A stretch of DNA of 64,000 nucleotides from Glutamicibacter nicotianae (GTDB lineage Bacteria; Actinomycetota; Actinomycetes; Actinomycetales; Micrococcaceae): the NCBI RefSeq assembly GCF_006539525.1, contig NZ_BJNE01000001.1, positions 496,001 through 560,000 on the forward strand, written 5' to 3'. Both the position numbers and the translations under genes were made by a program. This document shows positions 1 to 64,000 of the stretch, in pieces. The number at the start of each line of letters is the position of its first letter. Position 1 is the stretch's first letter. The notes under the pieces were generated by a model. The model did no database searches and was not told the DNA's origin. It worked only from the letters and a program-made list of their open reading frames with translations.

Positions 1-639
1 GAGCGTGCTCTGGCTGCATCAGACGAGCGAAACCACATTGCCCGGGAGATGCATGACATCGTCGCGCATTCACTCTCCGTCATCATCACTCAGGCAAACG
101 GGGCACGATATGCCGCAGCGAAAGACCCGGAGATCGCCATCGAGACTCTAAAGACAGTTTCGGATACTGGTCGCGCATCATTGAAAGAGATGCGCCGGCT
201 CCTAGGCGTTCTGCGAAAAGATGAGGAGCTGGAGAATCGCCCTCTTCCGTCGCTGGCAAACATACCTGAACTTGTAGAAAGCGTTGCCGTGTCTGGACTG
301 AATGTCCAGCTGGAAACTTCGGGAACTCCACGGAAAGAACTGCCTGCAGGTGCGGAGCTCACTATTTATCGATGCATTCAAGAATCACTCACGAATGTCA
401 TTAAGCATGCTGGCCCGGACACTCAGACCAAAGTCCATATCGAGTGGACTTCCCGGGGCTTGAATTTGACCGTCAGTGACGACGGGCAAGGTGCCGGGTC
501 CATTGTCCTTGAAGGCACAGGCCAGGGCCTGCAGGGGATGAAAGAACGCGTAGCCTTATATGAAGGTACCTGTACTGCGCTCCCCCAGGCTGGGGGCGGT
601 TTCGCTGTTAATGTTTACATCCCATACACCGAGGACTAA
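1..639 (+). CDS. Sensor histidine kinase, C-terminal part (NarL/DesK-type, HisKA_3)
   Basis: The reading frame is open from the first base, so the N-terminal sensor and any membrane segments lie outside the window. The visible part holds the dimerisation and phospho-acceptor helix (EMHDIVAHSLSV, His at about residue 18 of the fragment). An HATPase_c domain follows, with an N box (NVIKHAGP) and G boxes (DDGQG, GTGQGLQGM). This is the HisKA_3 class that pairs with LuxR/NarL response regulators. The stop is 7 bases before the regulator start, so the two are co-transcribed. The signal sensed cannot be told. An internal ATG at 49 exists, but the conserved sequence continues upstream of it, so it is not the true start. 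Confidence 0.93.
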   Translation, partial: ERALAASDERNHIAREMHDIVAHSLSVIITQANGARYAAAKDPEIAIETLKTVSDTGRASLKEMRRLLGVLRKDEELENRPLPSLANIPELVESVAVSGLNVQLETSGTPRKELPAGAELTIYRCIQESLTNVIKHAGPDTQTKVHIEWTSRGLNLTVSDDGQGAGSIVLEGTGQGLQGMKERVALYEGTCTALPQAGGGFAVNVYIPYTED

Positions 640-646
640 TATTCAA

Positions 647-1339
647 ATGCCTAAACCCGATGCCATCAAGGTTGCCTTGGTCGATGATCAACTGCTGGTT
701 CGCAGTGGTTTCAGAATGCTTATTAATTCCCAAGACGATATGGAAGTCATTGTCGAGGCTGGCAATGGCCGCGAAGCGCTGGCTGCACCGCTAATGTCCC
801 AGGCGGACGTCATCTTGATGGACGTGCGTATGCCGGAAATGGATGGAATCGAAGCTACCGAGCGGCTGCTGTATCCGGAGAAGAAGGCCGCGGATGGCCC
901 AAAGATCATCGTGCTGACGACCTTCGACATGGATGAGTACGCGCTGAGCGCGATTCAAGCCGGCGCCAGCGGATTCCTCCTCAAGGACGCTCCCCCAGAA
1001 GAACTCTTGGAATCCGTGCGCACCGTCAATCGAGGCGATGCCGTAATAGCCCCGTCGACCACTCGGCGATTGTTGGATCACATGGCGCCAATGCTCAAGA
1101 AGAATTCGTCACAGCACAATGCTCACCTTGTTGCCGCTGTAGAATCGCTGACGCCTCGCGAACGGGAAGTTTTCGGATTGATTGCAGAGGGCTTTTCCAA
1201 CCCTGAGATTGCCGACAAACTATTCCTGTCTGAAGCGACTGTCAAAACCCACGTGGGCCACATCTTGGCAAAATTGGAAGCTCGAGACCGTGTCCAGGCC
1301 GTCGTCATCGCCTACCAGACGGGCGTCGTCACTCCCTGA
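647..1339 (+). CDS. LuxR/NarL-family response regulator
   Basis: A 230-residue two-domain regulator. The receiver domain shows the acidic pair in VALVDDQ, the phospho-acceptor Asp in ILMDVRMPEMDG, the conserved Thr in VLTTF and the Lys in LLKDAP. A GerE/LuxR helix-turn-helix follows at roughly residues 165-225 (LTPREREV, SNPEIADKLFLSEATVKTHV). The frame is open further upstream, but ATG 647 gives the normal family N-terminus and follows the kinase by 7 bases. It should act as the DNA-binding output of the upstream kinase. Its targets are not in view; the next gene, metG, converges on it and is unlikely to be regulated by it. Confidence 0.93.
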   Translation: MPKPDAIKVALVDDQLLVRSGFRMLINSQDDMEVIVEAGNGREALAAPLMSQADVILMDVRMPEMDGIEATERLLYPEKKAADGPKIIVLTTFDMDEYALSAIQAGASGFLLKDAPPEELLESVRTVNRGDAVIAPSTTRRLLDHMAPMLKKNSSQHNAHLVAAVESLTPREREVFGLIAEGFSNPEIADKLFLSEATVKTHVGHILAKLEARDRVQAVVIAYQTGVVTP

Positions 1340-1352
1340 TTGACCGCAAAAA

Positions 1353-1396
1353 TTGAGGTATTCTGCCCAAATTTGAATTTGGGCAGAATACCTCAA
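1353..1396. terminator. Bidirectional terminator between the response regulator and metG
   Basis: A perfect inverted repeat, 21 bases per arm (1353-1373 and 1376-1396) with only two bases between, lies in the 75-base gap between two convergent genes. The arm begins TTGAGGTATTCTGCCC. The outer ends are A-rich on the left and T-rich on the right, so it can serve transcription from either side. The stem is unusually long and perfect. Confidence 0.8.
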
Positions 1397-1414
1397 TGTT
1401 CATTCTGGTACTTC

Positions 1415-2965
1415 TTAGTTCTCTTCTTCGTAGCGTGGGAACACTGGCGATGGAGCCGGCAGTTCAGTTCCAGGAATCAAAGCGCTCTCGAAGGACTCGA
1501 AGGTTCGCGCCGAACCTTCTCCAACTGCCAACGCGTTGAGCATCGAAGTCATTGCCTGGGGCAAGACTGGCTGAAGCAGCAACGCTACCTTGCGGACAAT
1601 TTCAATAGTCACGTACAAGACAGTAGCCATGCGCTCAGGATCCGTCTTCTTCAACTTCCATGGCTCCTGCTCGGCAAAGTAAGCATTGGTGTCGCCCAGA
1701 ACGTGCCAGACGGCTTCAAGCGCCTTGCTGAACTCCTGACGGGAGTACGCGTCGCGGTTGATTTCCAGCAGCTTGCCGGCAGCGACTAATATTTGCTGAT
1801 CGGCTTCCAGCAATTCCCCGGGTGTCGGGACAACTCCCCCGCAGTTCTTCGTAACCATGGACAGCGAACGCTGTGCAAGGTTGCCGAAATTATTTGCCAA
1901 GTCTCCGTTAATTCGGGCAACGATGGTTTCATGGTTGTAACTGCCGTCGGCACCAAAGGGGACTTCACGCAGGAAGAAGTAGCGTACCTGATCCAGACCG
2001 TAACGGTTCACAAAATCGTCAGGGGAAACGGTGTTGCCCAGCGATTTGGACATCTTCACGCCGTTGTTGTGCAGGAAGCCGTGGATCATGACACGCTTCG
2101 GCAACGGCAATTTAGCGGACATGAGGAATGCTGGCCAGTAGATCGCGTGGAATCGCGAGATGTCCTTGCCAATGACGTGGACATCTGCCGGCCAGTATTT
2201 GCGGAAGGAAGCTGAATCAACGTCAGGGAATCCAACGCCGGTCAGATAGTTAGTGAGCGCGTCCACCCACACGTACATGACATGCTTTTCATTACCTGGC
2301 ACTGGGATTCCCCAGTCAAAGGTTGTACGGGAAATGGAAAGGTCGGTCAGCCCGCCCTCGACGAATCGCACTACTTCATTGAAGCGGGAACGCGGCGCGC
2401 CGAATTCAGGGTTGTTTTGGTAGTAGTCCAGCAACTTGTCCTGGTACTTGGACAGGCGGAAGAAGTATGACTCTTCTTCGGTCCAAGTGACTTCCGTGTC
2501 AGTTTCGATGGCATAGCGGATGCCGTCTTCACGAACTTCCGTCTGTTCCTCGGTGTAGAAGGCTTCATCGCGTACCGAGTACCAACCAGCGTACTTATCC
2601 AGGTAAATGTCATCGTTGGCTTCCATGCGGCGCCACAGTTCCTGTGCAGCCGCATGATGGTCCGCATCAGTCGTACGGATGAAGCGATCGTAGCTCGTGC
2701 CCAGCTCATCGTTCATGGCTTGGAAAGCATCCGAGTTTCGCTGTGCCAGTTGAGCCGGCGTGATGCCAAGATTCTCTGCGGTCTGCATCATCTTCTGGCC
2801 ATGCTCGTCGGTGCCGGTCATGAAGAAGACATCAAAACCGTCGAGCCGCTTGAACCGAGCCATGACATCGGTTGCCACTACCTCATAGGCGTGCCCAATG
2901 TGCGGGGTACCGTTTGGGTACGAAATAGCCGTGGTGATGTAAAAAGGTTTTTGCTGAGAAGTCAC
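1415..2965 (-). CDS. metG: Methionyl-tRNA synthetase
   Basis: Charges tRNA-Met with methionine in the cytoplasm. The 516-residue protein opens with a class I Rossmann fold carrying the HIGH signature as HIGH in [10 protein letters not shown]. The KMSKS loop is seen as KMSKSLGN. The anticodon-binding helical region follows (about residues 370-510, with a conserved EQEPWKLKK stretch). There is no C-terminal Trbp111-like dimerisation domain and no Cys4 zinc knuckle insertion is obvious, as in the short actinobacterial form. The start is GTG at 2965, with AAGGT about 11 bases upstream. It is convergent with the two-component regulator and 57 bases downstream of the NYN-domain gene. Confidence 0.97.
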
Positions 2966-3022
2966 GATATAAATTTACCTTAGCTTGCGTCTGAAAGCGG
3001 ATTTGCGGATTGTGCTGACTCG

Positions 3023-4030
3023 TCACATGATCCTGTCTAAGTACTCCCAGAAGGAGCCTCGCAACGTGCGCCGGATGGTCTGTTGATCGGTTTTCCATTC
3101 ACCAAGCACCTGGGCGCAGTCCTTGAGCAATGTCCTGTCAATCTCTGGGGGCAACTGAGGCTTGTCGGCAATCAGTTCTACTACGTCGTGCTGGGTAGTA
3201 AAGGCCAGCCAAGATTCAGCAACCTTTGCGCCAATCTCTTCTGCAACTTTCAATTCCTTTTGCTCGTAAGCTGCAGAACCCTGATAGCCAGAGCTATCTC
3301 CGCCACTGGAGTAGACCACCTCTGGTTCGGTGTCCCGTTCCATTTTTGACTTAGCAACAAGCTTCTGAGCCATGACTGCAGGTGTGGGAACTACCGGCTT
3401 TGCAACTGGCTTTGGTTCTGTTTCTGTCGATGCACTAGCAATCAGAGAGGTTTTTTCAGAATGATTTTTGTCCCACTCGAGAACCTTAGTGAATGCGCTA
3501 TCCAATAAATGATTAGGAACGGTTTCGATGTAGTCAGCGGTTAACGCCAAGTGTTCAGCGACGGAAGCTACGCCAAGTCGGCTATCGGATTTCGCTACGC
3601 CAAGTAGCACGACTTTCATCCCTAAGTCCTGCGCTTCCTCAACTGCTTCGGCGAGGTCATCATCGCCGGAAACCAAGTACGCAATAGAAGCCGAGCCATT
3701 GCGCGCAACGCCGACCAAGTCCAGCGCCAGCCTTAGGTCCACACCTTTTTGCTCGCCGTTATAGGAGATACGTCCTAGGCGGACTTTAACGCCTGGTATC
3801 AAGCCAATACGCTTATGCTGTTCGGTAAATAGGCCGTCCTTCGAGGCGTCATACCAATAAACGCGAAGATTATTCAGTCCCGTATTTTTCTTGACCGTTT
3901 GCACAATCCCGCGTATTAAAGCCTCGTAATGAGTTGTGAAGGCTGAACGTAAGGTAGTTCCGGCGGCACGATGACCGCCTAGTGAGAGTAGAAATCCGGC
4001 ATCAATAAATATTGCAGTTTGATTCATCAT
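3023..4030 (-). CDS. NYN-domain (LabA/DUF88-like) putative ribonuclease
   Basis: A 335-residue protein. Residues 1-165 form a NYN/PIN-like nuclease domain with the acidic residues expected of the metal site: IFIDAGFLL near the N-terminus, VDLRLALDLV in the middle and LVSGDDDLAEAV. A Pro/Lys-rich linker follows (about 200-235). The last 80 residues are a separate domain ending in a helical segment (REWKTDQQT-like), possibly a nucleic-acid-binding C-terminus, which I cannot name with certainty. NYN proteins of the LabA type are proposed RNases. Two ATG codons are adjacent at 4030 and 4027, and no strong ribosome site separates them. The gene lies between wecB and metG on the same strand, with a terminator before it, so it probably has its own promoter. 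Confidence 0.85.
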   Translation of the reverse strand: MMNQTAIFIDAGFLLSLGGHRAAGTTLRSAFTTHYEALIRGIVQTVKKNTGLNNLRVYWYDASKDGLFTEQHKRIGLIPGVKVRLGRISYNGEQKGVDLRLALDLVGVARNGSASIAYLVSGDDDLAEAVEEAQDLGMKVVLLGVAKSDSRLGVASVAEHLALTADYIETVPNHLLDSAFTKVLEWDKNHSEKTSLIASASTETEPKPVAKPVVPTPAVMAQKLVAKSKMERDTEPEVVYSSGGDSSGYQGSAAYEQKELKVAEEIGAKVAESWLAFTTQHDVVELIADKPQLPPEIDRTLLKDCAQVLGEWKTDQQTIRRTLRGSFWEYLDRIM

Positions 4031-4113
4031 GTTTCGATCGTACTGATTAAACTAGGCAAACCATATTGGTTAGGTCCGCACCTCATGGATCTTGCCCTAT
4101 TAAATCCAGAAAG

Positions 4114-4141
4114 GGCCAGTTCAACAGATGTTGAACTGGCC
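4114..4141 (-). terminator. Terminator after wecB
   Basis: A 13-base-pair perfect stem (GGCCAGTTCAACA at 4114-4126 and its complement at 4129-4141) with a two-base loop. It sits 12 bases past the wecB stop. A short A/T-rich stretch flanks both sides. It ends the minus-strand polysaccharide block and insulates the NYN gene. Confidence 0.75.
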
Positions 4142-4153
4142 TTTTCTACCGGA

Positions 4154-5338
4154 CTAGATGCTGGTTGCGCGCATCATGTCATCTGGATCTGACAGCTTGG
4201 AATCGAATTCCTCGATACGGGAACCTACACCGAGCAATTCTGCAATGGCAGCAACAGTACGTTCGGATGCCTTGCCGTCACCGTAAGGATTTACAGCATT
4301 AGCCATCTCGTTGTAAGCTGCTTCATCGTGCAACAGCTCAGATACCGAGTCGAAAATACGCTTCTCGTCGGTACCGATTAGACGTACGGTACCTGCGGCA
4401 ACTGCCTCAGGTCGCTCCGTGTTCAGGCGCATGACAAGTACTGGCTTGCCAAGGCTTGGAGCTTCTTCCTGAACGCCGCCGGAGTCGGTCAAGACGACGG
4501 TCGAGGCATCAATGATGCGAGTGAATTCACCGTAAGCCAAAGGCTCGGTCAACGTGACGTTCGGCAGTCCATCGATTTCCGGAAGCAATGCTTCGCGAAC
4601 CGCAGGGTTGCGATGCAACGGCAAGATGAATTCAACATCTGGTTCAGCATTGGAAAGCTTGGCCAGTGCGCGACCGATGCCCCGCATCGGTTCGCCCTGG
4701 TTTTCACGACGATGAGTCGTCACCAGAACGATGCGCTTGCCAGAGGAAACCAATTCCTCCAACTTTGGATCCGAGAAAGGAACCTTCTTTTCGACAACCG
4801 TCAGCAATGCATCAATGACGGAGTTGCCAGTAATGACAATGTCACTGCCCTTGAACGTTTCACGTTCAAGGTTGCGCTTGCTCAAGGAAGTTGGAGCCAA
4901 GTGCAGGCTGGCGATCTGGCTGGTCAGCTTGCGATTAGCTTCCTCCGGGAATGGAGAGAAGATGTCGTAGCTCCGAAGTCCAGCCTCAGCGTGAACAACT
5001 GGGATACCGCGGTAGAAAGCCGCGATCGCACCAGCGGTCGAAGTAGTGGTATCACCCTGGACCACCACAGCATCAGGCTTCTCTTTCTCGAAAATCTCAT
5101 CAAGACCGGCAATGGTCTTAGTGAGCAGGCCGTTCAGGGTCTGGCGGGGCTGGATGACATCCAAGTCATAGTCCGGCGTAATGCCAAAGAGCTCATTTAC
5201 CTGATCAAGCATTTCACGGTGCTGTCCGGTGACGACAACAACGCATTCAAATTCGTCGGCTTCTTTCAAAGCCTTGACGATTGGCGCAACCTTGATGGCC
5301 TCAGGGCGAGTACCATAGATCGGCATGATCTTCTTCAT
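4154..5338 (-). CDS. wecB: UDP-N-acetylglucosamine 2-epimerase (non-hydrolysing)
   Basis: Interconverts UDP-GlcNAc and UDP-ManNAc in the cytoplasm, feeding surface-polysaccharide synthesis. The 394-residue length is close to the family norm. The N-terminus MPIYGTRPEAIKVAP is the family signature. Further on are QGDTTTSTAGAIAAFY, HAEAGLRS, THRREN and the C-terminal TDSGGVQEEAPSLGKPVL, which binds the UDP moiety. The last 20 residues are a short lineage-specific tail. The start ATG at 5338 has AAGGT about 12 bases upstream. It follows wecC by 26 bases on the same strand, so the pair would make UDP-ManNAc and then UDP-ManNAcA. Confidence 0.96.
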   Translation of the reverse strand: MKKIMPIYGTRPEAIKVAPIVKALKEADEFECVVVVTGQHREMLDQVNELFGITPDYDLDVIQPRQTLNGLLTKTIAGLDEIFEKEKPDAVVVQGDTTTSTAGAIAAFYRGIPVVHAEAGLRSYDIFSPFPEEANRKLTSQIASLHLAPTSLSKRNLERETFKGSDIVITGNSVIDALLTVVEKKVPFSDPKLEELVSSGKRIVLVTTHRRENQGEPMRGIGRALAKLSNAEPDVEFILPLHRNPAVREALLPEIDGLPNVTLTEPLAYGEFTRIIDASTVVLTDSGGVQEEAPSLGKPVLVMRLNTERPEAVAAGTVRLIGTDEKRIFDSVSELLHDEAAYNEMANAVNPYGDGKASERTVAAIAELLGVGSRIEEFDSKLSDPDDMMRATSI

Positions 5339-5364
5339 AGATATCTACCTTGTCAGCTTGAAAA

Positions 5365-6598
5365 TTAGCGCCAGAGACCGCGGGTGTCGATAACTTCCTT
5401 ACCTGCCAGCGCGGTTGCTGGAACGGACTTGAACTGATCATGGTCGACCAGCAAAGTAATGACGCTTGCCGATTCTAGTGCTTCTTCAGTGCTCACGAGG
5501 TTGAGGTTGTCGATGCCCGCAAGATTCTTAGGCAATGCCTCAACGTGAGGCTCTACAGCGAGGAACTCGACCGTTGGGTTGGCTTCGGCCAGCTTGCGAG
5601 CGATAGCAATCGATGGCGATTCACGCATGTCATCAATGTTGGCCTTGAACGCCAGGCCGAGAACCGCAACCTTGCCGTTGAAGGATGGGGCCTTGGTAGC
5701 TTCGACAACCTTGTCAATGACCCAGTTTGGCTTCGCATCGTTGGTATTGCGAGCCATGCGAATCAGCTTGGATTCTTCAGGAGCAGCCGAAACGATGAAC
5801 CATGGATCAACAGCGATGCAGTGACCGCCAACACCTGGACCGGGCTGAAGAATGTTGACACGTGGGTGGCGGTTTGCAAGGGAGATTAGTTCCCAAACGT
5901 CAATACCCAGCTTGTCGGAGATCACCGACAGTTCATTAGCGAAGGCGATATTGACGTCGCGGTACGAGTTCTCCACCAGCTTTGCCATTTCGGCAGTCAT
6001 CGCGTCGGTGGTGAGGATCGCTGCCTGGCAGAAAGTCTCGTAAAGAGCCTTGGCTTTGTCGGCTGCTTCCGGGGGTAATTCCGCCCACAATGCGGTCATT
6101 GGTGACCAGTTCTTCCATGACGTAGCCAGGAAGCACGCGTTCCGGGCAGTGTGCTACAAGCAGGCTGTCCTTGTTGAGATCAGGGCGCTTAGCCAAAAGG
6201 TAGTCGAAGAGGTGCTGGGTTGCACCTGGAGGCGAGGTCGATTCAAGAATGACCAGTTCGCCGCCCTTCAGCTTCGGAGCGATGCCGTCGGCTGCAGCCT
6301 CGATGTATGACAGGTCGGCGGTGTAGTCATCATTGAACGGTGTTGGCACGGCAACAATGTAAGCTTCAGCTTCTGGGGTATCAAAGCTTGCAGACAAGGT
6401 ACCGGCAGCCACAGCAGCGGAAACAAATTCACCCAACGCCGGCTCTACGAACGGCACCTCGCCCTTGTTGACCGCCTCTACAGTTCGAGGAGTTACATCT
6501 ACGCCTTTTACGGTGATGCCCTTCGAGGCAAGAATTGCGGCAGTTGGCAATCCGATGTAACCCAAACCGATTACGGCGACTTCTTTAATGTTGTTCAC
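5365..6598 (-). pseudogene. wecC: UDP-N-acetyl-D-mannosamine dehydrogenase, frameshifted
   Basis: Would oxidise UDP-ManNAc to UDP-ManNAcA. The first part (6598 down to about 6075) has the Rossmann motif VIGLGYIGLPTAAILA and the UDP-glucose/GDP-mannose dehydrogenase N-terminal domain through NDRIVGGITP. The rest continues in another frame from EAADKAKALYETF. It contains the central domain (AEMAKLVENSYRDVNIAFANE), the active-site region with its catalytic Cys (PGPGVGGHCIAVDPWF) and the C-terminal UDP-binding domain. The two halves rejoin exactly if one C is removed from the run of five at 6071-6075 (G on the plus strand). Otherwise all family motifs are intact, so this is a very recent lesion, a slippage switch or a base-calling error. 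Confidence 0.9.
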
Positions 6599-6729
6599 TA
6601 AAGTGACTTTCCTTCTGGTACGAGTGTTTTCCCTACGAAAGGGCCTGCAAACTGATCCTATAGCACAGGTAGTGCAAGATTAGCCCTATAAACCATATCC
6701 CATCGCTGAGATCAATGACAGCTTCATTG

Positions 6730-8562
6730 TCACGGAGCTTTACTTATTACTCGCTCGTAAACTTCGATAATGCTATTTGCGTTTTGTTCCCACGTTCTAT
6801 TGGCGAGCACGAATTCCCGACCTGACTTGCCCATGCGCTCTGCTTGTTCTGGGTCCAGTATCAATTTCTCTATACATTCAGCCCACTCAGTGACTGCTCC
6901 TGAAGTTATCAAGTGACCGTTCTCACCGTCCGTGATTAGTTCCTGCAACGCAGGAAGGTCCGATGCCAAAACGGGCACGTTTGATGCCAATGCTTCCACT
7001 GGTTTGAGCGGAGTCACTGAGCGCGTTACAGCAGAGTCAATTCTGGGCACTACGAAGGCATTCAACGCAGCATGATAGAGATGCGCCTGATCTCGCGGAA
7101 TGCGCCCAGGAAACTCGCAACGCCCAGCAATTCCAAGCTTTTTGGCGAGGCTGATCAGATTTTCACGATCAGTGCCGTCGCCGACAATCAGCAGACGTAA
7201 TGATTCATGTTGCTTCGCAAGTTCGGCAACAGCACGAATGATGGTCGATAGCCCCTCATAAGGAACCAAACTGCTGACAGTGCCAACATAAAATGCTGCC
7301 TGTTCAAGCCCCAATTGTTCACGCGCCTGAACCTTCGGTACCGGCTCCTCGAGGAACTTTTCCCCTACCCCGTTTGGCAAGATTGAAATTTTGCTTTCGT
7401 CTACTCCCGCGTCGGCCAAGTTGCGTTTCATGGCGGAACCCAGAGTGAAAACATGATCAGCGTGCCGCGCTACAAACGCTTCTCGCTCCAAAAACAACCG
7501 GTAGCGTTCCGAGTCTCTCGAACTCTCGGGGCGCGTTGAAAGCCATGTGTCTGCCAGTTGTCCGCGAACTTCATACACCCACGGCGTACCGGTTGCTTCT
7601 GCAACTGCCTTTACGGCTAGCGCGTTTGAAAAATCTGTCGTGGTGTGAAGTACAGAAGGCTTAGCTTGAACGACTCTAGTTAGGAGGTCCTCGGCTTGCT
7701 GCTGGATTCTGCCAGTAAAATCGTGCTTTGCAGGGAAAGGCAGGCAACGCTGGTATTCGATACCAAAAACCCAGTCTTGATCTGAGGCCGTCAACTTTCC
7801 GATATTCAGTGGATAGTTGACTCGTGTGAGTCCTTTAACTCCCCAGCCAGCATCTCTTAGTGACGTCAAAATTGAATGGGTTCGTTGCGCGTAACCACTA
7901 CCAGTGTGTGGCAATGAATTAGTAGCAACGTAAAGTACCGTATGGGACGAACCGACAGGTGCATCGGTGGCACTCTGCGGAGAAAGACGTGGTTCTGCGC
8001 CCTTGAAAGTTGCCAATTCCGATTCATAGTGATCAAGTTGACGCCCACTACGATTCTGCTGCAATAGCTTAATTGCATCAGTCATTCGGCCCAAGGACCA
8101 CAATAAGCGAGCACGGGCTCGTACCTGGTCGTTCGAGGGTTCGCTCTTGCTGAGCAAGTCTTCTGCCAGTTCCCACTGATTGGATGCGATGCAAAGATTC
8201 GCAAGGAATACTGCTTGGCCTGGATGGTCAACATTACTCAACCATTCTCCGCATACAGAGTGAAGTGCTCCTACGTCATCCTTCAGCATCGCCGACAGCG
8301 CACGAAGCCGAATGCTTGATTTATCGTTACCGAGAGCGTTTATCAGCGCCCTTAAAACCGGCTTGGTCTTGAATCGTCGGGCAACCTGGAGAGCAAAATA
8401 GGTCGGGTCATCCGCGATGTTTGATAGTACTAATTTACCGGTGTTGATTGCATTTGGAATGACTATTGGGATCAATGGTTCTGCTCTATCTCTTGGAGTG
8501 CGCATCGACAACGGTGACCAATAGTTTGGCATATTCCCGTCCAGCTTGGCGTAGCGATCCAT
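6730..8562 (-). CDS. GT4-family glycosyltransferase with N-terminal helical extension
   Basis: About 610 residues. The first ~200 residues have a helical, HEAT/TPR-like look (repeated Leu/Ala-rich helices, LRALSAMLKDD, AEDLLSKSEP). From about residue 205 there is a GT-B, GT4-type transferase. Its N-domain contains GSGYAQRTHSILTSLRDAGW and VYEVRG. The C-domain shows ILPNGV, PYEGL, LLIVGDGTDREN and the EALASNVPVLASDLPA-type nucleotide-sugar site. Starts at 8562, 8532 and 8505 are all possible. The longest overlaps the upstream gene by 77 bases, and 8532 has a GGACGGG just upstream. It is the downstream partner of the GT4 gene at 8486-9661. Donor and acceptor cannot be read from sequence. Confidence 0.85.
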   Translation of the reverse strand: MDRYAKLDGNMPNYWSPLSMRTPRDRAEPLIPIVIPNAINTGKLVLSNIADDPTYFALQVARRFKTKPVLRALINALGNDKSSIRLRALSAMLKDDVGALHSVCGEWLSNVDHPGQAVFLANLCIASNQWELAEDLLSKSEPSNDQVRARARLLWSLGRMTDAIKLLQQNRSGRQLDHYESELATFKGAEPRLSPQSATDAPVGSSHTVLYVATNSLPHTGSGYAQRTHSILTSLRDAGWGVKGLTRVNYPLNIGKLTASDQDWVFGIEYQRCLPFPAKHDFTGRIQQQAEDLLTRVVQAKPSVLHTTTDFSNALAVKAVAEATGTPWVYEVRGQLADTWLSTRPESSRDSERYRLFLEREAFVARHADHVFTLGSAMKRNLADAGVDESKISILPNGVGEKFLEEPVPKVQAREQLGLEQAAFYVGTVSSLVPYEGLSTIIRAVAELAKQHESLRLLIVGDGTDRENLISLAKKLGIAGRCEFPGRIPRDQAHLYHAALNAFVVPRIDSAVTRSVTPLKPVEALASNVPVLASDLPALQELITDGENGHLITSGAVTEWAECIEKLILDPEQAERMGKSGREFVLANRTWEQNANSIIEVYERVISKAP

Positions 8563-9661
8563 GTTTCATGACCCAGTCAGTACCGCGTCGGTTAGTCTGC
8601 AATATTTCCGGGCTCGCAACCACGGTATTAATATAAGCCGCTAGGGCAGGCACGTTCTGTTCAATCACGACCCCTGCGTCAGAATCTCGAATAATTTCCG
8701 CAGCTTCTCCTTTGACCAACCCAGTAACGTGCTGATTCAAATACAGAAGTTCATAGAGTTTTGACGGTACCGTGTGATTAAAGCTTGGCCAGTCAGGACG
8801 AAGAGAGACTACACATGTGTCCGCCCACGCGTAGTTATCGAGCACTTCTTGCCCATAGACAGGGGCCTTAAAGTCAATATTAAGGCCAAGATCCATCGCT
8901 AGGCTCATCAATTTGGCCTTTTCAGTGCCCTGCCCAACTATGCGCAAACGAACAGATCCCGGTACGTGCTCCATTGCTCGAATAACGGTCTCAAGTCCTT
9001 GGCTCCGACCAATATTTCCCAAATAAAGAATATGCAATTCACCGTCGCTTTCGCGCTGAGCAACTTCGAGATCTGCACGTTCGGTTTCAACGCCATTAGG
9101 GATCGTGGCTATATTTTGCATCCCGTTTCTCTGCATCTTGAGTGCCAGACCATGTGTTACCGTGACGAGCATGTCGCTTCGATTCACTATAAAACTGATG
9201 AACTTCGAGATAACCGGCTCAACCCACCGGAGCTTGATTACTTGCGATTCACTTAGCAAATCGGGCCATGCGTCGCGAAGGTCCACAACCAAAGGCACGC
9301 GCCGTAGGCGGCTTGCCGCAAATCCAACGATTAGCGTTGGAATCGCCGGCACGGTTGCAACAATGACGTCCGGCTTCTGCCCCTGGAACGCTGCGGGAAC
9401 GCTCAAGACGGCATCGATCCCATGCTTCAATACTTTTCCGAGCATCGTCTTGGAGCGACGCATTGATGGATAGTGCTGCAATTTCAAATAAGAATGACCA
9501 AGAAGACGACGTTGCCGATTACTTGCGATCCGATTTGATTTTGGGGTCACTACAGTAATTTCGTGACCTAATTGCCCGAGTTCGTCGACGATAATCGACC
9601 ATCGTCGTTGAGGCGGCGAAATCTCAGGCGTAAAAGAGTGAGTCAGAAGCATAATTTTCAT
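8486..9661 (-). CDS. GT4-family glycosyltransferase (WcaI/WbuB-like)
   Basis: About 391 residues with the layout of the WcaI/WbuB group. The N-terminus MKIMLLTHSFTPEISPPQ is followed by a GT4-like N-domain (VDLRDAWPDLL) and a Rossmann C-domain with IATIPNGVETER, HILYLGNIGRSQGLE and LRIVGQGTEK. The acceptor-side region YELLYLNQHVTGLVKGEAAEI corresponds to the E-x7-E site. A GTG at 9670 is in frame, but AAGGGA abuts it. With ATG 9661 the same site sits 9 bases upstream, so 9661 is preferred. It probably adds a sugar or amino sugar during assembly of the repeat unit supplied by wecB/wecC. Its 3' end overlaps the next gene. Confidence 0.9.
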   Translation of the reverse strand: MKIMLLTHSFTPEISPPQRRWSIIVDELGQLGHEITVVTPKSNRIASNRQRRLLGHSYLKLQHYPSMRRSKTMLGKVLKHGIDAVLSVPAAFQGQKPDVIVATVPAIPTLIVGFAASRLRRVPLVVDLRDAWPDLLSESQVIKLRWVEPVISKFISFIVNRSDMLVTVTHGLALKMQRNGMQNIATIPNGVETERADLEVAQRESDGELHILYLGNIGRSQGLETVIRAMEHVPGSVRLRIVGQGTEKAKLMSLAMDLGLNIDFKAPVYGQEVLDNYAWADTCVVSLRPDWPSFNHTVPSKLYELLYLNQHVTGLVKGEAAEIIRDSDAGVVIEQNVPALAAYINTVVASPEILQTNRRGTDWVMKHGSLRQAGREYAKLLVTVVDAHSKR

Positions 9662-9711
9662 CTTTTTCACTCCCTTGGCATACCTCTTACTAATTGCACA
9701 ATAAGACTTTC

Positions 9712-11624
9712 CTAAAAAAAGACATGTTTATCGTTGCGTCCAAACCACTGAATACTACCAGTAGCAGTCAACTCCGCGTCACTCAGATCCCAAGTATGCG
9801 CTAGACCGTCACTACCTCGCATCTGCGTAAAGTTAAAGCGGTCACTAGAGTAAATTGTCCCTCCGCGTTCAATGACGTCCTTTAGGAATCTGGTGTCTTC
9901 ACCACGGTTACGTGTGTCAAAAGGCGTTTCCCGGAAAACATGCGCATGTCCAAGAATCGTCGGCCCCATGACTAGATTGGTGAAGCGGTGTTCACGTTCC
10001 GCGAATCGCAGCAACGTAGCATCCGAATCCGCGAGGTACATGTAATGCGCCTGCTTGCCAACTATGGATGCACCGCTGTACCGAAGAGCTGATACTTGAT
10101 CAAAAAGATAATAGTCGCCGTACAAATCATCATCGTCCATTTTCGTGATGAAGTCGCCGGTGGCTACCGCCACTGCTGCGTTCAAGCAATCACCTAAAGT
10201 GCTTTCTTCACCCATCTCGATCAATCGATAGTTGGCTACCCCAGCTACCGCTGCCATATCGTTCAACTGTTCGACGACTGCCGAGAACTTATGCGTCACA
10301 AGGACTAGCTCAACTTCAACGTCTTTCTGCTTTCCTACAGTGGTAAATATGTGTTGAAGCTGGTGGGTCTGATTGTTGAAACAATCGCGCTTACCTTTGG
10401 CACGCAAGTCATGGACATCGGACGCTCTAGGGACGAGGATAACCCAACGAATTGTTCGACTTGTTGCGCACGATGAGCATACGTATGGTTTTTCCAGATC
10501 CTGCGTTGCCCCATATGGACCATTCGCTCGCGAAGCTCAGGGCTTCGTACTAGGCTACGAATCGCGTCAGCAGCTTGCTCTCTGGTGGATACCTGTAGTA
10601 CTTCTGACGGAGCGAAGAAATTCTCTATCGCGGCGCTCGGTGCTGAAATCACTGGAGTACCAGCAGCGGTGATCTCGAATATACGGCGGGCACACATGCT
10701 TGGCGAGTCCACCACAGAATTTACATTCAAGAAAACGTTGTAGTACTTGTAAGCAGAGAGCATCCTGTCATAGCCAAGCGCACCCACGACGTTCTGGTCA
10801 TAGGGTGCCGGGAACTGGTATTTGGCATCTCCGCCGTGCTGCCGTGAGAAAATGTCCAGCCCGCTATCTAGCTTCGGAGAGATATCCAAGGCTCCCCCAA
10901 GAACAATCTCCATCTGTTCTTGGCGCTCGGGATACTTGTCGGCAAAGTACATTCCAGCAAAAGCTACATCTCGACGTTCTTGATTGAGCGACCGAACAGG
11001 ATTGTGGAATTTCGGTTGAGCGGCGAAACTCAGAGCTGCGATACGTTCATGGCCCAATGCTTCGCGGTAGTCTGGAATCATACGCGAATCCGAAGTGAAA
11101 ACAACATCGAACAATCTTGCAGATTCGAGGAAGTCGGCAAAGTGCGGCGGGTCTTCCTTATTCCAGAATACTGTCGGAATAGCGCGCTCTTTGAATGCTT
11201 CTACCATCTCAACGAACGCTGGTCGAGGCGCCGACGCTCCGGTGAGGTGGTATTGCCAAGACTTACTATTCCCAGCCCATGCTGACTCCACGAAGAGAAG
11301 ATCGAACGCTTGTGCGTCCAGCGCATCTTGCCACGAACTAGGGGTTATAAAAGTGCAGTTCCATTCGGGCGACCAGGCCTTTGCACTGAAGTCATCAAGA
11401 ATGACGGCGACTTCTAACTTTCCATCATGATCTTCAGAGGGCTCAAACTCTACCGATGGGAAATGCAATCCAAGCTGCTTTTCGACATCACTTATCAAAT
11501 AGCGTTGATGTCCGCCTGTACGCAATTCATAATTGCGACGCAGATACCACTCCTGCAATTGCTGTGGACCACCATGACGAAGATGCCAAAGCGCTTTCCG
11601 AAAGTCCCCTAATGCAATTTTCAC
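9712..11624 (-). pseudogene. Two-module glycosyltransferase (CgeB-like + GT2), frameshifted
   Basis: Two adjacent frames make one protein of about 637 residues if one base is restored. The first part (11624 to about 10368) is a CgeB/GT-B-like module with LLFVESAWAG, PTVFWNKEDPPHF, VVFTSDSRMIPDY and a C-terminal EITAAGTPVISAPS. The second (about 10368 to 9712) is a GT2-like module: after VSAIVSTIRP it continues HQLQHIFTTV, then LGDCLNAAVAVATGDFITKMDDDDLYGD, whose DDDD is the metal-binding DXD motif. The break is at 10365-10367, where GGG (CCC in the mRNA sense) would need to be four. The start GTG at 11624 has only a weak ribosome site. As read, the GT2 module is cut off from its partner. Confidence 0.85.
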
Positions 11625-11671
11625 TTTTCAACTCACTTTAACTTCAACGCAGACTAAACCAATAATACAGT

Positions 11672-11709
11672 GAGGTGCGTACGGTGGCGATTGCCACCGA
11701 ACGCACCTC
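11672..11709 (-). terminator. Terminator after the 1478-residue transferase
   Basis: A strong hairpin 26 bases past the stop: arms 11672-11688 and 11693-11709 pair throughout except for one A-A mismatch, with a GATT loop. In the minus direction it is followed by CTGTATTATTGG, only moderately T-rich. It separates the big transferase gene from the next gene downstream. Confidence 0.65.
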
Positions 11710-11734
11710 TACTGGTGAATGGAACTACAACAGG

Positions 11735-14700
11735 CTACTGTTTTGCATCAAATTCGTTCATGATTTGATTCAGTATTTGGTTAGAATCGTAGTTCTTGAC
11801 AGTGAACTCGCGTGCAGCCTCAACTTGGCGGGCCAGCTTGGCTTGATCCTGCACTTGATGGACCACGTATTGAGCTGCCGACTCCGTGTCTGCATGCAAC
11901 CACTCATTCGGGTACAACCACTCAGCGCCCGGCCAGGCCAGGCCCACCGGCAAGGCGCGAGATGCTGCGCCGTCGGCCAGAGTGAAATGGAAGGACTCGA
12001 AATCACTAGTCGAAACGGCAATACCGATACCTTGGTACCACTGGGCCATATCATCGCCTTGAGGATCGAAGGCAACTGCACCGCGAAGTAGGTCAGATTC
12101 TTCAATTCGGGCATATTGCGCCTCATAGAAGGCCATCTCTTCTTCGCGTGCAGCCATCCAAGGGTAATCCTCCGGGCGTTTGCCTTTGACGCGCAACGTG
12201 TATCGGCTGTCGATTGCCCGCAACTTTTCCAGTAGGTCCAGGACCAGGTCGAATCTTTTCATCTGCGGGACCATGCCAACAAAGCCCAAGACATATTGCG
12301 AGGCCTCGAACTTTGGAAGATCGAGTTTCTTGGTATCGACAGAGTTTGGAATGACTGTCGTCTTTTCCGCTGGAATTCCAAACTTATGAATCGCCATACC
12401 ACGAATCAATTCGCTGACAAAGATTACTTGGTCGACTTTCTTGAAGTCAACCGCCCGGGGATAATCGGTAAATAACTCTTGGGAGTGAAAACGCGTCACC
12501 AGCTTCTGCCCAGGTTTCAAGTGTTTTGAATACCACGCCAAGTTACCAAGCGACCATTCGCAGAACACGATATCCGCATCTTCAAGCAGGTCTAGACTTT
12601 CTTCAACATTGTGCTGAGCATGGCCGTCCCACTTATCGACCTTCAGATTGTGCCCGCGTTCGGAAATCTCGGCCATGATGGGTCCGGCAAACTTCAGGTC
12701 ATGTCCAACGACTAAGACGTTCTGCGAGTCTTCAGGTACATGATTCGTCGTTAGATTCTCTTCTGGTTCTTCAACAACAAGTGAGCGTCGAAGGCATATG
12801 GCTACATCAGCAGAACTTGAATTATTGCTAGTCCGGCTCAAGGTCGGCAATTGCGCTTCAGCGGGCTCACGCATCCACAGCGGCAAGCCCTTTGTACCCG
12901 CGTACTTATCGGAGACTTGCACCGTAGATACTTTCCCATAGAACATTGCGGTTAGCATATCTTCAAGGACCTGATGATCGCTAAGAACGTCTTGTACCCG
13001 AGTGGCGATTACATCGACTTCACGAGCGGCATTATTGCTCAGTACTTCAATCCCCGCTGATCTCAAAATGCTCAACGCAGGGTCATCCTCGCTGACATCG
13101 GTAACGAAAACCTGTGCAGGTCGGACACTGGCGGCTACAAGGTCCCGGGCAGTTTCCTCGGTCAGAGTCTCCAATTCAATGCCAAGTGTTGGCAAGGTCG
13201 GGATATCCACTGCGAGTCCAGCCATCCGTAGCGCCAAAGCAAGACGATGGTGTGCCAAATGCTTGCGGAAAGTCACACGTAGTGGCTCCCATGCATCGGC
13301 GACACGATCGGCTTCGGAATTCATCCACAGTGCTGAAATTAGTTCCGATTCCCGATTCGAAGCGACCACGGGAACTGAACCATCAAACATCCAAGTAACG
13401 CCGAAGCTCTTGCCGCTAATTACGGGAGTGCCACAGGCAGCAAGCTCGAATACCCGGCGGGAGAACATAGTAGGCGAGGCGTTCACTGAGTTCACGTTTA
13501 CGTGCACCGGATGCGACTTGTAAGCTTCCACCATTTCTTCATAAGTCAATCCGCCCTGAACGTACTCCTGCAAAGCTGGTGGGAACTTGTACGGCGAATC
13601 AGGATTGTCAGCCTGGCGATCATAGATAGTCAGACCCTGAGGACGTGCTCCTTCCAAAATTGCGCGCAGTTCCTTCGAACGCTCGGTATAACGATCACCG
13701 TAGTAGGAGCCACCGTACGCCACACTATGAGAATAGGCACGGGATGTTCCCAGAGGATTGTGGATTTCTGCTTGCGCCCAGAAGGAAAGGCTGCCCAACG
13801 CCTTGAGGTTTCCACCACGGTGATCCCAGTAGTCTTGCAAGCAATTGGCATCAGTCGTCAAAACAACATCGAAGTACTGTGCTGTGCCGAGGAATCGATT
13901 GAAATGAACAGGGTCTTCCTTATTCCAGAAGATTGTTGGGATGTTCTTGCTGCGGCAATATCCAATGAGCGCTACAAGATCCGCGCATTCCTCATCGTCA
14001 TAATAACCGACCTTGCGAGTCCAGGTTCCGTCATTCCCTGCCCACGCCGATTCTACAAAGAGAACATCGACAGGGTTTGACTCCAAAGTCGATCGCCAGT
14101 TTTCTGGAGTTGGCGAGACGACATTGACTTCGCGGCTAATGGTGGACGTAGTGAATTCGTCGGCAATTAGAGCCATGTGGATCTCGTCCAGCTTCTTGCC
14201 TACTGGCTTTCGGTTCTGGACGCTGCCAATTTGGGCAATGAAAGCTTCCGCGACGATCGGCCACGTACGATTCTCCACGGTCCACTTGCGCGCACGACGT
14301 CCCATGTCCTGCGCGGTCTTTGGATCTAGCGCCAATTGGGCAATCGCCTCGGACAGAGACTGTACGTTGTCCGCGTCGAAAAGCAGTCCACGAGTACTAT
14401 CGGCACCGAGCAGCGTAGCAATTGGCGATACATTGGAACCGATCACAGGACGCCCCGCGGCCATCGCTTCAATTGGCTTCAATGGCGATACGAGCTCGGT
14501 AACGATGTTCGATTTTCGTGGGCAGACCACGGCATCGAAAATTGCCAGGTAGTCGTTGATTTGCTCATTCGGTACGCGCCCGGTGAAACGAACACGCTCC
14601 TCTAAGCCCAGATCAGAAACCTGCTGCTTAAGTGCTGGCAAGACTGAGCCGTCACCGACGATCAGGGCGCCAACGTGAGACAGGGAATCGGGTAGCCCAG

Positions 14701-16171
14701 CTACCGCGTTAATCAGCAGATCCAAGCCTTCATAATCGACTAGGCTGCCCGCATAACCAAGAAGGAACTCACCCTTCTTTTTTCTTTCAACCACCCTCGA
14801 GCGCTCCGCAGGGAGCGGGACGTACTGGAAAATATTGGCAGCGTTCGGCAAGATTTCAATCTTGTCTCGTTGCGCGCCACGCTTCACCAGTTCTTCGCGA
14901 ACTTCTTCAGTAATCGCAAAGGCACGATCTGCTTCATTCGCCACCAGAGATTCAATGCGGCGGGCTAATTCGAATCGTTCCGAATGGTTCCAAGTCTCGT
15001 TGCCAGCAGCTGCGGTAATTTCCCACAAACCACGAACTTCATAGATGAACGGGATGCCAAGACGACGAGCAGCAATCAATGCCGGTAGTGCCGTAATATG
15101 GTTGGAAGCAGAAACGATCACAGAAGGTCGATTCATCATCGCTTCGCGAACGTAGATATCTGCCGCAATCTGCACAAACTTATCCAGTGGATCGTTACGA
15201 AGTGACACGCCTGGGTTGAAGTACGTATCGACGCCCTGGTACTTGCGCATAAGGCGCTTTTCCTTCGGCAACTTCTTGTTGACATTGGAGTCCCAAGGGT
15301 AGCCGGGGCGCGCTGCTACAAAGAGATCCACACCTGCTTCGGTAACAGCAGATGTGAGACCAGTCGTACGCGTTGAATATCCGTTGCTGTTGTACTCACC
15401 GGTGCTATGGGCGCAATACATCACCTTATCCGGTTGTGGCACATAGGCAGGTGTCGAGGTCTTCGGTGGAACTGCCGGCAGAGAATCGAGTAGTCGGGAT
15501 TGCCCCAAAATCTGATCGTGCATAGCGCCGAAGCTTGAAGGAGCCCCCTCTTCGTTGGCAAGCGCGCTTAATCTTGCCGCTGGTTCGACGATCTCACCCA
15601 AGTCACGATAGCGGGCTATATATGCATTGGCTTCGCGCTTAATAGCATCGATGAAACCATCCTTCGAACTAGGTACGTCTGAAGAAGGTGATGGAGCTAC
15701 GTTCGACGGACTGGAGGTGGCCTTTGGTGCCAAAGTATGGGGTAAATTCTGAACCGCCATGCGCGGAGGAACTTGTTTACGCACGAAGGGACTCTTCAAC
15801 CCACGCGCGGCTTTCACAACCGGATGGTTCTTTAGATTGTCGTAGGCTGATTTGAACTTCTCGGCCCGATTGCGTTCGTTCTCCAGTTGCTTCTTGAGGA
15901 TCGACGCTTCACGGCTAAACTTCTGTCGGGCGTCTTTGACAGACGATAATTCTCGTTCGAGCCTCGCGGTCAGCCCCTCAGATTTAACCTGGCGCACTCG
16001 GAGCTTCTCATTCTCAATCGTTAGTTTCGATATTTGTGCACGGTATTTCGCCAGATCATCGAGGACCCGTGTTTCAAAGTCACCGCCAAGATCAAGATAC
16101 TCTTGTCTAATGCTAAAGAGTTCGGCGCGCGAACTAATTGCTTGGGCCATATTATGATTCGATCGTTTCAA
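11735..16171 (-). CDS. Giant three-module glycosyltransferase (GT4 + CgeB-like + C-terminal GT-B)
   Basis: A 1478-residue cytoplasmic protein. Residues ~35-120 are a charged coiled coil (LTIENEKLRV, SSVKDARQKFSREAS). Residues ~240-640 are a GT4 module (YEVRGLWEIT, IEILPNAANIF, VDYEGLDLLI, ALIVGDGSVL, EAMAAGRPVIGSNV). Residues ~655-1000 are a CgeB-like module (VLFVESAWAGN, IPTIFWNKEDPVHF, FELAACGTPVIS). Residues ~1150-1478 hold another GT-B-like module (TVIPNSVDTKKL, LGFVGMVPQMKR, FESFHFTLADGAASRALPV). The start is TTG at 16171, since AGGGAG lies 8 bases upstream; the ATG at 16150 has no ribosome site. It resembles multi-domain transferases that extend a repeating glycan. Linkages are unknown. 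Confidence 0.85.
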   Translation of the reverse strand: MKRSNHNMAQAISSRAELFSIRQEYLDLGGDFETRVLDDLAKYRAQISKLTIENEKLRVRQVKSEGLTARLERELSSVKDARQKFSREASILKKQLENERNRAEKFKSAYDNLKNHPVVKAARGLKSPFVRKQVPPRMAVQNLPHTLAPKATSSPSNVAPSPSSDVPSSKDGFIDAIKREANAYIARYRDLGEIVEPAARLSALANEEGAPSSFGAMHDQILGQSRLLDSLPAVPPKTSTPAYVPQPDKVMYCAHSTGEYNSNGYSTRTTGLTSAVTEAGVDLFVAARPGYPWDSNVNKKLPKEKRLMRKYQGVDTYFNPGVSLRNDPLDKFVQIAADIYVREAMMNRPSVIVSASNHITALPALIAARRLGIPFIYEVRGLWEITAAAGNETWNHSERFELARRIESLVANEADRAFAITEEVREELVKRGAQRDKIEILPNAANIFQYVPLPAERSRVVERKKKGEFLLGYAGSLVDYEGLDLLINAVAGLPDSLSHVGALIVGDGSVLPALKQQVSDLGLEERVRFTGRVPNEQINDYLAIFDAVVCPRKSNIVTELVSPLKPIEAMAAGRPVIGSNVSPIATLLGADSTRGLLFDADNVQSLSEAIAQLALDPKTAQDMGRRARKWTVENRTWPIVAEAFIAQIGSVQNRKPVGKKLDEIHMALIADEFTTSTISREVNVVSPTPENWRSTLESNPVDVLFVESAWAGNDGTWTRKVGYYDDEECADLVALIGYCRSKNIPTIFWNKEDPVHFNRFLGTAQYFDVVLTTDANCLQDYWDHRGGNLKALGSLSFWAQAEIHNPLGTSRAYSHSVAYGGSYYGDRYTERSKELRAILEGARPQGLTIYDRQADNPDSPYKFPPALQEYVQGGLTYEEMVEAYKSHPVHVNVNSVNASPTMFSRRVFELAACGTPVISGKSFGVTWMFDGSVPVVASNRESELISALWMNSEADRVADAWEPLRVTFRKHLAHHRLALALRMAGLAVDIPTLPTLGIELETLTEETARDLVAASVRPAQVFVTDVSEDDPALSILRSAGIEVLSNNAAREVDVIATRVQDVLSDHQVLEDMLTAMFYGKVSTVQVSDKYAGTKGLPLWMREPAEAQLPTLSRTSNNSSSADVAICLRRSLVVEEPEENLTTNHVPEDSQNVLVVGHDLKFAGPIMAEISERGHNLKVDKWDGHAQHNVEESLDLLEDADIVFCEWSLGNLAWYSKHLKPGQKLVTRFHSQELFTDYPRAVDFKKVDQVIFVSELIRGMAIHKFGIPAEKTTVIPNSVDTKKLDLPKFEASQYVLGFVGMVPQMKRFDLVLDLLEKLRAIDSRYTLRVKGKRPEDYPWMAAREEEMAFYEAQYARIEESDLLRGAVAFDPQGDDMAQWYQGIGIAVSTSDFESFHFTLADGAASRALPVGLAWPGAEWLYPNEWLHADTESAAQYVVHQVQDQAKLARQVEAAREFTVKNYDSNQILNQIMNEFDAKQ

Positions 16172-16620
16172 CTAGGAAACTCCCTAAACTATACTTTCGT
16201 CTCAATGAGTAATTCTAGCGGTTCGATTGGATAAGCTGAATTTTGACACTTCCCAATGATGCCTCATTTTGTAATTATCTGGCACGCGTCGGGCCGAAGA
16301 CAGCCACTACCTGTAATGCCAAAAGGAACCAATGCTTGTTCCAGATCAGTTGATGAACGCCTCCTCGCTCCTCCAACTACGCTTTATTGAGCCTGCCTCG
16401 GTATAGCAGGGTCAGCTTCGATGCACTCTTCAGCATCATTTGCCTTAATGTCGGCGTTAGAAATCATATTGTCAACGCTTCGCTGCAGAATACCGTCTGA
16501 AGTTACGTCTATTCGTGCAACCAGGTGTGTAATCTCGTGACGGTGACACTTCTGTCTCAGGACGTCGGTAACAGATCAGAGCGAATCAGGGTCTGCTGAG
16601 AATTTGGTTGACACCAAGAT
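16172..16620. other. Intergenic stretch between transferase gene and IS3-type element
   Basis: No convincing gene on either strand. The left end carries the AT-rich promoter region of the big transferase gene. Towards 16540-16615 there are short motifs that look like insertion-sequence ends (GTGACACTTCTGTCTCAGGA and TTTGGTTGACACC). I could not match them to an inverted partner. Confidence 0.5.
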
Positions 16621-17504
16621 TTACGCTGCCAGAGCGACAGACTCGATCATTGTAGCCTCGAATTGGATCGGGATCATTTTCCCCAAACCTCGTTGCTTGC
16701 GCTTGCGATGATACTTCCCCTTCAGCCATCCGATAATGGCCAGGCGAAGTTGTTGGCGCGAGGACCACCAGCGGCGGTCCAGCACGTTCTTCTGCAGCAG
16801 GCTGAAGAACGACTCCATGGCCGCATTGTCACCGGCTGCCCCGACCCGGCCCATCGAACCGACCAGCCCGTGACGCTCCAGCGCTTGGGTGAATTTCCTG
16901 GACCGGAACTGGCTGCCGCGGTCACTGTGGACTGTGACTCCGCGCGGGTGGCCTCGGTGCGCCACAGCCATTTCCACGGCGTTGACGGCCAGGTGGGCCT
17001 TCATCCTCGAATCAATCGAGTACCCCACGATCCGGTTACTGAACACGTCCTTGATCGCACACAAATACAGCTTTCCCTCGCTCGTGTCGTGCGAGGGTGA
17101 TATCGGTCAGCCACAACTCGTTAGGCCGCTCGGCGCTGAAGTTCCGCTGCACCAAGTCATCATGCACCGGTGGACCCGCCGGAACGTATTTACGCTGGCG
17201 TTTGCTGATCACTGAGCGGATCCCTGCCTTGCGGCATAATCGCCAGACCCGGCGCTCGGAAATTTGGTAGCCGGCGTCTTCCAGATCATCGGCCAGCACA
17301 CGGTACCCTCCCTCCGGGTCCTCCTCGTGAAGCTCGTGCAGTTTGCCGATCAACTCCCGCTCTTCGATTACCCGGGCGGAGACAGGGCTCTTCAACCACT
17401 TGTAATACGCTTGGGTGCTGAATCCCAAGACCCGGCACGTCACCGCTACTTCGAATATGTTTCCTGCCTGTTCTGGCGGCTAATTCTTGGACGAGCCGGC
17501 CCAT
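16621..17504 (-). pseudogene. IS3-family transposase OrfB, frameshifted twice
   Basis: Integrase-type (rve, DDE) transposase. From ATG 17504 the frame reads MGRLVQELAAR and then breaks at a run of three T at 17460-17462 (an extra A in the mRNA sense). It resumes as VTCRVLGFSTQAYYKW with the HTH_21-like GYRVLADDLEDAG segment. At about 17091-17096 a second one-base insertion moves NELWLTDIT out of frame. The remainder reads EGKLYLCAIKDVFSNRIVGY, then VTVHSDRGSQFRS and AAMESFFSLLQKNVL, giving the second Asp and the Glu of the DDE triad. The protein cannot be made as sequenced. Confidence 0.85.
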
Positions 17505-17794
17505 TATTTTGGGGAACGGATATGCGGCTGGGAGAGGTAGGCTGCGGCCTTGCGCAGCACCTCGTTCTCCATTTCGAGCTCCCGGATGCGTTTGAGCCCT
17601 TGGGACATTTCCTTGCGTTCGTCAGCATCGTAGGACGGGGTCATTCCGTGGGATTGGTAGCGGGCATCGCGGACCCAGGTTTGCAGTGCGGTCTTTGAGA
17701 CTCCCAGATCCGCGGAGACTTGCTTCTGGGATATCCCCGATTCGACGAGAGCGACGGCGTCCTTCTTGAATCCTTCGGTGAAGATTCTTGGCAT
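17504..17794 (-). CDS. IS3-family transposase OrfA
   Basis: A 96-residue helix-turn-helix protein starting MPRIFTEGFKKDAVAL, with GISQKQVSADLGVSKTALQTWV as the recognition helix region. A C-terminal leucine-zipper-like coiled coil follows (LKRIRELEMENEVLRKAAAYL). It binds the element ends and is normally fused to OrfB by frameshifting. The frame is open upstream to 17938, but the family start is ATG 17794. It is intact, while its OrfB partner is broken. Confidence 0.85.
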   Translation of the reverse strand: MPRIFTEGFKKDAVALVESGISQKQVSADLGVSKTALQTWVRDARYQSHGMTPSYDADERKEMSQGLKRIRELEMENEVLRKAAAYLSQPHIRSPK

Positions 17795-17804
17795 GTTTAT
17801 ACTG

Positions 17805-17945
17805 ATGCCGGAAATAGTGGTCCTGGCAATAATCAGCGGCGTGGCCCCGATCCTGACAGCGTTTATCGGTAAGCTGTCGTTCGATGTGGCTAGGACAAAG
17901 AAAGAGGCCGCTGCTGCCCGCGAGGTGAGATGCCCCAATAATTAG
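17805..17945 (+). CDS. Small membrane-segment protein, phage-like (tentative)
   Basis: A 46-residue frame: ATG at 17805, TAG at 17943. The N-terminal third is hydrophobic (VVLAIISGVAPILTAFIG), long enough for one membrane span. It is followed by a Lys/Ala-rich tail (RTKKEAAAARE). The pattern recalls very small phage proteins found near holin and tail genes, but I cannot name a family. No good ribosome site precedes it, and it starts 10 bases from the divergent OrfA. It may be a remnant of a prophage or simply a chance frame. Confidence 0.3.
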   Translation: MPEIVVLAIISGVAPILTAFIGKLSFDVARTKKEAAAAREVRCPNN

Positions 17946-18118
17946 ATGCGTATTGATCTCGCGTACACTGGGAAGAGGAGAAAGATCAATATGAACTGTT
18001 GGTGAATTATACATCACCATCTTCTACTTCAATTATATTTCGTCGAAGAAGTCGTAATTGATTTAAATATAATCTTAATAAATCTGGTCAGAAATTCATG
18101 ACACAACGGAGATACTAA

Positions 18119-20809
18119 ATGAACATCAATAACCCAGAGGCCCTGTTTCTGATCACTGATGAATTAGTCGTAAGTTCTATAGCCAAAACGGAAGATCGAA
18201 TTCGAGAATTCTTTAACGGCAATAGAATGGAAATTCCATCGTCCTATGGTCCCGTAAAGAATAACCCAGAAATATTATGGGGATCAGAACTAGATAGAAC
18301 TCGTGGTCGGTATTTTCATGGCATGTTATTTATGCATGGCTGGGCAGACTACATCATCAAGAATATCGATTACTCTGCCTATAAAGAGGCTGCCAAATTA
18401 ATTTTTTCTTGGCGAAAATTGAATCCTGTAGTCGAACTGGGCGCCTCGAGCATGGCTTATCATGACGAAACCACAGCACAGCGCCTGAATACAATAATGA
18501 GTATTATTTTGGCGGGAGTTAAGTTAAATGACAAAGATAGTCTCCAAGAACTTAAAAAAATTGCCCTTGAGACCAGTGATCTACTGGCTTCGACAGAATT
18601 TCACGCCGGACTGAATAATCATGGAATGTTTCAAGACATTTCTTTGCGTAATTATGCAGTAATCGCACGTTGGGATAACGACCAAAAAAGGTCTGATAAA
18701 CTTTCCATAGCGCTGGACAGGCTAGAAGAATATTTCATCCATGCGTTCACTGATGAGGGGGTTCACATTGAGAATACGCCGACCTACCATGTATTGGTTT
18801 CGAGGAATCTCCACAGCCATCTAAAGATTCTCGCGGCCCTAGAGATAGAGTCAGAAACGCTGATTGAGCTGTACAAAGATGCGGCAAATTATGCAACTTA
18901 CATTACAATGCCAAACGGTAAATTTCCGCCTATTAGTGACACAACCGTTGGTGCGCGCACTTCCAATCAACGGATATTTGACGAGTATTTTCTCTATGCT
19001 TCAAGTGCGGGAAAACTCGGTAAGGTGCCCGATCAAAATTCAGCGCTATTTCGCAAAAGCGGTTATGCAATATATCGTTCGGATTGGGCATCCGTAGACG
19101 CTACTTATTTACTCTTCCAAGCGGCATATAACGACAATTACCACAAGCACTCTGATGATCTCTCGCTCATCTTGTACTCGGCCGGACAAGAAATAATCAC
19201 TGAATCGGGCCCATTTAGCTATAATTACGCTGATCCCTATTCACGTTATGCGTATAGCCAATTTTCCCACAACTCAATAGTTGTTGATGGGAGATCCATT
19301 CCGAGAACTGACGATAAAAAGTCTTCTGTCTTGATTACAGAGTCACAAGTCACGGAAAGTAAATTTGAAGTGACGGGAGTAACTGGACGCCTTCGCGGTG
19401 TAGGGCACACGCGAACCGTTAAGGTCACTGGTCCCGTGCGTCAAGAAACAATTACTGTAATCGATTATCTAGACAGCGATGAGTCACATAATTATGAACA
19501 ATTTTGGCACCTAGCCCCGGGGTTAGAAGCTGTCATTCATGGCAATGGGTTTGAAGTCTTCAAAGGCTCAGATAAGATCTTAGATGCTTTCATTGAGACG
19601 GATTTCCCTATTAAAATTTCAAAAAAAATCGGTCAGACAAAACCAACCGTTGCCGGCTGGTCATTTCCAAAGTTCGGAAATAAAGTCCCAAGTGAAACAA
19701 TTTGCGTAACCTTTAATGCCTCGTCGAACGCAGAGCTCAAAACTCGATTCGAACTTAATTCGTTTTCATATGTAAACAGAGAACTGCATTCTAAATCCAG
19801 TCTCCATTGGCAGGTTGCATCAAGTGCAAGAAGGCTAAACTACCTTGAAATTAAGCCTAAATATCCAAATGAAGAGTACCCTTTAGTTTTTGTCTTTTCA
19901 GCAATGGCACCAGTAGGTAATTTTTCATTTAACTACAAAAATACATTAGATAATTCTAATGCTCACGTCTTCTATATATTAGATGACTTTGGAGACCAGG
20001 GGTCATACTATCTACAGGAGAAAGGCGATCTGTCAATTTTCCAAACTGTTCAGGATTTTATTCATAATCGCATTAAGAATTTAGCGAAAACTGGTCAAAG
20101 TATTATCTTTGCTGGATCATCTAAAGGCGGAACGGCTGCAATCATACATGGCCTGAGAGTCCCAAATTCAAAGATCATTGTAGGCGCTCCGCAGACTAAA
20201 ATTGGTTCATTCTTAAAGAAGCCTCATCCCAACGTCCTCAGATACATGACCGGCGGTGAAACGCAAGCACATGTGGCGCAATTGGACTCCTTGATGTATT
20301 CTCCCGAATTTACTACGTCAAGAAATTCTGAGATTTCGATAATTGTAGGAAAATCTGATCATCATTATAAGAATCACGTACTACCTTGGGTGGAATACGC
20401 AACATCACGCGGAATCGAGGTGGAGCTTATTTCGCTGGATGGGACACCTCATTCTGAAATAGGTAAACCATATCGCAGAATGCTTTTGGACAAGGTGCTA
20501 GGATTGTCTGAATCCGGCAGTCAAATAGAGTCACCCATTGAGTTGTGGACAGAACCAAAATCTGTCGTGGCATGGTTTGATAGAGTTTCCAAGCGATTAT
20601 TTGCATCTACTGCAGCTTTCGGCAACACTGAGTCGTCTTTTAGACTCTATCGAAATGAATCCTTGATTGACTCTGTGAAGTATCAAGAAGATAATTTTTC
20701 TTCATGGGCTGGTTTGCCTTCTGGTCGCTATCGAGTCCGAGGCTTCATACGTTCCTTTCCGGACAAGAAAGTATCGGCCGAGACGAGTGATTGGATCGAC
20801 ATCCCATAG
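18119..20809 (+). CDS. Heparinase II/III-like lyase fused to an Asp2/serine-esterase-like domain
   Basis: An 896-residue protein. Residues ~1-320 form the helical toroid of heparinase II/III-type lyases, with LNNHGMF at 165-170 (catalytic Asn/His candidates). Residues ~325-560 form the beta-sandwich half, with YHKHSDD at 341-347 and FSHNSIVVDGRS at 382-393, the usual lyase His/Tyr region. Residues ~590-790 look like an alpha/beta hydrolase with GSSKGG at 666-671 (nucleophile Ser668) and candidate Asp747 and His778. The last ~90 residues are Ig/Fn3-like. No signal peptide or membrane span is seen. GGAG lies 8 bases before the ATG. Codon use is clearly AT-rich compared with every neighbour, indicating transfer. 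It probably trims or de-esterifies the locally made polysaccharide. Confidence 0.8.
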   Translation: MNINNPEALFLITDELVVSSIAKTEDRIREFFNGNRMEIPSSYGPVKNNPEILWGSELDRTRGRYFHGMLFMHGWADYIIKNIDYSAYKEAAKLIFSWRKLNPVVELGASSMAYHDETTAQRLNTIMSIILAGVKLNDKDSLQELKKIALETSDLLASTEFHAGLNNHGMFQDISLRNYAVIARWDNDQKRSDKLSIALDRLEEYFIHAFTDEGVHIENTPTYHVLVSRNLHSHLKILAALEIESETLIELYKDAANYATYITMPNGKFPPISDTTVGARTSNQRIFDEYFLYASSAGKLGKVPDQNSALFRKSGYAIYRSDWASVDATYLLFQAAYNDNYHKHSDDLSLILYSAGQEIITESGPFSYNYADPYSRYAYSQFSHNSIVVDGRSIPRTDDKKSSVLITESQVTESKFEVTGVTGRLRGVGHTRTVKVTGPVRQETITVIDYLDSDESHNYEQFWHLAPGLEAVIHGNGFEVFKGSDKILDAFIETDFPIKISKKIGQTKPTVAGWSFPKFGNKVPSETICVTFNASSNAELKTRFELNSFSYVNRELHSKSSLHWQVASSARRLNYLEIKPKYPNEEYPLVFVFSAMAPVGNFSFNYKNTLDNSNAHVFYILDDFGDQGSYYLQEKGDLSIFQTVQDFIHNRIKNLAKTGQSIIFAGSSKGGTAAIIHGLRVPNSKIIVGAPQTKIGSFLKKPHPNVLRYMTGGETQAHVAQLDSLMYSPEFTTSRNSEISIIVGKSDHHYKNHVLPWVEYATSRGIEVELISLDGTPHSEIGKPYRRMLLDKVLGLSESGSQIESPIELWTEPKSVVAWFDRVSKRLFASTAAFGNTESSFRLYRNESLIDSVKYQEDNFSSWAGLPSGRYRVRGFIRSFPDKKVSAETSDWIDIP

Positions 20810-20929
20810 TCAGACCTGTTTCGTGCTACTGTGAATGATTAAATAAAGCCAATATATGTGGACTTGTTTTTTAGGATTTGCCGTCGCTGAAAAGGGTCAC
20901 GAATACGTTGTTAACCATAAAGTGTAATC

Positions 20930-21092
20930 ATGGCTATGAGATTCATTCGTCGGGTCCGCACCGCTTCAGGTGCCGTAGCCATAAAGTTCGTAAATCGCAT
21001 TGATCGCTTGGTGACCTGCATTGAGCAGTTTGGCTCGGCCCTACCGATGCCGAGCTCCGGGCGTTCTTAGCCCAGGCGCAACGTGTCGACGG
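20930..21092 (+). pseudogene. N-terminal stub of an IS1634/IS1380-type transposase
   Basis: The frame from ATG 20930 reads FIRRVRTASGAVAIKFVNR then EQFGSA. After a one-base shift it continues DAELRAFLAQAQR. This two-part pattern matches the N-terminus of IS1634/IS1380-group transposases, which begin with an R-x-V-R-T-x-S-G-A-x-A motif and later have H-x-G-S-A followed by D-A-E-L. The stub is frameshifted and then cut by the next element at about 21084. Confidence 0.55.
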
Positions 21093-21630
21093 AAGTTGAA
21101 AACTGGACATAAACGGAACTCGAAAAGTGAACACTCTCAGAATAAGGAGTGTGATCACTTTGGAAGATTGGGCTTTGATCAGAAGGCTCGTAAAAGATGG
21201 AGTTCCCAAGTCGCGGATCGCCCGTGATCTCGGAATCTCCCGCACCACCGTTGTGAAGGCGGCAGCTTCAACCACACCGCCTAAATACGAACGCAAACAG
21301 CAGGCAACCGCGTTCGCCCCCTACGAAGATGCCGTACGACGTTTGCTGAAGGAAACACCGACGATGCCCTCAACGGTCATCGCTGAGCGGATCGGCTGGA
21401 CCGGATCGGTGCGCTGACTGCGTGAACACGTCGCGAAGATCAGGCCCGAAATGCGGCCGGCCGATCCGGCCGACCGCATTACCTGGTTACCTGGTGACGC
21501 CGCCCAATGCGACCTCTGGTTCCCACCGCAGAAAATCCCGTTGGGCCAAGACCAGGCCTCGTTGATGCCGGTGCTGGTGATGACCTTGGCGCACTCCCGT
21601 TTCATGGCGGCCCGCATGATTCCCAGCCGT
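21084..21630 (+). mobile_element. IS21-family element A, truncated 5' remnant
   Basis: Begins near the TG at 21084. Two related boxes at the left end, GAAGTTGAAAACTGGACA (21092-21109) and GAACTCGAAAAGTGAACA, are the repeated transposase-binding boxes usual at IS21 termini. Only the first third of istA remains. The right side is cut exactly where element B begins (21631), and no continuation was found beyond element B. Confidence 0.6.
21127..21630 (+). pseudogene. IstA transposase fragment (element A), nonsense codon and truncation
   Basis: The N-terminal helix-turn-helix is clear (LEDWALIRRLVKDGVPKSRI, ARDLGISRTTVVKA). At 21415-21417 a TGA replaces what should be a Trp codon (GWTGSVR then stop). 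The same frame then carries on as LREHVAKIRPEMRPADPADR and CDLWFPPQKIPL, up to FMAARMIPSR, where element B interrupts. The DDE core is lost, so it is inactive. Confidence 0.75.
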
Positions 21631-21673
21631 TGCTGAATAGCGTCAGTGGGTAGTGCTGTTCCGACGACTTGGT
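21631..21673 (+). repeat. Left terminal inverted repeat of element B
   Basis: The 43-base left end, beginning TGCTGAATAGCGTCAG and ending CCGACGACTTGGT. It matches the reverse complement of 24279-24321 at 35 positions. It lies directly against the broken istA of element A. Confidence 0.8.
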
Positions 21674-21778
21674 AGTACCGTTCCGGATACACGGTAGTGT
21701 CCAGGACTATTTCTTGATGGGCTGACCTGATCGCCGCATAATTCGATGCAGCGATCAGTTCAAAGGAGAAATACCTTG

Positions 21779-23363
21779 GTGGATTACCACGCCATCATGT
21801 CCTTGATTGCCAAGGGCCGAACTTATAGCGAGATCACCGCGTCGGTGGGATGCTCGTATCGCGACGTCGCTGCGGCCAAGCGCGCCATGACCGCAGCCGG
21901 CATCACCGAGCAGAGGCTGGCGTCCCTCAGCGCCGCCGACCTTCAGGATCTGTTCCCTGACCAGCGCAAAGCGGTTTCCGGGCAGTATGCGGATCCGCAC
22001 TTCGTTCAGGTGATTGAGCAGATGAAACACAACCGCTTCTTCACCCTGCAACAGGGCTGGGTCAACTATTTGGCAGGAACCAGCTCGGGGAAGAAATACA
22101 GCTACTCGCAGTACTGCGAACGCTTCAACCAGTTCGCTGAGACCACCGATGTCGTAGCGACCTTGCAGCACGAACCTGGCAAGGCGATGTTCGTGGACTG
22201 GGCAGGACCAACGCTGCCGTTGATTGATCCGGCGACCGGGGAGACTCGGAAAGCGTACTTCTTCGTGGCGTCCTTGCCGTATTCCGGGCTGGTGTTCTGC
22301 CAAGCGTTTGACACTATGAAGCGGGACTCCTGGAACCAAGCCCACGTGAATGCGCTGGCTTTCATCGGCGGGGTTCCCCAGCTGATCGTTCCAGACAACG
22401 CGCGCACAGCTACGCATAGGCCTCGAGGCAAGGACTCCGAGGTTGTCGTGACCGCGGCGTACCGCCAGCTGGCAGAGCATTACCAGTGCGCCATCGTGCC
22501 AGCCAGAAAGAAGCGTCCCCGCGACAAGGCACATGTTGAGCGGATGGTCCAGGCAGTGGAAACTCGAATCATCGGCTATCTGGCTTCCCAGTCATGGACG
22601 TGCTTGGAGGAGCTCAATGAGGCGGTGCATGAACGGCTGGTGGATCTGAACGACCGGTTGCGCCGGGTCAACGGGAGCACCCGGCGCGAGCTCTTCGAAG
22701 CCGAGGAAGCCGCGCTGCTGGCGCCATTGCCGGATGATCCGTTCGAATCGGTGGAAGACAAGCAGTTGAAGGTGGGTAGGAATTACCACGTCACCAGTGA
22801 CTACCAGCATTATTCGGTGCCCTACGAAATTGGCTGGGAAGATCTTGTCGGTGCGGATTACCGCGAGCACAGTCAGTGTGTTTGATGGCCAGGTCAAGGT
22901 CTGCGAGCATGCGCGCAAGACCGGTTGGCGCGGGCAGTATTCGACCGAACTGTCCCACGCTCCCGAGCATCATCAGCAAGTGCAGGGGTTGTGGTCCAGG
23001 GAATGGTTCGTGGCCGGAGCCAGGGTGTTCGGTCCGGCCACCGTCCAGGTAATCACGCAGATCCTGGACCGAAGCAAGATCGAGGCGCAAGCCTATCCGT
23101 CCTGCCGCAATATCCTTTCGGAGCTGGGCAAGAAGAAAGCGCTGCTCGAAGAAGCCTGCCAGGAGCTGCTGAACCTGAATGGTTACCCCACCTACACCTC
23201 GATCAAGCGGGTTATGGCGACGCTGGCCCAAGCCAAGGAGCGGGCCACCGCCGTGCCGCCGGCTCCGCAGAACGTGAAGGATTTGAGCGGGGTGCAGGAC
23301 CTGCCAGGGGTCTTCGTGCGGGATGCCGAACATTACCGGGGGTTCGGTGATCGCAATGTTTAG
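21779..23363 (+). pseudogene. istA: IstA transposase of element B, one-base frameshift
   Basis: The DDE transposase of the IS21 element. Start GTG 21779 (or TTG 21776) lies behind AAAGGAG. It has an N-terminal HTH (GRTYSEITASVGCSYRDVAA) and a catalytic core with AMFVDWAGP, LIVPDNARTA and KKRPRDKAHVER, which supply the two Asp and the late acidic region. Reading is continuous to about 22826 (HYSVPYE) and then drops out of frame. The rest (LAGKILSVRITASTVSVFDGQ through ACQELLNLNG and FVRDAEHYRGF) lies one frame over. Removing one A from the run at 22827-22829 restores VPYELAGKIL. Everything else is intact. Confidence 0.85.
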
Positions 23364-24123
23364 CAGTGAGGATCACCAGAAAATCAAGGAGCTTCGCCTG
23401 ACGGTGTTTGCCGAGAAGTTCTTCGAGTTGGTTCAGGATGAAGCCAATGACAAACTACTGCCTGAGGAAGTGTTCATGGCCGCGGTGGAGCATTCCTTAG
23501 ATGCACGCCGGTCGAACCGGGTCGACCGATTGATCAAGCAAGCTCGCTTTCCGCTGCCGCAGGCCTCGATTGCCGAACTGCATTACGGGCCGGGACGGAA
23601 GATCGATGAGGCGCGGATGAAACGCTACGCGATGCATCAGTGGCGGCATGATCCGACGAATTTGCTAATCATCGCGCCCAGCGGCGGCGGGAAAACCTAT
23701 GTTGCGTGCGCTATCGGCATAGCCGCCTGCCACAGCGAGCATTCGGTGATCTATATGCGGATGGACGTGCTGGCCAGGAAGTTGTTGATTGCCCGCGAGA
23801 ACGGGCGAGACCATGACGCGTTGTTGGAGAGATTACGGGAGGCTGACCTGTTGATCGTCGATGACTTCCTCACGGTGGGTTTGGACCAGAACATCGCCAG
23901 TGATGTTTACGGCGTGCCGGCGGATCGGGAGCACCGGCTGCCAACGGTGATCGCCAGCCAGACCGACCCGTCGTATTGGGTGCAAGTGATGCCAGACCGG
24001 GTGGCCGGGGATTCCATCGTGAACCGGTTGGCGAACAACACGAGATGGCTGCTGTTGGGAGATGCTGACATGCGCAAGTTGAAGCATGAGAAGGCGCGGG
24101 AGTCGGCTGACTTCTGGGAATAG
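23356..24123 (+). CDS. istB: IstB-like ATPase of element B
   Basis: A 255-residue AAA+ ATP-binding helper that activates IstA and guides target choice. The N-terminal helical domain starts MFSSEDHQKIKELRL. The P-loop is APSGGGKTYV (residues ~110-119), the Walker B is LLIVDDF, and sensor-type residues lie in VIASQTDP. ATG 23356 overlaps the istA stop codon, the usual coupling. The gene is complete and ends 198 bases before the right end of the element. Confidence 0.9.
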   Translation: MFSSEDHQKIKELRLTVFAEKFFELVQDEANDKLLPEEVFMAAVEHSLDARRSNRVDRLIKQARFPLPQASIAELHYGPGRKIDEARMKRYAMHQWRHDPTNLLIIAPSGGGKTYVACAIGIAACHSEHSVIYMRMDVLARKLLIARENGRDHDALLERLREADLLIVDDFLTVGLDQNIASDVYGVPADREHRLPTVIASQTDPSYWVQVMPDRVAGDSIVNRLANNTRWLLLGDADMRKLKHEKARESADFWE

Positions 24124-24178
24124 GTTTGCCGTCCGTTCCCTGAGGGCTCGTCCCGAGCCTTCTCCCTCATAACGTAGT

Positions 24179-24208
24179 GGCTCAGAACCTCTGAAGGGGT
24201 TCTGAGCC
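24179..24208. terminator. Hairpin downstream of istB
   Basis: Perfect 11-base arms GGCTCAGAACC (24179-24189) and GGTTCTGAGCC (24198-24208) with an 8-base loop, inside element B after istB. There is no T tract on the plus strand. It may end istB transcription or block read-in from outside. Confidence 0.5.
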
Positions 24209-24278
24209 GTTACGGAGCGCTGCTTCCGGCGCTACCAACTGCCCGGAATCGCACTATCGGGTAGCCGGAGTCCGTCCT

Positions 24279-24321
24279 ACCAGGTCGTCGGAATACAACT
24301 ACCAAGTGACGCTATTTGGCA
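24279..24321 (-). repeat. Right terminal inverted repeat of element B
   Basis: Ends with GACGCTATTTGGCA on the plus strand. Its reverse complement matches the left end at 35 of 43 bases, including the run CCGACGAC. Confidence 0.8.
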
Positions 24322-24787
24322 ACCGACCATCGTAGAAGACACGTCTTTGGGGCTGCCCAGCCCTCCAGAGTCATTCCGGGTATCACGGCATGGAAGCGTC
24401 TGCGCGAAAGTTCGCCTGCCGACCCAACCGCTTGGGTCTTGACCGGCTGAGACTTGCTCATCTTCGGCTTTCGTCTCAATGCTACGCATTGCCGACCAGA
24501 AGCTGAGACAATGCCGCAGCTTGCTCATGGTGGTAGCCATGAGCTCGGTTCGGAGGACTTTGCCCGCGCATCGTATCCAATGGACTTTTCGTGCTTCGGA
24601 CCAGCTCTACTCGGGTCGCATTGATGCGCTACCCGATCGTTACATCAGTGCTAGCCGATGCGCGCACAGGTGCTTCCAAATACGTCTCCTGTACACGTAT
24701 AAGCAACCCGGAAATCATGTCGCCATGTTCCTTGCCGCAACATCGGGAAACGTGCAGATTGTCTCGGCATAGTAGAGATACTTTACT
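24322..24787. other. Gene-free stretch right of element B
   Basis: No frame here has the length, start site or protein pattern of a real gene, on either strand. It does not continue the istA of element A, so element B and its right flank were probably brought together by rearrangement. GACTTGCTCAT recurs in part within about 70 bases, without clear meaning. Confidence 0.5.
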
Positions 24788-26569
24788 TCAGGAACGTAGA
24801 TACCAAAGCAATGCCGCATATAAATTCGATGACTGCCGCAGATGTACGCGGTGCGTTGGTTTTCTGTTTATTATCAAGTTCACAATGAGAGGATTGAAAT
24901 ATTTCGAAATCGATTCCATACCCGTATCGCTGACAAGCACTCTCAACCGTTTTTGAACTTCCGCATTCTGTGCAACTAGTCGTGGCGCTGTGTGCAAATC
25001 GTTTGCAATCGCAATATCACTACTGGAAGGTTTTTGAAAATAAGATTTCATTGTTTTTCTCGACCTATGATTGTGCTTATAAATTACCATCCTGGGTTCA
25101 ATGGATGGGTCGTATGTAAAATCAACCCTGCTGACAGGTCCACGCATCTCTTCGTAATACGGTTTAATTCGAGGTGAATCGAACGGTAACTTCATCAACG
25201 TAGGTTCAAATCGATTCATTAAGTCGAACAAAGGAAAGGCAGAGGCCTTTTCTTCTAAACTCGCTTTAAGGCCGAGGGCCAAGACATAGGGTGAATATAA
25301 AGGATCAAACCGTGCAACGAATGGGGACAAGGATCGCGTCGTCTCTCCCACGAAATATCGATTACGACCCACAATATAAGCTGCATCTAGTCGAGAATCT
25401 TCAGGAAGACCCCTCGTTATTCCGAAACTTATTAGATTGCTGAATCGATTAATTGCGAATTCATACGCAGGTTCTGAGATGAGTCTCCTCGACGGGAACT
25501 CACTAAATGCAGTATTGCCGTATATCCTCTTCATGGCTGTTGCTACATCGCCATCATAGCGCTGCCCTTTGTCAAATGCACTTCGTAAGAACTCGCCGTA
25601 CCCACCCGAGAATACGAGCTCATCGCCGAATTCGAGCATGGGGTGGGCAGGCCCAGAAAGAATCCCTGCGGTAGTGTCGAACGGCTGCGAAATAAAATCT
25701 TCAAAAGTATCCGGCTGTCCCATAGGATTCAATCCACTGTAATCTGTCATTGACAAATCGAATTGATTACTGAGTTGCCTTGAAATTATCTTATCAGGCT
25801 CGTTAATGTTTCCTGAACAGTAGAAGTTAAACTCAGTTTCTTTTCCCGAAGCAAGAAGCGCGCCCAAAACAAGACGTGAATCCGCGCCCCCGGTCAATTG
25901 AGAAATCTTCGCTCTCGAATTATGTGTACTTGCCGCCTCGATATTCTGAATGACATCGTTGGCGGCCTTATCCAACAACTCGTCATAAGAATATGAAGGA
26001 AAACTTAAGTTATCTAGAGATTTATATTCAACTTCATGAAATTCGTCAACGTCAAGAGATAAATACCGAAACGGCTCGATGGACCTCACGTTCATGTAGC
26101 TTGACTGCGCTAGACCTCCGGTGTTCGTTGCGACGTACAAGGCTGCGTATGTCAGATCCTTCTCCAGATGAATTCCTACAGTGCTCAACCCGTCCCTTAA
26201 CGAGGCCAAGTCCGAAGACACTGCTTTACATGCATCTGATTCATAAACATAAACTATTGATGAACCGAACGGGTCGCACAAAAGAATAATTTTCTGCGAA
26301 GGCACGTCAACAATATACACGGTGATGGACCCTTTAATACTCGCACCTAAGGATTCATAGTCCAGCTCAGTTTCATCGATGACGCGTTGCGCTTCACCGA
26401 TATTGCTAACCCATTTCCCATCTACCACACCAACTCCATGTACGGCGAAAACTATTGGCCGGGAAGCGCCGAGTCTAACCGAGGAATTTAGAATTCTATA
26501 TTGGTTAAAAATAGACCTTTCATGAACACTGGATGCTTTCAATTTTAGAACACATGGAGCGTTGTACAT
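24788..26569 (-). CDS. Asparagine-synthase-like protein without glutaminase Cys
   Basis: 593 residues. The C-terminal two thirds are an asparagine-synthase-type PP-loop ATP pyrophosphatase with the signature SQLTGGADSRLVLGAL (residues 223-238). The N-terminal ~170 residues have the fold length of a class II glutaminase (FGSSIVYVYESD, LYVATNTGG) but begin Met-Tyr-Asn. There is no Cys at position 2, so glutamine hydrolysis is unlikely. Such proteins in polysaccharide loci are thought to adenylate and amidate uronic-acid-type substrates, an inference here. GGAAAGG lies a few bases before ATG 26569. The gene is AT-richer than serA and lies next to the DUF6270-like gene on the same strand. Confidence 0.8.
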   Translation of the reverse strand: MYNAPCVLKLKASSVHERSIFNQYRILNSSVRLGASRPIVFAVHGVGVVDGKWVSNIGEAQRVIDETELDYESLGASIKGSITVYIVDVPSQKIILLCDPFGSSIVYVYESDACKAVSSDLASLRDGLSTVGIHLEKDLTYAALYVATNTGGLAQSSYMNVRSIEPFRYLSLDVDEFHEVEYKSLDNLSFPSYSYDELLDKAANDVIQNIEAASTHNSRAKISQLTGGADSRLVLGALLASGKETEFNFYCSGNINEPDKIISRQLSNQFDLSMTDYSGLNPMGQPDTFEDFISQPFDTTAGILSGPAHPMLEFGDELVFSGGYGEFLRSAFDKGQRYDGDVATAMKRIYGNTAFSEFPSRRLISEPAYEFAINRFSNLISFGITRGLPEDSRLDAAYIVGRNRYFVGETTRSLSPFVARFDPLYSPYVLALGLKASLEEKASAFPLFDLMNRFEPTLMKLPFDSPRIKPYYEEMRGPVSRVDFTYDPSIEPRMVIYKHNHRSRKTMKSYFQKPSSSDIAIANDLHTAPRLVAQNAEVQKRLRVLVSDTGMESISKYFNPLIVNLIINRKPTHRVHLRQSSNLYAALLWYLRS

Positions 26570-26671
26570 GCTGGCCTTTCCTGTTTAGATTTTCAATATG
26601 TTACGCAACGACATATCATTAATTTAGATTGATTTTCATTTGAGTTCGAAATCCAATGTACAGGTATTTTT

Positions 26672-27403
26672 CTACTTTAAACCAGATAGTGATAGTTCGA
26701 TTTCTTTAGAAATCCATTCATATGCTGAATCCTGGTAATGAAACGGGGCTATTCCCCATTTATGATTTTTTGTGGATTTGGCCAGCTCTTCAGGCATTTC
26801 CAAAACGCTAAGGCCAAGACGCTTAAGGTGCTCTCCGTAACGCCTCAGGTGCCCATTCATCTCTTTAACGGTGAAATTTCTATAGCCAGGTACAGGTGCG
26901 CCTTCAATTGATTCTGCAGCCCATGGCGTATTGACAATTATTGTTTTGTCAAATAATCCAATGCTAGACAAATGGTCGACAAATCTGTTAGCCGCCCGTT
27001 CCCAGAAATTCCAATGTCGCTCAGTTCCTATTTGGATCACTCCGGGAATGGGATCGAGTTTATTCAGCAATCCTGACTGGATAAGTTCGGACGACCTGGT
27101 AACAAATGAATTATCCGGCAGCTTATGCACACCCAGGCGCTCATCAGTAAGGTCTATCAGTAAAAGATCCGCTTGCATAGAATGCTTTCGTAGCGTTCCT
27201 AATAAGTCTGATTTTAGATCCCCGTTTAGCATTCTCGATTGGAACTTCGAGTCAAGTTTTGCAGGTTCAAGCAATGTCGTGGGTTGGGTCATTGCGCTGA
27301 TCAAGCTTTGACGTGCTACATATGCCAAGAGTCTATGTTCTTGTTCCATAATGCTGAACGTATCCCGGCTGACGCAACTGCCATAGATGATTATTTCTGC
27401 CAT
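26672..27403 (-). CDS. DUF6270-like protein
   Basis: 243 residues. The N-terminus IIIYGSCVSRDTF followed by YVARQSLISAM is the hallmark I associate with DUF6270, a family of unknown function found in capsule and exopolysaccharide loci. The GSCVSRD motif has an SGNH-hydrolase-like look, with a possible nucleophile in the first strand-turn. LLIDLTDERLGV and a C-terminal PFHYQDSAYEWI would complete such a site. No signal peptide. TAGGAA precedes ATG 27403. It sits 102 bases upstream of the asparagine-synthase-like gene in the same direction, so a joint role in glycan modification is plausible. Confidence 0.7.
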   Translation of the reverse strand: MAEIIIYGSCVSRDTFSIMEQEHRLLAYVARQSLISAMTQPTTLLEPAKLDSKFQSRMLNGDLKSDLLGTLRKHSMQADLLLIDLTDERLGVHKLPDNSFVTRSSELIQSGLLNKLDPIPGVIQIGTERHWNFWERAANRFVDHLSSIGLFDKTIIVNTPWAAESIEGAPVPGYRNFTVKEMNGHLRRYGEHLKRLGLSVLEMPEELAKSTKNHKWGIAPFHYQDSAYEWISKEIELSLSGLK

Positions 27404-27425
27404 GAAAAATTCCTAACGCATTGCG

Positions 27426-27457
27426 GGGGTGGACACTCTCATTCCGGTGTCCACCCC
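27426..27457 (-). terminator. Terminator after serA
   Basis: Perfect 11-base arms GGGGTGGACAC (27426-27436) and GTGTCCACCCC (27447-27457) with a 10-base loop, 33 bases beyond the serA stop. It separates serA from the DUF6270-like gene. Confidence 0.7.
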
Positions 27458-27490
27458 AGCATATTCTATTGACCCTGCTTATTTTGACCG

Positions 27491-29086
27491 TTAGTCAGCT
27501 AGATTGATCTCGCGCGCAACACTCGCACCGATCGCAGCACCAACAACGTCCAGCACGCCCTGTGGCAGCGCCGAATCAATGTTGATGACAGCCAGCGCTT
27601 CAGCCTTCTTCTCATCGCGCGAAACCTGCATGCCGGCGATGTTGATGCCCTGCTCCCCCAGCACGTTGCCCAGGGAGCCAACGACACCTGGACGATCCGA
27701 GTAGCGAACGACGATCATGTGATCGGAAATCGGGATTTCGATCTCGTGGCCGTTGATGCCCACCAGCTTCTCGATCTGCTTAGGCCCGGTCAGGGTGCCA
27801 GCCACTGCGAGCTGGGTCCCTTCATTGGTGGATCCCTTGATGGTCAGCTGGTTGCGGTACTCAGGCGAGTCTGGGGTGGTGATCAGACGGGTGGCAACTC
27901 CACGCTGCTCGGCCAGTACCGGTGCGTTCACGTAGGAAACCTGATCCGATACGACGTCCATGAAGACACCCTTGAGCGCCGAAAGTTCCAGGGCCTTGAC
28001 ATCGAGCGCAGCGATTTCGCCGGCAACCTCGACATCAATGCTGGTCAGCGAACCGGAAGCCAGAGCGTTGAAGATGCGGCCCAGCTTCTCAATCAGCGGG
28101 ATGCCAGGACGCACGTTCTCATCGATAACGCCGCCTGCAACGTTCACTGCATCTGGAACCAATTCGCCGGCAAGCGCCAGGCGGACCGACTTTGCAACCG
28201 AAACACCGGCTTTCTCCTGTGCTTCGTCGGTCGAAGCACCCAGGTGCGGGGTCACAGTGACATTGTCGAATTCGAAGAATGGAAGGTCAGTGCTTGGTTC
28301 CTTGACGAAGACGTCAATGCCAGCGCCTGCAATCTCTTCATTCTTCAATGCTTCGTACAGAGCGTCTTCGTCCACCAGGCCGCCACGGGCCACGTTGACC
28401 ACATAGGCGGAGTTCTTCATCTTGGAGAAGGCTTCCTTGCCCAACATGCCCACGGTTTCCGGGGTCTTCGGCATGTGGATGGTGATGAAGTCGGCTTCAG
28501 CCAGCAGTTCGTCCAGGGTCAAGAGGGTGACGCCCAGCTGCGCGGCACGAGCCGGGGTGACGTACGGATCATAAGCAACGATTTCCATGCCGAAGCCCTG
28601 CAGGCGTGCGGCAACGAGTGCGCCGATGCGGCCCAGACCGATGATGCCGGCCTTCTTCTCGAAGAGCTCAACGCCGGTGAAGGAGCTACGCTTCCATGCC
28701 CCGCTCTTCAGCGATGCATTGGCTGCCGGAATGCGGCGAGCCAGCGACACGATGTGGCCCACGGTCAGTTCAGCAGCGGAAATGATGTTGGAAGTCGGTG
28801 CGTTGACTACCATGACGCCAGCCTGGGTGGCTGCCTTGATGTCCACGTTATCCAGTCCCACGCCGGCGCGGGCGATAACTTTCAGGTTCTTCGCAGCAGC
28901 GATTGCTTCTGCATCGACCTGGGTAGCGGAACGCACGAGGATTGCATCTACGTCGGCAATGGCTTCGAGCAGCTGGGAGCGGTCGGCTCCGTCGGTCTGA
29001 CGAATTTCAAAGTCGGGGCCGAGGGCAGCAACAGTTGCTGGGGAGAGTTGTTCGGCCAGAAGTACGATTGGCTTGTTGTCAGACAC
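27491..29086 (-). CDS. serA: D-3-phosphoglycerate dehydrogenase
   Basis: First step of serine synthesis: oxidises 3-phosphoglycerate with NAD+. From GTG 29086 the protein is 531 residues, the length of the long (type I) actinobacterial enzyme. It has a substrate domain (VLLAEQLSPATVAAL), an NAD-binding GIIGLGRIGALVA with IVAYDPY, and catalytic residues in NVARGGLVDEDAL and TPHLGASTDEAQ. The intervening ASB domain and a C-terminal ACT domain follow (MIVVRYSDRPGVVGSLGNVL), through which serine normally inhibits. A longer in-frame extension exists to 29203, but AAAGGTG lies just before GTG 29086 and the family N-terminus is VSDNKPIVLL. It has its own terminator. Confidence 0.96.
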   Translation of the reverse strand: MSDNKPIVLLAEQLSPATVAALGPDFEIRQTDGADRSQLLEAIADVDAILVRSATQVDAEAIAAAKNLKVIARAGVGLDNVDIKAATQAGVMVVNAPTSNIISAAELTVGHIVSLARRIPAANASLKSGAWKRSSFTGVELFEKKAGIIGLGRIGALVAARLQGFGMEIVAYDPYVTPARAAQLGVTLLTLDELLAEADFITIHMPKTPETVGMLGKEAFSKMKNSAYVVNVARGGLVDEDALYEALKNEEIAGAGIDVFVKEPSTDLPFFEFDNVTVTPHLGASTDEAQEKAGVSVAKSVRLALAGELVPDAVNVAGGVIDENVRPGIPLIEKLGRIFNALASGSLTSIDVEVAGEIAALDVKALELSALKGVFMDVVSDQVSYVNAPVLAEQRGVATRLITTPDSPEYRNQLTIKGSTNEGTQLAVAGTLTGPKQIEKLVGINGHEIEIPISDHMIVVRYSDRPGVVGSLGNVLGEQGINIAGMQVSRDEKKAEALAVINIDSALPQGVLDVVGAAIGASVAREINLAD

Positions 29087-29487
29087 GGGTGTGGCACCTT
29101 TGCGATTTCTTGGGCTGATGCTTGCATGAAAGCAGCTGCTAGTCGCTGCTTCCATTTCCAGCGTAGCGCTATGTATCCCCCGTTTTCCCTTGAATTCATG
29201 CATGTTACGCAGGGAAAATCCGACTTTGTGAAAACTTTCACTTATTCGATAGACTGTGACGAGCCCTGTCTGCTGGCACGTTGGAAATGCTACTCCTCCA
29301 CAATCAAAACCGCCTCGGATTCAGTAACTATTACCGGAACTCACGGTCCGGTTGTGCAGCGTCGCTGTCCCAGTCTCGTCCCATCACTTGGATGCCAAAG
29401 CGCACCCATCGATTATTCGCACCAAAGTTATCAAACTGCCTTTATTGGGCAACTCGTGTGCGGACTCCACTGGTTCTTTCAGCCCAG

Positions 29488-29994
29488 TTACCATCGATGA
29501 GGTTCTAGATCATCCGCTGCGCCGTTCAGCGGCGCAGCCTGGTCGGCTAAAGACAGTTCATCGGTGTCCTGTGGTCGTTGGAAGCAGACTTCACCGGTGT
29601 AGTTCCACTGGTACAGGATCGAAGGGGCCCGCAAGAGGATGGGCCATCCGCCAAGTTTGCGCACGCGTAATATCCCGGCCACAGACTGTGTCCAATCGTT
29701 CAGGTTGTGCAAGCTCACCGAGGCGATCGTCTAAGAAATTCGTCCCGTAGGACAGCATCTCCCCCGAGCCGGCGACCCGCAGTTCGACGCGCGCCCCGGC
29801 CGCGCATGCGCCAAGTCGATCATCGTCTGGCTCGTAACCGAGATCGCGGATCCGCGGCCCGGTGACATCGCCGGCCATCTGTCGTATTGCCGGCCGTTGG
29901 CAAAAAACTGAGCAAGGCGGCTCGCGCTCGTCTGAAAACGCCCGCGCAAAGTGATCGTAGATGGTTCCGGCAGTCGCGGTTCAGTTCCTTTCAA
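29488..29994 (-). pseudogene. Degenerate gene remnant of unknown family
   Basis: Three minus-strand pieces in different frames read as one protein when joined: RLAQFFANGRQYDR, then MAGDVTGPRIRDLGYEPDDD through MLSYGTNFLDDRLGEL, then LHNLNDWTQSVAGILRVRKL and PILYQW-like sequence ending EPHRW. The junctions fall near 29870-29880 and 29700-29710. No start with a ribosome site is evident. I do not recognise the family. The smooth continuation across frames argues for a decayed gene rather than chance. Confidence 0.35.
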
Positions 29995-30125
29995 GGTCTT
30001 TCTTAAGCGACTTACTTAAAGCTTTTTTGGCGGTCTGCAATATCCGTTTTCCAAGAAAAACCGCGCATTCCCAGTCTTTCTAGACAGCAACGGATTCTTC
30101 TGCACCATTTTATTAATCTTCACTG

Positions 30126-30155
30126 TTGACGTAAGTGAAATTCATCCGATACGCT
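30126..30155 (+). promoter_or_regulatory. Candidate promoter of the pilus operon
   Basis: TTGACG (30126-30131) and TACGCT (30150-30155) with 18 bases between resemble a housekeeping-sigma promoter. Transcription from here would give a leader of about 240-290 bases before the adhesin start. Confidence 0.4.
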
Positions 30156-30206
30156 GTCGCCATATCACTCGCCCGGATGTTGGGGGTCCGGCAAAACTTG
30201 GGGAAA

Positions 30207-30332
30207 GCCAGTTGATCGTGGGGATCAAGTGGCTGCAATTTTGGCACTCGTTTTTGGGAAACGAGCGTCAAATTTTACGCACCAGTCTGCGTTCTTCAGG
30301 TTTAGCATCCCCAATGTCCTCGGATATTGGGG
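30207..30332 (+). promoter_or_regulatory. Structured leader of the pilus operon: three hairpins
   Basis: Three inverted repeats follow one another: 30207-30217/30223-30233 (ten pairs and one G-G mismatch), 30247-30253/30259-30265 (CTCGTTT/AAACGAG) and 30309-30315/30326-30332 (CCCCAAT/ATTGGGG). None has a T tract, so they are not ordinary terminators. They may form an RNA leader. I do not recognise a known riboswitch class. Confidence 0.45.
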
Positions 30333-30405
30333 AATTCTTGTGTTTGGCAAACCTGTTGGGGACAGAGTTGCACGACGGAACAATGGTCGTTCAGGTAAAT
30401 GCTCC

Positions 30406-33363
30406 TTGCTCTGGGGAACAAGGAAACATGGCACGTCGCAAAGTGCCATGTCCAGCGTGGCGCTTAGCGCTGGACTCGTCTTCGCCCTGGCGTTCGCCGG
30501 AACGTTCGTTCCAGCTTCCGCCACTTCGTCGGGTGAATCGCCAGTGGACGAAAAGCTGGCCCCGTCGGCCGCTGAATTCGATTCGAGAATCGTACTTGCT
30601 TCTGAGTCGCCAACTAGCCCGGCACCATCACCGGCTGAATCTTCCGCGGCTGCGTCCTCTCTCGAACCCGCTGTTCCAAAAGCGAAAGCCTCAAAGCCAT
30701 CCGTTGAAAAGCAACTGGCAATGACGCAGCCGCCAACTTCCGTGCCGGAGAAGGAATCCGAGGCCCCGGCCGCGCAAACGCTGCCAACCGAGGAACCGGT
30801 CGCAGAGGTAGAAGCTAGCACCCAGGCAGTTACCAGCGCACCATCCTCGAAGAGCGCACCGGCAACCGTGAAAGCATCGGCCACCGCCGAATCCTCGCCT
30901 ACCGAGGTTGCGAAGAAGTCACCGGAGTCGCCGTCGCCGGCACCTACGGACTCGCCCAGCGAGGCGGAAAACAAATTGCTCGCACCCATGGCCATAGGGG
31001 ACGTTTGCAACGTCGTCCAGTCATCAACTCAGATTCTTGGGGGATTTGAGCTTGATGGCAACCTGTGCGCCAATAACGCGAGCCGAGCCGATTGGACGTC
31101 CGTCCTGGCGGCACCGTCGGGGAACGATGGTTTCGATGACAGCACCCAGTTCACCCGAGGTGCCAGCGAAAGAAACTGGCCGTGGGTTGCGAACCAAATC
31201 AACGGCACGGGGCAGGCATCGGGCCAGGCAGACATTGGCCGCAACTACGCTTATTCGACGACCAGCAATGGCCACGTCTTCGCCTTCTTGGGATTTGAGC
31301 GCGGGACGAGCACCGGCACCATCCGCTATATCGTGGAGCTCAATGCCAAGAAAAACGACCCCGCGGTCATCCCCACACCGATTCGCACCAATGGCGACCT
31401 GCGCCTGAGCATCGAGCAAGATGGCAACAATAATCTCATCCTTGCCGGTGCCTACATGTGGAATGCCACGACGGGACTCTGGGTGCAGCAGCAAACCCTC
31501 AGCGGTTTTGTCGGGGCAACGAATACTCAACCCATTACCGGCTTCGATGGAACCAGCACGATCCCGGTACGCGGCTTTGCCGAAATCGGCGTAGACCTTA
31601 CCTCGCTCTTTGGACAAGCTACTTGCACCGGCAATTATGGCACGCTGAATCTGCGTTCTTCGTCTTCTATTCAGGAAACTTCCAACTTGGGTGATTGGAT
31701 CGCGCCGATCTCCCTTTCCGTTCCGAGCACCTGCTCCAGCGTGATCGTCGAGAAGAACTGGGTCATTGACGGCGAAGAATTCGAGAACGGCCAGCAGCCC
31801 GATGACTACACTGCCACGCTGGAACTGACCGGCCAGGACTCCCCGCAATTCGGCACCGCCTACGCAAAGCGCAGCAATGGATCCGATTACCAAGCCAATG
31901 ATCAAATCACCATCGGCGAATCGGTCCCCGCGCTCCCCGCAGGTTGCACCAATGTCCCCTCGGGGGATCTCGGAGCGCAGGTATTGCAACCTGGGCTGAA
32001 CACCTACACGGTGACCAACACCGTCACCTGCACCACATTGACCTTGGAAAAGGAAGTCATTGGCGCTGCGGCGGCCACCGAATGGACGCTGTCAGCTGAC
32101 GGCAGCTCAACGGACCTGTCCGGCGTGAGCGGCAGCGAAGCCGTGACCAATGCACCGGTAGCTCCCGGCCAATACGCCATCTCCGAATCCGGGCCGGAAA
32201 ACTACCAGCTGACGGACTTGGCGTGCGAGGGTGCGGTAGTTGGGGAAGATCACATCATCACCATCGCGGCCGGGAGCAAGGCCACTTGCGTGCTCACCAA
32301 TACCCAGGAAATCGACCTGACAGTCACCAAGACCTGGGTGGTCAATGGCACCGAGTATGCCCACGGCGAGCAGCCGGTCGGCGACGCGGAACTGAGCATT
32401 GACGGGCAACCAGCGGAATTCGGTGCTACCAGCAGCGGACATCTGATCGGCGAGGAAGTAGCCATCGAGGAAACCCTCACCGGCACTCTTCCGGAACTAT
32501 GCACGGTGACCAGTTCAACCATCGACGGCGTCGAAGGCAAATCTGCCACGCACACCATGACGGGAACGCCTTCGCCCAATGCGGTGGCGATCGTGAACAC
32601 AGTGGACTGCGAGCAGCATTTGACCCTGGTCAAGGTCGTGGACAACGAGGACTTCAACGGAACGTCGACCACCGGCGACTGGACGCTGAAGGCTTCCGGC
32701 ACCGCTGGGAGCATCGAAGGAAAGACCGGGGATGCTGCCATCACCAATGCCGCGGTCGGCGTGGGAACCTATCAACTGGCCGAGGAAGGCACCGCTGCAG
32801 GTTATGAACCAGGCACCTGGAACTGCGTCGGCACCGGAAACGGCGAAGGTGCGAGCATCACGCTGGAGCTAGGCCAGGAAGCCACCTGCACCATCGTGAA
32901 CACGGCCCTTCCCGGGTCGGTCAGCTGGACAAAGACCACCGTTGACGGCGTCCTGCTTGCAGGCGCCGAATGGACCCTGACCGGTCCGCTGGGAGATGCA
33001 TCGGAAACCATCGTGGTCACCGACTGCATAACCGAGGGTTGCACCGGTCCGGACATGGATCCAGCCAAGGGGAAGTTCGCCTTGGCAAACCTGGAATGGG
33101 GGAACTATACGCTCCAAGAAACTACGGCTCCTCCGGGCTATATCAAGGACGAGAGGAGCCACGAATTTGACGTCACCGGGGACGCGCTGGATATCGAGCT
33201 GGCTGCTATCACCAATGAGCAGCAGGACGGTCCCGCGCTTCCGCTCACCGGCGGCATTGGCCGAGATCAGATATATCTGATTGGCGGCGGAATCCTGGTA
33301 CTGGGGCTGGGCATTTGGGGTGCACAGACCTTCCGTATCCGTCGTAGCCGGAATCTCGGCTAA
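30406..33363 (+). CDS. LPLTG-anchored pilus tip adhesin (SpaA-type, DUF11-like repeats)
   Basis: About 985 residues from TTG 30406. Layout: a hydrophobic signal peptide (SSVALSAGLVFALAFAGTF, cut after ASA); a Ser/Pro/Glu-rich stalk of ~170 residues; a globular adhesin-like domain of ~240 residues (SRADWTSVLAA, GHVFAFLGFERG); four or five prealbumin-like repeats ending in TVTNT, CVLTNT and CTIVNT; a SpaA-type domain (LAGAEWTLTGP, LQETTAPPGYI); and LPLTGG, a membrane span and RIRRSR. Start choice is unsure. ATG 30448 lacks a ribosome site, while ATG 30428 has AAGGA and would give a classical MARRK signal but is one frame off. Sortase would join it to the pilin encoded next door. Confidence 0.85.
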   Translation: MLWGTRKHGTSQSAMSSVALSAGLVFALAFAGTFVPASATSSGESPVDEKLAPSAAEFDSRIVLASESPTSPAPSPAESSAAASSLEPAVPKAKASKPSVEKQLAMTQPPTSVPEKESEAPAAQTLPTEEPVAEVEASTQAVTSAPSSKSAPATVKASATAESSPTEVAKKSPESPSPAPTDSPSEAENKLLAPMAIGDVCNVVQSSTQILGGFELDGNLCANNASRADWTSVLAAPSGNDGFDDSTQFTRGASERNWPWVANQINGTGQASGQADIGRNYAYSTTSNGHVFAFLGFERGTSTGTIRYIVELNAKKNDPAVIPTPIRTNGDLRLSIEQDGNNNLILAGAYMWNATTGLWVQQQTLSGFVGATNTQPITGFDGTSTIPVRGFAEIGVDLTSLFGQATCTGNYGTLNLRSSSSIQETSNLGDWIAPISLSVPSTCSSVIVEKNWVIDGEEFENGQQPDDYTATLELTGQDSPQFGTAYAKRSNGSDYQANDQITIGESVPALPAGCTNVPSGDLGAQVLQPGLNTYTVTNTVTCTTLTLEKEVIGAAAATEWTLSADGSSTDLSGVSGSEAVTNAPVAPGQYAISESGPENYQLTDLACEGAVVGEDHIITIAAGSKATCVLTNTQEIDLTVTKTWVVNGTEYAHGEQPVGDAELSIDGQPAEFGATSSGHLIGEEVAIEETLTGTLPELCTVTSSTIDGVEGKSATHTMTGTPSPNAVAIVNTVDCEQHLTLVKVVDNEDFNGTSTTGDWTLKASGTAGSIEGKTGDAAITNAAVGVGTYQLAEEGTAAGYEPGTWNCVGTGNGEGASITLELGQEATCTIVNTALPGSVSWTKTTVDGVLLAGAEWTLTGPLGDASETIVVTDCITEGCTGPDMDPAKGKFALANLEWGNYTLQETTAPPGYIKDERSHEFDVTGDALDIELAAITNEQQDGPALPLTGGIGRDQIYLIGGGILVLGLGIWGAQTFRIRRSRNLG
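30426..30451 (+). promoter_or_regulatory. Hairpin over the adhesin start region
   Basis: Perfect 9-base arms ACATGGCAC (30426-30434) and GTGCCATGT (30443-30451). Both candidate ATG codons (30428 and 30448) are inside the stem, so base pairing would hide them from ribosomes. It may control translation of the first pilus gene. Confidence 0.45.
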
Positions 33364-33431
33364 ATCCAACAATTCCACCAACCACGCTGACCTTGGGTAG
33401 GCGTAGAAATCACTCGCAAAAAGGAGTAATC

Positions 33432-34841
33432 GTGTTCACGCAACGCAGACTCGGCAAGCTAATTGCCGGAGCAAGCGCCTTGGCTCTTGCTGGGATGGGG
33501 CTATTTGGGGTAGCTGCCGCATCCGCTGATGAAGTCTCCGACATTACGCCGGGAACCATCGGCAGCATCACTGTCCACAAGTCCTCGGCGGACCCTGTTG
33601 AAGGGCTGAATGACGGCACCCTGCTGGATCCGGATCCCGGCGCCGGCAAGGGACTGGATGGTGTCGAATTCACCTTGCAGCCGGTGCTGTTCGACGGCGT
33701 TCCCATTGACTTGAGCACGGCCGAAGGTTGGGAACTGGCAGAAGAGTTGCCATCTGAAACTGCCGGCGAAGCATTGCCGGCAGGCTACAGCCTGGGAACC
33801 GGTGTCTCGCAGGCGACCGTCGGAGGTTTCACTACCTTCTCCGGTTTGGAATTGGGACTGTACCTGATCACCGAAACCGATTCGGGTAACAACCTGATCA
33901 ATGCAGTAGCCGCTCCGTTCTACGTGAGCATTCCTTACCCGAATGCTGACAATACGTGGAACTACAACGTCCATGTGTACCCGAAGAACACGCTGAACAC
34001 GATTGATCAGCACAAGAGCGTGGATGACACTGCCAAGCTGCTGGGTGATGTGGTCACTTGGACGCTGGTCACCGATGTTCCTGCATCGGACCTTCCATAC
34101 AAGTCCTACACCCTGACCGATAATCTGTCGGCAAACCTGGAATTCATCTCCTGGGAGTCGGTTTCGATCGGTTCCGAGGTACTGGTTCTGAATACCGACT
34201 ACACGATTTCGCCGGACAATGCGGTGATCACGTTGACCTTACAGGGCCTCACCAAGCTTGATGACGCCGGCGCCACCACGGTGACGGCGGTCCTGAAGAC
34301 CAAGGTCATCGCGATTCCTGAAGGCGGGGTCATCGAGAATACGGCGACGGTCAACATCAACGGCACGGAAGATGAAGGCACGACCAACACCAACCTGGGC
34401 ACCCTGCAGCTGGAAAAGAAGGCTGAAGGCGAGAATGGTGCCCTGCTGAATGGTGCGGTCTTCGAGCTCTACGGAACTGCACCTGATGCCGACGGCAATG
34501 CCACCAGTGCACCTCTGGCTACCGGAACCACCGAAAACGGGGTCGTCAAGTGGGAACTGCATCTGGGCATCGAGGACGACATGCAATCGAGCTACTGGGT
34601 CAAGGAAACCAAGGCACCAGCCGGATACGTGCTTCCAGCTGACCCATGGTCCGATGAATTGGTTGTCACCAACGGCCAGATCCTGATCGAAACGATCACC
34701 AACCACAAGCCGACCGGTCCAGATCTGCCACTCACCGGCGCTTCGGGCACCGTGCTGTTCACCATTGCAGGCGTTGGCCTGATGGCCGCCGCCGGTGGTG
34801 CGGTACTGGTGAAGCGCCGCCGCGGACGCACCCAGGGCTAA
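33432..34841 (+). CDS. Major pilin, LPLTG-anchored (SpaH/FimP-type)
   Basis: 469 residues from GTG 33432, chosen because AAAAAGGAG lies 5 bases upstream. Signal peptide RRLGKLIAGASALALAG, cut near ASADE. Domains in order: an N-terminal pilin domain (VHKSSADP, GLELGLYLITE); a pilin-motif-like YNVHVYPKN whose Lys would be the polymerisation residue; a FimP-type isopeptide D2 domain (DVVTWTLVTDVP); a SpaA-like domain with an E-box-like YWVKETKAPAGY; then DLPLTGASG, a membrane span and VKRRRGR. It is the shaft subunit polymerised by the adjacent class C sortase. It follows the adhesin by 68 bases and is followed by a terminator that should lower sortase expression. Confidence 0.92.
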   Translation: MFTQRRLGKLIAGASALALAGMGLFGVAAASADEVSDITPGTIGSITVHKSSADPVEGLNDGTLLDPDPGAGKGLDGVEFTLQPVLFDGVPIDLSTAEGWELAEELPSETAGEALPAGYSLGTGVSQATVGGFTTFSGLELGLYLITETDSGNNLINAVAAPFYVSIPYPNADNTWNYNVHVYPKNTLNTIDQHKSVDDTAKLLGDVVTWTLVTDVPASDLPYKSYTLTDNLSANLEFISWESVSIGSEVLVLNTDYTISPDNAVITLTLQGLTKLDDAGATTVTAVLKTKVIAIPEGGVIENTATVNINGTEDEGTTNTNLGTLQLEKKAEGENGALLNGAVFELYGTAPDADGNATSAPLATGTTENGVVKWELHLGIEDDMQSSYWVKETKAPAGYVLPADPWSDELVVTNGQILIETITNHKPTGPDLPLTGASGTVLFTIAGVGLMAAAGGAVLVKRRRGRTQG

Positions 34842-34881
34842 GCCCGCGTACTGGTTGCCGCGGCGCAAGGCCAACCAGTAG

Positions 34882-34930
34882 ATGGCGGGAGAACTGAGCA
34901 TTGCTTGGGTCTCCCGCCATTTTCTTTTTT
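34882..34930 (+). terminator. Terminator between pilin and sortase
   Basis: Perfect 11-base arms ATGGCGGGAGA (34882-34892) and TCTCCCGCCAT (34910-34920) followed by TTTCTTTTTT. This is a strong intrinsic terminator in mid-operon, probably giving many pilin transcripts per sortase transcript. Confidence 0.85.
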
Positions 34931-34966
34931 GAACTTCCTGATTCCCACGACTCATAGGCAGAAATC

Positions 34967-35878
34967 ATGACCTCCACATCCAGTTCCACGTTGCCTCCTG
35001 AGCCAAGACGCAGGGACCGCTGGCGCGCCCCGGTATCCACCTTGGTGATCGCCGCCGTCTTCCTGGCGGGCACGCTCATGCTGCTGTACCCGCCAACGGC
35101 GAGCTGGTTCTCCCAGTACAACCAATCCAAGATCATCAAGGAGATCTCCACCGACGTCTCGCATGAGGGCAGCTCAAGGATTTCCCAGGAGCTGCTGCGG
35201 GCACAGGAGTACAACGAGGACCTGGTTGGCGGTGGCTTGCTGGCTCCGGGCAGCAACGTCCCCACCAGCGACGGCTCGGTGCGCGAAGATACCGAATACG
35301 GCTCGCTGCTGAATGTCAACAGCGAGGGACTGATCGGACGGCTGCGAGTGCCGTCGGTGGACATCGACTTGCCGATCTACCACGGCACCGATGCAGAAAC
35401 CTTGCTCAAAGGCGTAGGGCACCTGCAGGGTACTGCCTTGCCAGTGGGCGGTCAGTCCAGGCATACGGTGCTGACCGCGCACCGCGGGCTTCCGGAAGCC
35501 AACCTGTTCAACGATCTGCCGCAGGTCAGGATCGGGGAGACCTTCAGCATCGAAGTCTTCAACGAGGTGCTGACCTACCGGGTCGTCGAAACGCAGACGG
35601 TGGAACCGGATGAGACCAAGGCGCTGGCCCCGCGATTCGGCAAGGATCTGGCCACCTTGGTCACCTGCACTCCCCTGGGCATCAACACCCATCGCATGCT
35701 GGTCACCGGCGAACGCGTGCACCCCACCCCGCAGGCCGATCTGGATGCGCTCGGTTCCGCTCCTGAGATCCCGGGCTTCCCCTGGTGGAGCATCTGGCTT
35801 GGTACGGTACTGGTGCTCCTGGGGATCTGGGTGTACCTTGCAGGTCGCCCTCGGAATAGCGGGAACACCGGGTCCTAA
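34967..35878 (+). CDS. Class C (pilus) sortase
   Basis: Transpeptidase that links pilin subunits through the LPxTG Thr and a pilin-motif Lys. 303 residues: an N-terminal membrane span (TLVIAAVFLAGTLMLLYP), the catalytic core, and a C-terminal membrane span (WWSIWLGTVLVLLGIWVYL), the two-span layout of class C. Catalytic His in VLTAHRGLP, Cys in LVTCTPLG and Arg in HRMLVTGER. A lid segment precedes the core, but a DP(W/F) lid motif is not evident. It lies just downstream of the pilin genes on the same strand and next to the convergent methyltransferase gene. Confidence 0.94.
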   Translation: MTSTSSSTLPPEPRRRDRWRAPVSTLVIAAVFLAGTLMLLYPPTASWFSQYNQSKIIKEISTDVSHEGSSRISQELLRAQEYNEDLVGGGLLAPGSNVPTSDGSVREDTEYGSLLNVNSEGLIGRLRVPSVDIDLPIYHGTDAETLLKGVGHLQGTALPVGGQSRHTVLTAHRGLPEANLFNDLPQVRIGETFSIEVFNEVLTYRVVETQTVEPDETKALAPRFGKDLATLVTCTPLGINTHRMLVTGERVHPTPQADLDALGSAPEIPGFPWWSIWLGTVLVLLGIWVYLAGRPRNSGNTGS

Positions 35879-35908
35879 GCCCGCGGCGGCAAGTTTGACC
35901 CTCGCCTG

Positions 35909-36613
35909 CTAGCGCGTCGAGCGCAGCGAGAAGAACAGGAAACTCAAGAACGCATCGCGTTCGCGCAAAGCCTCTGGAATCACGTCCTCGGGCGCATCCT
36001 TCGCATAGGGCGGCTCCCAGACGCGCTCGATGGCAAACCCTGCAGAAATCAGCGCTTCAATGGTTTCATGCAGCGGACGATGCCAGTAGGTCAGCTCGGC
36101 AGGCTTCCCGTTGAAGGACACTTCATCGGTGTACTGGGTGAGCTGGAAATAGTCCTTGCCGCGGTGGTTGAACGGGTAGAGAATCGGGTGGTTCACCGAC
36201 ATGATGAGCCGCCCTCCGGGCTTGAGCACCCGGCGGACTTCTTCCAGTGCATAGCTCCAGTCCGGCAAGTAGTGGAAGACCAGGGAAGCAATGGCGTCGT
36301 CGAAACTGCTATCGCCATATGGGAGCTGCTCCCCCAGCGTGGCCACTTGGAGATCAGCATCGTCTCCCAGCCGCTGGCGTGCCAGATCCACCATTGCCTG
36401 GCTGGCGTCGAAGCCTGAGACAGTGGCTCCGCGACGGATCAGCTGTTCGGCCAGGGGGCCAGCACCGCACCCGATATCCAGGATTTTCCGTCCTGCCACC
36501 TCGCCTGCCAACTCCAGGGTGGCCGGGCGCTCGTAGTAGGCGTTCAGCAGGCTGAATTCGTTCTCATCGGCGTAGTCCGTGGCGAAGTCGTCATAGTTGC
36601 TTTCCTGCAGCAC
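35909..36613 (-). CDS. Class I SAM-dependent methyltransferase
   Basis: 234 residues from GTG 36613, preceded by AAGGGAG at 7 bases; a longer in-frame extension to 36715 has no such site. The Methyltransf_11/25 fold is seen in KILDIGCGAGPLAEQLIRRG (motif I, SAM site), SGFDAS (motif II acidic residue), FDDAIASLVFHYLPD (motif IV) and LKPGGRLIMSV (motif V/VI). The C-terminal region (TYWHRPLHETIEALISAGF) is typical of small-molecule or ubiquinone-type methylases, but the substrate cannot be told. It is convergent with the sortase gene, with only 30 bases between, and unrelated to it in function. Confidence 0.88.
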   Translation of the reverse strand: MLQESNYDDFATDYADENEFSLLNAYYERPATLELAGEVAGRKILDIGCGAGPLAEQLIRRGATVSGFDASQAMVDLARQRLGDDADLQVATLGEQLPYGDSSFDDAIASLVFHYLPDWSYALEEVRRVLKPGGRLIMSVNHPILYPFNHRGKDYFQLTQYTDEVSFNGKPAELTYWHRPLHETIEALISAGFAIERVWEPPYAKDAPEDVIPEALRERDAFLSFLFFSLRSTR

Positions 36614-36872
36614 TGGTGCGCTCCCTTGCTCGTTTCCAGCGAGTCTAGCAATCCGCTGGAGAGAATCGCACGGAAAACACGGCCTTCCGTATGGTTGTTT
36701 CCGGTGAGCCGGCACCAGGTGCTCCCACGGCGCCTGACTCGCGGAACCAGCCGAAATACTCGGTTGAACAGGACATAATTCCGCGATCTGCTTCCTATTT
36801 CGGCAAGGCCATTTACAATCAAGGCATGGGACAAACCGGTTCCATATCCACTCGCATCTACCTGGGGATAAA

Positions 36873-37481
36873 TTGAATAAATTGGTTCAGCGCGCACTGG
36901 CAGTGGTTGCCACCGGTGCGCTTGCTTTCTCTGGCGTTGCCGTTTCCGCGGCGGCGCCGCTGCCATCCGCCGCGCCTTCAGTCACTGTTGCTGCCGCGAA
37001 GAAGGTACCGGCAGTATCGATCAAGAAGATCGGTACGAAAACCGTCAGCGGAGCCGCCAAGGCCACCATCAAGCCAAGCTACTCCAAAGCCAAGAACGTC
37101 AAGATCAAGTCGGCGTTGTTGAAGGTGGTCAAGGGAAAGAAGACCATTGCCAACAAGAAGAAGTCGGTCAAGCTTGCAGCCGGCACATACAAGGTCACCA
37201 CCACGGTCAAGTACCAGCTCAAGGGCAAAACCTCGACGGTGAAGAAGACGCAGACCCTGCTGGTGAAGAAGAAAGCGGCCACCAAACGCTCCGTGAAGAT
37301 GAACGGCAAGGCCAAGAACTGCCCGGCAGGCTACCCGGTAAAGGGAAACCGCACGGGCAGCGAGAAGGAGTGGAAGTACCACGTCAAGGGCCAGCGGTTC
37401 TACGACATCACGAAACCCGAGGAATGCTTCAAGACTGCAGCTGATGCACGCAAGGCCGGTTACAGGGCTTCGAAGATCTGA
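36873..37481 (+). CDS. Secreted Lys-rich protein with sunset-type C-terminal domain
   Basis: 202 residues from TTG 36873, with GGGG a few bases upstream. A signal peptide (LVQRALAVVATGALAFSGVA, cut near AAA) leads into an Ala/Pro linker. A very Lys-rich Ig-like middle follows (ALLKVVKGKKTIANKKKS, YKVTTTVKYQL). The last ~50 residues read CPAGYPVKGN, WKYHVKGQRFYDITKPEECF and ADARKAGYRASK, the pattern of actinobacterial sunset domains often found at the ends of secreted nucleases and wall proteins. The strong positive charge suggests binding to wall polymers or nucleic acid. Function unknown. Confidence 0.8.
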   Translation: MNKLVQRALAVVATGALAFSGVAVSAAAPLPSAAPSVTVAAAKKVPAVSIKKIGTKTVSGAAKATIKPSYSKAKNVKIKSALLKVVKGKKTIANKKKSVKLAAGTYKVTTTVKYQLKGKTSTVKKTQTLLVKKKAATKRSVKMNGKAKNCPAGYPVKGNRTGSEKEWKYHVKGQRFYDITKPEECFKTAADARKAGYRASKI

Positions 37482-37653
37482 GCCGGCTTGGGCCATCGCC
37501 ATTTATCAATAACTGAATAGGAATTGGCCTCGACCACTTTGCCAGCAAAGTAGTCGGGGTCAATTTTCGTGTTGGACCAACTAATCCCGTTCGGCTGTGG
37601 AAGTTTCCGCGTTGTCCGCGGATCGGTTCTTCCGAATGACGATTCCAAGCAGC

Positions 37654-37701
37654 AAAAGGCCGCTGGCCCGGACGATTGATTCAATCGTCCGGGCCAGCGG
37701 C
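37654..37701 (-). terminator. Terminator after ilvC
   Basis: Near-perfect palindrome: arms 37659-37679 and 37681-37701 (21 bases each, GC-rich) with the A run at 37654-37657 giving a T tract in the minus direction. It lies 32 bases past the ilvC stop and can also stop transcription from the sunset-protein gene. Confidence 0.85.
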
Positions 37702-37733
37702 TTTAGGCTATGTGATCAGCTAATTGCCTGGAA

Positions 37734-38885
<1,152 letters not shown>

Positions 38886-39404
38886 CTAGGCGGAGATCGT
38901 CTTCAAAGCGCGGTCGCTCATTGACTTGGATCCGCGGCCTACGGCCAGGGTTCCTGCCTGGACGATCTCGCGGATGCCGAAGGGCTCAAGCACTGCCAGC
39001 AGCGCATCGATCTTCGCGGCATTGCCGGTGGCCTCCACGACCAGCGAGTCGGTGGATACGTCGATCACCGAAGCACGGAACAGTTCCGCGGCCTGGGTGA
39101 CCTGCAGACGGGTCGTTGCATCAGCGCGCACCTTGATCATGATGTGGTCGCGCTGCACCGAGGTTTCGGGCAGCAGTTCCACGATCTTGATGACGTTGAC
39201 CAGCTTGTTCAGCTGCTTGGTGACCTGCTCCAGGGAATCCCCCTCGGCATCGACCACCACGGTCATGCGGCTGATGCCGGCAATTTCCGTCGGGCCCACG
39301 GCCAGCGAGTGGATGTTGAAGGCGCGGCGGGCGAAGAGGCTGGCGACGCGGGTCAGCACGCCGGGAACGTCTTCAACCAGTACCGAAAGCGTATGCTTTG
39401 CCAT
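38886..39404 (-). CDS. ilvN: Acetolactate synthase small (regulatory) subunit
   Basis: Regulatory partner of IlvB that gives valine feedback inhibition. 172 residues: an N-terminal ACT domain (TLSVLVEDVPGVLTRVASLFARR, NIHSLAVGPTE) and the C-terminal small-subunit domain (MIKVRADATTRLQV, VIDVSTDSLVVEATG). It starts 3 bases after the ilvB stop, so the two are translationally coupled. Expression depends on the ilvB leader. Confidence 0.97.
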   Translation of the reverse strand: MAKHTLSVLVEDVPGVLTRVASLFARRAFNIHSLAVGPTEIAGISRMTVVVDAEGDSLEQVTKQLNKLVNVIKIVELLPETSVQRDHIMIKVRADATTRLQVTQAAELFRASVIDVSTDSLVVEATGNAAKIDALLAVLEPFGIREIVQAGTLAVGRGSKSMSDRALKTISA

Positions 39405-39407
39405 GTT

Positions 39408-41291
39408 CTAGTCCTCCTCTTCCCATTCAGGGGTCATGCCGCGGGCAATCTGGATCTGGTCGTTGCTGACTCCCGATGGGACCATTGGCCACACCATGGA
39501 ATCGGCTGAGACCACGAAGTCGATGACTACCGGGCGGTCATTGATTTCCAATGCCTTCTGGATGGTCGCATCGATATCCTCATCGCGTTCGCAGCGCAGG
39601 CCCACGCAGCCGTAGGCGTCTGCCAGCTTCACGAAATCGGGAATCCGGGCGGTTCCATGTCCGGTGTTCAAATCGGTGTTGGAGTAGCGGCCATCGTAGA
39701 ACAGGGTCTGCCACTGGCGGACCATGCCCAGCGACGAGTTGTTGATCACCGCAACCTTGATCGGGATCTGGTTGATCACGCAGGTGGCCAGTTCCTGGTT
39801 GGTCATCTGGAAGCAGCCATCGCCGTCAATGGCCCAGACCACGCGGTCCGGCTGCGCCACCTTGGCGCCCATCGCGGCAGGCACCGAGTAGCCCATGGTG
39901 CCCAGGCCTGCGGAGTTCAGCCACGAGCGCGGACGCTCGTACTTCACGAACTGCGCAGCCCACATCTGGTGCTGGCCCACGCCTGCCACGTACACGCCTT
40001 CCGGACCGGTCAGCTCGCCGATCCGCTGGATGACATTCTGCGGAGCCGAGAGGCCATCATGGGTTTCGGTGTAGCCGATCGGGTAGGTTTCCCGCAGGCG
40101 GTTGAGCAGTCCCCACCAGCCGGTCAGATCCTGCTGGGCTTCGTTCTCGAAGCGTGCGGCGCAGGCTTCGTGCAGCTGCGGGATGATCTCATCCAGCGAA
40201 CCCACGATCGGCACATCGGCCACGCGGTTCTTGGAGATTTCCGCGGGATCGATATCGGCGTGGATCACCTTCGCGTTCGGCGCGAAGGTGGAGAGCACGC
40301 CGGTGACGCGGTCATCGAAGCGGGCACCGAGGGTGATCAACAGGTCTGCCTGCTGCAGCGCGGTCACTGCGGACACGGCGCCGTGCATGCCCGGCATGCC
40401 CACATGCTGTTCATGCGAGTCCGGGAATGCGCCGCGGGCGGTCAGGGTGGTGACCACCGGTGCGTTGATGAATTCCGCGAATTCCTTCAGCTGCTCGTGC
40501 GCATTGGCCTTGATCACGCCGCCACCGACGTACAGCACCGGGCGGGTTGCCGAAGCGATGAGCTTGGCGGCTTCGCGCAGCTGCTTGTTGTGGCCACGGG
40601 TGACCACGCGGTAGCCGGGCAGGTCCACCTTGGGCGGCCAGGAGAAGGTCATCTCGGATGTCTGCGCATCCTTGGTGATATCCACCAGCACCGGACCGGG
40701 ACGGCCGGTCTGCGCCAGGTAGAACGCGCTGGCCAGCGTGCGAGGAATGTCCTCTGCGTTGGTGACCAGGAAAGCGTGCTTGGTGATCGGCATCGTGATG
40801 CCGACAATGTCTGCTTCCTGGAATGCGTCAGAGCCAATGAAAGCGCTATTGACCTGACCGGTGATGGCCACCATTGGGACCGAGTCCATATTGGCATCGG
40901 CCAGTGCGGTGACGAGGTTGGTTGCGCCTGGACCGGAAGTGGCGATGCAGACGCCCACTTCCCCGCTCACCATGGCGTAACCCTGTGCGGCATGGCCTGC
41001 ACCCTGTTCGTGGCGGACCAAGACGTGGTTAATCTTGGTCGAATCCATCAGTGGATCATAAGTGGGAAGGATGGCCCCACCTGGTAATCCGAAGACGTCT
41101 TTGACGCCCATTTCTTCCAGCGAGCGGACGATGGCTTGTGAGCCCGTCATCTGTGTGGGAGCAACGATATTATTCGGACCCTGGACCGGGTTCGAAGCTT
41201 CCACGACGGAAGAGACAGCGGCGGCGGCATCCTTGGTTCGATTGATTGACTTCGCAACCGACGCCGGATTGGCGGGTGTTGAGTTGCTCAT
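39408..41291 (-). CDS. ilvB: Acetolactate synthase large (catalytic) subunit
   Basis: Thiamine-diphosphate enzyme joining two pyruvates, or pyruvate with 2-oxobutyrate. 627 residues from ATG 41291, with AAAGGA 6 bases upstream; a frame extension to 41351 has no such site. The N-terminal PYR domain holds the ThDP Glu ([15 protein letters not shown]). The middle FAD-binding domain contains [14 protein letters not shown]. The C-terminal PP domain has [18 protein letters not shown] and [13 protein letters not shown], the ThDP/Mg motif. The first ~40 residues are an Ala/Ser-rich extension. It is the first structural gene of ilvB-ilvN(-ilvC), preceded by an attenuator. Confidence 0.97.
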
Positions 41292-41328
41292 CGGGATCCT
41301 TTCCATTTCTATCTCTTCGTTTACGCAT

Positions 41329-41368
41329 AAAAAACGCCCCGCGGCCGTCACTGATGACGAAAGGGGGC
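41329..41368 (-). terminator. ilvB attenuator terminator
   Basis: In the minus sense GCCCC pairs with GGGGC across a smaller CGTCA/TGACG stem, followed by six T (41329-41334 are A on the plus strand). It lies between the leader peptide and ilvB, 38 bases before the ilvB ATG. This is the position expected of an attenuator. Confidence 0.8.
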
Positions 41369-41410
41369 TTGCGCGTTACCGGTGTACCGTCCGTGGTGTT
41401 GGACAGCGCC

Positions 41411-41458
41411 TCAGGCTCCGCGCCTGATAACTAGTAGTACATCGGTGTTTATTTGCAT
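41411..41458 (-). CDS. ilvB leader peptide (attenuation)
   Basis: A 15-residue frame, ATG 41458 to TGA 41411, reading MQINTDVLLVIRRGA. Five consecutive branched-chain residues (Val-Leu-Leu-Val-Ile, with GTA CTA CTA GTT ATC) sit where ribosome stalling would be felt by the downstream RNA. The terminator hairpin with its U tract follows 42 bases after the stop. Low charged Val, Leu or Ile tRNA should stall the ribosome here and favour read-through into ilvB. An AGAGG lies directly before the ATG. The length, composition and position fit known leader peptides of BCAA operons, including those of corynebacteria. Confidence 0.85.
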   Translation of the reverse strand: MQINTDVLLVIRRGA

Positions 41459-41506
41459 GCCTCTAGTTTTCTCCACCTCACGGCAAAGAGCAACTAGACA
41501 CCCTGT

Positions 41507-41544
41507 TTATCTCATTATATGAGATAAATGTCCAAAGATTGGAC
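41507..41544 (-). promoter_or_regulatory. Candidate ilvB promoter/operator with two palindromes
   Basis: Two perfect inverted repeats sit side by side: TTATCTCAT-TAT-ATGAGATAA (41507-41527) and GTCCAA-AGA-TTGGAC (41530-41544). On the minus strand a TATAAT (41519-41514) lies in the centre of the first one. It is placed so that the transcript would start about 50 bases before the leader-peptide ATG. No good -35 box is seen at the right distance, which suggests activator or repressor control. Confidence 0.55.
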
Positions 41545-41908
41545 GCGTCCCCACGTTCAGACCTTGGCCATTTCGCTTCCCGGGCACTGAAAGCGCCTGT
41601 CGAAGCGGGGTTAGCTGGAGACGAGCACCAGCTGCCAGGGATGCGATTAATCCAGCTCGCAGCCCTTGCCCCAAGGAAACCGCCTCCCTTGCAGATGGTT
41701 TCGCTTGCAGCTTTAAGCCAAGAAGGGCATGAATTGGACCAGTGGCCACACGTGCGCATGGCGTCTTGACTCAATTAGCATCTTGGCTCATTAATCCCAT
41801 TCTAGAAGTCAATATGACCAATCAGATAACCCATGACGTGTCGATGACATATTTCGATAAGTGTTGCGTCTGATCAAATTGTCCAAACTTATCGGTAGAG
41901 TAAGGGGT
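41545..41908. other. Gene-poor gap upstream of the ilvB promoter
   Basis: Frames of 76-80 codons exist on both strands over 41507-41769, but none has a ribosome site or recognisable protein pattern, and both strands are equally open, as expected in GC-rich DNA. The right part (41800-41908) is AT-rich and should hold the promoter of the next gene. Confidence 0.5.
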
Positions 41909-42370
41909 ATGGACAAGCGCCCAGACGAAAATCCGACCCAGCAGGTCAAGGACCGCCTCCACGAGGCTTTTGACTCGCAGATCCCCAATTTCGCCAGCTA
42001 CAATCTCGTGGCGGGCACCGGCATCGCCGGCTCCGGGGGGCTCAAGGTCATCGGATATCGACGCCAGCCGGCGGAGCTGATTATTGCGCCAGTCAATGCA
42101 AGCAGCTTGGAAGCCTCCGAAGATGCCATCAACATCAACAACACGAACGTGAACCAGCTGGCCGAGCTGAGCGATGGCGGCTACGAGATTGCGATCTCTA
42201 CCGGTCGCGTGTTCCGCTTCAGCGTTCCTGAAGCACCGAGCATCGACTTGCATGTGGATGACGCGATCAGCATTGGTGCCACGCTCGACCAGAAATCGGA
42301 TGCTGAAGACTTCGCCGATTTCATGGATCACTTCATGAACACCATCGAAGGCACCGAGAACTTCGTATAA
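41909..42370 (+). CDS. Conserved-looking small cytoplasmic protein, unknown function
   Basis: 153 residues from ATG 41909, with AAGGGG just upstream; an in-frame extension to 41861 is unlikely. There is no signal peptide or membrane span. It is acidic and ordered: a first helix (VKDRLHEAFDSQIPNFASYN), then beta-rich sequence (LIIAPVNASSLEA, YEIAISTGRVFRFSV) and a C-terminal acidic helix (DAEDFADFMDHFMNTI). I do not recognise the family. It lies alone between the ilvB promoter and a convergent lipoprotein gene, separated from the latter by a terminator. Confidence 0.7.
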   Translation: MDKRPDENPTQQVKDRLHEAFDSQIPNFASYNLVAGTGIAGSGGLKVIGYRRQPAELIIAPVNASSLEASEDAININNTNVNQLAELSDGGYEIAISTGRVFRFSVPEAPSIDLHVDDAISIGATLDQKSDAEDFADFMDHFMNTIEGTENFV

Positions 42371-42394
42371 GCAGCAACAGCATCCCAAAACGAG

Positions 42395-42446
42395 AAGGCC
42401 ATCTCGCCTGCCAGCTCCATCGCGAGCCCTGCGGCGAGGTGGCCTT
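42395..42446. terminator. Bidirectional terminator between convergent genes
   Basis: Arms AAGGCCATCTCGCC (42395-42408) and GGCGAGGTGGCCTT (42433-42446) pair with one wobble; A-rich before, T-rich after. It lies in the gap between the unknown plus-strand gene and the minus-strand lipoprotein gene. Confidence 0.7.
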
Positions 42447-42450
42447 TCGT

Positions 42451-42975
42451 TCACAGCGCCCCGGGGTGATTCCCGCGGTAGTCGGAAGCGAGCAACTCAC
42501 CTTCTACGGTGATAATCTCGACCCGGTCCAATTCGCTGGATTCGTAGCCGACGGATGTGATGACCAGTTCGGCATAGCGGACGGCACTGCCATCGGCGAT
42601 CCAGTCGCTGCCCTCCACAACTATGGCGAGCACGCCCTGGACCGGAGAAAGCCAGCCGACGGTGGCGTATTGGATGGAATCCTTGGCGAATGAATGGAAT
42701 CCCGCAGCACCCTGGCCGTTGAGGTACTGCAAGATTTTCTGATCAGCCCATTCCTGCCGGCCCTCGACTTCCTCCAGGTTATCGGCGTACTTCGGCAGCG
42801 CCGCGATCGTCGCGTTTGCGCCCGGGATGCGGTCGGATGCTTCGAACTGCAGCGGCGTGCAGCCGGCCAGGCACGTTGCCAGCACCAGTCCGGCAGCTAC
42901 GACGCCGGTTTTGCCCAAGGCATGCCTGGCCTTTGAGCGCCGCTTGATACCGACAGCAATTACTTGAAGCACCAT
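42451..42975 (-). CDS. Putative lipoprotein, unknown function
   Basis: About 174 residues from ATG 42975. A basic n-region (IKRRSKARHALGK) leads into a hydrophobic stretch (TGVVAAGLVLATC) and the lipobox LAGC, so it should be lipidated and held on the outer face of the membrane. The mature part (PLQFEASDRIPGAN, QEWADQKILQYLNG, GVLAIVVEGSDWI, SVGYESSELD) has no motif I can name. It is the next minus-strand gene after the carotenoid operon (80 bases past idi), but nothing ties it to that pathway. Confidence 0.75.
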   Translation of the reverse strand: MVLQVIAVGIKRRSKARHALGKTGVVAAGLVLATCLAGCTPLQFEASDRIPGANATIAALPKYADNLEEVEGRQEWADQKILQYLNGQGAAGFHSFAKDSIQYATVGWLSPVQGVLAIVVEGSDWIADGSAVRYAELVITSVGYESSELDRVEIITVEGELLASDYRGNHPGAL

Positions 42976-43055
42976 GCAATTGAGCCTAGCCCATGGCCAG
43001 GACATCTCCACAGGCCATTACCGAACCGGCGTTCATGCCGGCGCCGCGCTCGGGG

Positions 43056-43580
43056 TCAGCCTTGCGCGGCCTGGTACAGGGAAAGCTCCTCGGCCTGCAT
43101 CACCAGCCACGGGCTGAAGGCCCACGGGGTTGCGCGCAGTGCTGCGCCCAGCTGCGCAGGATCCACCCAGCAGTAGTCCATGACTTCATCCGGGTTCGCG
43201 GTGATCTCGCTGTCAATCACGGCGGTGAAGACCGGGCAGATTTCATTCTCCACAATGCCCGAGGCATCCACGGCGCGATAGCGGAAATCCGGCAGCGCCG
43301 ATTCGATGCCACTGACCTTGAAGCCGAGCTCATGGGCCGCATGGCGGGCAATCGCTTCCTCGAAGCTTTCACCGGGCTGCGGATGCCCGCAGAAGGAATT
43401 GGTCCATACCCCTGGCCAGGTCACCTTGGACAGTGCGCGGCGGGTCACCAGCACCTGGTCGGCGGCATTGCGCACATGGCACGAGAATGCCTGGTGCAGC
43501 ACGGTATCCGTGGTGTGGACCAGTTCTTTCGGTCGCACGCCGATTGGCTGGCCATCCTCCGAAAGCAAAATGACATCCAT
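43056..43580 (-). CDS. idi: Isopentenyl-diphosphate delta-isomerase, type I
   Basis: Interconverts IPP and DMAPP, supplying the starter for prenyl chains. 174 residues of the Nudix-like type I family. The catalytic Cys lies in TNSFCGHPQPGES and the Glu region in ENEICPVFTAV. HQAFSCHVRN and WVDPAQL match the family layout. AAGGA precedes ATG 43580. It begins 30 bases after crtEb on the same strand, so it closes the C50 carotenoid operon. Confidence 0.95.
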   Translation of the reverse strand: MDVILLSEDGQPIGVRPKELVHTTDTVLHQAFSCHVRNAADQVLVTRRALSKVTWPGVWTNSFCGHPQPGESFEEAIARHAAHELGFKVSGIESALPDFRYRAVDASGIVENEICPVFTAVIDSEITANPDEVMDYCWVDPAQLGAALRATPWAFSPWLVMQAEELSLYQAAQG

Positions 43581-43610
43581 TGAAATCCTTGATTCCCCAT
43601 CCGGGTCTAG

Positions 43611-44471
43611 TTAGGTGAAAAGTGCCGAAAAGATCAGGAGCATGGTCAGCAGGAAACCGCACAGGTAGTTGATCCACAAGAATCTCTTCCATCCTCGATT
43701 AACCGTACCCGAGCTCGCGTCGCTGACCCCAAGATGCGGTAGGACGTTGAGCACATAGGGCAGGGCCAGCAGCGACGCCCAGCGGCCGATCCCCTGCACC
43801 CCGGCGACCACCAGCACTCCGGCCAGCACATAGCCGGCAAGGACCAGCCAGATGGTGGTGCGGGCGGACAAGGCGGTGGCAATCGATGACAGGCCGCCCT
43901 GGCGATCGGGAATGATGTCCTGGATTGCTCCGAGGGCATGGCTGGCCATCCCCCACAGCAGGAACGCGCCAAAGACCAGCCACTGCCCGGGCTGCACGCT
44001 GGCACCAGCGAGCACCCAGCCGTAGACCGCCGGCGAAACGAAATGCACCGCGCTGGTCAGCGAGTCCAACCCGGGCCGTTCCTTGAAGCGCAGCCGCGGT
44101 GCCGAATAGGCAAGCACAGCGAAGATGGACACGGCCAGCACGAGGTTGGCCACCAGGCTTCCCGCCGCTGCGAGCACCACGAGGAACGGAACGGCGCACG
44201 CAACGCAGGCGACGAGCAGCGCCTTGTGGCTCTGCCGGGACAGCAGCGCCCCCTCGATTCCGCCCTTGCGCGGATTGCGCAGATCCGATTCGTAGTCGAA
44301 GACATCGTTGATGCCGTACATCAGCAGATTGTAGGGAAACAGGAAGAACACCGCGCCCACGGCCAAGCTCCAATCAACTCCCCCGCCATCCAGCAGATAG
44401 GCGGCGGCGAACGGGTAGGCGGTATTCACCCAGGAAATGGGCCGCGAGCTGGCAACGATTCCGCGGATCAT
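43611..44471 (-). CDS. crtEb: Lycopene elongase (UbiA-type prenyltransferase)
   Basis: Adds two C5 units to lycopene, giving C50 flavuxanthin-type intermediates at the membrane. 286 residues from ATG 44471, which overlaps the crtYf stop as ATGA. It is a multi-span protein with the UbiA aspartate motif NDVFDYESD near residue 60 and a second Asp motif in AIQDIIPDRQGG. The first residues GIVASSRPISWVNTAYPF are typical of actinobacterial lycopene elongases. The order crtI-crtYe-crtYf-crtEb matches the decaprenoxanthin cluster of Corynebacterium glutamicum. Confidence 0.94.
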   Translation of the reverse strand: MIRGIVASSRPISWVNTAYPFAAAYLLDGGGVDWSLAVGAVFFLFPYNLLMYGINDVFDYESDLRNPRKGGIEGALLSRQSHKALLVACVACAVPFLVVLAAAGSLVANLVLAVSIFAVLAYSAPRLRFKERPGLDSLTSAVHFVSPAVYGWVLAGASVQPGQWLVFGAFLLWGMASHALGAIQDIIPDRQGGLSSIATALSARTTIWLVLAGYVLAGVLVVAGVQGIGRWASLLALPYVLNVLPHLGVSDASSGTVNRGWKRFLWINYLCGFLLTMLLIFSALFT

Positions 44472-44782
44472 GAAGCATCCTTTCTGCCTGCACCGAGCAG
44501 CCACCACAGCCCGGGGAGAAGGAAGACCGCGCAGGCGGCATAGAAGAAGTCCTCGATCGGGGCCAAACCAATATGCACCCCGGACAGCGTGCCGCTGCCG
44601 TAGCCGAACAGCCCGGCGTAGATCATCAGGTTGTCGAAAATCGCGGTGAGCACCAGCATCACGGCCAATGCGGCGCCCAGCGGCTTGATCACCGTGCGCA
44701 GGCGCTGCTTGCTGGCGGCCAGCCCGGCGGCGAAGATGGCCATGGCCGCGGCAAGGAAGCAGAAGCTCAATTCAAGGAACAT
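44468..44782 (-). CDS. crtYf: C50 carotenoid cyclase subunit, second
   Basis: One half of a heterodimeric membrane cyclase that closes the end rings of the C50 carotenoid. 104 residues from ATG 44782, with GAGGTG 5 bases upstream; a GTG at 44791 is less likely. Three membrane spans (MAIFAAGLAA, AALAVMLVLTAIF, ACAVFLLPGLWWLL). The lycopene-cyclase-domain motif is seen as LAPIEDFFY. It overlaps both neighbours. Whether the rings are epsilon (Ye/Yf, decaprenoxanthin) or gamma (Yg/Yh, sarcinaxanthin) cannot be decided by eye; gene order suggests Ye/Yf. Confidence 0.9.
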   Translation of the reverse strand: MFLELSFCFLAAAMAIFAAGLAASKQRLRTVIKPLGAALAVMLVLTAIFDNLMIYAGLFGYGSGTLSGVHIGLAPIEDFFYAACAVFLLPGLWWLLGAGRKDAS

Positions 44783-45101
44783 GCCGCTCACCTCGCAGAC
44801 CGCGGACCAGCATCGGCAGGCCGGCGAAGGCGATCATCGCGCAGTAGCACAGGAAGACGAGGAAGAAGACTTCTTCCAGCGGGAACTGCTCGCCCACCAT
44901 GATCCCGGTCATGAGCTGCGATTCCTTGTGCAGGAAGATGCCCTGCCTGATGGCCAGCACATCCCAGAGCACGAAGAATCCGGTGCCCAGCGCGAGGGCC
45001 AGGATCCCGCGCACGGGGTGGCGGAAGAGAAACAGCTTCCCCTTGGCATCCAGCAGCACCATGCAGGCAAGCAGCACCAGCAAGATGCCCAAATAGATCA
45101 T
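44772..45101 (-). CDS. crtYe: C50 carotenoid cyclase subunit, first
   Basis: Partner of the downstream cyclase subunit. 109 residues from ATG 45101, which overlaps the crtI stop as ATGA. Three membrane spans (YLGILLVLLACMVLL, ILALALGTGFFVLWDVLAI, VFFLVFLCYCAMIAFAG). The motif FPLEEVFF is the counterpart of LAPIEDFF in the other subunit. A longer open frame upstream is inside crtI and is not part of this gene. The stop lies 11 bases inside crtYf. Confidence 0.9.
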   Translation of the reverse strand: MIYLGILLVLLACMVLLDAKGKLFLFRHPVRGILALALGTGFFVLWDVLAIRQGIFLHKESQLMTGIMVGEQFPLEEVFFLVFLCYCAMIAFAGLPMLVRGLRGERHVP

Positions 45102-46690
45102 GCTCCGGCCTCCTGCGCCAGCGTTGCAGCACCGCTTTCGGCCATCGGCCCGGCACCGGGGACACCGAGCACCGCCTTGGCTGCCAGCTCCCCGCTGATC
45201 AGGCACATCGGCACCCCGATTCCGGGGCGCACGGTGCTGCCGGCATAGTGCAGCCCGCGCACGGTGGCGCTGCGGTTGCCCGGACGCAGCATGGCGCTTT
45301 GCCCCAGGGTATGGGCCAAGCCCAGCGCACCGCCCTTGAAAGCGCCGTACTGGGCGGCGAAGTCCCCCGGGCCGATGCTCTGGCGCACCACGATCCGCGA
45401 CCGCAAATCCTCGATGCCGGCCCAGGAAGCCAGCTGGTCGATGGCAGCGTCGGCCACCGCCTCGACCATGGCGGCTCCTGCGCCATCGGCGGCGCCCATC
45501 CCCCATCCGGGAACGGCTGGGGCTGGGACCAGAATGAACAGGTTCTCGCAGCCCTCTGGTGCCACGTCCGGGTCGGTGGCGCTGGGCTTGCAGACATAGA
45601 TGCTGGTTTCTTCCTGCAACGCCTGCCCATTGCGGATGCGCGAGAAGTTCTCGTCCCAGTCGGTGGTGAACAGCAGGTTGTGGTGTTCCAGCTGGGGCAG
45701 CTTGCCTTTGACCCCGAGGCAGAGCAGCACCGCGCTGGGGCCGGGGTCCTTGCGCTGGAAGCTCTTGGCGGTATGGGTCTGCAGTTCTTCGGGCAGCAGC
45801 TCGCCGTCCAGGTGGCGCACGTCCGCGGCTCCGATGACATGCGCGGCCTCGGTGCGCTGCGCCTTGCCGTGCTCATCGATCCAGCGCACCGCGGTGACCC
45901 GCGGGTTCTTTCCCGGGCTGGTTTCGATGGCCGTTGCGGTGGCCGAGAGGTGGATGGATGCGCCGTGCTTCCGTGCCAGTGCGGCCATGGCATCGGCCAC
46001 GGCGGCGAAGCCTCCCATCGGGTATTTGACCCCGTCGGCCAGATCCAGGTGGCTCATCAGCTGGTAGAGCGCTGGGGTGCGCTTCGGGCTGGAGCCCAGG
46101 AACACCGCCGGGTAGCCGAGCAGCTGGCGGATCTCGGTGCTGGCAAAGCGCCGGGCGGCATGGCCTGCCAGGCTGGTGGCCAGCAGCTTGGCCAGCTGCG
46201 GGGCACGGCGCAGGATCTTCGGGTGCAGCAGCCCGGTCAGCGAGCTGAAATCATCGTAGAGGAAATGCTCCAGGGCCAGTTCGTAGCCTTCCTTCGCGGT
46301 GCGCAGGTAGCGCGCCAGGGCTGGAGCGCTGCCCGGTTCCAGGGCGTCGAACAGGGCGCTGGCCGCGGCACCGGTGCCCACGTCCACGGGTGCGTCGCGG
46401 TGCTGGAAGAAGACGCGGTAGCCGGGATCCAGCTCGCGCAGCTGAAGCTGTTCGCTGGTGCTGGTGCCCATGAGCCGGAACCAGTGCTCGAAGACCTCGG
46501 GCATCAGGTACCAGGAGGGCCCGGTGTCGAAGCGGAACCCTTCGCGTTCCAGGCGCCCTGAGCGTCCGCCAGGATGCGGCTGCTGCTCGATGACGGTGAC
46601 CTTGCAGCCCCGGGCGGCCAGCAGCCCGGCACTGGCCAGGCCGGAGAAGCCTGCCCCGATGACGACGACGTCCGGGTTTTCGTTCTTCAT
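45098..46690 (-). CDS. crtI: Phytoene desaturase (lycopene-forming)
   Basis: FAD enzyme that introduces the double bonds turning phytoene into lycopene. 530 residues. The N-terminal dinucleotide fold is VVVIGAGFSGLASAGLLAARG. The C-terminal signature reads HYAGSTVRPGIGVPMCLISG. Between them lie FDTGPSWYLMPEVFE and GGFAAVADAMAALA, all typical of bacterial CrtI. ATG 46690 overlaps the crtB stop (ATGA) and the stop overlaps crtYe, so the operon is tightly coupled. Confidence 0.97.
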   Translation of the reverse strand: MKNENPDVVVIGAGFSGLASAGLLAARGCKVTVIEQQPHPGGRSGRLEREGFRFDTGPSWYLMPEVFEHWFRLMGTSTSEQLQLRELDPGYRVFFQHRDAPVDVGTGAAASALFDALEPGSAPALARYLRTAKEGYELALEHFLYDDFSSLTGLLHPKILRRAPQLAKLLATSLAGHAARRFASTEIRQLLGYPAVFLGSSPKRTPALYQLMSHLDLADGVKYPMGGFAAVADAMAALARKHGASIHLSATATAIETSPGKNPRVTAVRWIDEHGKAQRTEAAHVIGAADVRHLDGELLPEELQTHTAKSFQRKDPGPSAVLLCLGVKGKLPQLEHHNLLFTTDWDENFSRIRNGQALQEETSIYVCKPSATDPDVAPEGCENLFILVPAPAVPGWGMGAADGAGAAMVEAVADAAIDQLASWAGIEDLRSRIVVRQSIGPGDFAAQYGAFKGGALGLAHTLGQSAMLRPGNRSATVRGLHYAGSTVRPGIGVPMCLISGELAAKAVLGVPGAGPMAESGAATLAQEAGA

Positions 46691-47631
46691 CTGCGTGCTC
46701 TTTCCATGAGTTGCTTGCGGTGCGCGCTGCGGCTGGTTCCCAGCAGCACGCGGGCGGCGATCAGCGCCTTGCGCGGGGTGGAGACCGAGATGCGGGTGCG
46801 CAGCAGGTCGGCGGCGTCGGCCTTGCCCAGCTGGGAATTCAGTTCGCGGAACAGGTCATGGGCCAGGCGCACCGCCCGGGCCGCTGATGGGGCCAGATAC
46901 GGAATCCCGGCGCGGGCTTGGGCCAGATCCTGCTCTATCTGCTCCACCAGCAGCGCCTTGGCCTGCTCGTCGAAGCGGGCCGGGTTGATCCCGGGAAAGT
47001 AGCTGCGTCCCAAGTCCTGGCTGTCTTCGGCCAGATCGCGCAGGAAGTTGACCTTCTGGAAGGCCGCGCCCAGGCTGCGGGCAGCCTGGCGGGCCTGCTG
47101 CTCCTCGGCCCGGTCCAGTTCAGGTGCGCCGGGCATCGCCTGGAAGACCTGCAGGCACATCAGCCCGATGACTTCGGCCGAGCCGTAGATGTAGTCTTCT
47201 AGGCTGCGCGCGTCGTGCTGCCCGGTGGAGAGGTCCGCGCGCATGGATGCGAAGAACGGGCCGGTGAGCTCGGCGTTGATGCCGGTGGCCCGGGCGGAGA
47301 TAGCGAAGGCATGGACCACCATGTTGGTGCTGTAGCCGCGGTCCATCGCGCGCAGGGTTTCGGCTTCCAGCTCGTCGAGGCAGCCTCCGATGGCCTGGTT
47401 ATCCAGGCCGGCCTGGCAGGCCACCCCGTCCACGATCTCATCGGCCAGGCGCACCAGCGCATAGATATTGGCAATGTGCCGGGCACTGCCGGCATCCAGC
47501 ATCCTGCAGGCCAGCGAGAACGAGGTGGAGTATTCGCCCAGCACCACCCGTGCGCTGCGCTGGGCGGCGCGCGAGTAGTGCTCCAGGGCGGCGGTGCCGG
47601 CAGCGGGCTTCAGGGAAGTATCGCGTTTCAT
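46687..47631 (-). CDS. crtB: Phytoene synthase
   Basis: Joins two GGPP molecules head to head into phytoene. 314 residues from ATG 47631; upstream sequence in this frame belongs to crtE. The first Asp-rich motif is LVRLADEIVDG and the second is FLRDLAEDSQDLGRSYFPG. YSTSFSLACRML marks the family N-terminus. It begins 5 bases after the crtE stop and ends overlapping crtI. Confidence 0.96.
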   Translation of the reverse strand: MKRDTSLKPAAGTAALEHYSRAAQRSARVVLGEYSTSFSLACRMLDAGSARHIANIYALVRLADEIVDGVACQAGLDNQAIGGCLDELEAETLRAMDRGYSTNMVVHAFAISARATGINAELTGPFFASMRADLSTGQHDARSLEDYIYGSAEVIGLMCLQVFQAMPGAPELDRAEEQQARQAARSLGAAFQKVNFLRDLAEDSQDLGRSYFPGINPARFDEQAKALLVEQIEQDLAQARAGIPYLAPSAARAVRLAHDLFRELNSQLGKADAADLLRTRISVSTPRKALIAARVLLGTSRSAHRKQLMERARR

Positions 47632-47636
47632 GGTGT

Positions 47637-48770
47637 TCAGCTGCTTCGATCCAGGATCAGGCTGGTGCATTCGAGCAGCAGCGTGCGGGCTTCTTCGGGC
47701 AAGTCCAGGAAGGCGGCGGAGCCGGTGGCCCGCGAGCACAGCTGCGCTGCCAGCTGGCGGGCGAAGCGCTCTGCTCCCTGCGCCGCCAGCTCCTGGCGGA
47801 TCCTGCCGGCATCCACCGTTCCCTCGCGGAATCCGGTGAGCAGTGCGGAGAATTCTGGTTGCTCGCTGGCCAGGGCCAGCAGGATGGTGCTCTTGAATTC
47901 GCGCAGATCAGATTCCACCGGCTTGCCGGTGCGTGTCGGATCACCGAAGGTTCCCAGCACGTCATCGATGATCTGGTAGGCCACGCCGAGCTGGCAGCCC
48001 ACCGTGCCGAGGGCTTCGGCCTGCGCGGGGTGCGCTCCGGCCAGCAGGGCTCCTGCCTGCAGCGGCAGCTGGAAGGAGTAGGCGGCGGTTTTCATCTGCT
48101 CCATGCGCAGCACCTGGCTGGTGGTGGCAGGAGCCGGGCCCAGCGAGTAGAGCAGGTCTTCGAGTTCCCCGGCTCCTGCCTGCTCGATGGCTTGGAAGAA
48201 GGCTTGTTCCACGCCGGCTTCGGCATCGCTGCCGGCCGCGGCGCGGGCGGCGAGCTTGATCGCCTCGCTGATCAGCAGGTCCCCGGCAATGATGCCCACC
48301 GAATTGCCCGCATGCTCGGCATCGACAGGATTCCGGCCGTTGGCCAGTGCGTGGTCGCGGTAGACCGCCGAGATGGTCGGCTCTCCGCGGCGCACGAAGT
48401 CGCGGTCCACCACGTCGTCGTGGATCAACAGGGCCGCGTGCAGCAGCTCGAAGGCGCAGCCCAGGTCGATGGCGCGGGCTTCGTTGCGTCCGCCGAAGGC
48501 CCGGTAGCCGAGCATCACCATCCCTGGCCGCATGAGCTTGCCGGTTCCCAGGCGTGCGCCGATGCGGGACCAGAGCAGCGCGGTCTGCTCCGAGTAGGCG
48601 GCGCTGCGCCGCTGGGCCTGCATGGCCAGAAGTTCCAGCCGGTCGCTGATGGCCTGCCGGGTGGCGTCATCGATGAGCCCGCGCGCGGCCGGTGGGGTTT
48701 GCGATGGCGCAGTGTGCGCTGGCACTGTTGGGGCCGGCAGGGACTGGTGCGTGGTGGTGTGCGTTCTCAT
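47637..48770 (-). CDS. crtE: Geranylgeranyl diphosphate synthase
   Basis: Makes the C20 precursor by chain elongation of DMAPP with IPP. 377 residues, with a ~30-residue Pro/Thr-rich N-terminal extension. The first Asp-rich motif is LIHDDVVDRD, which matches DDxxD. The second region is YQIIDDVLGTFGD. KLMRPGMVMLGYRAFGG precedes the first motif, as in polyprenyl synthases. Its ATG overlaps the stop of the marR gene, so regulator and pathway are on one transcript. Confidence 0.95.
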   Translation of the reverse strand: MRTHTTTHQSLPAPTVPAHTAPSQTPPAARGLIDDATRQAISDRLELLAMQAQRRSAAYSEQTALLWSRIGARLGTGKLMRPGMVMLGYRAFGGRNEARAIDLGCAFELLHAALLIHDDVVDRDFVRRGEPTISAVYRDHALANGRNPVDAEHAGNSVGIIAGDLLISEAIKLAARAAAGSDAEAGVEQAFFQAIEQAGAGELEDLLYSLGPAPATTSQVLRMEQMKTAAYSFQLPLQAGALLAGAHPAQAEALGTVGCQLGVAYQIIDDVLGTFGDPTRTGKPVESDLREFKSTILLALASEQPEFSALLTGFREGTVDAGRIRQELAAQGAERFARQLAAQLCSRATGSAAFLDLPEEARTLLLECTSLILDRSS

Positions 48771-49264
48771 GATTCCCTGCTCCCAGGTTGTGGTGTGGTT
48801 GCTTGGTGTTCTTCACTGCTCCCGGTCTCCCGCTGGTCCAGTTCGCGCCGGGACGCTTCCAGCTCGGCGCGCAGCCGGACGCGATCCGGCTCGTCGAGTT
48901 GCGCACTGAAGGTGTGCAGATGCCGAAGCAGTACCTGTCCCGGTCCGGTGGACACAGGGAAATTGGGTCCCGGGACCACCAAGGTGCGCCGGCGGTCCGA
49001 GGCGTGATGCCGTCTTTCCACCACTCCGCGGGCCTCCAGCCGATCCAGGACCGAGGTGATTCCTGCCGATGAGACCCCGAGTTCGCGGGCCAGTTGCCCG
49101 GAGCTGGGAGTTTGCATGGAACGCAGCAGGTTCACCGCGCGCAGGTCTGTATCGTTCAGGCCAAGCCGATGCCGCAAGCGTGCCTCGCACAGGGCGTAGG
49201 AGCGCGTCAGCCGCAACAGCTCCCGGAAGAGTTCCGAGGTCGTCAGCACTGCTGGACATTCCAT
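48767..49264 (-). CDS. crtR: MarR-family regulator of the carotenoid operon (CrtR-like)
   Basis: 165 residues from ATG 49264; an in-frame ATG 49312 lies in the promoter region. A winged helix-turn-helix is seen in SSGQLARELGVSSAGITSVLDRLEARG, with the wing HASDRRRTLVV. A Glu/Arg-rich C-terminal helix follows. In C. glutamicum a MarR-type CrtR represses the crt operon and is released by GGPP; the position here as first gene of the operon suggests autoregulation of the same kind, an inference. Gene symbol by analogy. Confidence 0.85.
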   Translation of the reverse strand: MECPAVLTTSELFRELLRLTRSYALCEARLRHRLGLNDTDLRAVNLLRSMQTPSSGQLARELGVSSAGITSVLDRLEARGVVERRHHASDRRRTLVVPGPNFPVSTGPGQVLLRHLHTFSAQLDEPDRVRLRAELEASRRELDQRETGSSEEHQATTPQPGSRES

Positions 49265-49281
49265 GATCACTTCTCTCGGCT

Positions 49282-49311
49282 TATTGATATTTAGCTTATC
49301 TAGATACATCA
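49282..49311. promoter_or_regulatory. Divergent control region between crtR operon and tspO
   Basis: An AT-rich patch in GC-rich DNA with a perfect 10-base palindrome TATCTAGATA (49297-49306), flanked by TTGATAT and ATACATCA. It lies between the crtR start and the tspO-like start, where a MarR-type dimer would be expected to bind and could control both directions. Confidence 0.5.
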
Positions 49312-49380
49312 TGGTTTAACTATCCCGTTTTGTCGACCCGACACGGGAAAAACTTTCCATCGACCTTTCAGGAGCGCACG

Positions 49381-50211
49381 ATGAGCAGTCCAGCCAATTC
49401 CCCCGATTTCCCCCTGCCGGCCCGAACGGCCACGGCATCGTGGACGCTGCCGGTGACCACGGCGCTGGCACTGGTTCTTGCCATCGCCGTCTCGTTCATC
49501 GGCAGCGGGGCCCTGGGCGGGACACCGATCCAGCAGGCAGCCGGCGGCTATCTCAGCGCCGATGCGACTTTGCTGGCACCGGCCGGCCCGGCGTTCTCCA
49601 TCTGGAGCGTGATCTATGCAGGACTGGCCGTCTACGGAATTTTCCAGCTCACGCCCGCCGGGCGCCGCTCGGCCTGGGCGGCCCGGCTGCGGATGCCCGC
49701 GCTGCTTTCGGCATTGCTTAATGCCGCCTGGATTGCCGTCGTGCAGCTTGGCTGGCTGGGAGTAAGCGTCGCGGTGATCTTCGCCCTGGTTGCCTGCTTG
49801 GCCTGGATGCTGTCCATCATGATGGCCGGCACCCCTGGCTCGCGCACCGAATACTGGATCATGTGGTTGACCTTCGGCATCTACCTGGGCTGGGTCTGCG
49901 TGGCCAGCATTGCCAACACCGCAGCGTGGCTGCTCTCGCTGGGCGTTGGCGAAGGCGCTTCCTGGACGCCGGGATTCGCTGTGGTGCTGCTGGTGGCGGC
50001 AGCGGGCATCGGTCTGGGCATCACCGCCTACTCGGGCAGGATTTTCACCGCGGTGGCCATCGCCTGGGGCCTTGCCTGGATCGGCGCAAGCCGGCTGGCC
50101 GGCAGCAACCAGTCCGAGCTGGTGGGCTACGCCGGCTTGGGCTGCGCTGCATTGCTGCTTCTCGGCTCGCTGGCCATCGCCTGGCGCCAGCGCGGGGTGA
50201 CGGCGCCATGA
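49381..50211 (+). CDS. TspO/MBR-like membrane protein
   Basis: 276 residues from ATG 49381, with AGGAG 7 bases upstream. At least seven hydrophobic spans (ALALVLAIAVSFIGSG, AVIFALVACLAWMLSIMM, LVGYAGLGCAALLLLGSL). The stretch APAGPAFSIWSVIYAGLAVYG matches the TspO/MBR signature P-x-x-x-F-x-x-x-W-x-x-x-Y. Length is greater than the usual ~160 residues of TspO, so it is a longer relative. TspO proteins bind porphyrins and often sit next to carotenoid or photobiology genes. It overlaps the next gene (ATGA) and diverges from the crt operon. Confidence 0.82.
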   Translation: MSSPANSPDFPLPARTATASWTLPVTTALALVLAIAVSFIGSGALGGTPIQQAAGGYLSADATLLAPAGPAFSIWSVIYAGLAVYGIFQLTPAGRRSAWAARLRMPALLSALLNAAWIAVVQLGWLGVSVAVIFALVACLAWMLSIMMAGTPGSRTEYWIMWLTFGIYLGWVCVASIANTAAWLLSLGVGEGASWTPGFAVVLLVAAAGIGLGITAYSGRIFTAVAIAWGLAWIGASRLAGSNQSELVGYAGLGCAALLLLGSLAIAWRQRGVTAP

Positions 50212-51671
50212 GCTTGATCGCGGTAACCGGAGCCAGCGGATATATTGGCGGACGGCTGGTGCCGCTGCTGTTGAGCAATGGGCACCAGGTCAAGGTGTTC
50301 ACCCGTGATGCTCAGCGCCTGCGCGATATACCCTGGCGCAGCCAGGTGGAAGTCGTCGAGGGCGACCTGCAGGACCGGGAGGCCGTGGCCAGGCTCTGCA
50401 AGGACGTGGACCTGCTCTACTACCTGGTGCACTCGATGTCGGGAACCCGAGATTTCGCGGCCCAGGAGAAAGCCTGCGCACAGGTTGTGGCGCAGGCCGC
50501 GCGGGAGCAATCGGTCGGCCAGCTGGTCTATCTCTCGGGCCTGCATCCCGCCGGCGAACTCAGCGAGCATCTGGCATCACGGGTGGCCGTGGGAGAAATC
50601 CTGTCGGAGGCCGCCAGCACGCTGGTGCTCCAGGCAGGCCTGGTGATCGGCTCGGGCTCGGCCAGTTTCGAAATGGTCAGGCACCTGAGCGATGTGCTGC
50701 CGGTAATGCCGGCACCGCGATGGGTGCTGAACCAGGTACAGCCCATCGCCATCCGCGACACCCTGCACTACCTTGCGGCCTGCGCCGAGCTGGCGGAACC
50801 CGCGCAGGGCACCTATGACATCGGCGGGCCAAGCACCTACAGCTACGCCCAACTGATGAAGATCTATGCCCGGGTGGCCGGCCTGCGCGAGCCGAGCATC
50901 TGGCCGCTGCCGCTGCTGACCCCGCGGCTGGCCTCGCACTGGGTGAATCTGGTGACGCCGTTGCCGCACACCCTGGCATCGGCGCTGGTGCAGTCGCTGC
51001 AGCATGATTGCGTGATGGGCTCGCGGGAGATCGATGCGCTGATTGCCCCGCCAGCCGAAGGGCTGTGCGACTATCCGCGCGCGGTGCAGCTGGCGCTGGA
51101 GAAGATGGATGCTGACGCGGTGCAAACCAGCTGGGCTACCGCCCAGCCGATCGCCGCCCCGGCCGAACCGCTGCCTTCAGACCCGGACTGGGCAGGGCGC
51201 AAGGCCTACACGGACATCCGCCGGATCAGCACCAGCGCCACCGCGGCGCAGCTGTTCAGCGTGCTGCAACGGCTTGGCGGGGATTCGCACTATTTCGCCT
51301 TCCCCGCCCTGTGGAAGCTGCGCGGCCTGATGGACAAGCTGGCGGGAGGCGTAGGCTCACGGCGCGGCAGGCGCTCGCACAGCACCTTGGCGCTGGGAGA
51401 TGTGCTGGATTGGTGGCGGGTGGAAGCCCTGGAAGAGAACAGCCTGCTGCGCCTGCGCGCGGAGATGCGCGCCCCGGGGCGGGCCTGGCTGGATTACCGC
51501 ATCGGGAAGGACAGCGAGGGGCGAACGGAACTGATCCAGCGTGCGGTGTTCTTCCCGCGCGGCCTGGCAGGACGCTGCTATTGGTGGGCGGTATTCCCGT
51601 TCCATGGCGCCATTTTCCCAGCCACCATCAAGAACATCGTGCGCGATGCGGAAAAGCAGGAGGAGGGCTGA
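50208..51671 (+). CDS. NAD(P)-binding SDR-type protein with DUF2867-like C-terminus
   Basis: 487 residues. The first ~300 are an atypical short-chain dehydrogenase (AVTGASGYIGGRLVPLLLSNGH at the N-terminus, LLYYLVHSM, LVYLSGLHP). The last ~150 (YTDIRRISTSATAAQLFSVL, LGDVLDWWRVEAL, FPFHGAIFPATIKNIVRDA) match the DUF2867-type domain commonly attached to such proteins in actinobacteria. The substrate is unknown. ATG 50208 overlaps the tspO-like stop, so the two are co-translated. Proteins of this architecture are often encoded near photolyase, tspO and carotenoid genes. Confidence 0.85.
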   Translation: MSLIAVTGASGYIGGRLVPLLLSNGHQVKVFTRDAQRLRDIPWRSQVEVVEGDLQDREAVARLCKDVDLLYYLVHSMSGTRDFAAQEKACAQVVAQAAREQSVGQLVYLSGLHPAGELSEHLASRVAVGEILSEAASTLVLQAGLVIGSGSASFEMVRHLSDVLPVMPAPRWVLNQVQPIAIRDTLHYLAACAELAEPAQGTYDIGGPSTYSYAQLMKIYARVAGLREPSIWPLPLLTPRLASHWVNLVTPLPHTLASALVQSLQHDCVMGSREIDALIAPPAEGLCDYPRAVQLALEKMDADAVQTSWATAQPIAAPAEPLPSDPDWAGRKAYTDIRRISTSATAAQLFSVLQRLGGDSHYFAFPALWKLRGLMDKLAGGVGSRRGRRSHSTLALGDVLDWWRVEALEENSLLRLRAEMRAPGRAWLDYRIGKDSEGRTELIQRAVFFPRGLAGRCYWWAVFPFHGAIFPATIKNIVRDAEKQEEG

Positions 51672-51692
51672 GCAGCTACTGCTGCTCCGGGG

Positions 51693-52253
51693 CTATTCGG
51701 TTTCGCCGGGGCCCGCTTCGTCGAGGCTGCTTTCCATGGCATCAGAGGTGCTGGCAAGGAACCGGATCACCACTTCCCGTTCTTCGGGGCTCAGCGATTT
51801 GGCGACTTCGAATCGCTTGGCATGATGCCGGCCGACCTGCTCGCGGGCGGCCAGATGGGTTTCCTCGGTCACTTCCACGCACTGCGAGCGACGGTCGGTT
51901 GGATGCTTGGTGCGCCGCACATGGCCATGGGCCTCCAACCGGTCAATCATCTTGGTGACCGACGCACTGGAAATTCCCAAATACTGGCTCAGGGCGCCAG
52001 GGGTGACCGATTGCCCGGCATGCTTGGCGGAGATCATCTTGCGGATGGCGCGCATGTCGGTTTCGTTCAGTTTCATGTACTGCTGCGAGCTGCGCATGAT
52101 CCTGCGCTCGATCTGGCGCATCCGGCCCATTTCAGCCATGATCCGGTCGATTTGCTGCAGATCCGCATCCACGACGCCAGCCCGCTTGATCAGCTTCTGG
52201 CCAGGATCGGATTCAGCTAGCCCGTACATGGTGGGCAGGTCTTTGGCGGACAT
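51693..52253 (-). CDS. MarR-family transcriptional regulator
   Basis: 186 residues. An N-terminal helical extension (KLIKRAGVVDADLQQIDRIM) precedes the winged helix-turn-helix (TPGALSQYLGISSASVTKMI, RLEAHGHVRRTKHPTDRRS). A C-terminal dimerisation helix ends in an acidic tail. It is distinct from the crt-operon regulator. It converges with the DUF2867-type gene (21 bases apart) and its targets cannot be read. Its start region is followed by tRNA-Leu on the same strand. Confidence 0.9.
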   Translation of the reverse strand: MSAKDLPTMYGLAESDPGQKLIKRAGVVDADLQQIDRIMAEMGRMRQIERRIMRSSQQYMKLNETDMRAIRKMISAKHAGQSVTPGALSQYLGISSASVTKMIDRLEAHGHVRRTKHPTDRRSQCVEVTEETHLAAREQVGRHHAKRFEVAKSLSPEEREVVIRFLASTSDAMESSLDEAGPGETE

Positions 52254-52325
52254 GGTGCCTCTCCTGATCGGATCTCGGTCGCGTGCCTAATTGGATCTTA
52301 CGCCGTGCGTGATGGATGCATGCAG

Positions 52326-52363
52326 AAAACCCTGCGGCCGATGGAATCAGACCGCAGGGTTTT
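52326..52363 (-). terminator. Terminator after tRNA-Leu
   Basis: Perfect 12-base arms AAAACCCTGCGG (52326-52337) and CCGCAGGGTTTT (52352-52363) immediately downstream of the tRNA on its strand. Confidence 0.85.
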
Positions 52364-52365
52364 GT

Positions 52366-52450
<85 letters not shown>

Positions 52451-52542
52451 TAGCGCTACACCGGAAACACCGTTTCCCTGAAGGCGACCTCATTTAGTGT
52501 AGCGGAACTTGGGCCTGATATGAAATCAGTCAAGGGCAGCTG

Positions 52543-53034
52543 TTACTTCGGATCAATCCCCAAGTCACGGCGCAGCTTTGCCACATGTCCGGTGGCACGC
52601 ACGTTGTACTGCGCGAGCGCAACCTTGCCCTCTTCATCGACCACGATCGTGGAGCGGATCAGGCCTTCGTAGACCTTGCCGTAATTCTTCTTTTCTCCCC
52701 AAGCACCATAGGCTTCAGCCACCGCGTGATCTTCATCGGAAAGCAGCGGGAAATTCAGTTCTTCGTTGGCAACGAACTTTTCAAGCTTTGCGGTCTTGTC
52801 CGGGGAAATGCCCAGAACTGCATAGCCCAGGCCCTTCAATGATTCGAGCGAATCACGGAAGTCGCACGCCTGCTTGGTGCAGCCAGGGGTGGATGCCGCT
52901 GGATAGAAGTACACAATGGTCTTCTTGCCACGGTAATCGGACAAGGAGACGGAATTGCCGGCAGCGTCCTGCAAGGTGAAATCAGGGGCCTGGTCGCCGA
53001 CGGACAGGCGGTTAGCCGTTGCGGGAGTACTCAT
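52543..53034 (-). CDS. bcp: Thioredoxin-dependent peroxiredoxin (Bcp/PrxQ type)
   Basis: Reduces peroxides using thioredoxin. 163 residues: NRLSVGDQAPDFTLQDAAG at the N-terminus, the peroxidatic Cys in AASTPGCTKQACDF, and the resolving Cys four to five residues later in the same helix (QACDF), the PrxQ layout. The catalytic Arg lies in GLIRSTIVVDEEG. ATG 53034 is preceded by AAGAGGA. It stands alone between tRNA genes and probably has its own promoter within 53041-53065. Confidence 0.95.
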   Translation of the reverse strand: MSTPATANRLSVGDQAPDFTLQDAAGNSVSLSDYRGKKTIVYFYPAASTPGCTKQACDFRDSLESLKGLGYAVLGISPDKTAKLEKFVANEELNFPLLSDEDHAVAEAYGAWGEKKNYGKVYEGLIRSTIVVDEEGKVALAQYNVRATGHVAKLRRDLGIDPK

Positions 53035-53063
53035 GAGCTAATCCTCTTTTCTTTGCGGTATAC

Positions 53064-53094
53064 AAAAAATCCGACCTGATGAATCAGATCGGAT
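53064..53094 (-). terminator. Terminator after the first tRNA-Lys
   Basis: Arms ATCCGACCTGA (53069-53079) and TCAGATCGGAT (53084-53094) pair with one wobble. The A run at 53064-53068 gives a T tract on the minus strand. Confidence 0.8.
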
Positions 53095-53100
53095 CTACTG

Positions 53101-53173
53101 TGCGCCCTCCGGGACTCGAACCCGGAACCTAATGATTAAGAGTCATTTGCTCTACCAATTGAGCTAAAGGCGC
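53101..53173 (-). tRNA. tRNA-Lys (anticodon CTT), copy 1
   Basis: 73 bases starting GCGCCTTTAGCTCAATTGG. The anticodon stem AATGA/TCATT encloses CTCTTAA (anticodon CTT). T-arm CCGGGTTCGAGTCCCGG. Acceptor pairs GCGCCTT with AGGGCGC; discriminator A; CCA not encoded. Confidence 0.97.
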
Positions 53174-53605
53174 TTCCTCGCTCTGACTAGTTCTTTTTCA
53201 GAACCCGTCATTGCGACGTAGACAATCATAGGCAGAAATGGCGCAAAAGCAAAAATCACCCAGCATCCAGTTCGCAAAGATAAACATCCAAGTCAGGTTC
53301 ATGTTATCACGACTACGCCGATGCCGAAGTAATCTAAAACACACAAGTTTTCACTTCGGCAATGCCCATTGCCATCGCGCACCGTAGTTGCATATTCAAT
53401 AACGCCGACCACCCGCTAGAAGTTCGCCATCGCGGTCGCTGCGCCGCGAGCCGCAAACGGGCACGAGTCGAAACGCTGATCCGCCCCGGCATTGCCAACG
53501 GACAAGCCCCGCGGCCGGTAAATTTCGGCCTGGCGCCATGACCGGAAGCGCAGAATCGCGCATGGTCAACAAAAAAGGCCAGACCGAAGCCTGACCTTTG
53601 TTTTG
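53174..53605. other. Intergenic stretch between tRNA-Lys copies 1 and 2
   Basis: No gene seen. It holds a loose inverted repeat CCGAAGT/ACTTCGG around 53322-53360 and, at its right end, the terminator of the second tRNA-Lys. The left part should contain the promoter for the first tRNA-Lys. Confidence 0.5.
53571..53598 (-). terminator. Terminator after the second tRNA-Lys
   Basis: In the minus sense AGGTCAG, a CTTCGG-type loop region and CTGGCCT form a hairpin followed by six T (A run at 53571-53576). Confidence 0.7.
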
Positions 53606-53678
53606 TGCGCCCTCCGGGACTCGAACCCGGAACCTAATGATTAAGAGTCATTTGCTCTACCAATTGAGCTAAAGGCGC
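53606..53678 (-). tRNA. tRNA-Lys (anticodon CTT), copy 2
   Basis: 73 bases identical to copy 1 throughout the mature sequence, with the same CTT anticodon loop and the same unencoded CCA. It has its own terminator downstream. Confidence 0.97.
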
Positions 53679-53727
53679 GTATTGATTTATATAAACAAGC
53701 TGTCTGGTGAACCGAACAAATTGTTCG

Positions 53728-53800
53728 TGCGCCCCCCGGGACTTGAACCCGGAACCTAATGATTAAGAGTCATTTGCTCTGCCAATTGAGCTAGAGGCGC
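53728..53800 (-). tRNA. tRNA-Lys (anticodon CTT), copy 3
   Basis: 73 bases, a variant of copies 1 and 2: GCGCCTCTAGCTCAATTGGC in the acceptor/D region and CCGGGTTCAAGTCCCGG in the T-arm. The changes keep base pairing (acceptor GCGCCTC with GGGGCGC by pair or wobble). Anticodon CTT is unchanged. Confidence 0.96.
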
Positions 53801-53973
53801 CCGCTGCGATGTTCTAGAAGCTTTTCGGGCTTCGCGCTTTCGCAACGAGATAAAACTTTACCAGCAATTTCCCTCAGCGCAAATTCGATTGCCAGTATTC
53901 CGCGGTGACCTTCATTACAGGAGATGACTAGGGGTTACTACCAAAGAGCGGAAGGGGTTTGTACAGTGATTCC

Positions 53974-54906
53974 ATGAGCACCCAACGAACGATTTCATTC
54001 CCCTCCCAAGAACTGATTGATGCGGTCGGACCGATCCCGGAAAATCTCAAGGCAGTGCTCTGGGACTTGGAGAACGACCCCGAGACCCCGCTGGAAGACA
54101 TCGACATTGCCGTCCTTCCCTACATGGCGAATCCCCAGACGCTGAAGAACGTCCGCAAGGCGCCTAATGTCAAGGTGGTCCAGACGCAGACAACCGGCTT
54201 TGATGGAATGATCGACCTGATCGGCGACCGCGCCGATATCAATACAGCGGCCGGCGTCCACGCGGCGGCTACCGCCGAGATGGCACTGGGACTGGCCATC
54301 GCCTCCTTGCGGGGCTTTCCGCAATCGGTGCGCGACCAGCAGCAGGGCCGATGGAATCCCCAGCAATGGCCCGGCTTAGCTGACCGTACCGTGGGCTTGG
54401 TTGGCGTGGGCGGCATCGGCGAGGAGATCCGCAAGCGCCTGGAGCCTTTCGAAGTCAATCTCTTGCGCTTCGGATCGACCGCCCGCACCGATGAGCATGG
54501 CGAGGTCTTCGCAACCTCCGAGCTGGCGGCTCGTGCGCCGGAAATCGAGGTGCTGATCCTGATCGTGCCACTCAATGATTCCACCCGCCACCTGGTGGAT
54601 GCGCAATTGCTGGCCAAGCTTCCTGACGGCGCGACGGTCATCAACGTGGCCCGCGGTCCGGTGGTGGACACCGACGCCATCGTGGCGGAAGTCGCCTCGG
54701 GCCGCTTGAACATGGCATCAGATGTCTTCGACCCGGAACCGCTGCCTGCCGGCCATCCCCTGTGGCAGCACCCCAATGCGTTGGTCATTCCGCACAATGG
54801 CGGGAACACCAAGGCGTTCTTCCCGCGCATGGTGAAGCTGCTCAAGAAGCAGGTGCAGGCCTGGGCGGCGGGCAACGACGGCGAGAACCTCGTGCACCGC
54901 AGCTAA
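53974..54906 (+). CDS. D-2-hydroxyacid dehydrogenase (NAD-dependent)
   Basis: 310 residues from ATG 53974. The substrate domain is short. The NAD domain has TVGLVGVGGIGEEIRKRL. The catalytic Arg lies in VINVARGPVVDTDA, the Glu in DVFDPEPLPAGHPLW and the His in VIPHNGG. This is the family of phosphoglycerate/glyoxylate-type dehydrogenases; the exact substrate is not decidable. Start choice is open: GAAGGGG (53951-53957) is 16 bases from ATG 53974 but directly abuts TTG 53959. The arrangement TTLTGFDG-like QTQTTGFDGMID in the substrate domain is usual for the actinobacterial group. Confidence 0.88.
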   Translation: MSTQRTISFPSQELIDAVGPIPENLKAVLWDLENDPETPLEDIDIAVLPYMANPQTLKNVRKAPNVKVVQTQTTGFDGMIDLIGDRADINTAAGVHAAATAEMALGLAIASLRGFPQSVRDQQQGRWNPQQWPGLADRTVGLVGVGGIGEEIRKRLEPFEVNLLRFGSTARTDEHGEVFATSELAARAPEIEVLILIVPLNDSTRHLVDAQLLAKLPDGATVINVARGPVVDTDAIVAEVASGRLNMASDVFDPEPLPAGHPLWQHPNALVIPHNGGNTKAFFPRMVKLLKKQVQAWAAGNDGENLVHRS

Positions 54907-54926
54907 CAATTTAGTGACAGATGACG

Positions 54927-54952
54927 GCTCCGGGAGTTTTGGCTCCCGGAGC
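54927..54952 (+). terminator. Hairpin after the dehydrogenase gene
   Basis: Perfect 10-base arms GCTCCGGGAG (54927-54936) and CTCCCGGAGC (54943-54952) with a TTTTGG loop. No T tract follows, so termination may be weak. Confidence 0.55.
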
Positions 54953-55056
54953 AGTGGACGTGGTGCGCTATCTTTGATAAATACCTTTGCGCATTGCTCC
55001 CTGCTTGTTCCCTGCGCAAAGCAGTACCGCCTGCCGAAGGAAGATGAGCCATCCCC

Positions 55057-56901
55057 GTGCCCGAATTGCCACCGAAACCCGTATCACGACGCGCATTGCT
55101 GACCGGTACATTGGCGACAACCGCACTGGCGCTGACCGCCTGCACCGGCAATTCCGAACCCGCCACCTCCGCTTCGCCCTCGGCCTCCGCCAGCGCGTCC
55201 CCTGTTCCGCGGACCTTGCGCTTGGCGGCAGCCGCTCCCCCGGTCAAGCTTGATCCTGCCATCGTCGGCGATAACGAATCCTTCCGGATCACCCGCCAGG
55301 TTTACGAAACGCTGGTCGACATCGATCCGGATACCGGCAGCACCGTAGCCGGCCTGGCCGAATCCTGGACCGAAAGTCCCGACGGCCTGCGCTACACCTT
55401 TACCCTGCGCCAGGGAGTGCTCTTCCATGACGGCACCGAATTGACCGCTAAGGCAGTGGTCGCCAACTTCAACCGCTGGGAGAACTTGTCGCCGCAGCTG
55501 CGCACCGCCTCCAGCCAGGGTTTCGCGAACATCTTCCACATCGACAGCGACATCCCCAAGCTGCCCACCACCAAGGAACTTGAGAAGACCTTCAAGAGCA
55601 CTGGCGAGGCTACCGAAGAAGAGCTGGCCACCCAGCAGTCGCGCACCGAGCAGCTCGAAGAGTTGTCCAAGCAGTTCGAGACGAAGCTCTTTGAAGGCAA
55701 ATCCTCCGCGGGTTCGGCAAGCTATTTCGCGTCCGTCGAGGCCACCGGCGAGTACGTGGTCACCTTGAACCTGCGCCGCAGGCTGCCAGGGCTGGTCGAC
55801 GCGCTGACCTTGCCGGGCATGGCCATCGCCGCACCCAGCGCGTTGACCGGCGGCCCAAAGCAGAATCCTGCCCAGTCGCTGTCCACCCACCCGGTAGGTA
55901 CCGGGCCCTACGCCTTCGTCTCCAATGGCAACGGCGTGGTGCGCCTGGAGATCTTCAAGGACTACTGGAACCAGGCGCGTCTGGACAACAACACCGGGCA
56001 TCCTGAAGTCGCGCTGATCTCCGCAGTTCCTTCGCCCTACAACCGCGAAGGCGCGCTGCTGGCCGATGAAATCGACGGCTTCGACATGGTGTCGGTGGAC
56101 ATCATGCGCACACTGGTGCGCAATGCCAAGGTGGTCGTCCAGCGCGACCCCTTCTCGGTGCTCTACCTTGGCATGGACCAGCGCAACAAGTGGCTGGCCA
56201 AGCCGGATTTCCGCCTGGCCATCGCCCATGCGATCAACCGCAGCTCGCTGGCCGAGAAGCTGTTCCTGCAAGGATCCAAGCATGCTTCCACCCTGCTGCC
56301 TCCCGCGCTGAGCATTCCGGCTCCGGAAGAAACCCCCAACCACGACGCCACGAAAGCCAAGGCGTTGCTGGGCGAGCTGGGCTACGACGGTGAAGAAATC
56401 GAATTCGCCTATCCGCTGCGGGTTTCGCGCAATTACCTGCCGTTGCCCGAGCGCACCTTCGCGCAGATCGCCGACGACCTGGCCGCGGTGGGGATCCGCA
56501 TCAAGCCCAAGCCGATCGCCTGGACCGACGGCTATGTGCAGACCGTGCAGTCCAAGGACTTCAATGGGCTGCACCTGCTGGGCTTCTCCGGCGGCTACCG
56601 TTCCGCCGACGACTTCCTTTCGGGCATCCTGGCGTCCAAGGAGAATGAGTTCGGCTACACCTCGGCGTTACTTGACTCACAGGTCATGCTGGCTCGTTCC
56701 GTCCCATTTGGCAAGGAGCGGACCGCTGCCTATGCCGATATCCTCGAGACCCTGAACACCGATCTGCCCGCGCTCCCCTTGGTCTTTCCGATCTCTGCGC
56801 TGGCGTTTAACGGGAACGTCACCTTCTATCCGCCATCGCCGATGCTCAATGAGTGCTACGCGGATGTGCAGATGACGAATTCACCGTCCATCTCAAGTTA
56901 G
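55057..56901 (+). CDS. ABC transporter solute-binding lipoprotein, family 5
   Basis: 614 residues from GTG 55057, with GAAGGA 14-18 bases upstream. A Tat-like SRRALL is followed by a hydrophobic stretch and lipobox LTAC, so it is exported and lipidated. The mature part has the family 5 (peptide/nickel-binding) pattern: LDPAIVGDNESFRITRQVYETLVD, YTFTLRQGVLFHDGTELTAKAVVANFNRW, HPVGTGPYAF and LAIAHAINRSSLAEKLF. An insert rich in Glu and Ser (ELEKTFKSTGEATEEE) lies around residues 165-210. No permease or ATPase genes are next to it, so it may be an orphan that uses a transporter encoded elsewhere. Confidence 0.92.
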   Translation: MPELPPKPVSRRALLTGTLATTALALTACTGNSEPATSASPSASASASPVPRTLRLAAAAPPVKLDPAIVGDNESFRITRQVYETLVDIDPDTGSTVAGLAESWTESPDGLRYTFTLRQGVLFHDGTELTAKAVVANFNRWENLSPQLRTASSQGFANIFHIDSDIPKLPTTKELEKTFKSTGEATEEELATQQSRTEQLEELSKQFETKLFEGKSSAGSASYFASVEATGEYVVTLNLRRRLPGLVDALTLPGMAIAAPSALTGGPKQNPAQSLSTHPVGTGPYAFVSNGNGVVRLEIFKDYWNQARLDNNTGHPEVALISAVPSPYNREGALLADEIDGFDMVSVDIMRTLVRNAKVVVQRDPFSVLYLGMDQRNKWLAKPDFRLAIAHAINRSSLAEKLFLQGSKHASTLLPPALSIPAPEETPNHDATKAKALLGELGYDGEEIEFAYPLRVSRNYLPLPERTFAQIADDLAAVGIRIKPKPIAWTDGYVQTVQSKDFNGLHLLGFSGGYRSADDFLSGILASKENEFGYTSALLDSQVMLARSVPFGKERTAAYADILETLNTDLPALPLVFPISALAFNGNVTFYPPSPMLNECYADVQMTNSPSISS

Positions 56902-56905
56902 CGAC

Positions 56906-56922
56906 CGTTAACCCAGTTAACG
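56906..56922 (+). promoter_or_regulatory. Perfect inverted repeat upstream of mqo
   Basis: CGTTAAC-CCA-GTTAACG, 7-base arms with a 3-base centre, 5 bases after the previous stop and about 70 bases before mqo. Its symmetry suggests a regulator-binding site; it is too short and A/T-free downstream to be a terminator. Confidence 0.45.
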
Positions 56923-56991
56923 ATTTCTGGCCCCCGGGGATATGGGTCTACTCTGGGAGAGAGCAAAGTATCACTGTCGATGGAGATCCTC

Positions 56992-58467
56992 GTGCCTTCT
57001 GAAACGTCAACCGAATCTTTTGACGTAGTACTAATCGGTGCCGGCATCATGAGTGCCACCCTTGGCACCATGATCAACCAGCTGGAGCCAACCTGGTCCA
57101 TTGGTCTTTTCGAGAACCTGGACAAGGCCGGGCAGGAGTCCTCCTCCCCTTGGAACAACGCAGGCACCGGCCACTCGGCACTGTGCGAGCTGAACTACAC
57201 CGCTGCCAAGGCTGACGGCTCGGTCGATCCGGCCAAGGCCATCGGCATCAACGAGCAGTTCCAGGTGTCCCGCCAGTTCTACTCGTGGGCCGTGGAGAAC
57301 AAGCGCGTAGCTGACAACAGCTTCATCAACGCCCTGCCGCACATGTCCTTCGTCATCGGCGAGGACCACTCCAAGTACCTGCAGACGCGCTACGAGGCCC
57401 TGAAGCCGAACGCCCTGTTCGACGAACTGGAAATCACCAACGACCTGGACACCATCAACGAGTGGACCCCGCTGGTTGCCAAGGGCCGCGACGCCTCGCA
57501 GAAGGTCGCCGCGTCCCGCGTCGTCTCCGGCACCGACGTCGATTTCGGCCGGCTGACCCGCGAGTTGACCGACTCGCTGGGCGCCGCCGGCGCCTCGGTG
57601 AACTACGGCCACAAGGTCAAGGGCCTCAAGCGTTCGGGCGCCGGCTGGGAGCTGACCGTCAAGGACAACGCTTCGGGCGCAGTGAAGAACGTCAAGGCCA
57701 AGTTCGTGTTCGTCGGCGCGGGCGGCGGAGCACTGCCGCTGCTGCAGAAGGCAGGCATCGACGAGATCAAGGGCTTCGGCGGATTCCCGGTCTCCGGCCA
57801 GTTCCTGCGTTGCACCGACGAGACCGTCATCGACCAGCACCATGCCAAGGTCTACGGCCAGGCTTCCGTGGGCGCACCTCCAATGTCGGTGCCGCACCTG
57901 GACACGCGCTTTGTCGACGGCAAGCGCTCGCTGATGTTCGGCCCGTACGCCGGCTTCTCGATGAACTTCCTGAAGTCCACCGGCCAGCTGGATCTTCCAC
58001 TGTCCCTGCGTCCTCACAACATCATCCCGATGCTGGCCGTGGGCAAGGACAACCTGGATCTGACCACCTACCTGATCAAGGAAGTTCTCAAGTCGCGCGC
58101 CAAGAAGGACGAGTCGCTGGCAGAGTACTTCCCTCAGGCAGATGGCTCCAAGTGGGAACTGATCACCGCTGGCCAGCGTGTCCAGGTCATCAAGAAGGAT
58201 GCCAAGAAGGGCGGCGTGCTGCAGTTCGGCACCGAGGTCATCACCTCCTCGGACGGCTCGATCTCCGGCCTGCTCGGCGCTTCGCCAGGCGCTTCGACCG
58301 CTACCCCGATCATGATCGGCCTGCTCTCGCGCTGCTTCCCGAAGCAGTTCGCCGGCTGGGAGTCGAAGCTGAAGGACATGATTCCTTCCTACGGCCAGAA
58401 GCTGAACGAGAACCCGGCACTCTACGCCGAGGTCAAGGCAGCTACCGACAAGTCCCTGGGACTGTAG
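56992..58467 (+). CDS. mqo: Malate:quinone oxidoreductase
   Basis: Membrane-associated FAD enzyme oxidising malate to oxaloacetate and passing electrons to menaquinone. 491 residues from GTG 56992, chosen because GGAG lies 6-9 bases upstream; ATG 56980 is an alternative. Family motifs: [73 protein letters not shown] and [19 protein letters not shown]. It is a single gene with its own terminator. Actinobacteria commonly use Mqo in the citric acid cycle alongside or in place of malate dehydrogenase. Confidence 0.97.
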
Positions 58468-58483
58468 CCACCTGGCACCACGA

Positions 58484-58513
58484 GAACCGTCCACCAGCAT
58501 TGGTGGACGGTTC
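58484..58513 (+). terminator. Terminator after mqo
   Basis: Perfect 13-base arms GAACCGTCCACCA (58484-58496) and TGGTGGACGGTTC (58501-58513) with a GCAT loop, 16 bases past the mqo stop, followed by TTCGC. Confidence 0.75.
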
Positions 58514-58544
58514 TTCGCATATCCGGGCTAAGCACTACCGCGGG

Positions 58545-59051
58545 TTATTGCGCCGATGCGGCGACCTCGATGTCCAGCGGGGATTTCAAGGTCTGGAGCA
58601 CCACGCAATACTTTTCGGTGGCCTCGATCAGCTGCGCCACTTCCTGCTCGCTGGCCTCGGTCTGCAGCTCGAAGGACAGCTTGATCGAGCTGAACCCCAC
58701 CGCGGCGTCGGGATCCAATCCCAAGGTGCCGCGCACATCCAGCACGCCGCTCGCGTGGACGCTGCCGCTCACGCTCAGCGAGCGGTTGATCGCCACCGCG
58801 GCCAAGGTGACACCGGCACAGGCCACCAGCGCCTGCAGGAGCATATCCCCCGAGCAGGCCAATGTCCCGTCCCCGCCGGTGGACGGGTGCAGGCCGGCGT
58901 CCACCAGGGCTTGGCCGGTGTGCACCGAGCAGGACAGCCCTTCTTCTCCGAGCGTTCCGCTGGCCTCCAGCACGATGCTTCCAGCCTCCGGCTGCTCGCG
59001 GTACAGCTGCTTCAATGGCCGCTGCACGCTGCGTAGAGTATCCCGATCCAT
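58545..59051 (-). CDS. OsmC-family protein
   Basis: 168 residues of the OsmC/Ohr superfamily of small thiol peroxidases. The first Cys lies near the family position in GTLACSGDMLLQAL and the second in LVACAGVTLAAVA, so the two-Cys site is retained. The C-terminal part ends ATEKYCVVLQTLKSP, the usual OsmC/YhfA-like ending. It converges on mqo. It could detoxify organic hydroperoxides, but the subfamily cannot be fixed. Confidence 0.85.
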   Translation of the reverse strand: MDRDTLRSVQRPLKQLYREQPEAGSIVLEASGTLGEEGLSCSVHTGQALVDAGLHPSTGGDGTLACSGDMLLQALVACAGVTLAAVAINRSLSVSGSVHASGVLDVRGTLGLDPDAAVGFSSIKLSFELQTEASEQEVAQLIEATEKYCVVLQTLKSPLDIEVAASAQ

Positions 59052-59313
59052 GGCTGCCCTGCCCCTCTGCGAAGTTCCGCGGGACTATCCCGTAGATCGA
59101 GTATGCGCGCGATTCCGCACAAAAGAGCCGGGCGATCGGCAGGTTATTCGCGCCGGGTTAGTTGCCTGAGGTACTCTGCTTCGCTCACAGTGCGCATCGC
59201 CAAATCCAGTGGCATCGTAGGTTCGACGATCTAGCGCCTCGACATCAAGAGTCGATTCCGAACTACGACTTGGGTATCTACATTTAGTATGCGAACGGTG
59301 CCATAATGTAGGA

Positions 59314-59901
59314 ATGGGAACGATTAGTACTGCACATGATCTGGGGCGAGCAATCCGTGGCGCCCGGATTCAAAACGGCTTGAGCCAACAGGAGCTCGCA
59401 AGCAAAACCGGGCAATCACGAAAGTTCATCGTAGATCTTGAATCAGGCAAAGAGACGGCTGAGCTCGGCGCTTCGTTGCGAGTTGCCAATGCCTTGGATA
59501 TCCACTGGGCTGCCCCACTTCCGACTCCTCAGTTGATACTCGACGAGGCAGCCCGCGATATTGCCCACGAGCTGTCTTCCGGCGACAACGAATTCGCCCT
59601 AAGAATCGCAATGGATTCATTGAAGAAATTGAAAATGATGAAACCGGAGCACCTGAAGAAGCCCAAATCTACCGGGAGCGAACGATTCGATGCCTTGCTG
59701 GCAGCGAGCGCGCGGATTGCGCTTGATGGCGTTTCTGCGCGGAAGCCCCGGTGGGGAGTGAAACTGCAGAATCCATGGTTTCCAGGTGCCGATACCCGGA
59801 GCATGAGCGAGGCGTTCAAGGAATTGACGATAAAGCGCACCCCGAAGGCGTTCGCTGATTTCAATATTTTCCTCAAAGACAATTCGCTGGAGATGCCGTG
59901 A
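59314..59901 (+). CDS. XRE-family HTH protein, candidate antitoxin
   Basis: 195 residues. An N-terminal HTH_3 domain (LGRAIRGARIQNGLSQQELA, then SRKFIVDLESGKETAELG) is joined to a C-terminal region of ~110 residues with helical, Lys-rich character (SLKKLKMMKPEHLKKPKS, KPRWGVKLQNPWFPG) whose family I cannot name. GTAGGA directly precedes the ATG and a CATAAT lies 10 bases before that. The next gene starts on its stop codon (GTGA), which is the usual coupling for toxin-antitoxin pairs. DNA-binding autoregulation is an inference. Confidence 0.75.
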   Translation: MGTISTAHDLGRAIRGARIQNGLSQQELASKTGQSRKFIVDLESGKETAELGASLRVANALDIHWAAPLPTPQLILDEAARDIAHELSSGDNEFALRIAMDSLKKLKMMKPEHLKKPKSTGSERFDALLAASARIALDGVSARKPRWGVKLQNPWFPGADTRSMSEAFKELTIKRTPKAFADFNIFLKDNSLEMP

Positions 59902-60436
59902 ACAAAGACTTTACGTTAGATGAGATTCGCGAACTGCTTGGCGAGCTCGGGGCACGACTTCAGGCCAATGGGATCACTGCAATGATCCGAATGGTCGGTG
60001 GGGCAGCTATCGCCTTTTCGGGAAACGACCGTCGGGTAACGCAAAACATTGATGCATATCGCCGCAGGCCGACGTTGAACGCCTCATCAAGTCAATGGCT
60101 AAAGAACGAAATCTTCCATCTGGGTGGCTGAACTCCAGCGCGGCCGCCTTCATCCCCGCAGGAGCAAAATGGGTAACGGTCAATCTTGGCCAAGGGTTCA
60201 AGGCATATATCGCTTCGCCTGAAACTCTGCTGGCGATGAAGCTCAACTCAGCACGAGATCGGGACATCCTCGACATCAGCTTCTTGCTGGAAAAGCTGGA
60301 TATTCACAGCGTGGATGGGGCCACTGACATAGCAGCTGAGCTCTATGGCGACGATGGCGTTGCGTATTCCGCAACGAGCCGAGAAGATGCTCCTATCGTC
60401 GTCGAAGAAGCCATCAACCAGAATCGCAATAGCTGA
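59898..60436 (+). pseudogene. Nucleotidyltransferase-like protein (DUF6036/AbiEii/MenT-type), frameshifted
   Basis: Starts GTG 59898 on the stop of the XRE gene. The first half reads IRMVGGAAIAFSG then RRVTQNIDA, which fits the G-G-x-A and R-x-T-x-D-I-D metal-site pattern of minimal nucleotidyltransferases, but with Asn for the first Asp. After about 60070 the frame is lost. The continuation VERLIKSMAKERNLPSGWLN with YIASPETLLAMKLNSARDRD and ILDISFLLEKLDI lies one frame over and ends at 60436. In this family the K-x-x-A-x-R-x-R-D-x-x-D element is the second signature. Adding one base near 60070-60078 restores one protein of ~179 residues. As read it would be inactive. Confidence 0.7.
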
Positions 60437-60724
60437 CCCATGGAGGCTTGGTTCTGCGATTCGGTGGCTTCATTGACCTACGAAAAGTCGCAACCTTGTG
60501 CCCTTGGCCTACGGTTCGTGCTCGCGATGTCCTGGCCTTCCGCAATCCTCAATACCCTGGATCCAACGACAGTCGTCCGGCCCGGCCGCCACAGGCAACT
60601 GCCGGGTAGTCCATTCGGATGATTTTTGCGTGCTTAACATCTCTCGGTGACCGTTGTGCAATGGCAACCAACTAAAGTTGGATATAAGCCCTTCCCACTG
60701 CGACACAACGAGGACCACACCCGC

Positions 60725-63700
60725 ATGCAGCGCTTGGCCATCTTGTCATTGAAGAACCGGGCGCTCATTGCGCTCATCACGGTTTTCGCCGCCGTTTTCG
60801 GCGTGATTTCCATGGGATCGCTCAAGCAGGAGCTGATCCCGGAACTGGAATTCCCGCAGATCTCGGTCATGGCAACCCAAATGGGTTCCAGCCCCGAGGT
60901 GATCGACGAACAGGTCGCCGAACCGCTGGAAACCGCGCTGCAGGCTGTCGAGGGCCTGGAATCCTCCACGGCCACCTCGCAGACCGGCTTCACCCGCATC
61001 GGCTTGACCTTCGAATACGGCACGGACATGGACCGGGCCCGCACCCAGGTGGAACGGGCCATTGCCAACTCCAAGTCCCAGCTGCCCGAGGATGTGGAGC
61101 CGACCGCCTTCGCCGGTTCCATCGCCGATTTCCCGGTGCTGGCCCTGGCGGTCTCCTCGGACCAGTCGCTGGAAGCGCTCAACGACGACGTGGAGCGCAT
61201 CACCCTGCCCAAGCTGCAGAAGATCGACGGCGTCCGCGAGGCCTCGGTCTCCGGCGGCTCCTCCCAGCACATTGCGGTGATCCCGAAGGACAGCCAGATG
61301 CGCGAGGCCGGGCTGTCCGTCGCGGACCTGAAGGACGGCATCGAGAACGCCGGCTCCCCCATGCCGATCGGCAACATGGACGTCGACGGCCTGGAGCTTC
61401 CGGTGATTGCCGGCTCCACCCCGGATACCCTGGACGCCATCAAGGACATCCCGCTGGTCACCGACAACGGCCCGGTGCTGCTCAAGGACGTCGCCGAGGT
61501 CTCGGTGCAGGCCGACGAGGCCACGAGCATCACCCGCACCAATGGCGAGGAGACCCTCTCTATCCAGGTCACCAAGACCCCGGATGGCGACACCGTAGCC
61601 ATTTCGCATGCCATCACCGCGATGCTCGCCGAGCTGGAATCGGAGCTGGGCCACAAGGCCACCATGACCACGATCTTCGACCAGGCGCCGTTCATCGAGG
61701 ACTCGATCAAGCACCTGGCACTGGAAGGCGCGCTGGGCCTGGGCTTCGCCGTGATCATCATCCTGGTGTTCCTCTTCTCGGTACGCTCCACCCTGGTCAC
61801 CGCAATCTCCATCCCGCTGTCGCTGATGGCGACGTTCATCGGGATGAACGTTTTCGGGTACACGCTGAACATGCTGACCTTGGGCGCTTTGACCATTTCC
61901 ATCGGACGAGTGGTGGATGACTCGATTGTGGTCATCGAGAACATCAAGCGCCATCTGGCCCACGGAGAATCCAAGGCGCAGGCCATCTTGCTGGCGGTCA
62001 AGGAAGTTGCCGGCGCCATTACCGCGGCGACCCTGACCACCGTGGCGGTGTTCCTGCCGATCGCCCTGGTGGGCGGCATGGCCGGCGAGCTGTTCAGCCC
62101 GTTCGCGCTGACCATGACCATCGCGCTGCTGGCCTCGCTGCTGGTCTCGCTGACCATCGTCCCGGTGCTGGCGTACTGGTTCCTGCCGCACCGCCCGGGC
62201 AGCGGCGAAACCCACACCGTGCACGTAGCCGAAGACAAGTCCTGGCTGCAGCGCGCCTATATCCCGGTGCTGAAGAAGACCCAGAAGCACCCGGTCATCA
62301 CGCTGCTCGCCTCCGTGCTGGTGCTTGCCGGCACCGTGGCGATGACCCCGCTGCTGAACACCAACCTGCTGGGCTCAACCGGCGAGAACTCGATCTCCAT
62401 CACCGCCGAAATGCCGTCGGGCACGGCCATGGAAACCACCGAGAAGGAAGCGGCGAAGATCGAATCCAAGCTCGCGGACATCGACGGCATCGAAGATGTC
62501 CAGCTGACCGTGGGCACCGCCAGCGGCATGGCGGCCATGTTCTCCTCGGGCTCGGACACCGCCAGCTTCACCGTGATCACCGATCCCGATGCGGATCAGG
62601 AAGCGCTGAAGAACACGGTGCGCGAGCAGGTCGAGGCACTGGACCTGCCCAAGGACCTGGATCTGAGCTTCGGCTCGAACTCCTCGGCCATGATGTCCAG
62701 CGATGTCACCGTCGAGATCAAGGCCCCGGATGAGGGAATCCTTCGCGAGGCGACCACCGCGACCCGCGAGGCGCTGGAAGGCACCGAGCACGTCACCGAA
62801 ATCTCCGATAACCTCTCGGCTGAACGCGAGCAGGTCTCCATCGATATCGATGCCACCAAGGCCGCCGAGGCGGGGCTGACCGAAACCCAGCTGGCGGGAA
62901 TGGTCGCCTCCCAGGTCTCCCCTGTTCCTGCCGGTACGCTGCGCCTGGACTACACCGACATGACGGTGCAGATCGGCGAGGGCATGGACCTGGACAGCCT
63001 TGACAAGCTGCGCGAGCTGGAGATCCCGACCGCCGCCGGCGTCAAGGAACTGCAGGATCTGGCCACCGTGGAGCGCGCCAAGGTGGTCCAGCAGGTCACC
63101 ACCTCCAACGGCGAGCGGATCGCCACCGTCACCCTGGCCCCTGCGGAGAACATGCTCGGGGATGTGTCCAAGAACGTCACCGAGCGCCTGGAGTCGGTGC
63201 AGCTGCCCGAGGGCGCCACGGCAGAAATCGGCGGCGCGGCCACCGAACAGGCCGAGTCCTTCAACCAGCTGTATCTGGCGTTGCTGGCGGCCATCGCCAT
63301 CGTTTACGTGATCATGGTGGCCACCTTCAAGTCCCTGATCCAGCCGCTGATCCTGCTGGTCTCGATTCCCTTCGCCGCCACCGGCGCGATCGGCCTGCTG
63401 CTGATCTCAGGCATCCCGCTGGGCCTGCCCTCGCTGATCGGCATGCTGATGCTGGTGGGCATCGTGGTGACCAACGCGATTGTGCTGATCGACTTGATCA
63501 ACCAGTACCGTCAGGACACGCCGGAGCGTCCGGCCATGGCCCTGGAGGATGCCATCATGCACGGCGCCCGCCAGCGCCTGCGCCCGATCCTGATGACCGC
63601 GCTGGCGACCATCTTCGCGCTGGTGCCGATGGGCCTGGGCCTGACCGGCCAGTCGGGCTTCATCTCCCAGCCGCTGGCCGTGGTGGTCATCGGCGGCCTG

Positions 63701-64000
63701 GTCTCCTCCACCTTGCTCACGCTGATCCTGGTGCCGGTGCTCTACCGCCTGGTCGAGTCCCGCAAGGAGAAGAACGCCAAGGCCCGCTCCGCGCGCAAGC
63801 ATTCTGCGCAGCAGCACACCGCGGCCCAGGACCTGACCCGTGCCATGGACAGCGCCAGCGCCAAGATCGCGCCGGAGGCTGCACCGGCAGCCGATGCCAA
63901 GACTAAGGCCAAGTCGGAAGACAAGGCCTTAGTCAAGGACAAGGGCAAGGCTGGCCAGAATGAAAAGCCGGCGGCACCGGCCGATCAGGTCATCAACCCG
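60725..64000 (+). CDS. RND-family efflux permease (AcrB/HAE1-like), 3' end outside window
   Basis: An open frame from ATG 60725 to the last base (1092 codons, no stop). It is not SecDF or MmpL-like but of the AcrB/MexB class. The N-terminal span begins after LAILSLKNRALIALITVFAAV. The porter domains contain GSSPEVIDEQVAEPLETAL. The first large membrane block has ISIPLSLMATFIGM, then ISIGRVVDDSIVVIENI with the paired Asp of the proton relay. The second block has LLISGIPLGLPSLIGMLMLVGIVVTNAIVLIDLI. After the last span comes a Lys/Ala-rich cytoplasmic tail of more than 80 residues. A weak CGAGGA lies about 12 bases upstream. Drug or lipid export is plausible; no adaptor protein gene is in view. 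Confidence 0.93.
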   Translation, partial: MQRLAILSLKNRALIALITVFAAVFGVISMGSLKQELIPELEFPQISVMATQMGSSPEVIDEQVAEPLETALQAVEGLESSTATSQTGFTRIGLTFEYGTDMDRARTQVERAIANSKSQLPEDVEPTAFAGSIADFPVLALAVSSDQSLEALNDDVERITLPKLQKIDGVREASVSGGSSQHIAVIPKDSQMREAGLSVADLKDGIENAGSPMPIGNMDVDGLELPVIAGSTPDTLDAIKDIPLVTDNGPVLLKDVAEVSVQADEATSITRTNGEETLSIQVTKTPDGDTVAISHAITAMLAELESELGHKATMTTIFDQAPFIEDSIKHLALEGALGLGFAVIIILVFLFSVRSTLVTAISIPLSLMATFIGMNVFGYTLNMLTLGALTISIGRVVDDSIVVIENIKRHLAHGESKAQAILLAVKEVAGAITAATLTTVAVFLPIALVGGMAGELFSPFALTMTIALLASLLVSLTIVPVLAYWFLPHRPGSGETHTVHVAEDKSWLQRAYIPVLKKTQKHPVITLLASVLVLAGTVAMTPLLNTNLLGSTGENSISITAEMPSGTAMETTEKEAAKIESKLADIDGIEDVQLTVGTASGMAAMFSSGSDTASFTVITDPDADQEALKNTVREQVEALDLPKDLDLSFGSNSSAMMSSDVTVEIKAPDEGILREATTATREALEGTEHVTEISDNLSAEREQVSIDIDATKAAEAGLTETQLAGMVASQVSPVPAGTLRLDYTDMTVQIGEGMDLDSLDKLRELEIPTAAGVKELQDLATVERAKVVQQVTTSNGERIATVTLAPAENMLGDVSKNVTERLESVQLPEGATAEIGGAATEQAESFNQLYLALLAAIAIVYVIMVATFKSLIQPLILLVSIPFAATGAIGLLLISGIPLGLPSLIGMLMLVGIVVTNAIVLIDLINQYRQDTPERPAMALEDAIMHGARQRLRPILMTALATIFALVPMGLGLTGQSGFISQPLAVVVIGGLVSSTLLTLILVPVLYRLVESRKEKNAKARSARKHSAQQHTAAQDLTRAMDSASAKIAPEAAPAADAKTKAKSEDKALVKDKGKAGQNEKPAAPADQVINP

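Follow-up and report, generated by a model that had tools for sequence, protein, structure and literature searches.

A probable two-headed polymer-tailoring enzyme of Glutamicibacter nicotianae: a heparinase II/III-like domain fused to a CsaC-type O-acetyltransferase domain

Most known families of heparinases and alginate lyases serve catabolism. For polymer-level C5-epimerisation, three known cases, namely alginate, heparin/heparan sulfate and chondroitin/dermatan, are named in a passage of the 2020 DS-epi1 paper (PMC8006597), according to which the catalytic residues of DS-epi1 are all present in heparinase II. Regarding O-acetylation, the work on the capsule enzyme CsaC (PMC7501274) reports that transfer of acetyl to water is 52-fold lower than transfer to the polymer, that some acetyl-CoA is hydrolysed when no acceptor is present, and that the R148A variant loses transfer to polymer while keeping transfer to water, which suggests that R148 may be acceptor-specific. 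Asp2 is given as an O-acetyltransferase in PMC5578698, a section heading of which also refers to acetylesterase activity in vitro. Here, the window is a stretch of 64,000 nucleotides of Glutamicibacter nicotianae (contig NZ_BJNE01000001.1, positions 496,001 to 560,000), in which one gene joins domains related to both kinds of enzyme; its product is probably a cytoplasmic two-headed polymer-tailoring enzyme with an acetyltransferase half.

The fusion gene is real and intact, its reading frame opening with ATG behind a GGAG element at 18108-18111, 7 nt ahead of the start codon (Table 1). With a GC content of 42% and a third-position GC of 39%, it is poorer in GC than serA and the IS genes on either side (58-59%) and than the genes of the glycosyltransferase cluster (50-53%), in keeping with an earlier note on this DNA that had called the gene AT-rich. 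The same note had seen no export signal, and a hydropathy scan agrees: no hydrophobic segment was found, the best 19-residue mean being 0.87 within the first 60 residues and 1.03 over all 896.

Table 1. Features of the fusion gene and of its surroundings (positions in the window)
Feature	Position	Strand	Remark
wecB, UDP-GlcNAc 2-epimerase	4154..5338	-	
wecC, UDP-ManNAc dehydrogenase	5365..6598	-	frameshift-broken
Two GT4 glycosyltransferases (610 + 394 aa)	6730..9670	-	
Glycosyltransferase split in two (429 + 231 aa)	9712..11624	-	637 aa in same-genus relative
1478-aa multi-domain GT4 glycosyltransferase	11735..16171	-	
IS3-type transposase remnants, left of fusion	16621..17938	-	
Whole fusion gene, 896 aa	18119..20809	+	ORF; only copy in genome
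Heparinase II/III-like catalytic part, residues 1-420	18119..19378	+	N167, H168, Y223, Y341-H342-K-H344, E362, Y368, H384
Rest of lyase C-terminal domain ('mid'), residues 421-580	19379..19858	+	
CsaC-like O-acetyltransferase domain, residues 582-800	19862..20518	+	Y630, S668, Q692, D747, H749, H778
Ig-like tail module, residues 818-896	20570..20806	+	shared with further enzymes from these loci
IS21-type remnants (istA/istB pieces), right of fusion	21115..24323	+	
593-aa protein with TGGADSR motif	24788..26569	-	AT-richness like fusion; homologues near some fusions
DUF6270 protein	26672..27403	-	AT-richness like fusion; homologues in a sizeable share of such loci

The N-terminal half is matched by Pfam Hepar_II_III_C over residues 305-540 with 92.1 bits (cut-off 24), while Hepar_II_III_N reaches 20.4 bits against a cut-off of 22, and residues 26-512 align with heparinase III when a profile built from relatives is used. 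N167, H168 and Y223 are kept in all 39 lyase-half sequences and H342, H344, Y368 and H384 in 38 of them, the single miss being a truncated row; conservation is equal in lyase-only proteins and in fusions. The description of this half as heparinase II/III-type is borne out by the C-terminal Pfam domain well above cut-off and by the lyase-type residues in 38-39 of 39 sequences. Profile alignment places N167, Y223 and H342 at chain positions 216, 270 and 400 of PDB 4mmh, presumably its catalytic residues N240, Y294 and H424 of heparinase III (offset 24). By order and motif, H168, Y223, Y368, H344, E362 and H384 are candidate equivalents of the His/double-Tyr motif (H205, Y261, Y473) and of the metal ligands (H452, E470, N481) of DS-epi1, and the sequence features as a whole do not separate an epimerase from a lyase. 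The solved relatives matched by the sequence searches with this domain carry the names of lyases or heparinases, with no named epimerase among the PDB matches; the PDB profile search also hit TALE repeat proteins, which were disregarded as apparent products of chance or sequence composition. A match to the 'mid' region also turns up in certain acetyltransferase relatives that stand alone (L058, L038 and L039). From the lyase tree, 2 of the 39 rows were left out, one being the truncated sequence and the other the lyase fragment of a fusion that is broken.

The C-terminal half, as judged from its relatives, is most likely an enzyme that acetylates sugar chains. It had been recognised as an Asp2/XcbB-like serine-hydrolase domain joined to the lyase, and GSSKGG with S668 is indeed present; the best profile match is to CsaC/SacC, the meningococcal capsule O-acetyltransferase and a solved enzyme of alpha/beta-hydrolase fold (residues 588-803, E 1.5e-22), followed by Asp2 (PDB 6lnw, E 2.6e-9). 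Pfam Asp2 (PF16929, 19 bits) and NCBIfam XcbB_CpsF (NF033892, 40.6 bits) score below their gathering score of 28 and curated cut-off of 125, respectively. The CsaC residues S114, Q138, D198 and Y79 correspond to S668, Q692, D747 and Y630, conserved in 42, 39, 39 and 38 of 43 acetyltransferase sequences, and H228 approximates H778 (37 of 43), one column off in the profile alignment, while H749 (40 of 43) lies one residue off the aligned position of CsaC H201. CsaC S113, which contacts the acceptor N-acetyl group, corresponds to S667 (Ser in 37 of 43), and the acceptor-placing R148 finds no counterpart in the conserved columns, its aligned place being the variable P702. Since the nearest function-tested solved relatives, CsaC and Asp2, are O-acetyltransferases and the CsaC-type Q138 and Y79 are kept, an acetyltransferase is favoured over the esterase removing acyl groups that the earlier note had proposed, though some esterase activity may accompany it, as the findings on CsaC and Asp2 would allow. 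This half is degenerate in L031, L037, L045 and L057, and 5 of the 43 rows were left out of the acetyltransferase tree (three fragments, one far row and one degenerate row). Conserved as a module, the C-terminal tail was called Ig-like by eye, in the earlier note and again here, and no domain library gave it a name.

In this strain, frameshifts interrupt wecC and one of the glycosyltransferase genes, so that either the pathway may be inactive here or the assembly may be wrong. A TagH/Wzm-like exporter and a LytR-CpsA-Psr gene lie about 50 kb away in the same genome, outside the locus. The 593-aa TGGADSR protein is possibly, on weak likeness, amidotransferase-like. A Caballeronia hit and XrtA-type glycosyltransferase names had pointed to a proteobacterial origin of the window, but this was set aside because a piece of the IS region, 15% of the query, matches a Glutamicibacter plasmid at 91%.

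Across relatives, the commonest neighbour found for the fusion is the glycosyltransferase of about 1480 aa, present in 26 of 31 family genomes with a fusion-family match versus 22 of 264 without; the latter 22 genomes, with the big glycosyltransferase and no fusion family, count against a tailoring reading. Within the stretch examined around each, a wecB- or wecC-like gene occurs in 19 of 28 strong loci and 16 of 19 family loci, neither gene being found in 9 of the 28 strong loci, and ABC exporter genes occur in 14 of 28 and 11 of 19, respectively. The frequency of these two sets of genes suggests a cytoplasmic ManNAcA-type polymer. Exporter genes together with nucleotide-sugar and glycosyltransferase genes in the relatives' loci mark an ABC-transporter-dependent polymer locus type, and the Caballeronia locus carries an ABC ATPase, a permease, and chain-length and export genes. 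On the basis of these neighbourhoods, the two enzymatic domains of the one cytoplasmic protein very probably act on one ManNAcA-type uronic-acid polymer; the earlier idea of a shared uronic-acid substrate is thus supported, whereas the removal of acyl groups attached to it is not.

The fusion itself was found in 18 of 41 related loci of named genomes (Actinomycetota, Bacillota, Pseudomonadota), as well as on a plasmid of Caballeronia; among 295 family genomes, 12 have it, its own genome counted. Loci of this kind differ among relatives: some hold the fusion, some a single half of either type, and some both halves as adjacent genes. Because the pair recurs in three phyla, its supposed rarity is not upheld, and among the matches listed in a search of open-licence papers, no paper describing the lyase-acetyltransferase pairing was found. 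Regarding phage or viral carriage, no relative was confirmed in viral_contigs (close relatives only) and no match was obtained in phages.

How the N-terminal domain works was weighed against these loci. Tentatively, the protein may combine a C5-uronosyl epimerase of heparinase II fold, acting at polymer level in the bacterial cytoplasm, with a CsaC-type O-acetyltransferase, on a DS-epi2-like plan. C5-epimerisation accounts for the loci at least as well as length control by cleavage, which is possible. The cleavage alternative, a revised form of the earlier note's idea in which a true beta-eliminating lyase would cut the chains left unacetylated by the C-terminal domain, so that either only acetylated ones persist or the length of the chains is controlled, is the more doubtful of the two. 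It draws on the complete set of lyase-type residues, on the lyases among the solved relatives and on alginate, where O-acetyl blocks epimerases and AlgL prefers deacetylated polymer, as stated in PMC4432689. However, five lyase-only family loci showed no strong domain of the CsaC-like acetyltransferase kind in a search that covered that kind, and in three of them (L094, L098 and L099) the big glycosyltransferase lies at most 182 bases from the lyase, where an unprotected chain would be destroyed; a chain-preserving enzyme fits such loci better than a cutter. Six acetyltransferase-only loci (L100-L105, of eight such genomes) conversely have no lyase domain nearby. The GH88 unsaturated-uronyl hydrolase is also absent in 12 of 12 fusion genomes (control genomes were positive in 3 of 14), though GH88 need not act on such a sugar.

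A lyase paired with an esterase, acyl groups being removed before or during cutting as in the earlier reading, is improbable: the serine-hydrolase triad and the hydrolytic activities reported for CsaC and Asp2 would allow it, but acetyl transfer is what the closest function-tested relatives carry out, the Gln and Tyr typical of CsaC are retained, acetyl-CoA is at hand for a cytoplasmic protein, and deacetylation within a biosynthetic locus would undo a modification. Hardly credible is a catabolic enzyme degrading imported oligosaccharides; such a role would suit the habits of the known heparinase and alginate-lyase families, yet the labelled neighbours are nucleotide-sugar, glycosyltransferase and export genes, some neighbours carrying no label, and the GH88 result speaks against it as well.

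In the favoured reading, the glycosyltransferases of the locus would assemble, within the cell, a surface polymer of ManNAcA type (4-linked uronate). The N-terminal domain would then take the C5 proton from a uronate, and giving it back on the opposite face would convert ManNAcA into L-GulNAcA, an outcome favoured over chain cutting. The CsaC-type domain would load acetyl from acetyl-CoA onto S668 and from there acetylate a hydroxyl of that chain, the acceptor probably being an N-acetylated sugar, while the Ig-like tail probably holds the chain; the tailored polymer would finally be exported by an ABC transporter. If so, one enzyme would determine, in a single pass ahead of export, how a ManNAcA/GulNAcA polymer of the wall or capsule is patterned by epimerisation and acetylation, and either head could be removed in evolution to give new polymer types. 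Heparinase II/III-type genes sit within the polysaccharide biosynthesis loci examined, and no role was found assigned to them in such loci among the matches listed from open-licence papers. With fused, split and single-headed relatives occurring naturally in the same locus type, their role as cutter or epimerase is directly testable. An epimerase would extend polymer-level C5-epimerisation to a bacterial cytoplasmic pathway and provide a compact tool with which patterned acidic polymers could be made.

Taken together, the fusion resembles several known systems, each with a clear difference. Its N-terminal domain has the active-site Asn, Tyr and His positions in common with heparinase III (PDB 4mmh, 5jmd) and alginate lyases (6jp4; PL17 7bm6), whereas heparinase III carries Gln in place of the second His of the H-x-H motif, and these enzymes are known as degradative lyases while the fusion sits in biosynthetic loci. 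CsaC/SacC (PDB 6yuo, 6yus) shares the Ser-Asp-His triad and the unusual Gln and Tyr with the C-terminal domain, but is a single-domain enzyme whose substrate is a ManNAc-phosphate polymer. Asp2, from the accessory Sec system, is a related O-acetyltransferase domain whose modification is coupled to export, although it acts on GlcNAc of a glycoprotein. Human DS-epi2 shows an analogous plan of C5-chemistry plus a chain-decorating transferase, with a heparinase-like fold in polymer-level biosynthesis joined to a predicted sulfotransferase domain; DS-epi works in the Golgi on chondroitin, with sulfate instead of acetate, and no sequence similarity to the fusion was found. In the alginate pathway, AlgG and the acetylation machinery are periplasmic, and their folds differ from those of the fusion. 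The set of AlgG (epimerase), AlgL (lyase) and AlgX (O-acetyltransferase) nevertheless applies the same chemistries to an acidic polymer, with acetylation limiting both epimerase and lyase, as separate proteins rather than the single fused chain seen here.

The fusion joins a heparinase II/III-like N-terminal half to a CsaC-like C-terminal half and an Ig-like tail, and its gene is single-copy in a genome of 3.55 Mb. As the earlier note had described, this gene is AT-rich, with 42% GC (39% at third positions) against 58-59% (68-75%) in the adjoining IS genes and serA, and its product carries no export signal, since a hydrophobic segment is absent (highest 19-residue mean hydropathy 0.87 in the first 60 residues and 1.03 over the whole protein). 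The glycosyltransferase cluster to its left has 50-53% GC. Two genes, encoding a 593-residue protein and a DUF6270 protein, are similarly AT-rich (44% GC, 43% at third positions), and all three appear to have arrived jointly and to have been separated later by IS21-type elements.

Features of the window and of related loci (positions are those of the window unless a locus or contig is named)
Feature	Coordinates	Strand	Remarks
Fusion gene	18119-20809	+	896 residues, ATG start, GGAG 7 nt upstream
593-aa protein gene	24788-26569
DUF6270 gene	26672-27403		Similar proteins recurrent in polymer loci L017, L028, L032, L034, L101-L105
Big glycosyltransferase	11735-16171	-	1478 residues
wecC	5365-6598		Frameshift-broken, compared with L108
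637-aa-type glycosyltransferase	9712-11624		Frameshift-broken, compared with L108
IS21-type remnants	21115-24323		50-nt inverted arms at 21629-21678 and 24274-24323; between the AT-rich fusion gene and two equally AT-rich genes
tRNA-Lys (ctt), three in a row	53100-53800
TagH-like ATPase and Wzm-like permease	C1:463-465 kb		C1, contig of the window's genome
Hexapeptide-type acyltransferases	L024:15196-16197, L100:11663-12655, L106:14106-15104		Ig-like tail near N-terminus
Staphylococcaceae fusion	L045:9893-12307		Acetyltransferase half lacks H778 and Q692, as at L057
Second acetyltransferase gene nearby	L045:12390-13352		Staphylococcaceae relatives; Gln and Ser retained
Caballeronia plasmid locus	L107:12659-21711		Capsule-type genes accompanied by a very large polyketide synthase and by a gene of the LTA synthase family

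Residues 305-540 match Pfam Hepar_II_III_C with 92.1 bits against a cut-off of 24, and the N-terminal half scores slightly under the cut-off of the Pfam N-terminal heparinase model. With a profile built from 32 relatives, residues 26-512 align with heparinase III (E about 1e-21), and a nine-sequence sub-profile of the catalytic strands matches alginate lyases and heparinases. R60, R64, D116, E117, R122, N167, H168, E218, Y223, H224, D274, and R320 are invariant in 39 of 39 sequences, and Y341, H342, H344, Y368, and H384 are conserved in 38, the odd row out being a truncated sequence. This conservation is the same in fused and single-headed relatives.

The C-terminal half, to which the earlier note had ascribed a possible removal of acyl groups, is instead read as an O-acetyltransferase because of its likeness to SacC/CsaC and Asp2 and its retention of CsaC-type residues. 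Among solved structures it lies closest to SacC/CsaC (E 1.5e-22), followed by the XcbB/CpsF-type chain 9hvz (5.6e-11) and Asp2 (2.6e-9). CsaC is described as O-acetylating the capsule of serogroup A meningococci at the expense of acetyl-CoA, with a triad S114-D198-H228 and an unusual extension of Q138, H201, and Y79, of which Q138 also occurs in uncharacterised bacterial proteins according to its authors (PMC7501274), and Asp2 O-acetylates GlcNAc of an adhesin during export (PMC5578698). Among 43 C-half sequences, S668 is conserved in 42, Q692 and D747 in 39 each, Y630 in 38, and H778 in 37; CsaC H228 falls one column off H778 in the profile alignment, and H749, conserved in 40 of 43, is offset by one residue from the position aligned with CsaC H201. 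S667 (Ser in 37 of 43) occupies the position of the serine contacting the acceptor N-acetyl group, whereas the acceptor-placing R148 of CsaC has a variable column opposite it, P702 in the fusion. The fusion scores below both the Pfam Asp2 and the NCBIfam XcbB_CpsF cut-offs, and this half was therefore given neither family name.

The search for the domain pair in other genomes that the earlier note had proposed covered 84,980 species genomes in a single scan, which requires an exact match to one of six short peptides and is thus not exhaustive. It yielded 41 loci (28 strong); 18 hold both strong domains in one ORF, in Actinomycetota, Bacillota (Neobacillus, Jeotgalicoccus, Salinicoccus), and Pseudomonadota (Paraburkholderia), and a Caballeronia plasmid carries one further fusion. 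At two Kocuria loci (L038, L039) the halves are adjacent genes with a 4-base overlap, acetyltransferase first. Of 295 genomes in the window's family, 31 have a match at E of at most 1e-20. By our own sorting, these comprise 12 with a fusion (the window's genome among them), 5 with the lyase only, 8 with the acetyltransferase only, 2 with split neighbours, and 4 with distant lyases. Matches at E up to 1e-10 occur in 12 of 396 genomes of the phylum sample, with only the window's own genome matching over the full length; the fusion is therefore uncommon outside the family. In the genus set, one of 17 other genomes (G411) matches at E up to 1e-30, in the second half only.

Trees of each half require at least five architecture changes, with strongly supported branches forcing four in the lyase tree and two in the acetyltransferase tree. 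The acetyltransferase-only protein of L058, from the same genus, falls with 11 fusions in a 12-row group (support 94/92, branch not starred, root not inferred) and retains residues 421-580, the rest of the lyase C-terminal domain, so that it looks like a former fusion minus its lyase head.

A hidden-Markov search found the tail (residues 818-896) on other locus enzymes too, including hexapeptide-type acyltransferases (among them L017, L024, L032, L100, and L106, with the hexapeptide assignment checked against Pfam for L024 alone), large DUF6270 proteins (L017, L028, L032, L034), lyase-only relatives (L030, L033, L072), and some acetyltransferase-only relatives (L079, L080). One tail is thus common to several enzymes of such loci, and it would be a polymer-binding module. 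Some DUF6270 proteins are longer and bear this tail, or show a weak acetyltransferase-domain match. The 593-residue protein, with homologues near fusions at L026, L027, and L091, has no Pfam or NCBIfam match and one weak PDB match, to a hydroxyamidotransferase (E 0.013); its TGG.DSR motif is invariant in six aligned homologues, and it is possibly a uronate-amidating enzyme.

The most frequent neighbour found, the big glycosyltransferase, has about 1480 residues and several GT4 domains. It is present in 26 of the 31 family genomes that have a match and in 22 of the 264 that have none; Fisher's test gives p 2e-19, an overstatement because related genomes are not independent. G411 and the genomes of the four distant lyases make up the five matching genomes that lack it. 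The glycosyltransferase gene overlaps the fusion-family gene or lies within 182 bases of it at 8/28 strong scan loci and 11/19 family loci, two sets with genomes in common. A wecB- or wecC-like gene is present at 19/28 and 16/19 of these loci, and ABC exporter genes at 14/28 and 11/19, respectively; the Caballeronia locus combines wecB, wecC, an ABC permease, an ATPase, a chain-length gene, and an export gene. About 50 kb away from the fusion in the window's genome, TagH-like and Wzm-like genes, both under NCBIfam cut-offs, adjoin a LytR-CpsA-Psr gene. In ABC-type export the chain is completed in the cytoplasm, and hence in the same compartment as the fusion protein. Compared with the intact same-genus locus L108, wecC and one glycosyltransferase are each frameshift-split, and the sole other wecC-like gene in the genome is 28% identical, so that the pathway may be decaying in this strain or the assembly may contain errors; the fusion gene itself, unlike these two, is intact.

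We infer the substrate, both reaction directions, and the order of action. Our guess for the substrate is a polymer resembling Micrococcus luteus teichuronic acid, which consists of 4-linked ManNAcA and 6-linked glucose (PMC3005890). A GulNAcA polymer would not be outlandish, since GulNAcA with amide-linked glycine occurs in the Vibrio polysaccharide VPS (PMC3901696).

The N-terminal half is a candidate lyase or epimerase, two activities that active-site residues cannot separate; human DS-epi1, a biosynthetic enzyme, has a heparinase-like fold, and its every catalytic residue is conserved in heparinase II (PMC8006597). The solved structures matched by this half are lyases, with no epimerase among its PDB matches, which favors cutting. 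Epimerization is favored by five lyase-only family loci that, in a screen for this acetyltransferase kind, show no strong domain of it, yet at three of them (L094, L098, L099) the big glycosyltransferase lies no more than 182 bases off, where a cutter would destroy an unprotected chain. Also in favor of an epimerase, a GH88 hydrolase, acting on unsaturated uronyl ends, was found in none of 12 fusion genomes, compared with 3 of 14 control genomes.

Acetylation of alginate stops its epimerases from acting and leaves the polymer less readily cut by AlgL (PMC4432689), so that the joined halves would have a patterning role whether the N-terminal half is an epimerase or a lyase. The fusion also shares the plan of DS-epi2, in which a DS-epi1-type domain is joined to a predicted sulfotransferase (PMC8006597), with acetate here where DS-epi2 has sulfate.
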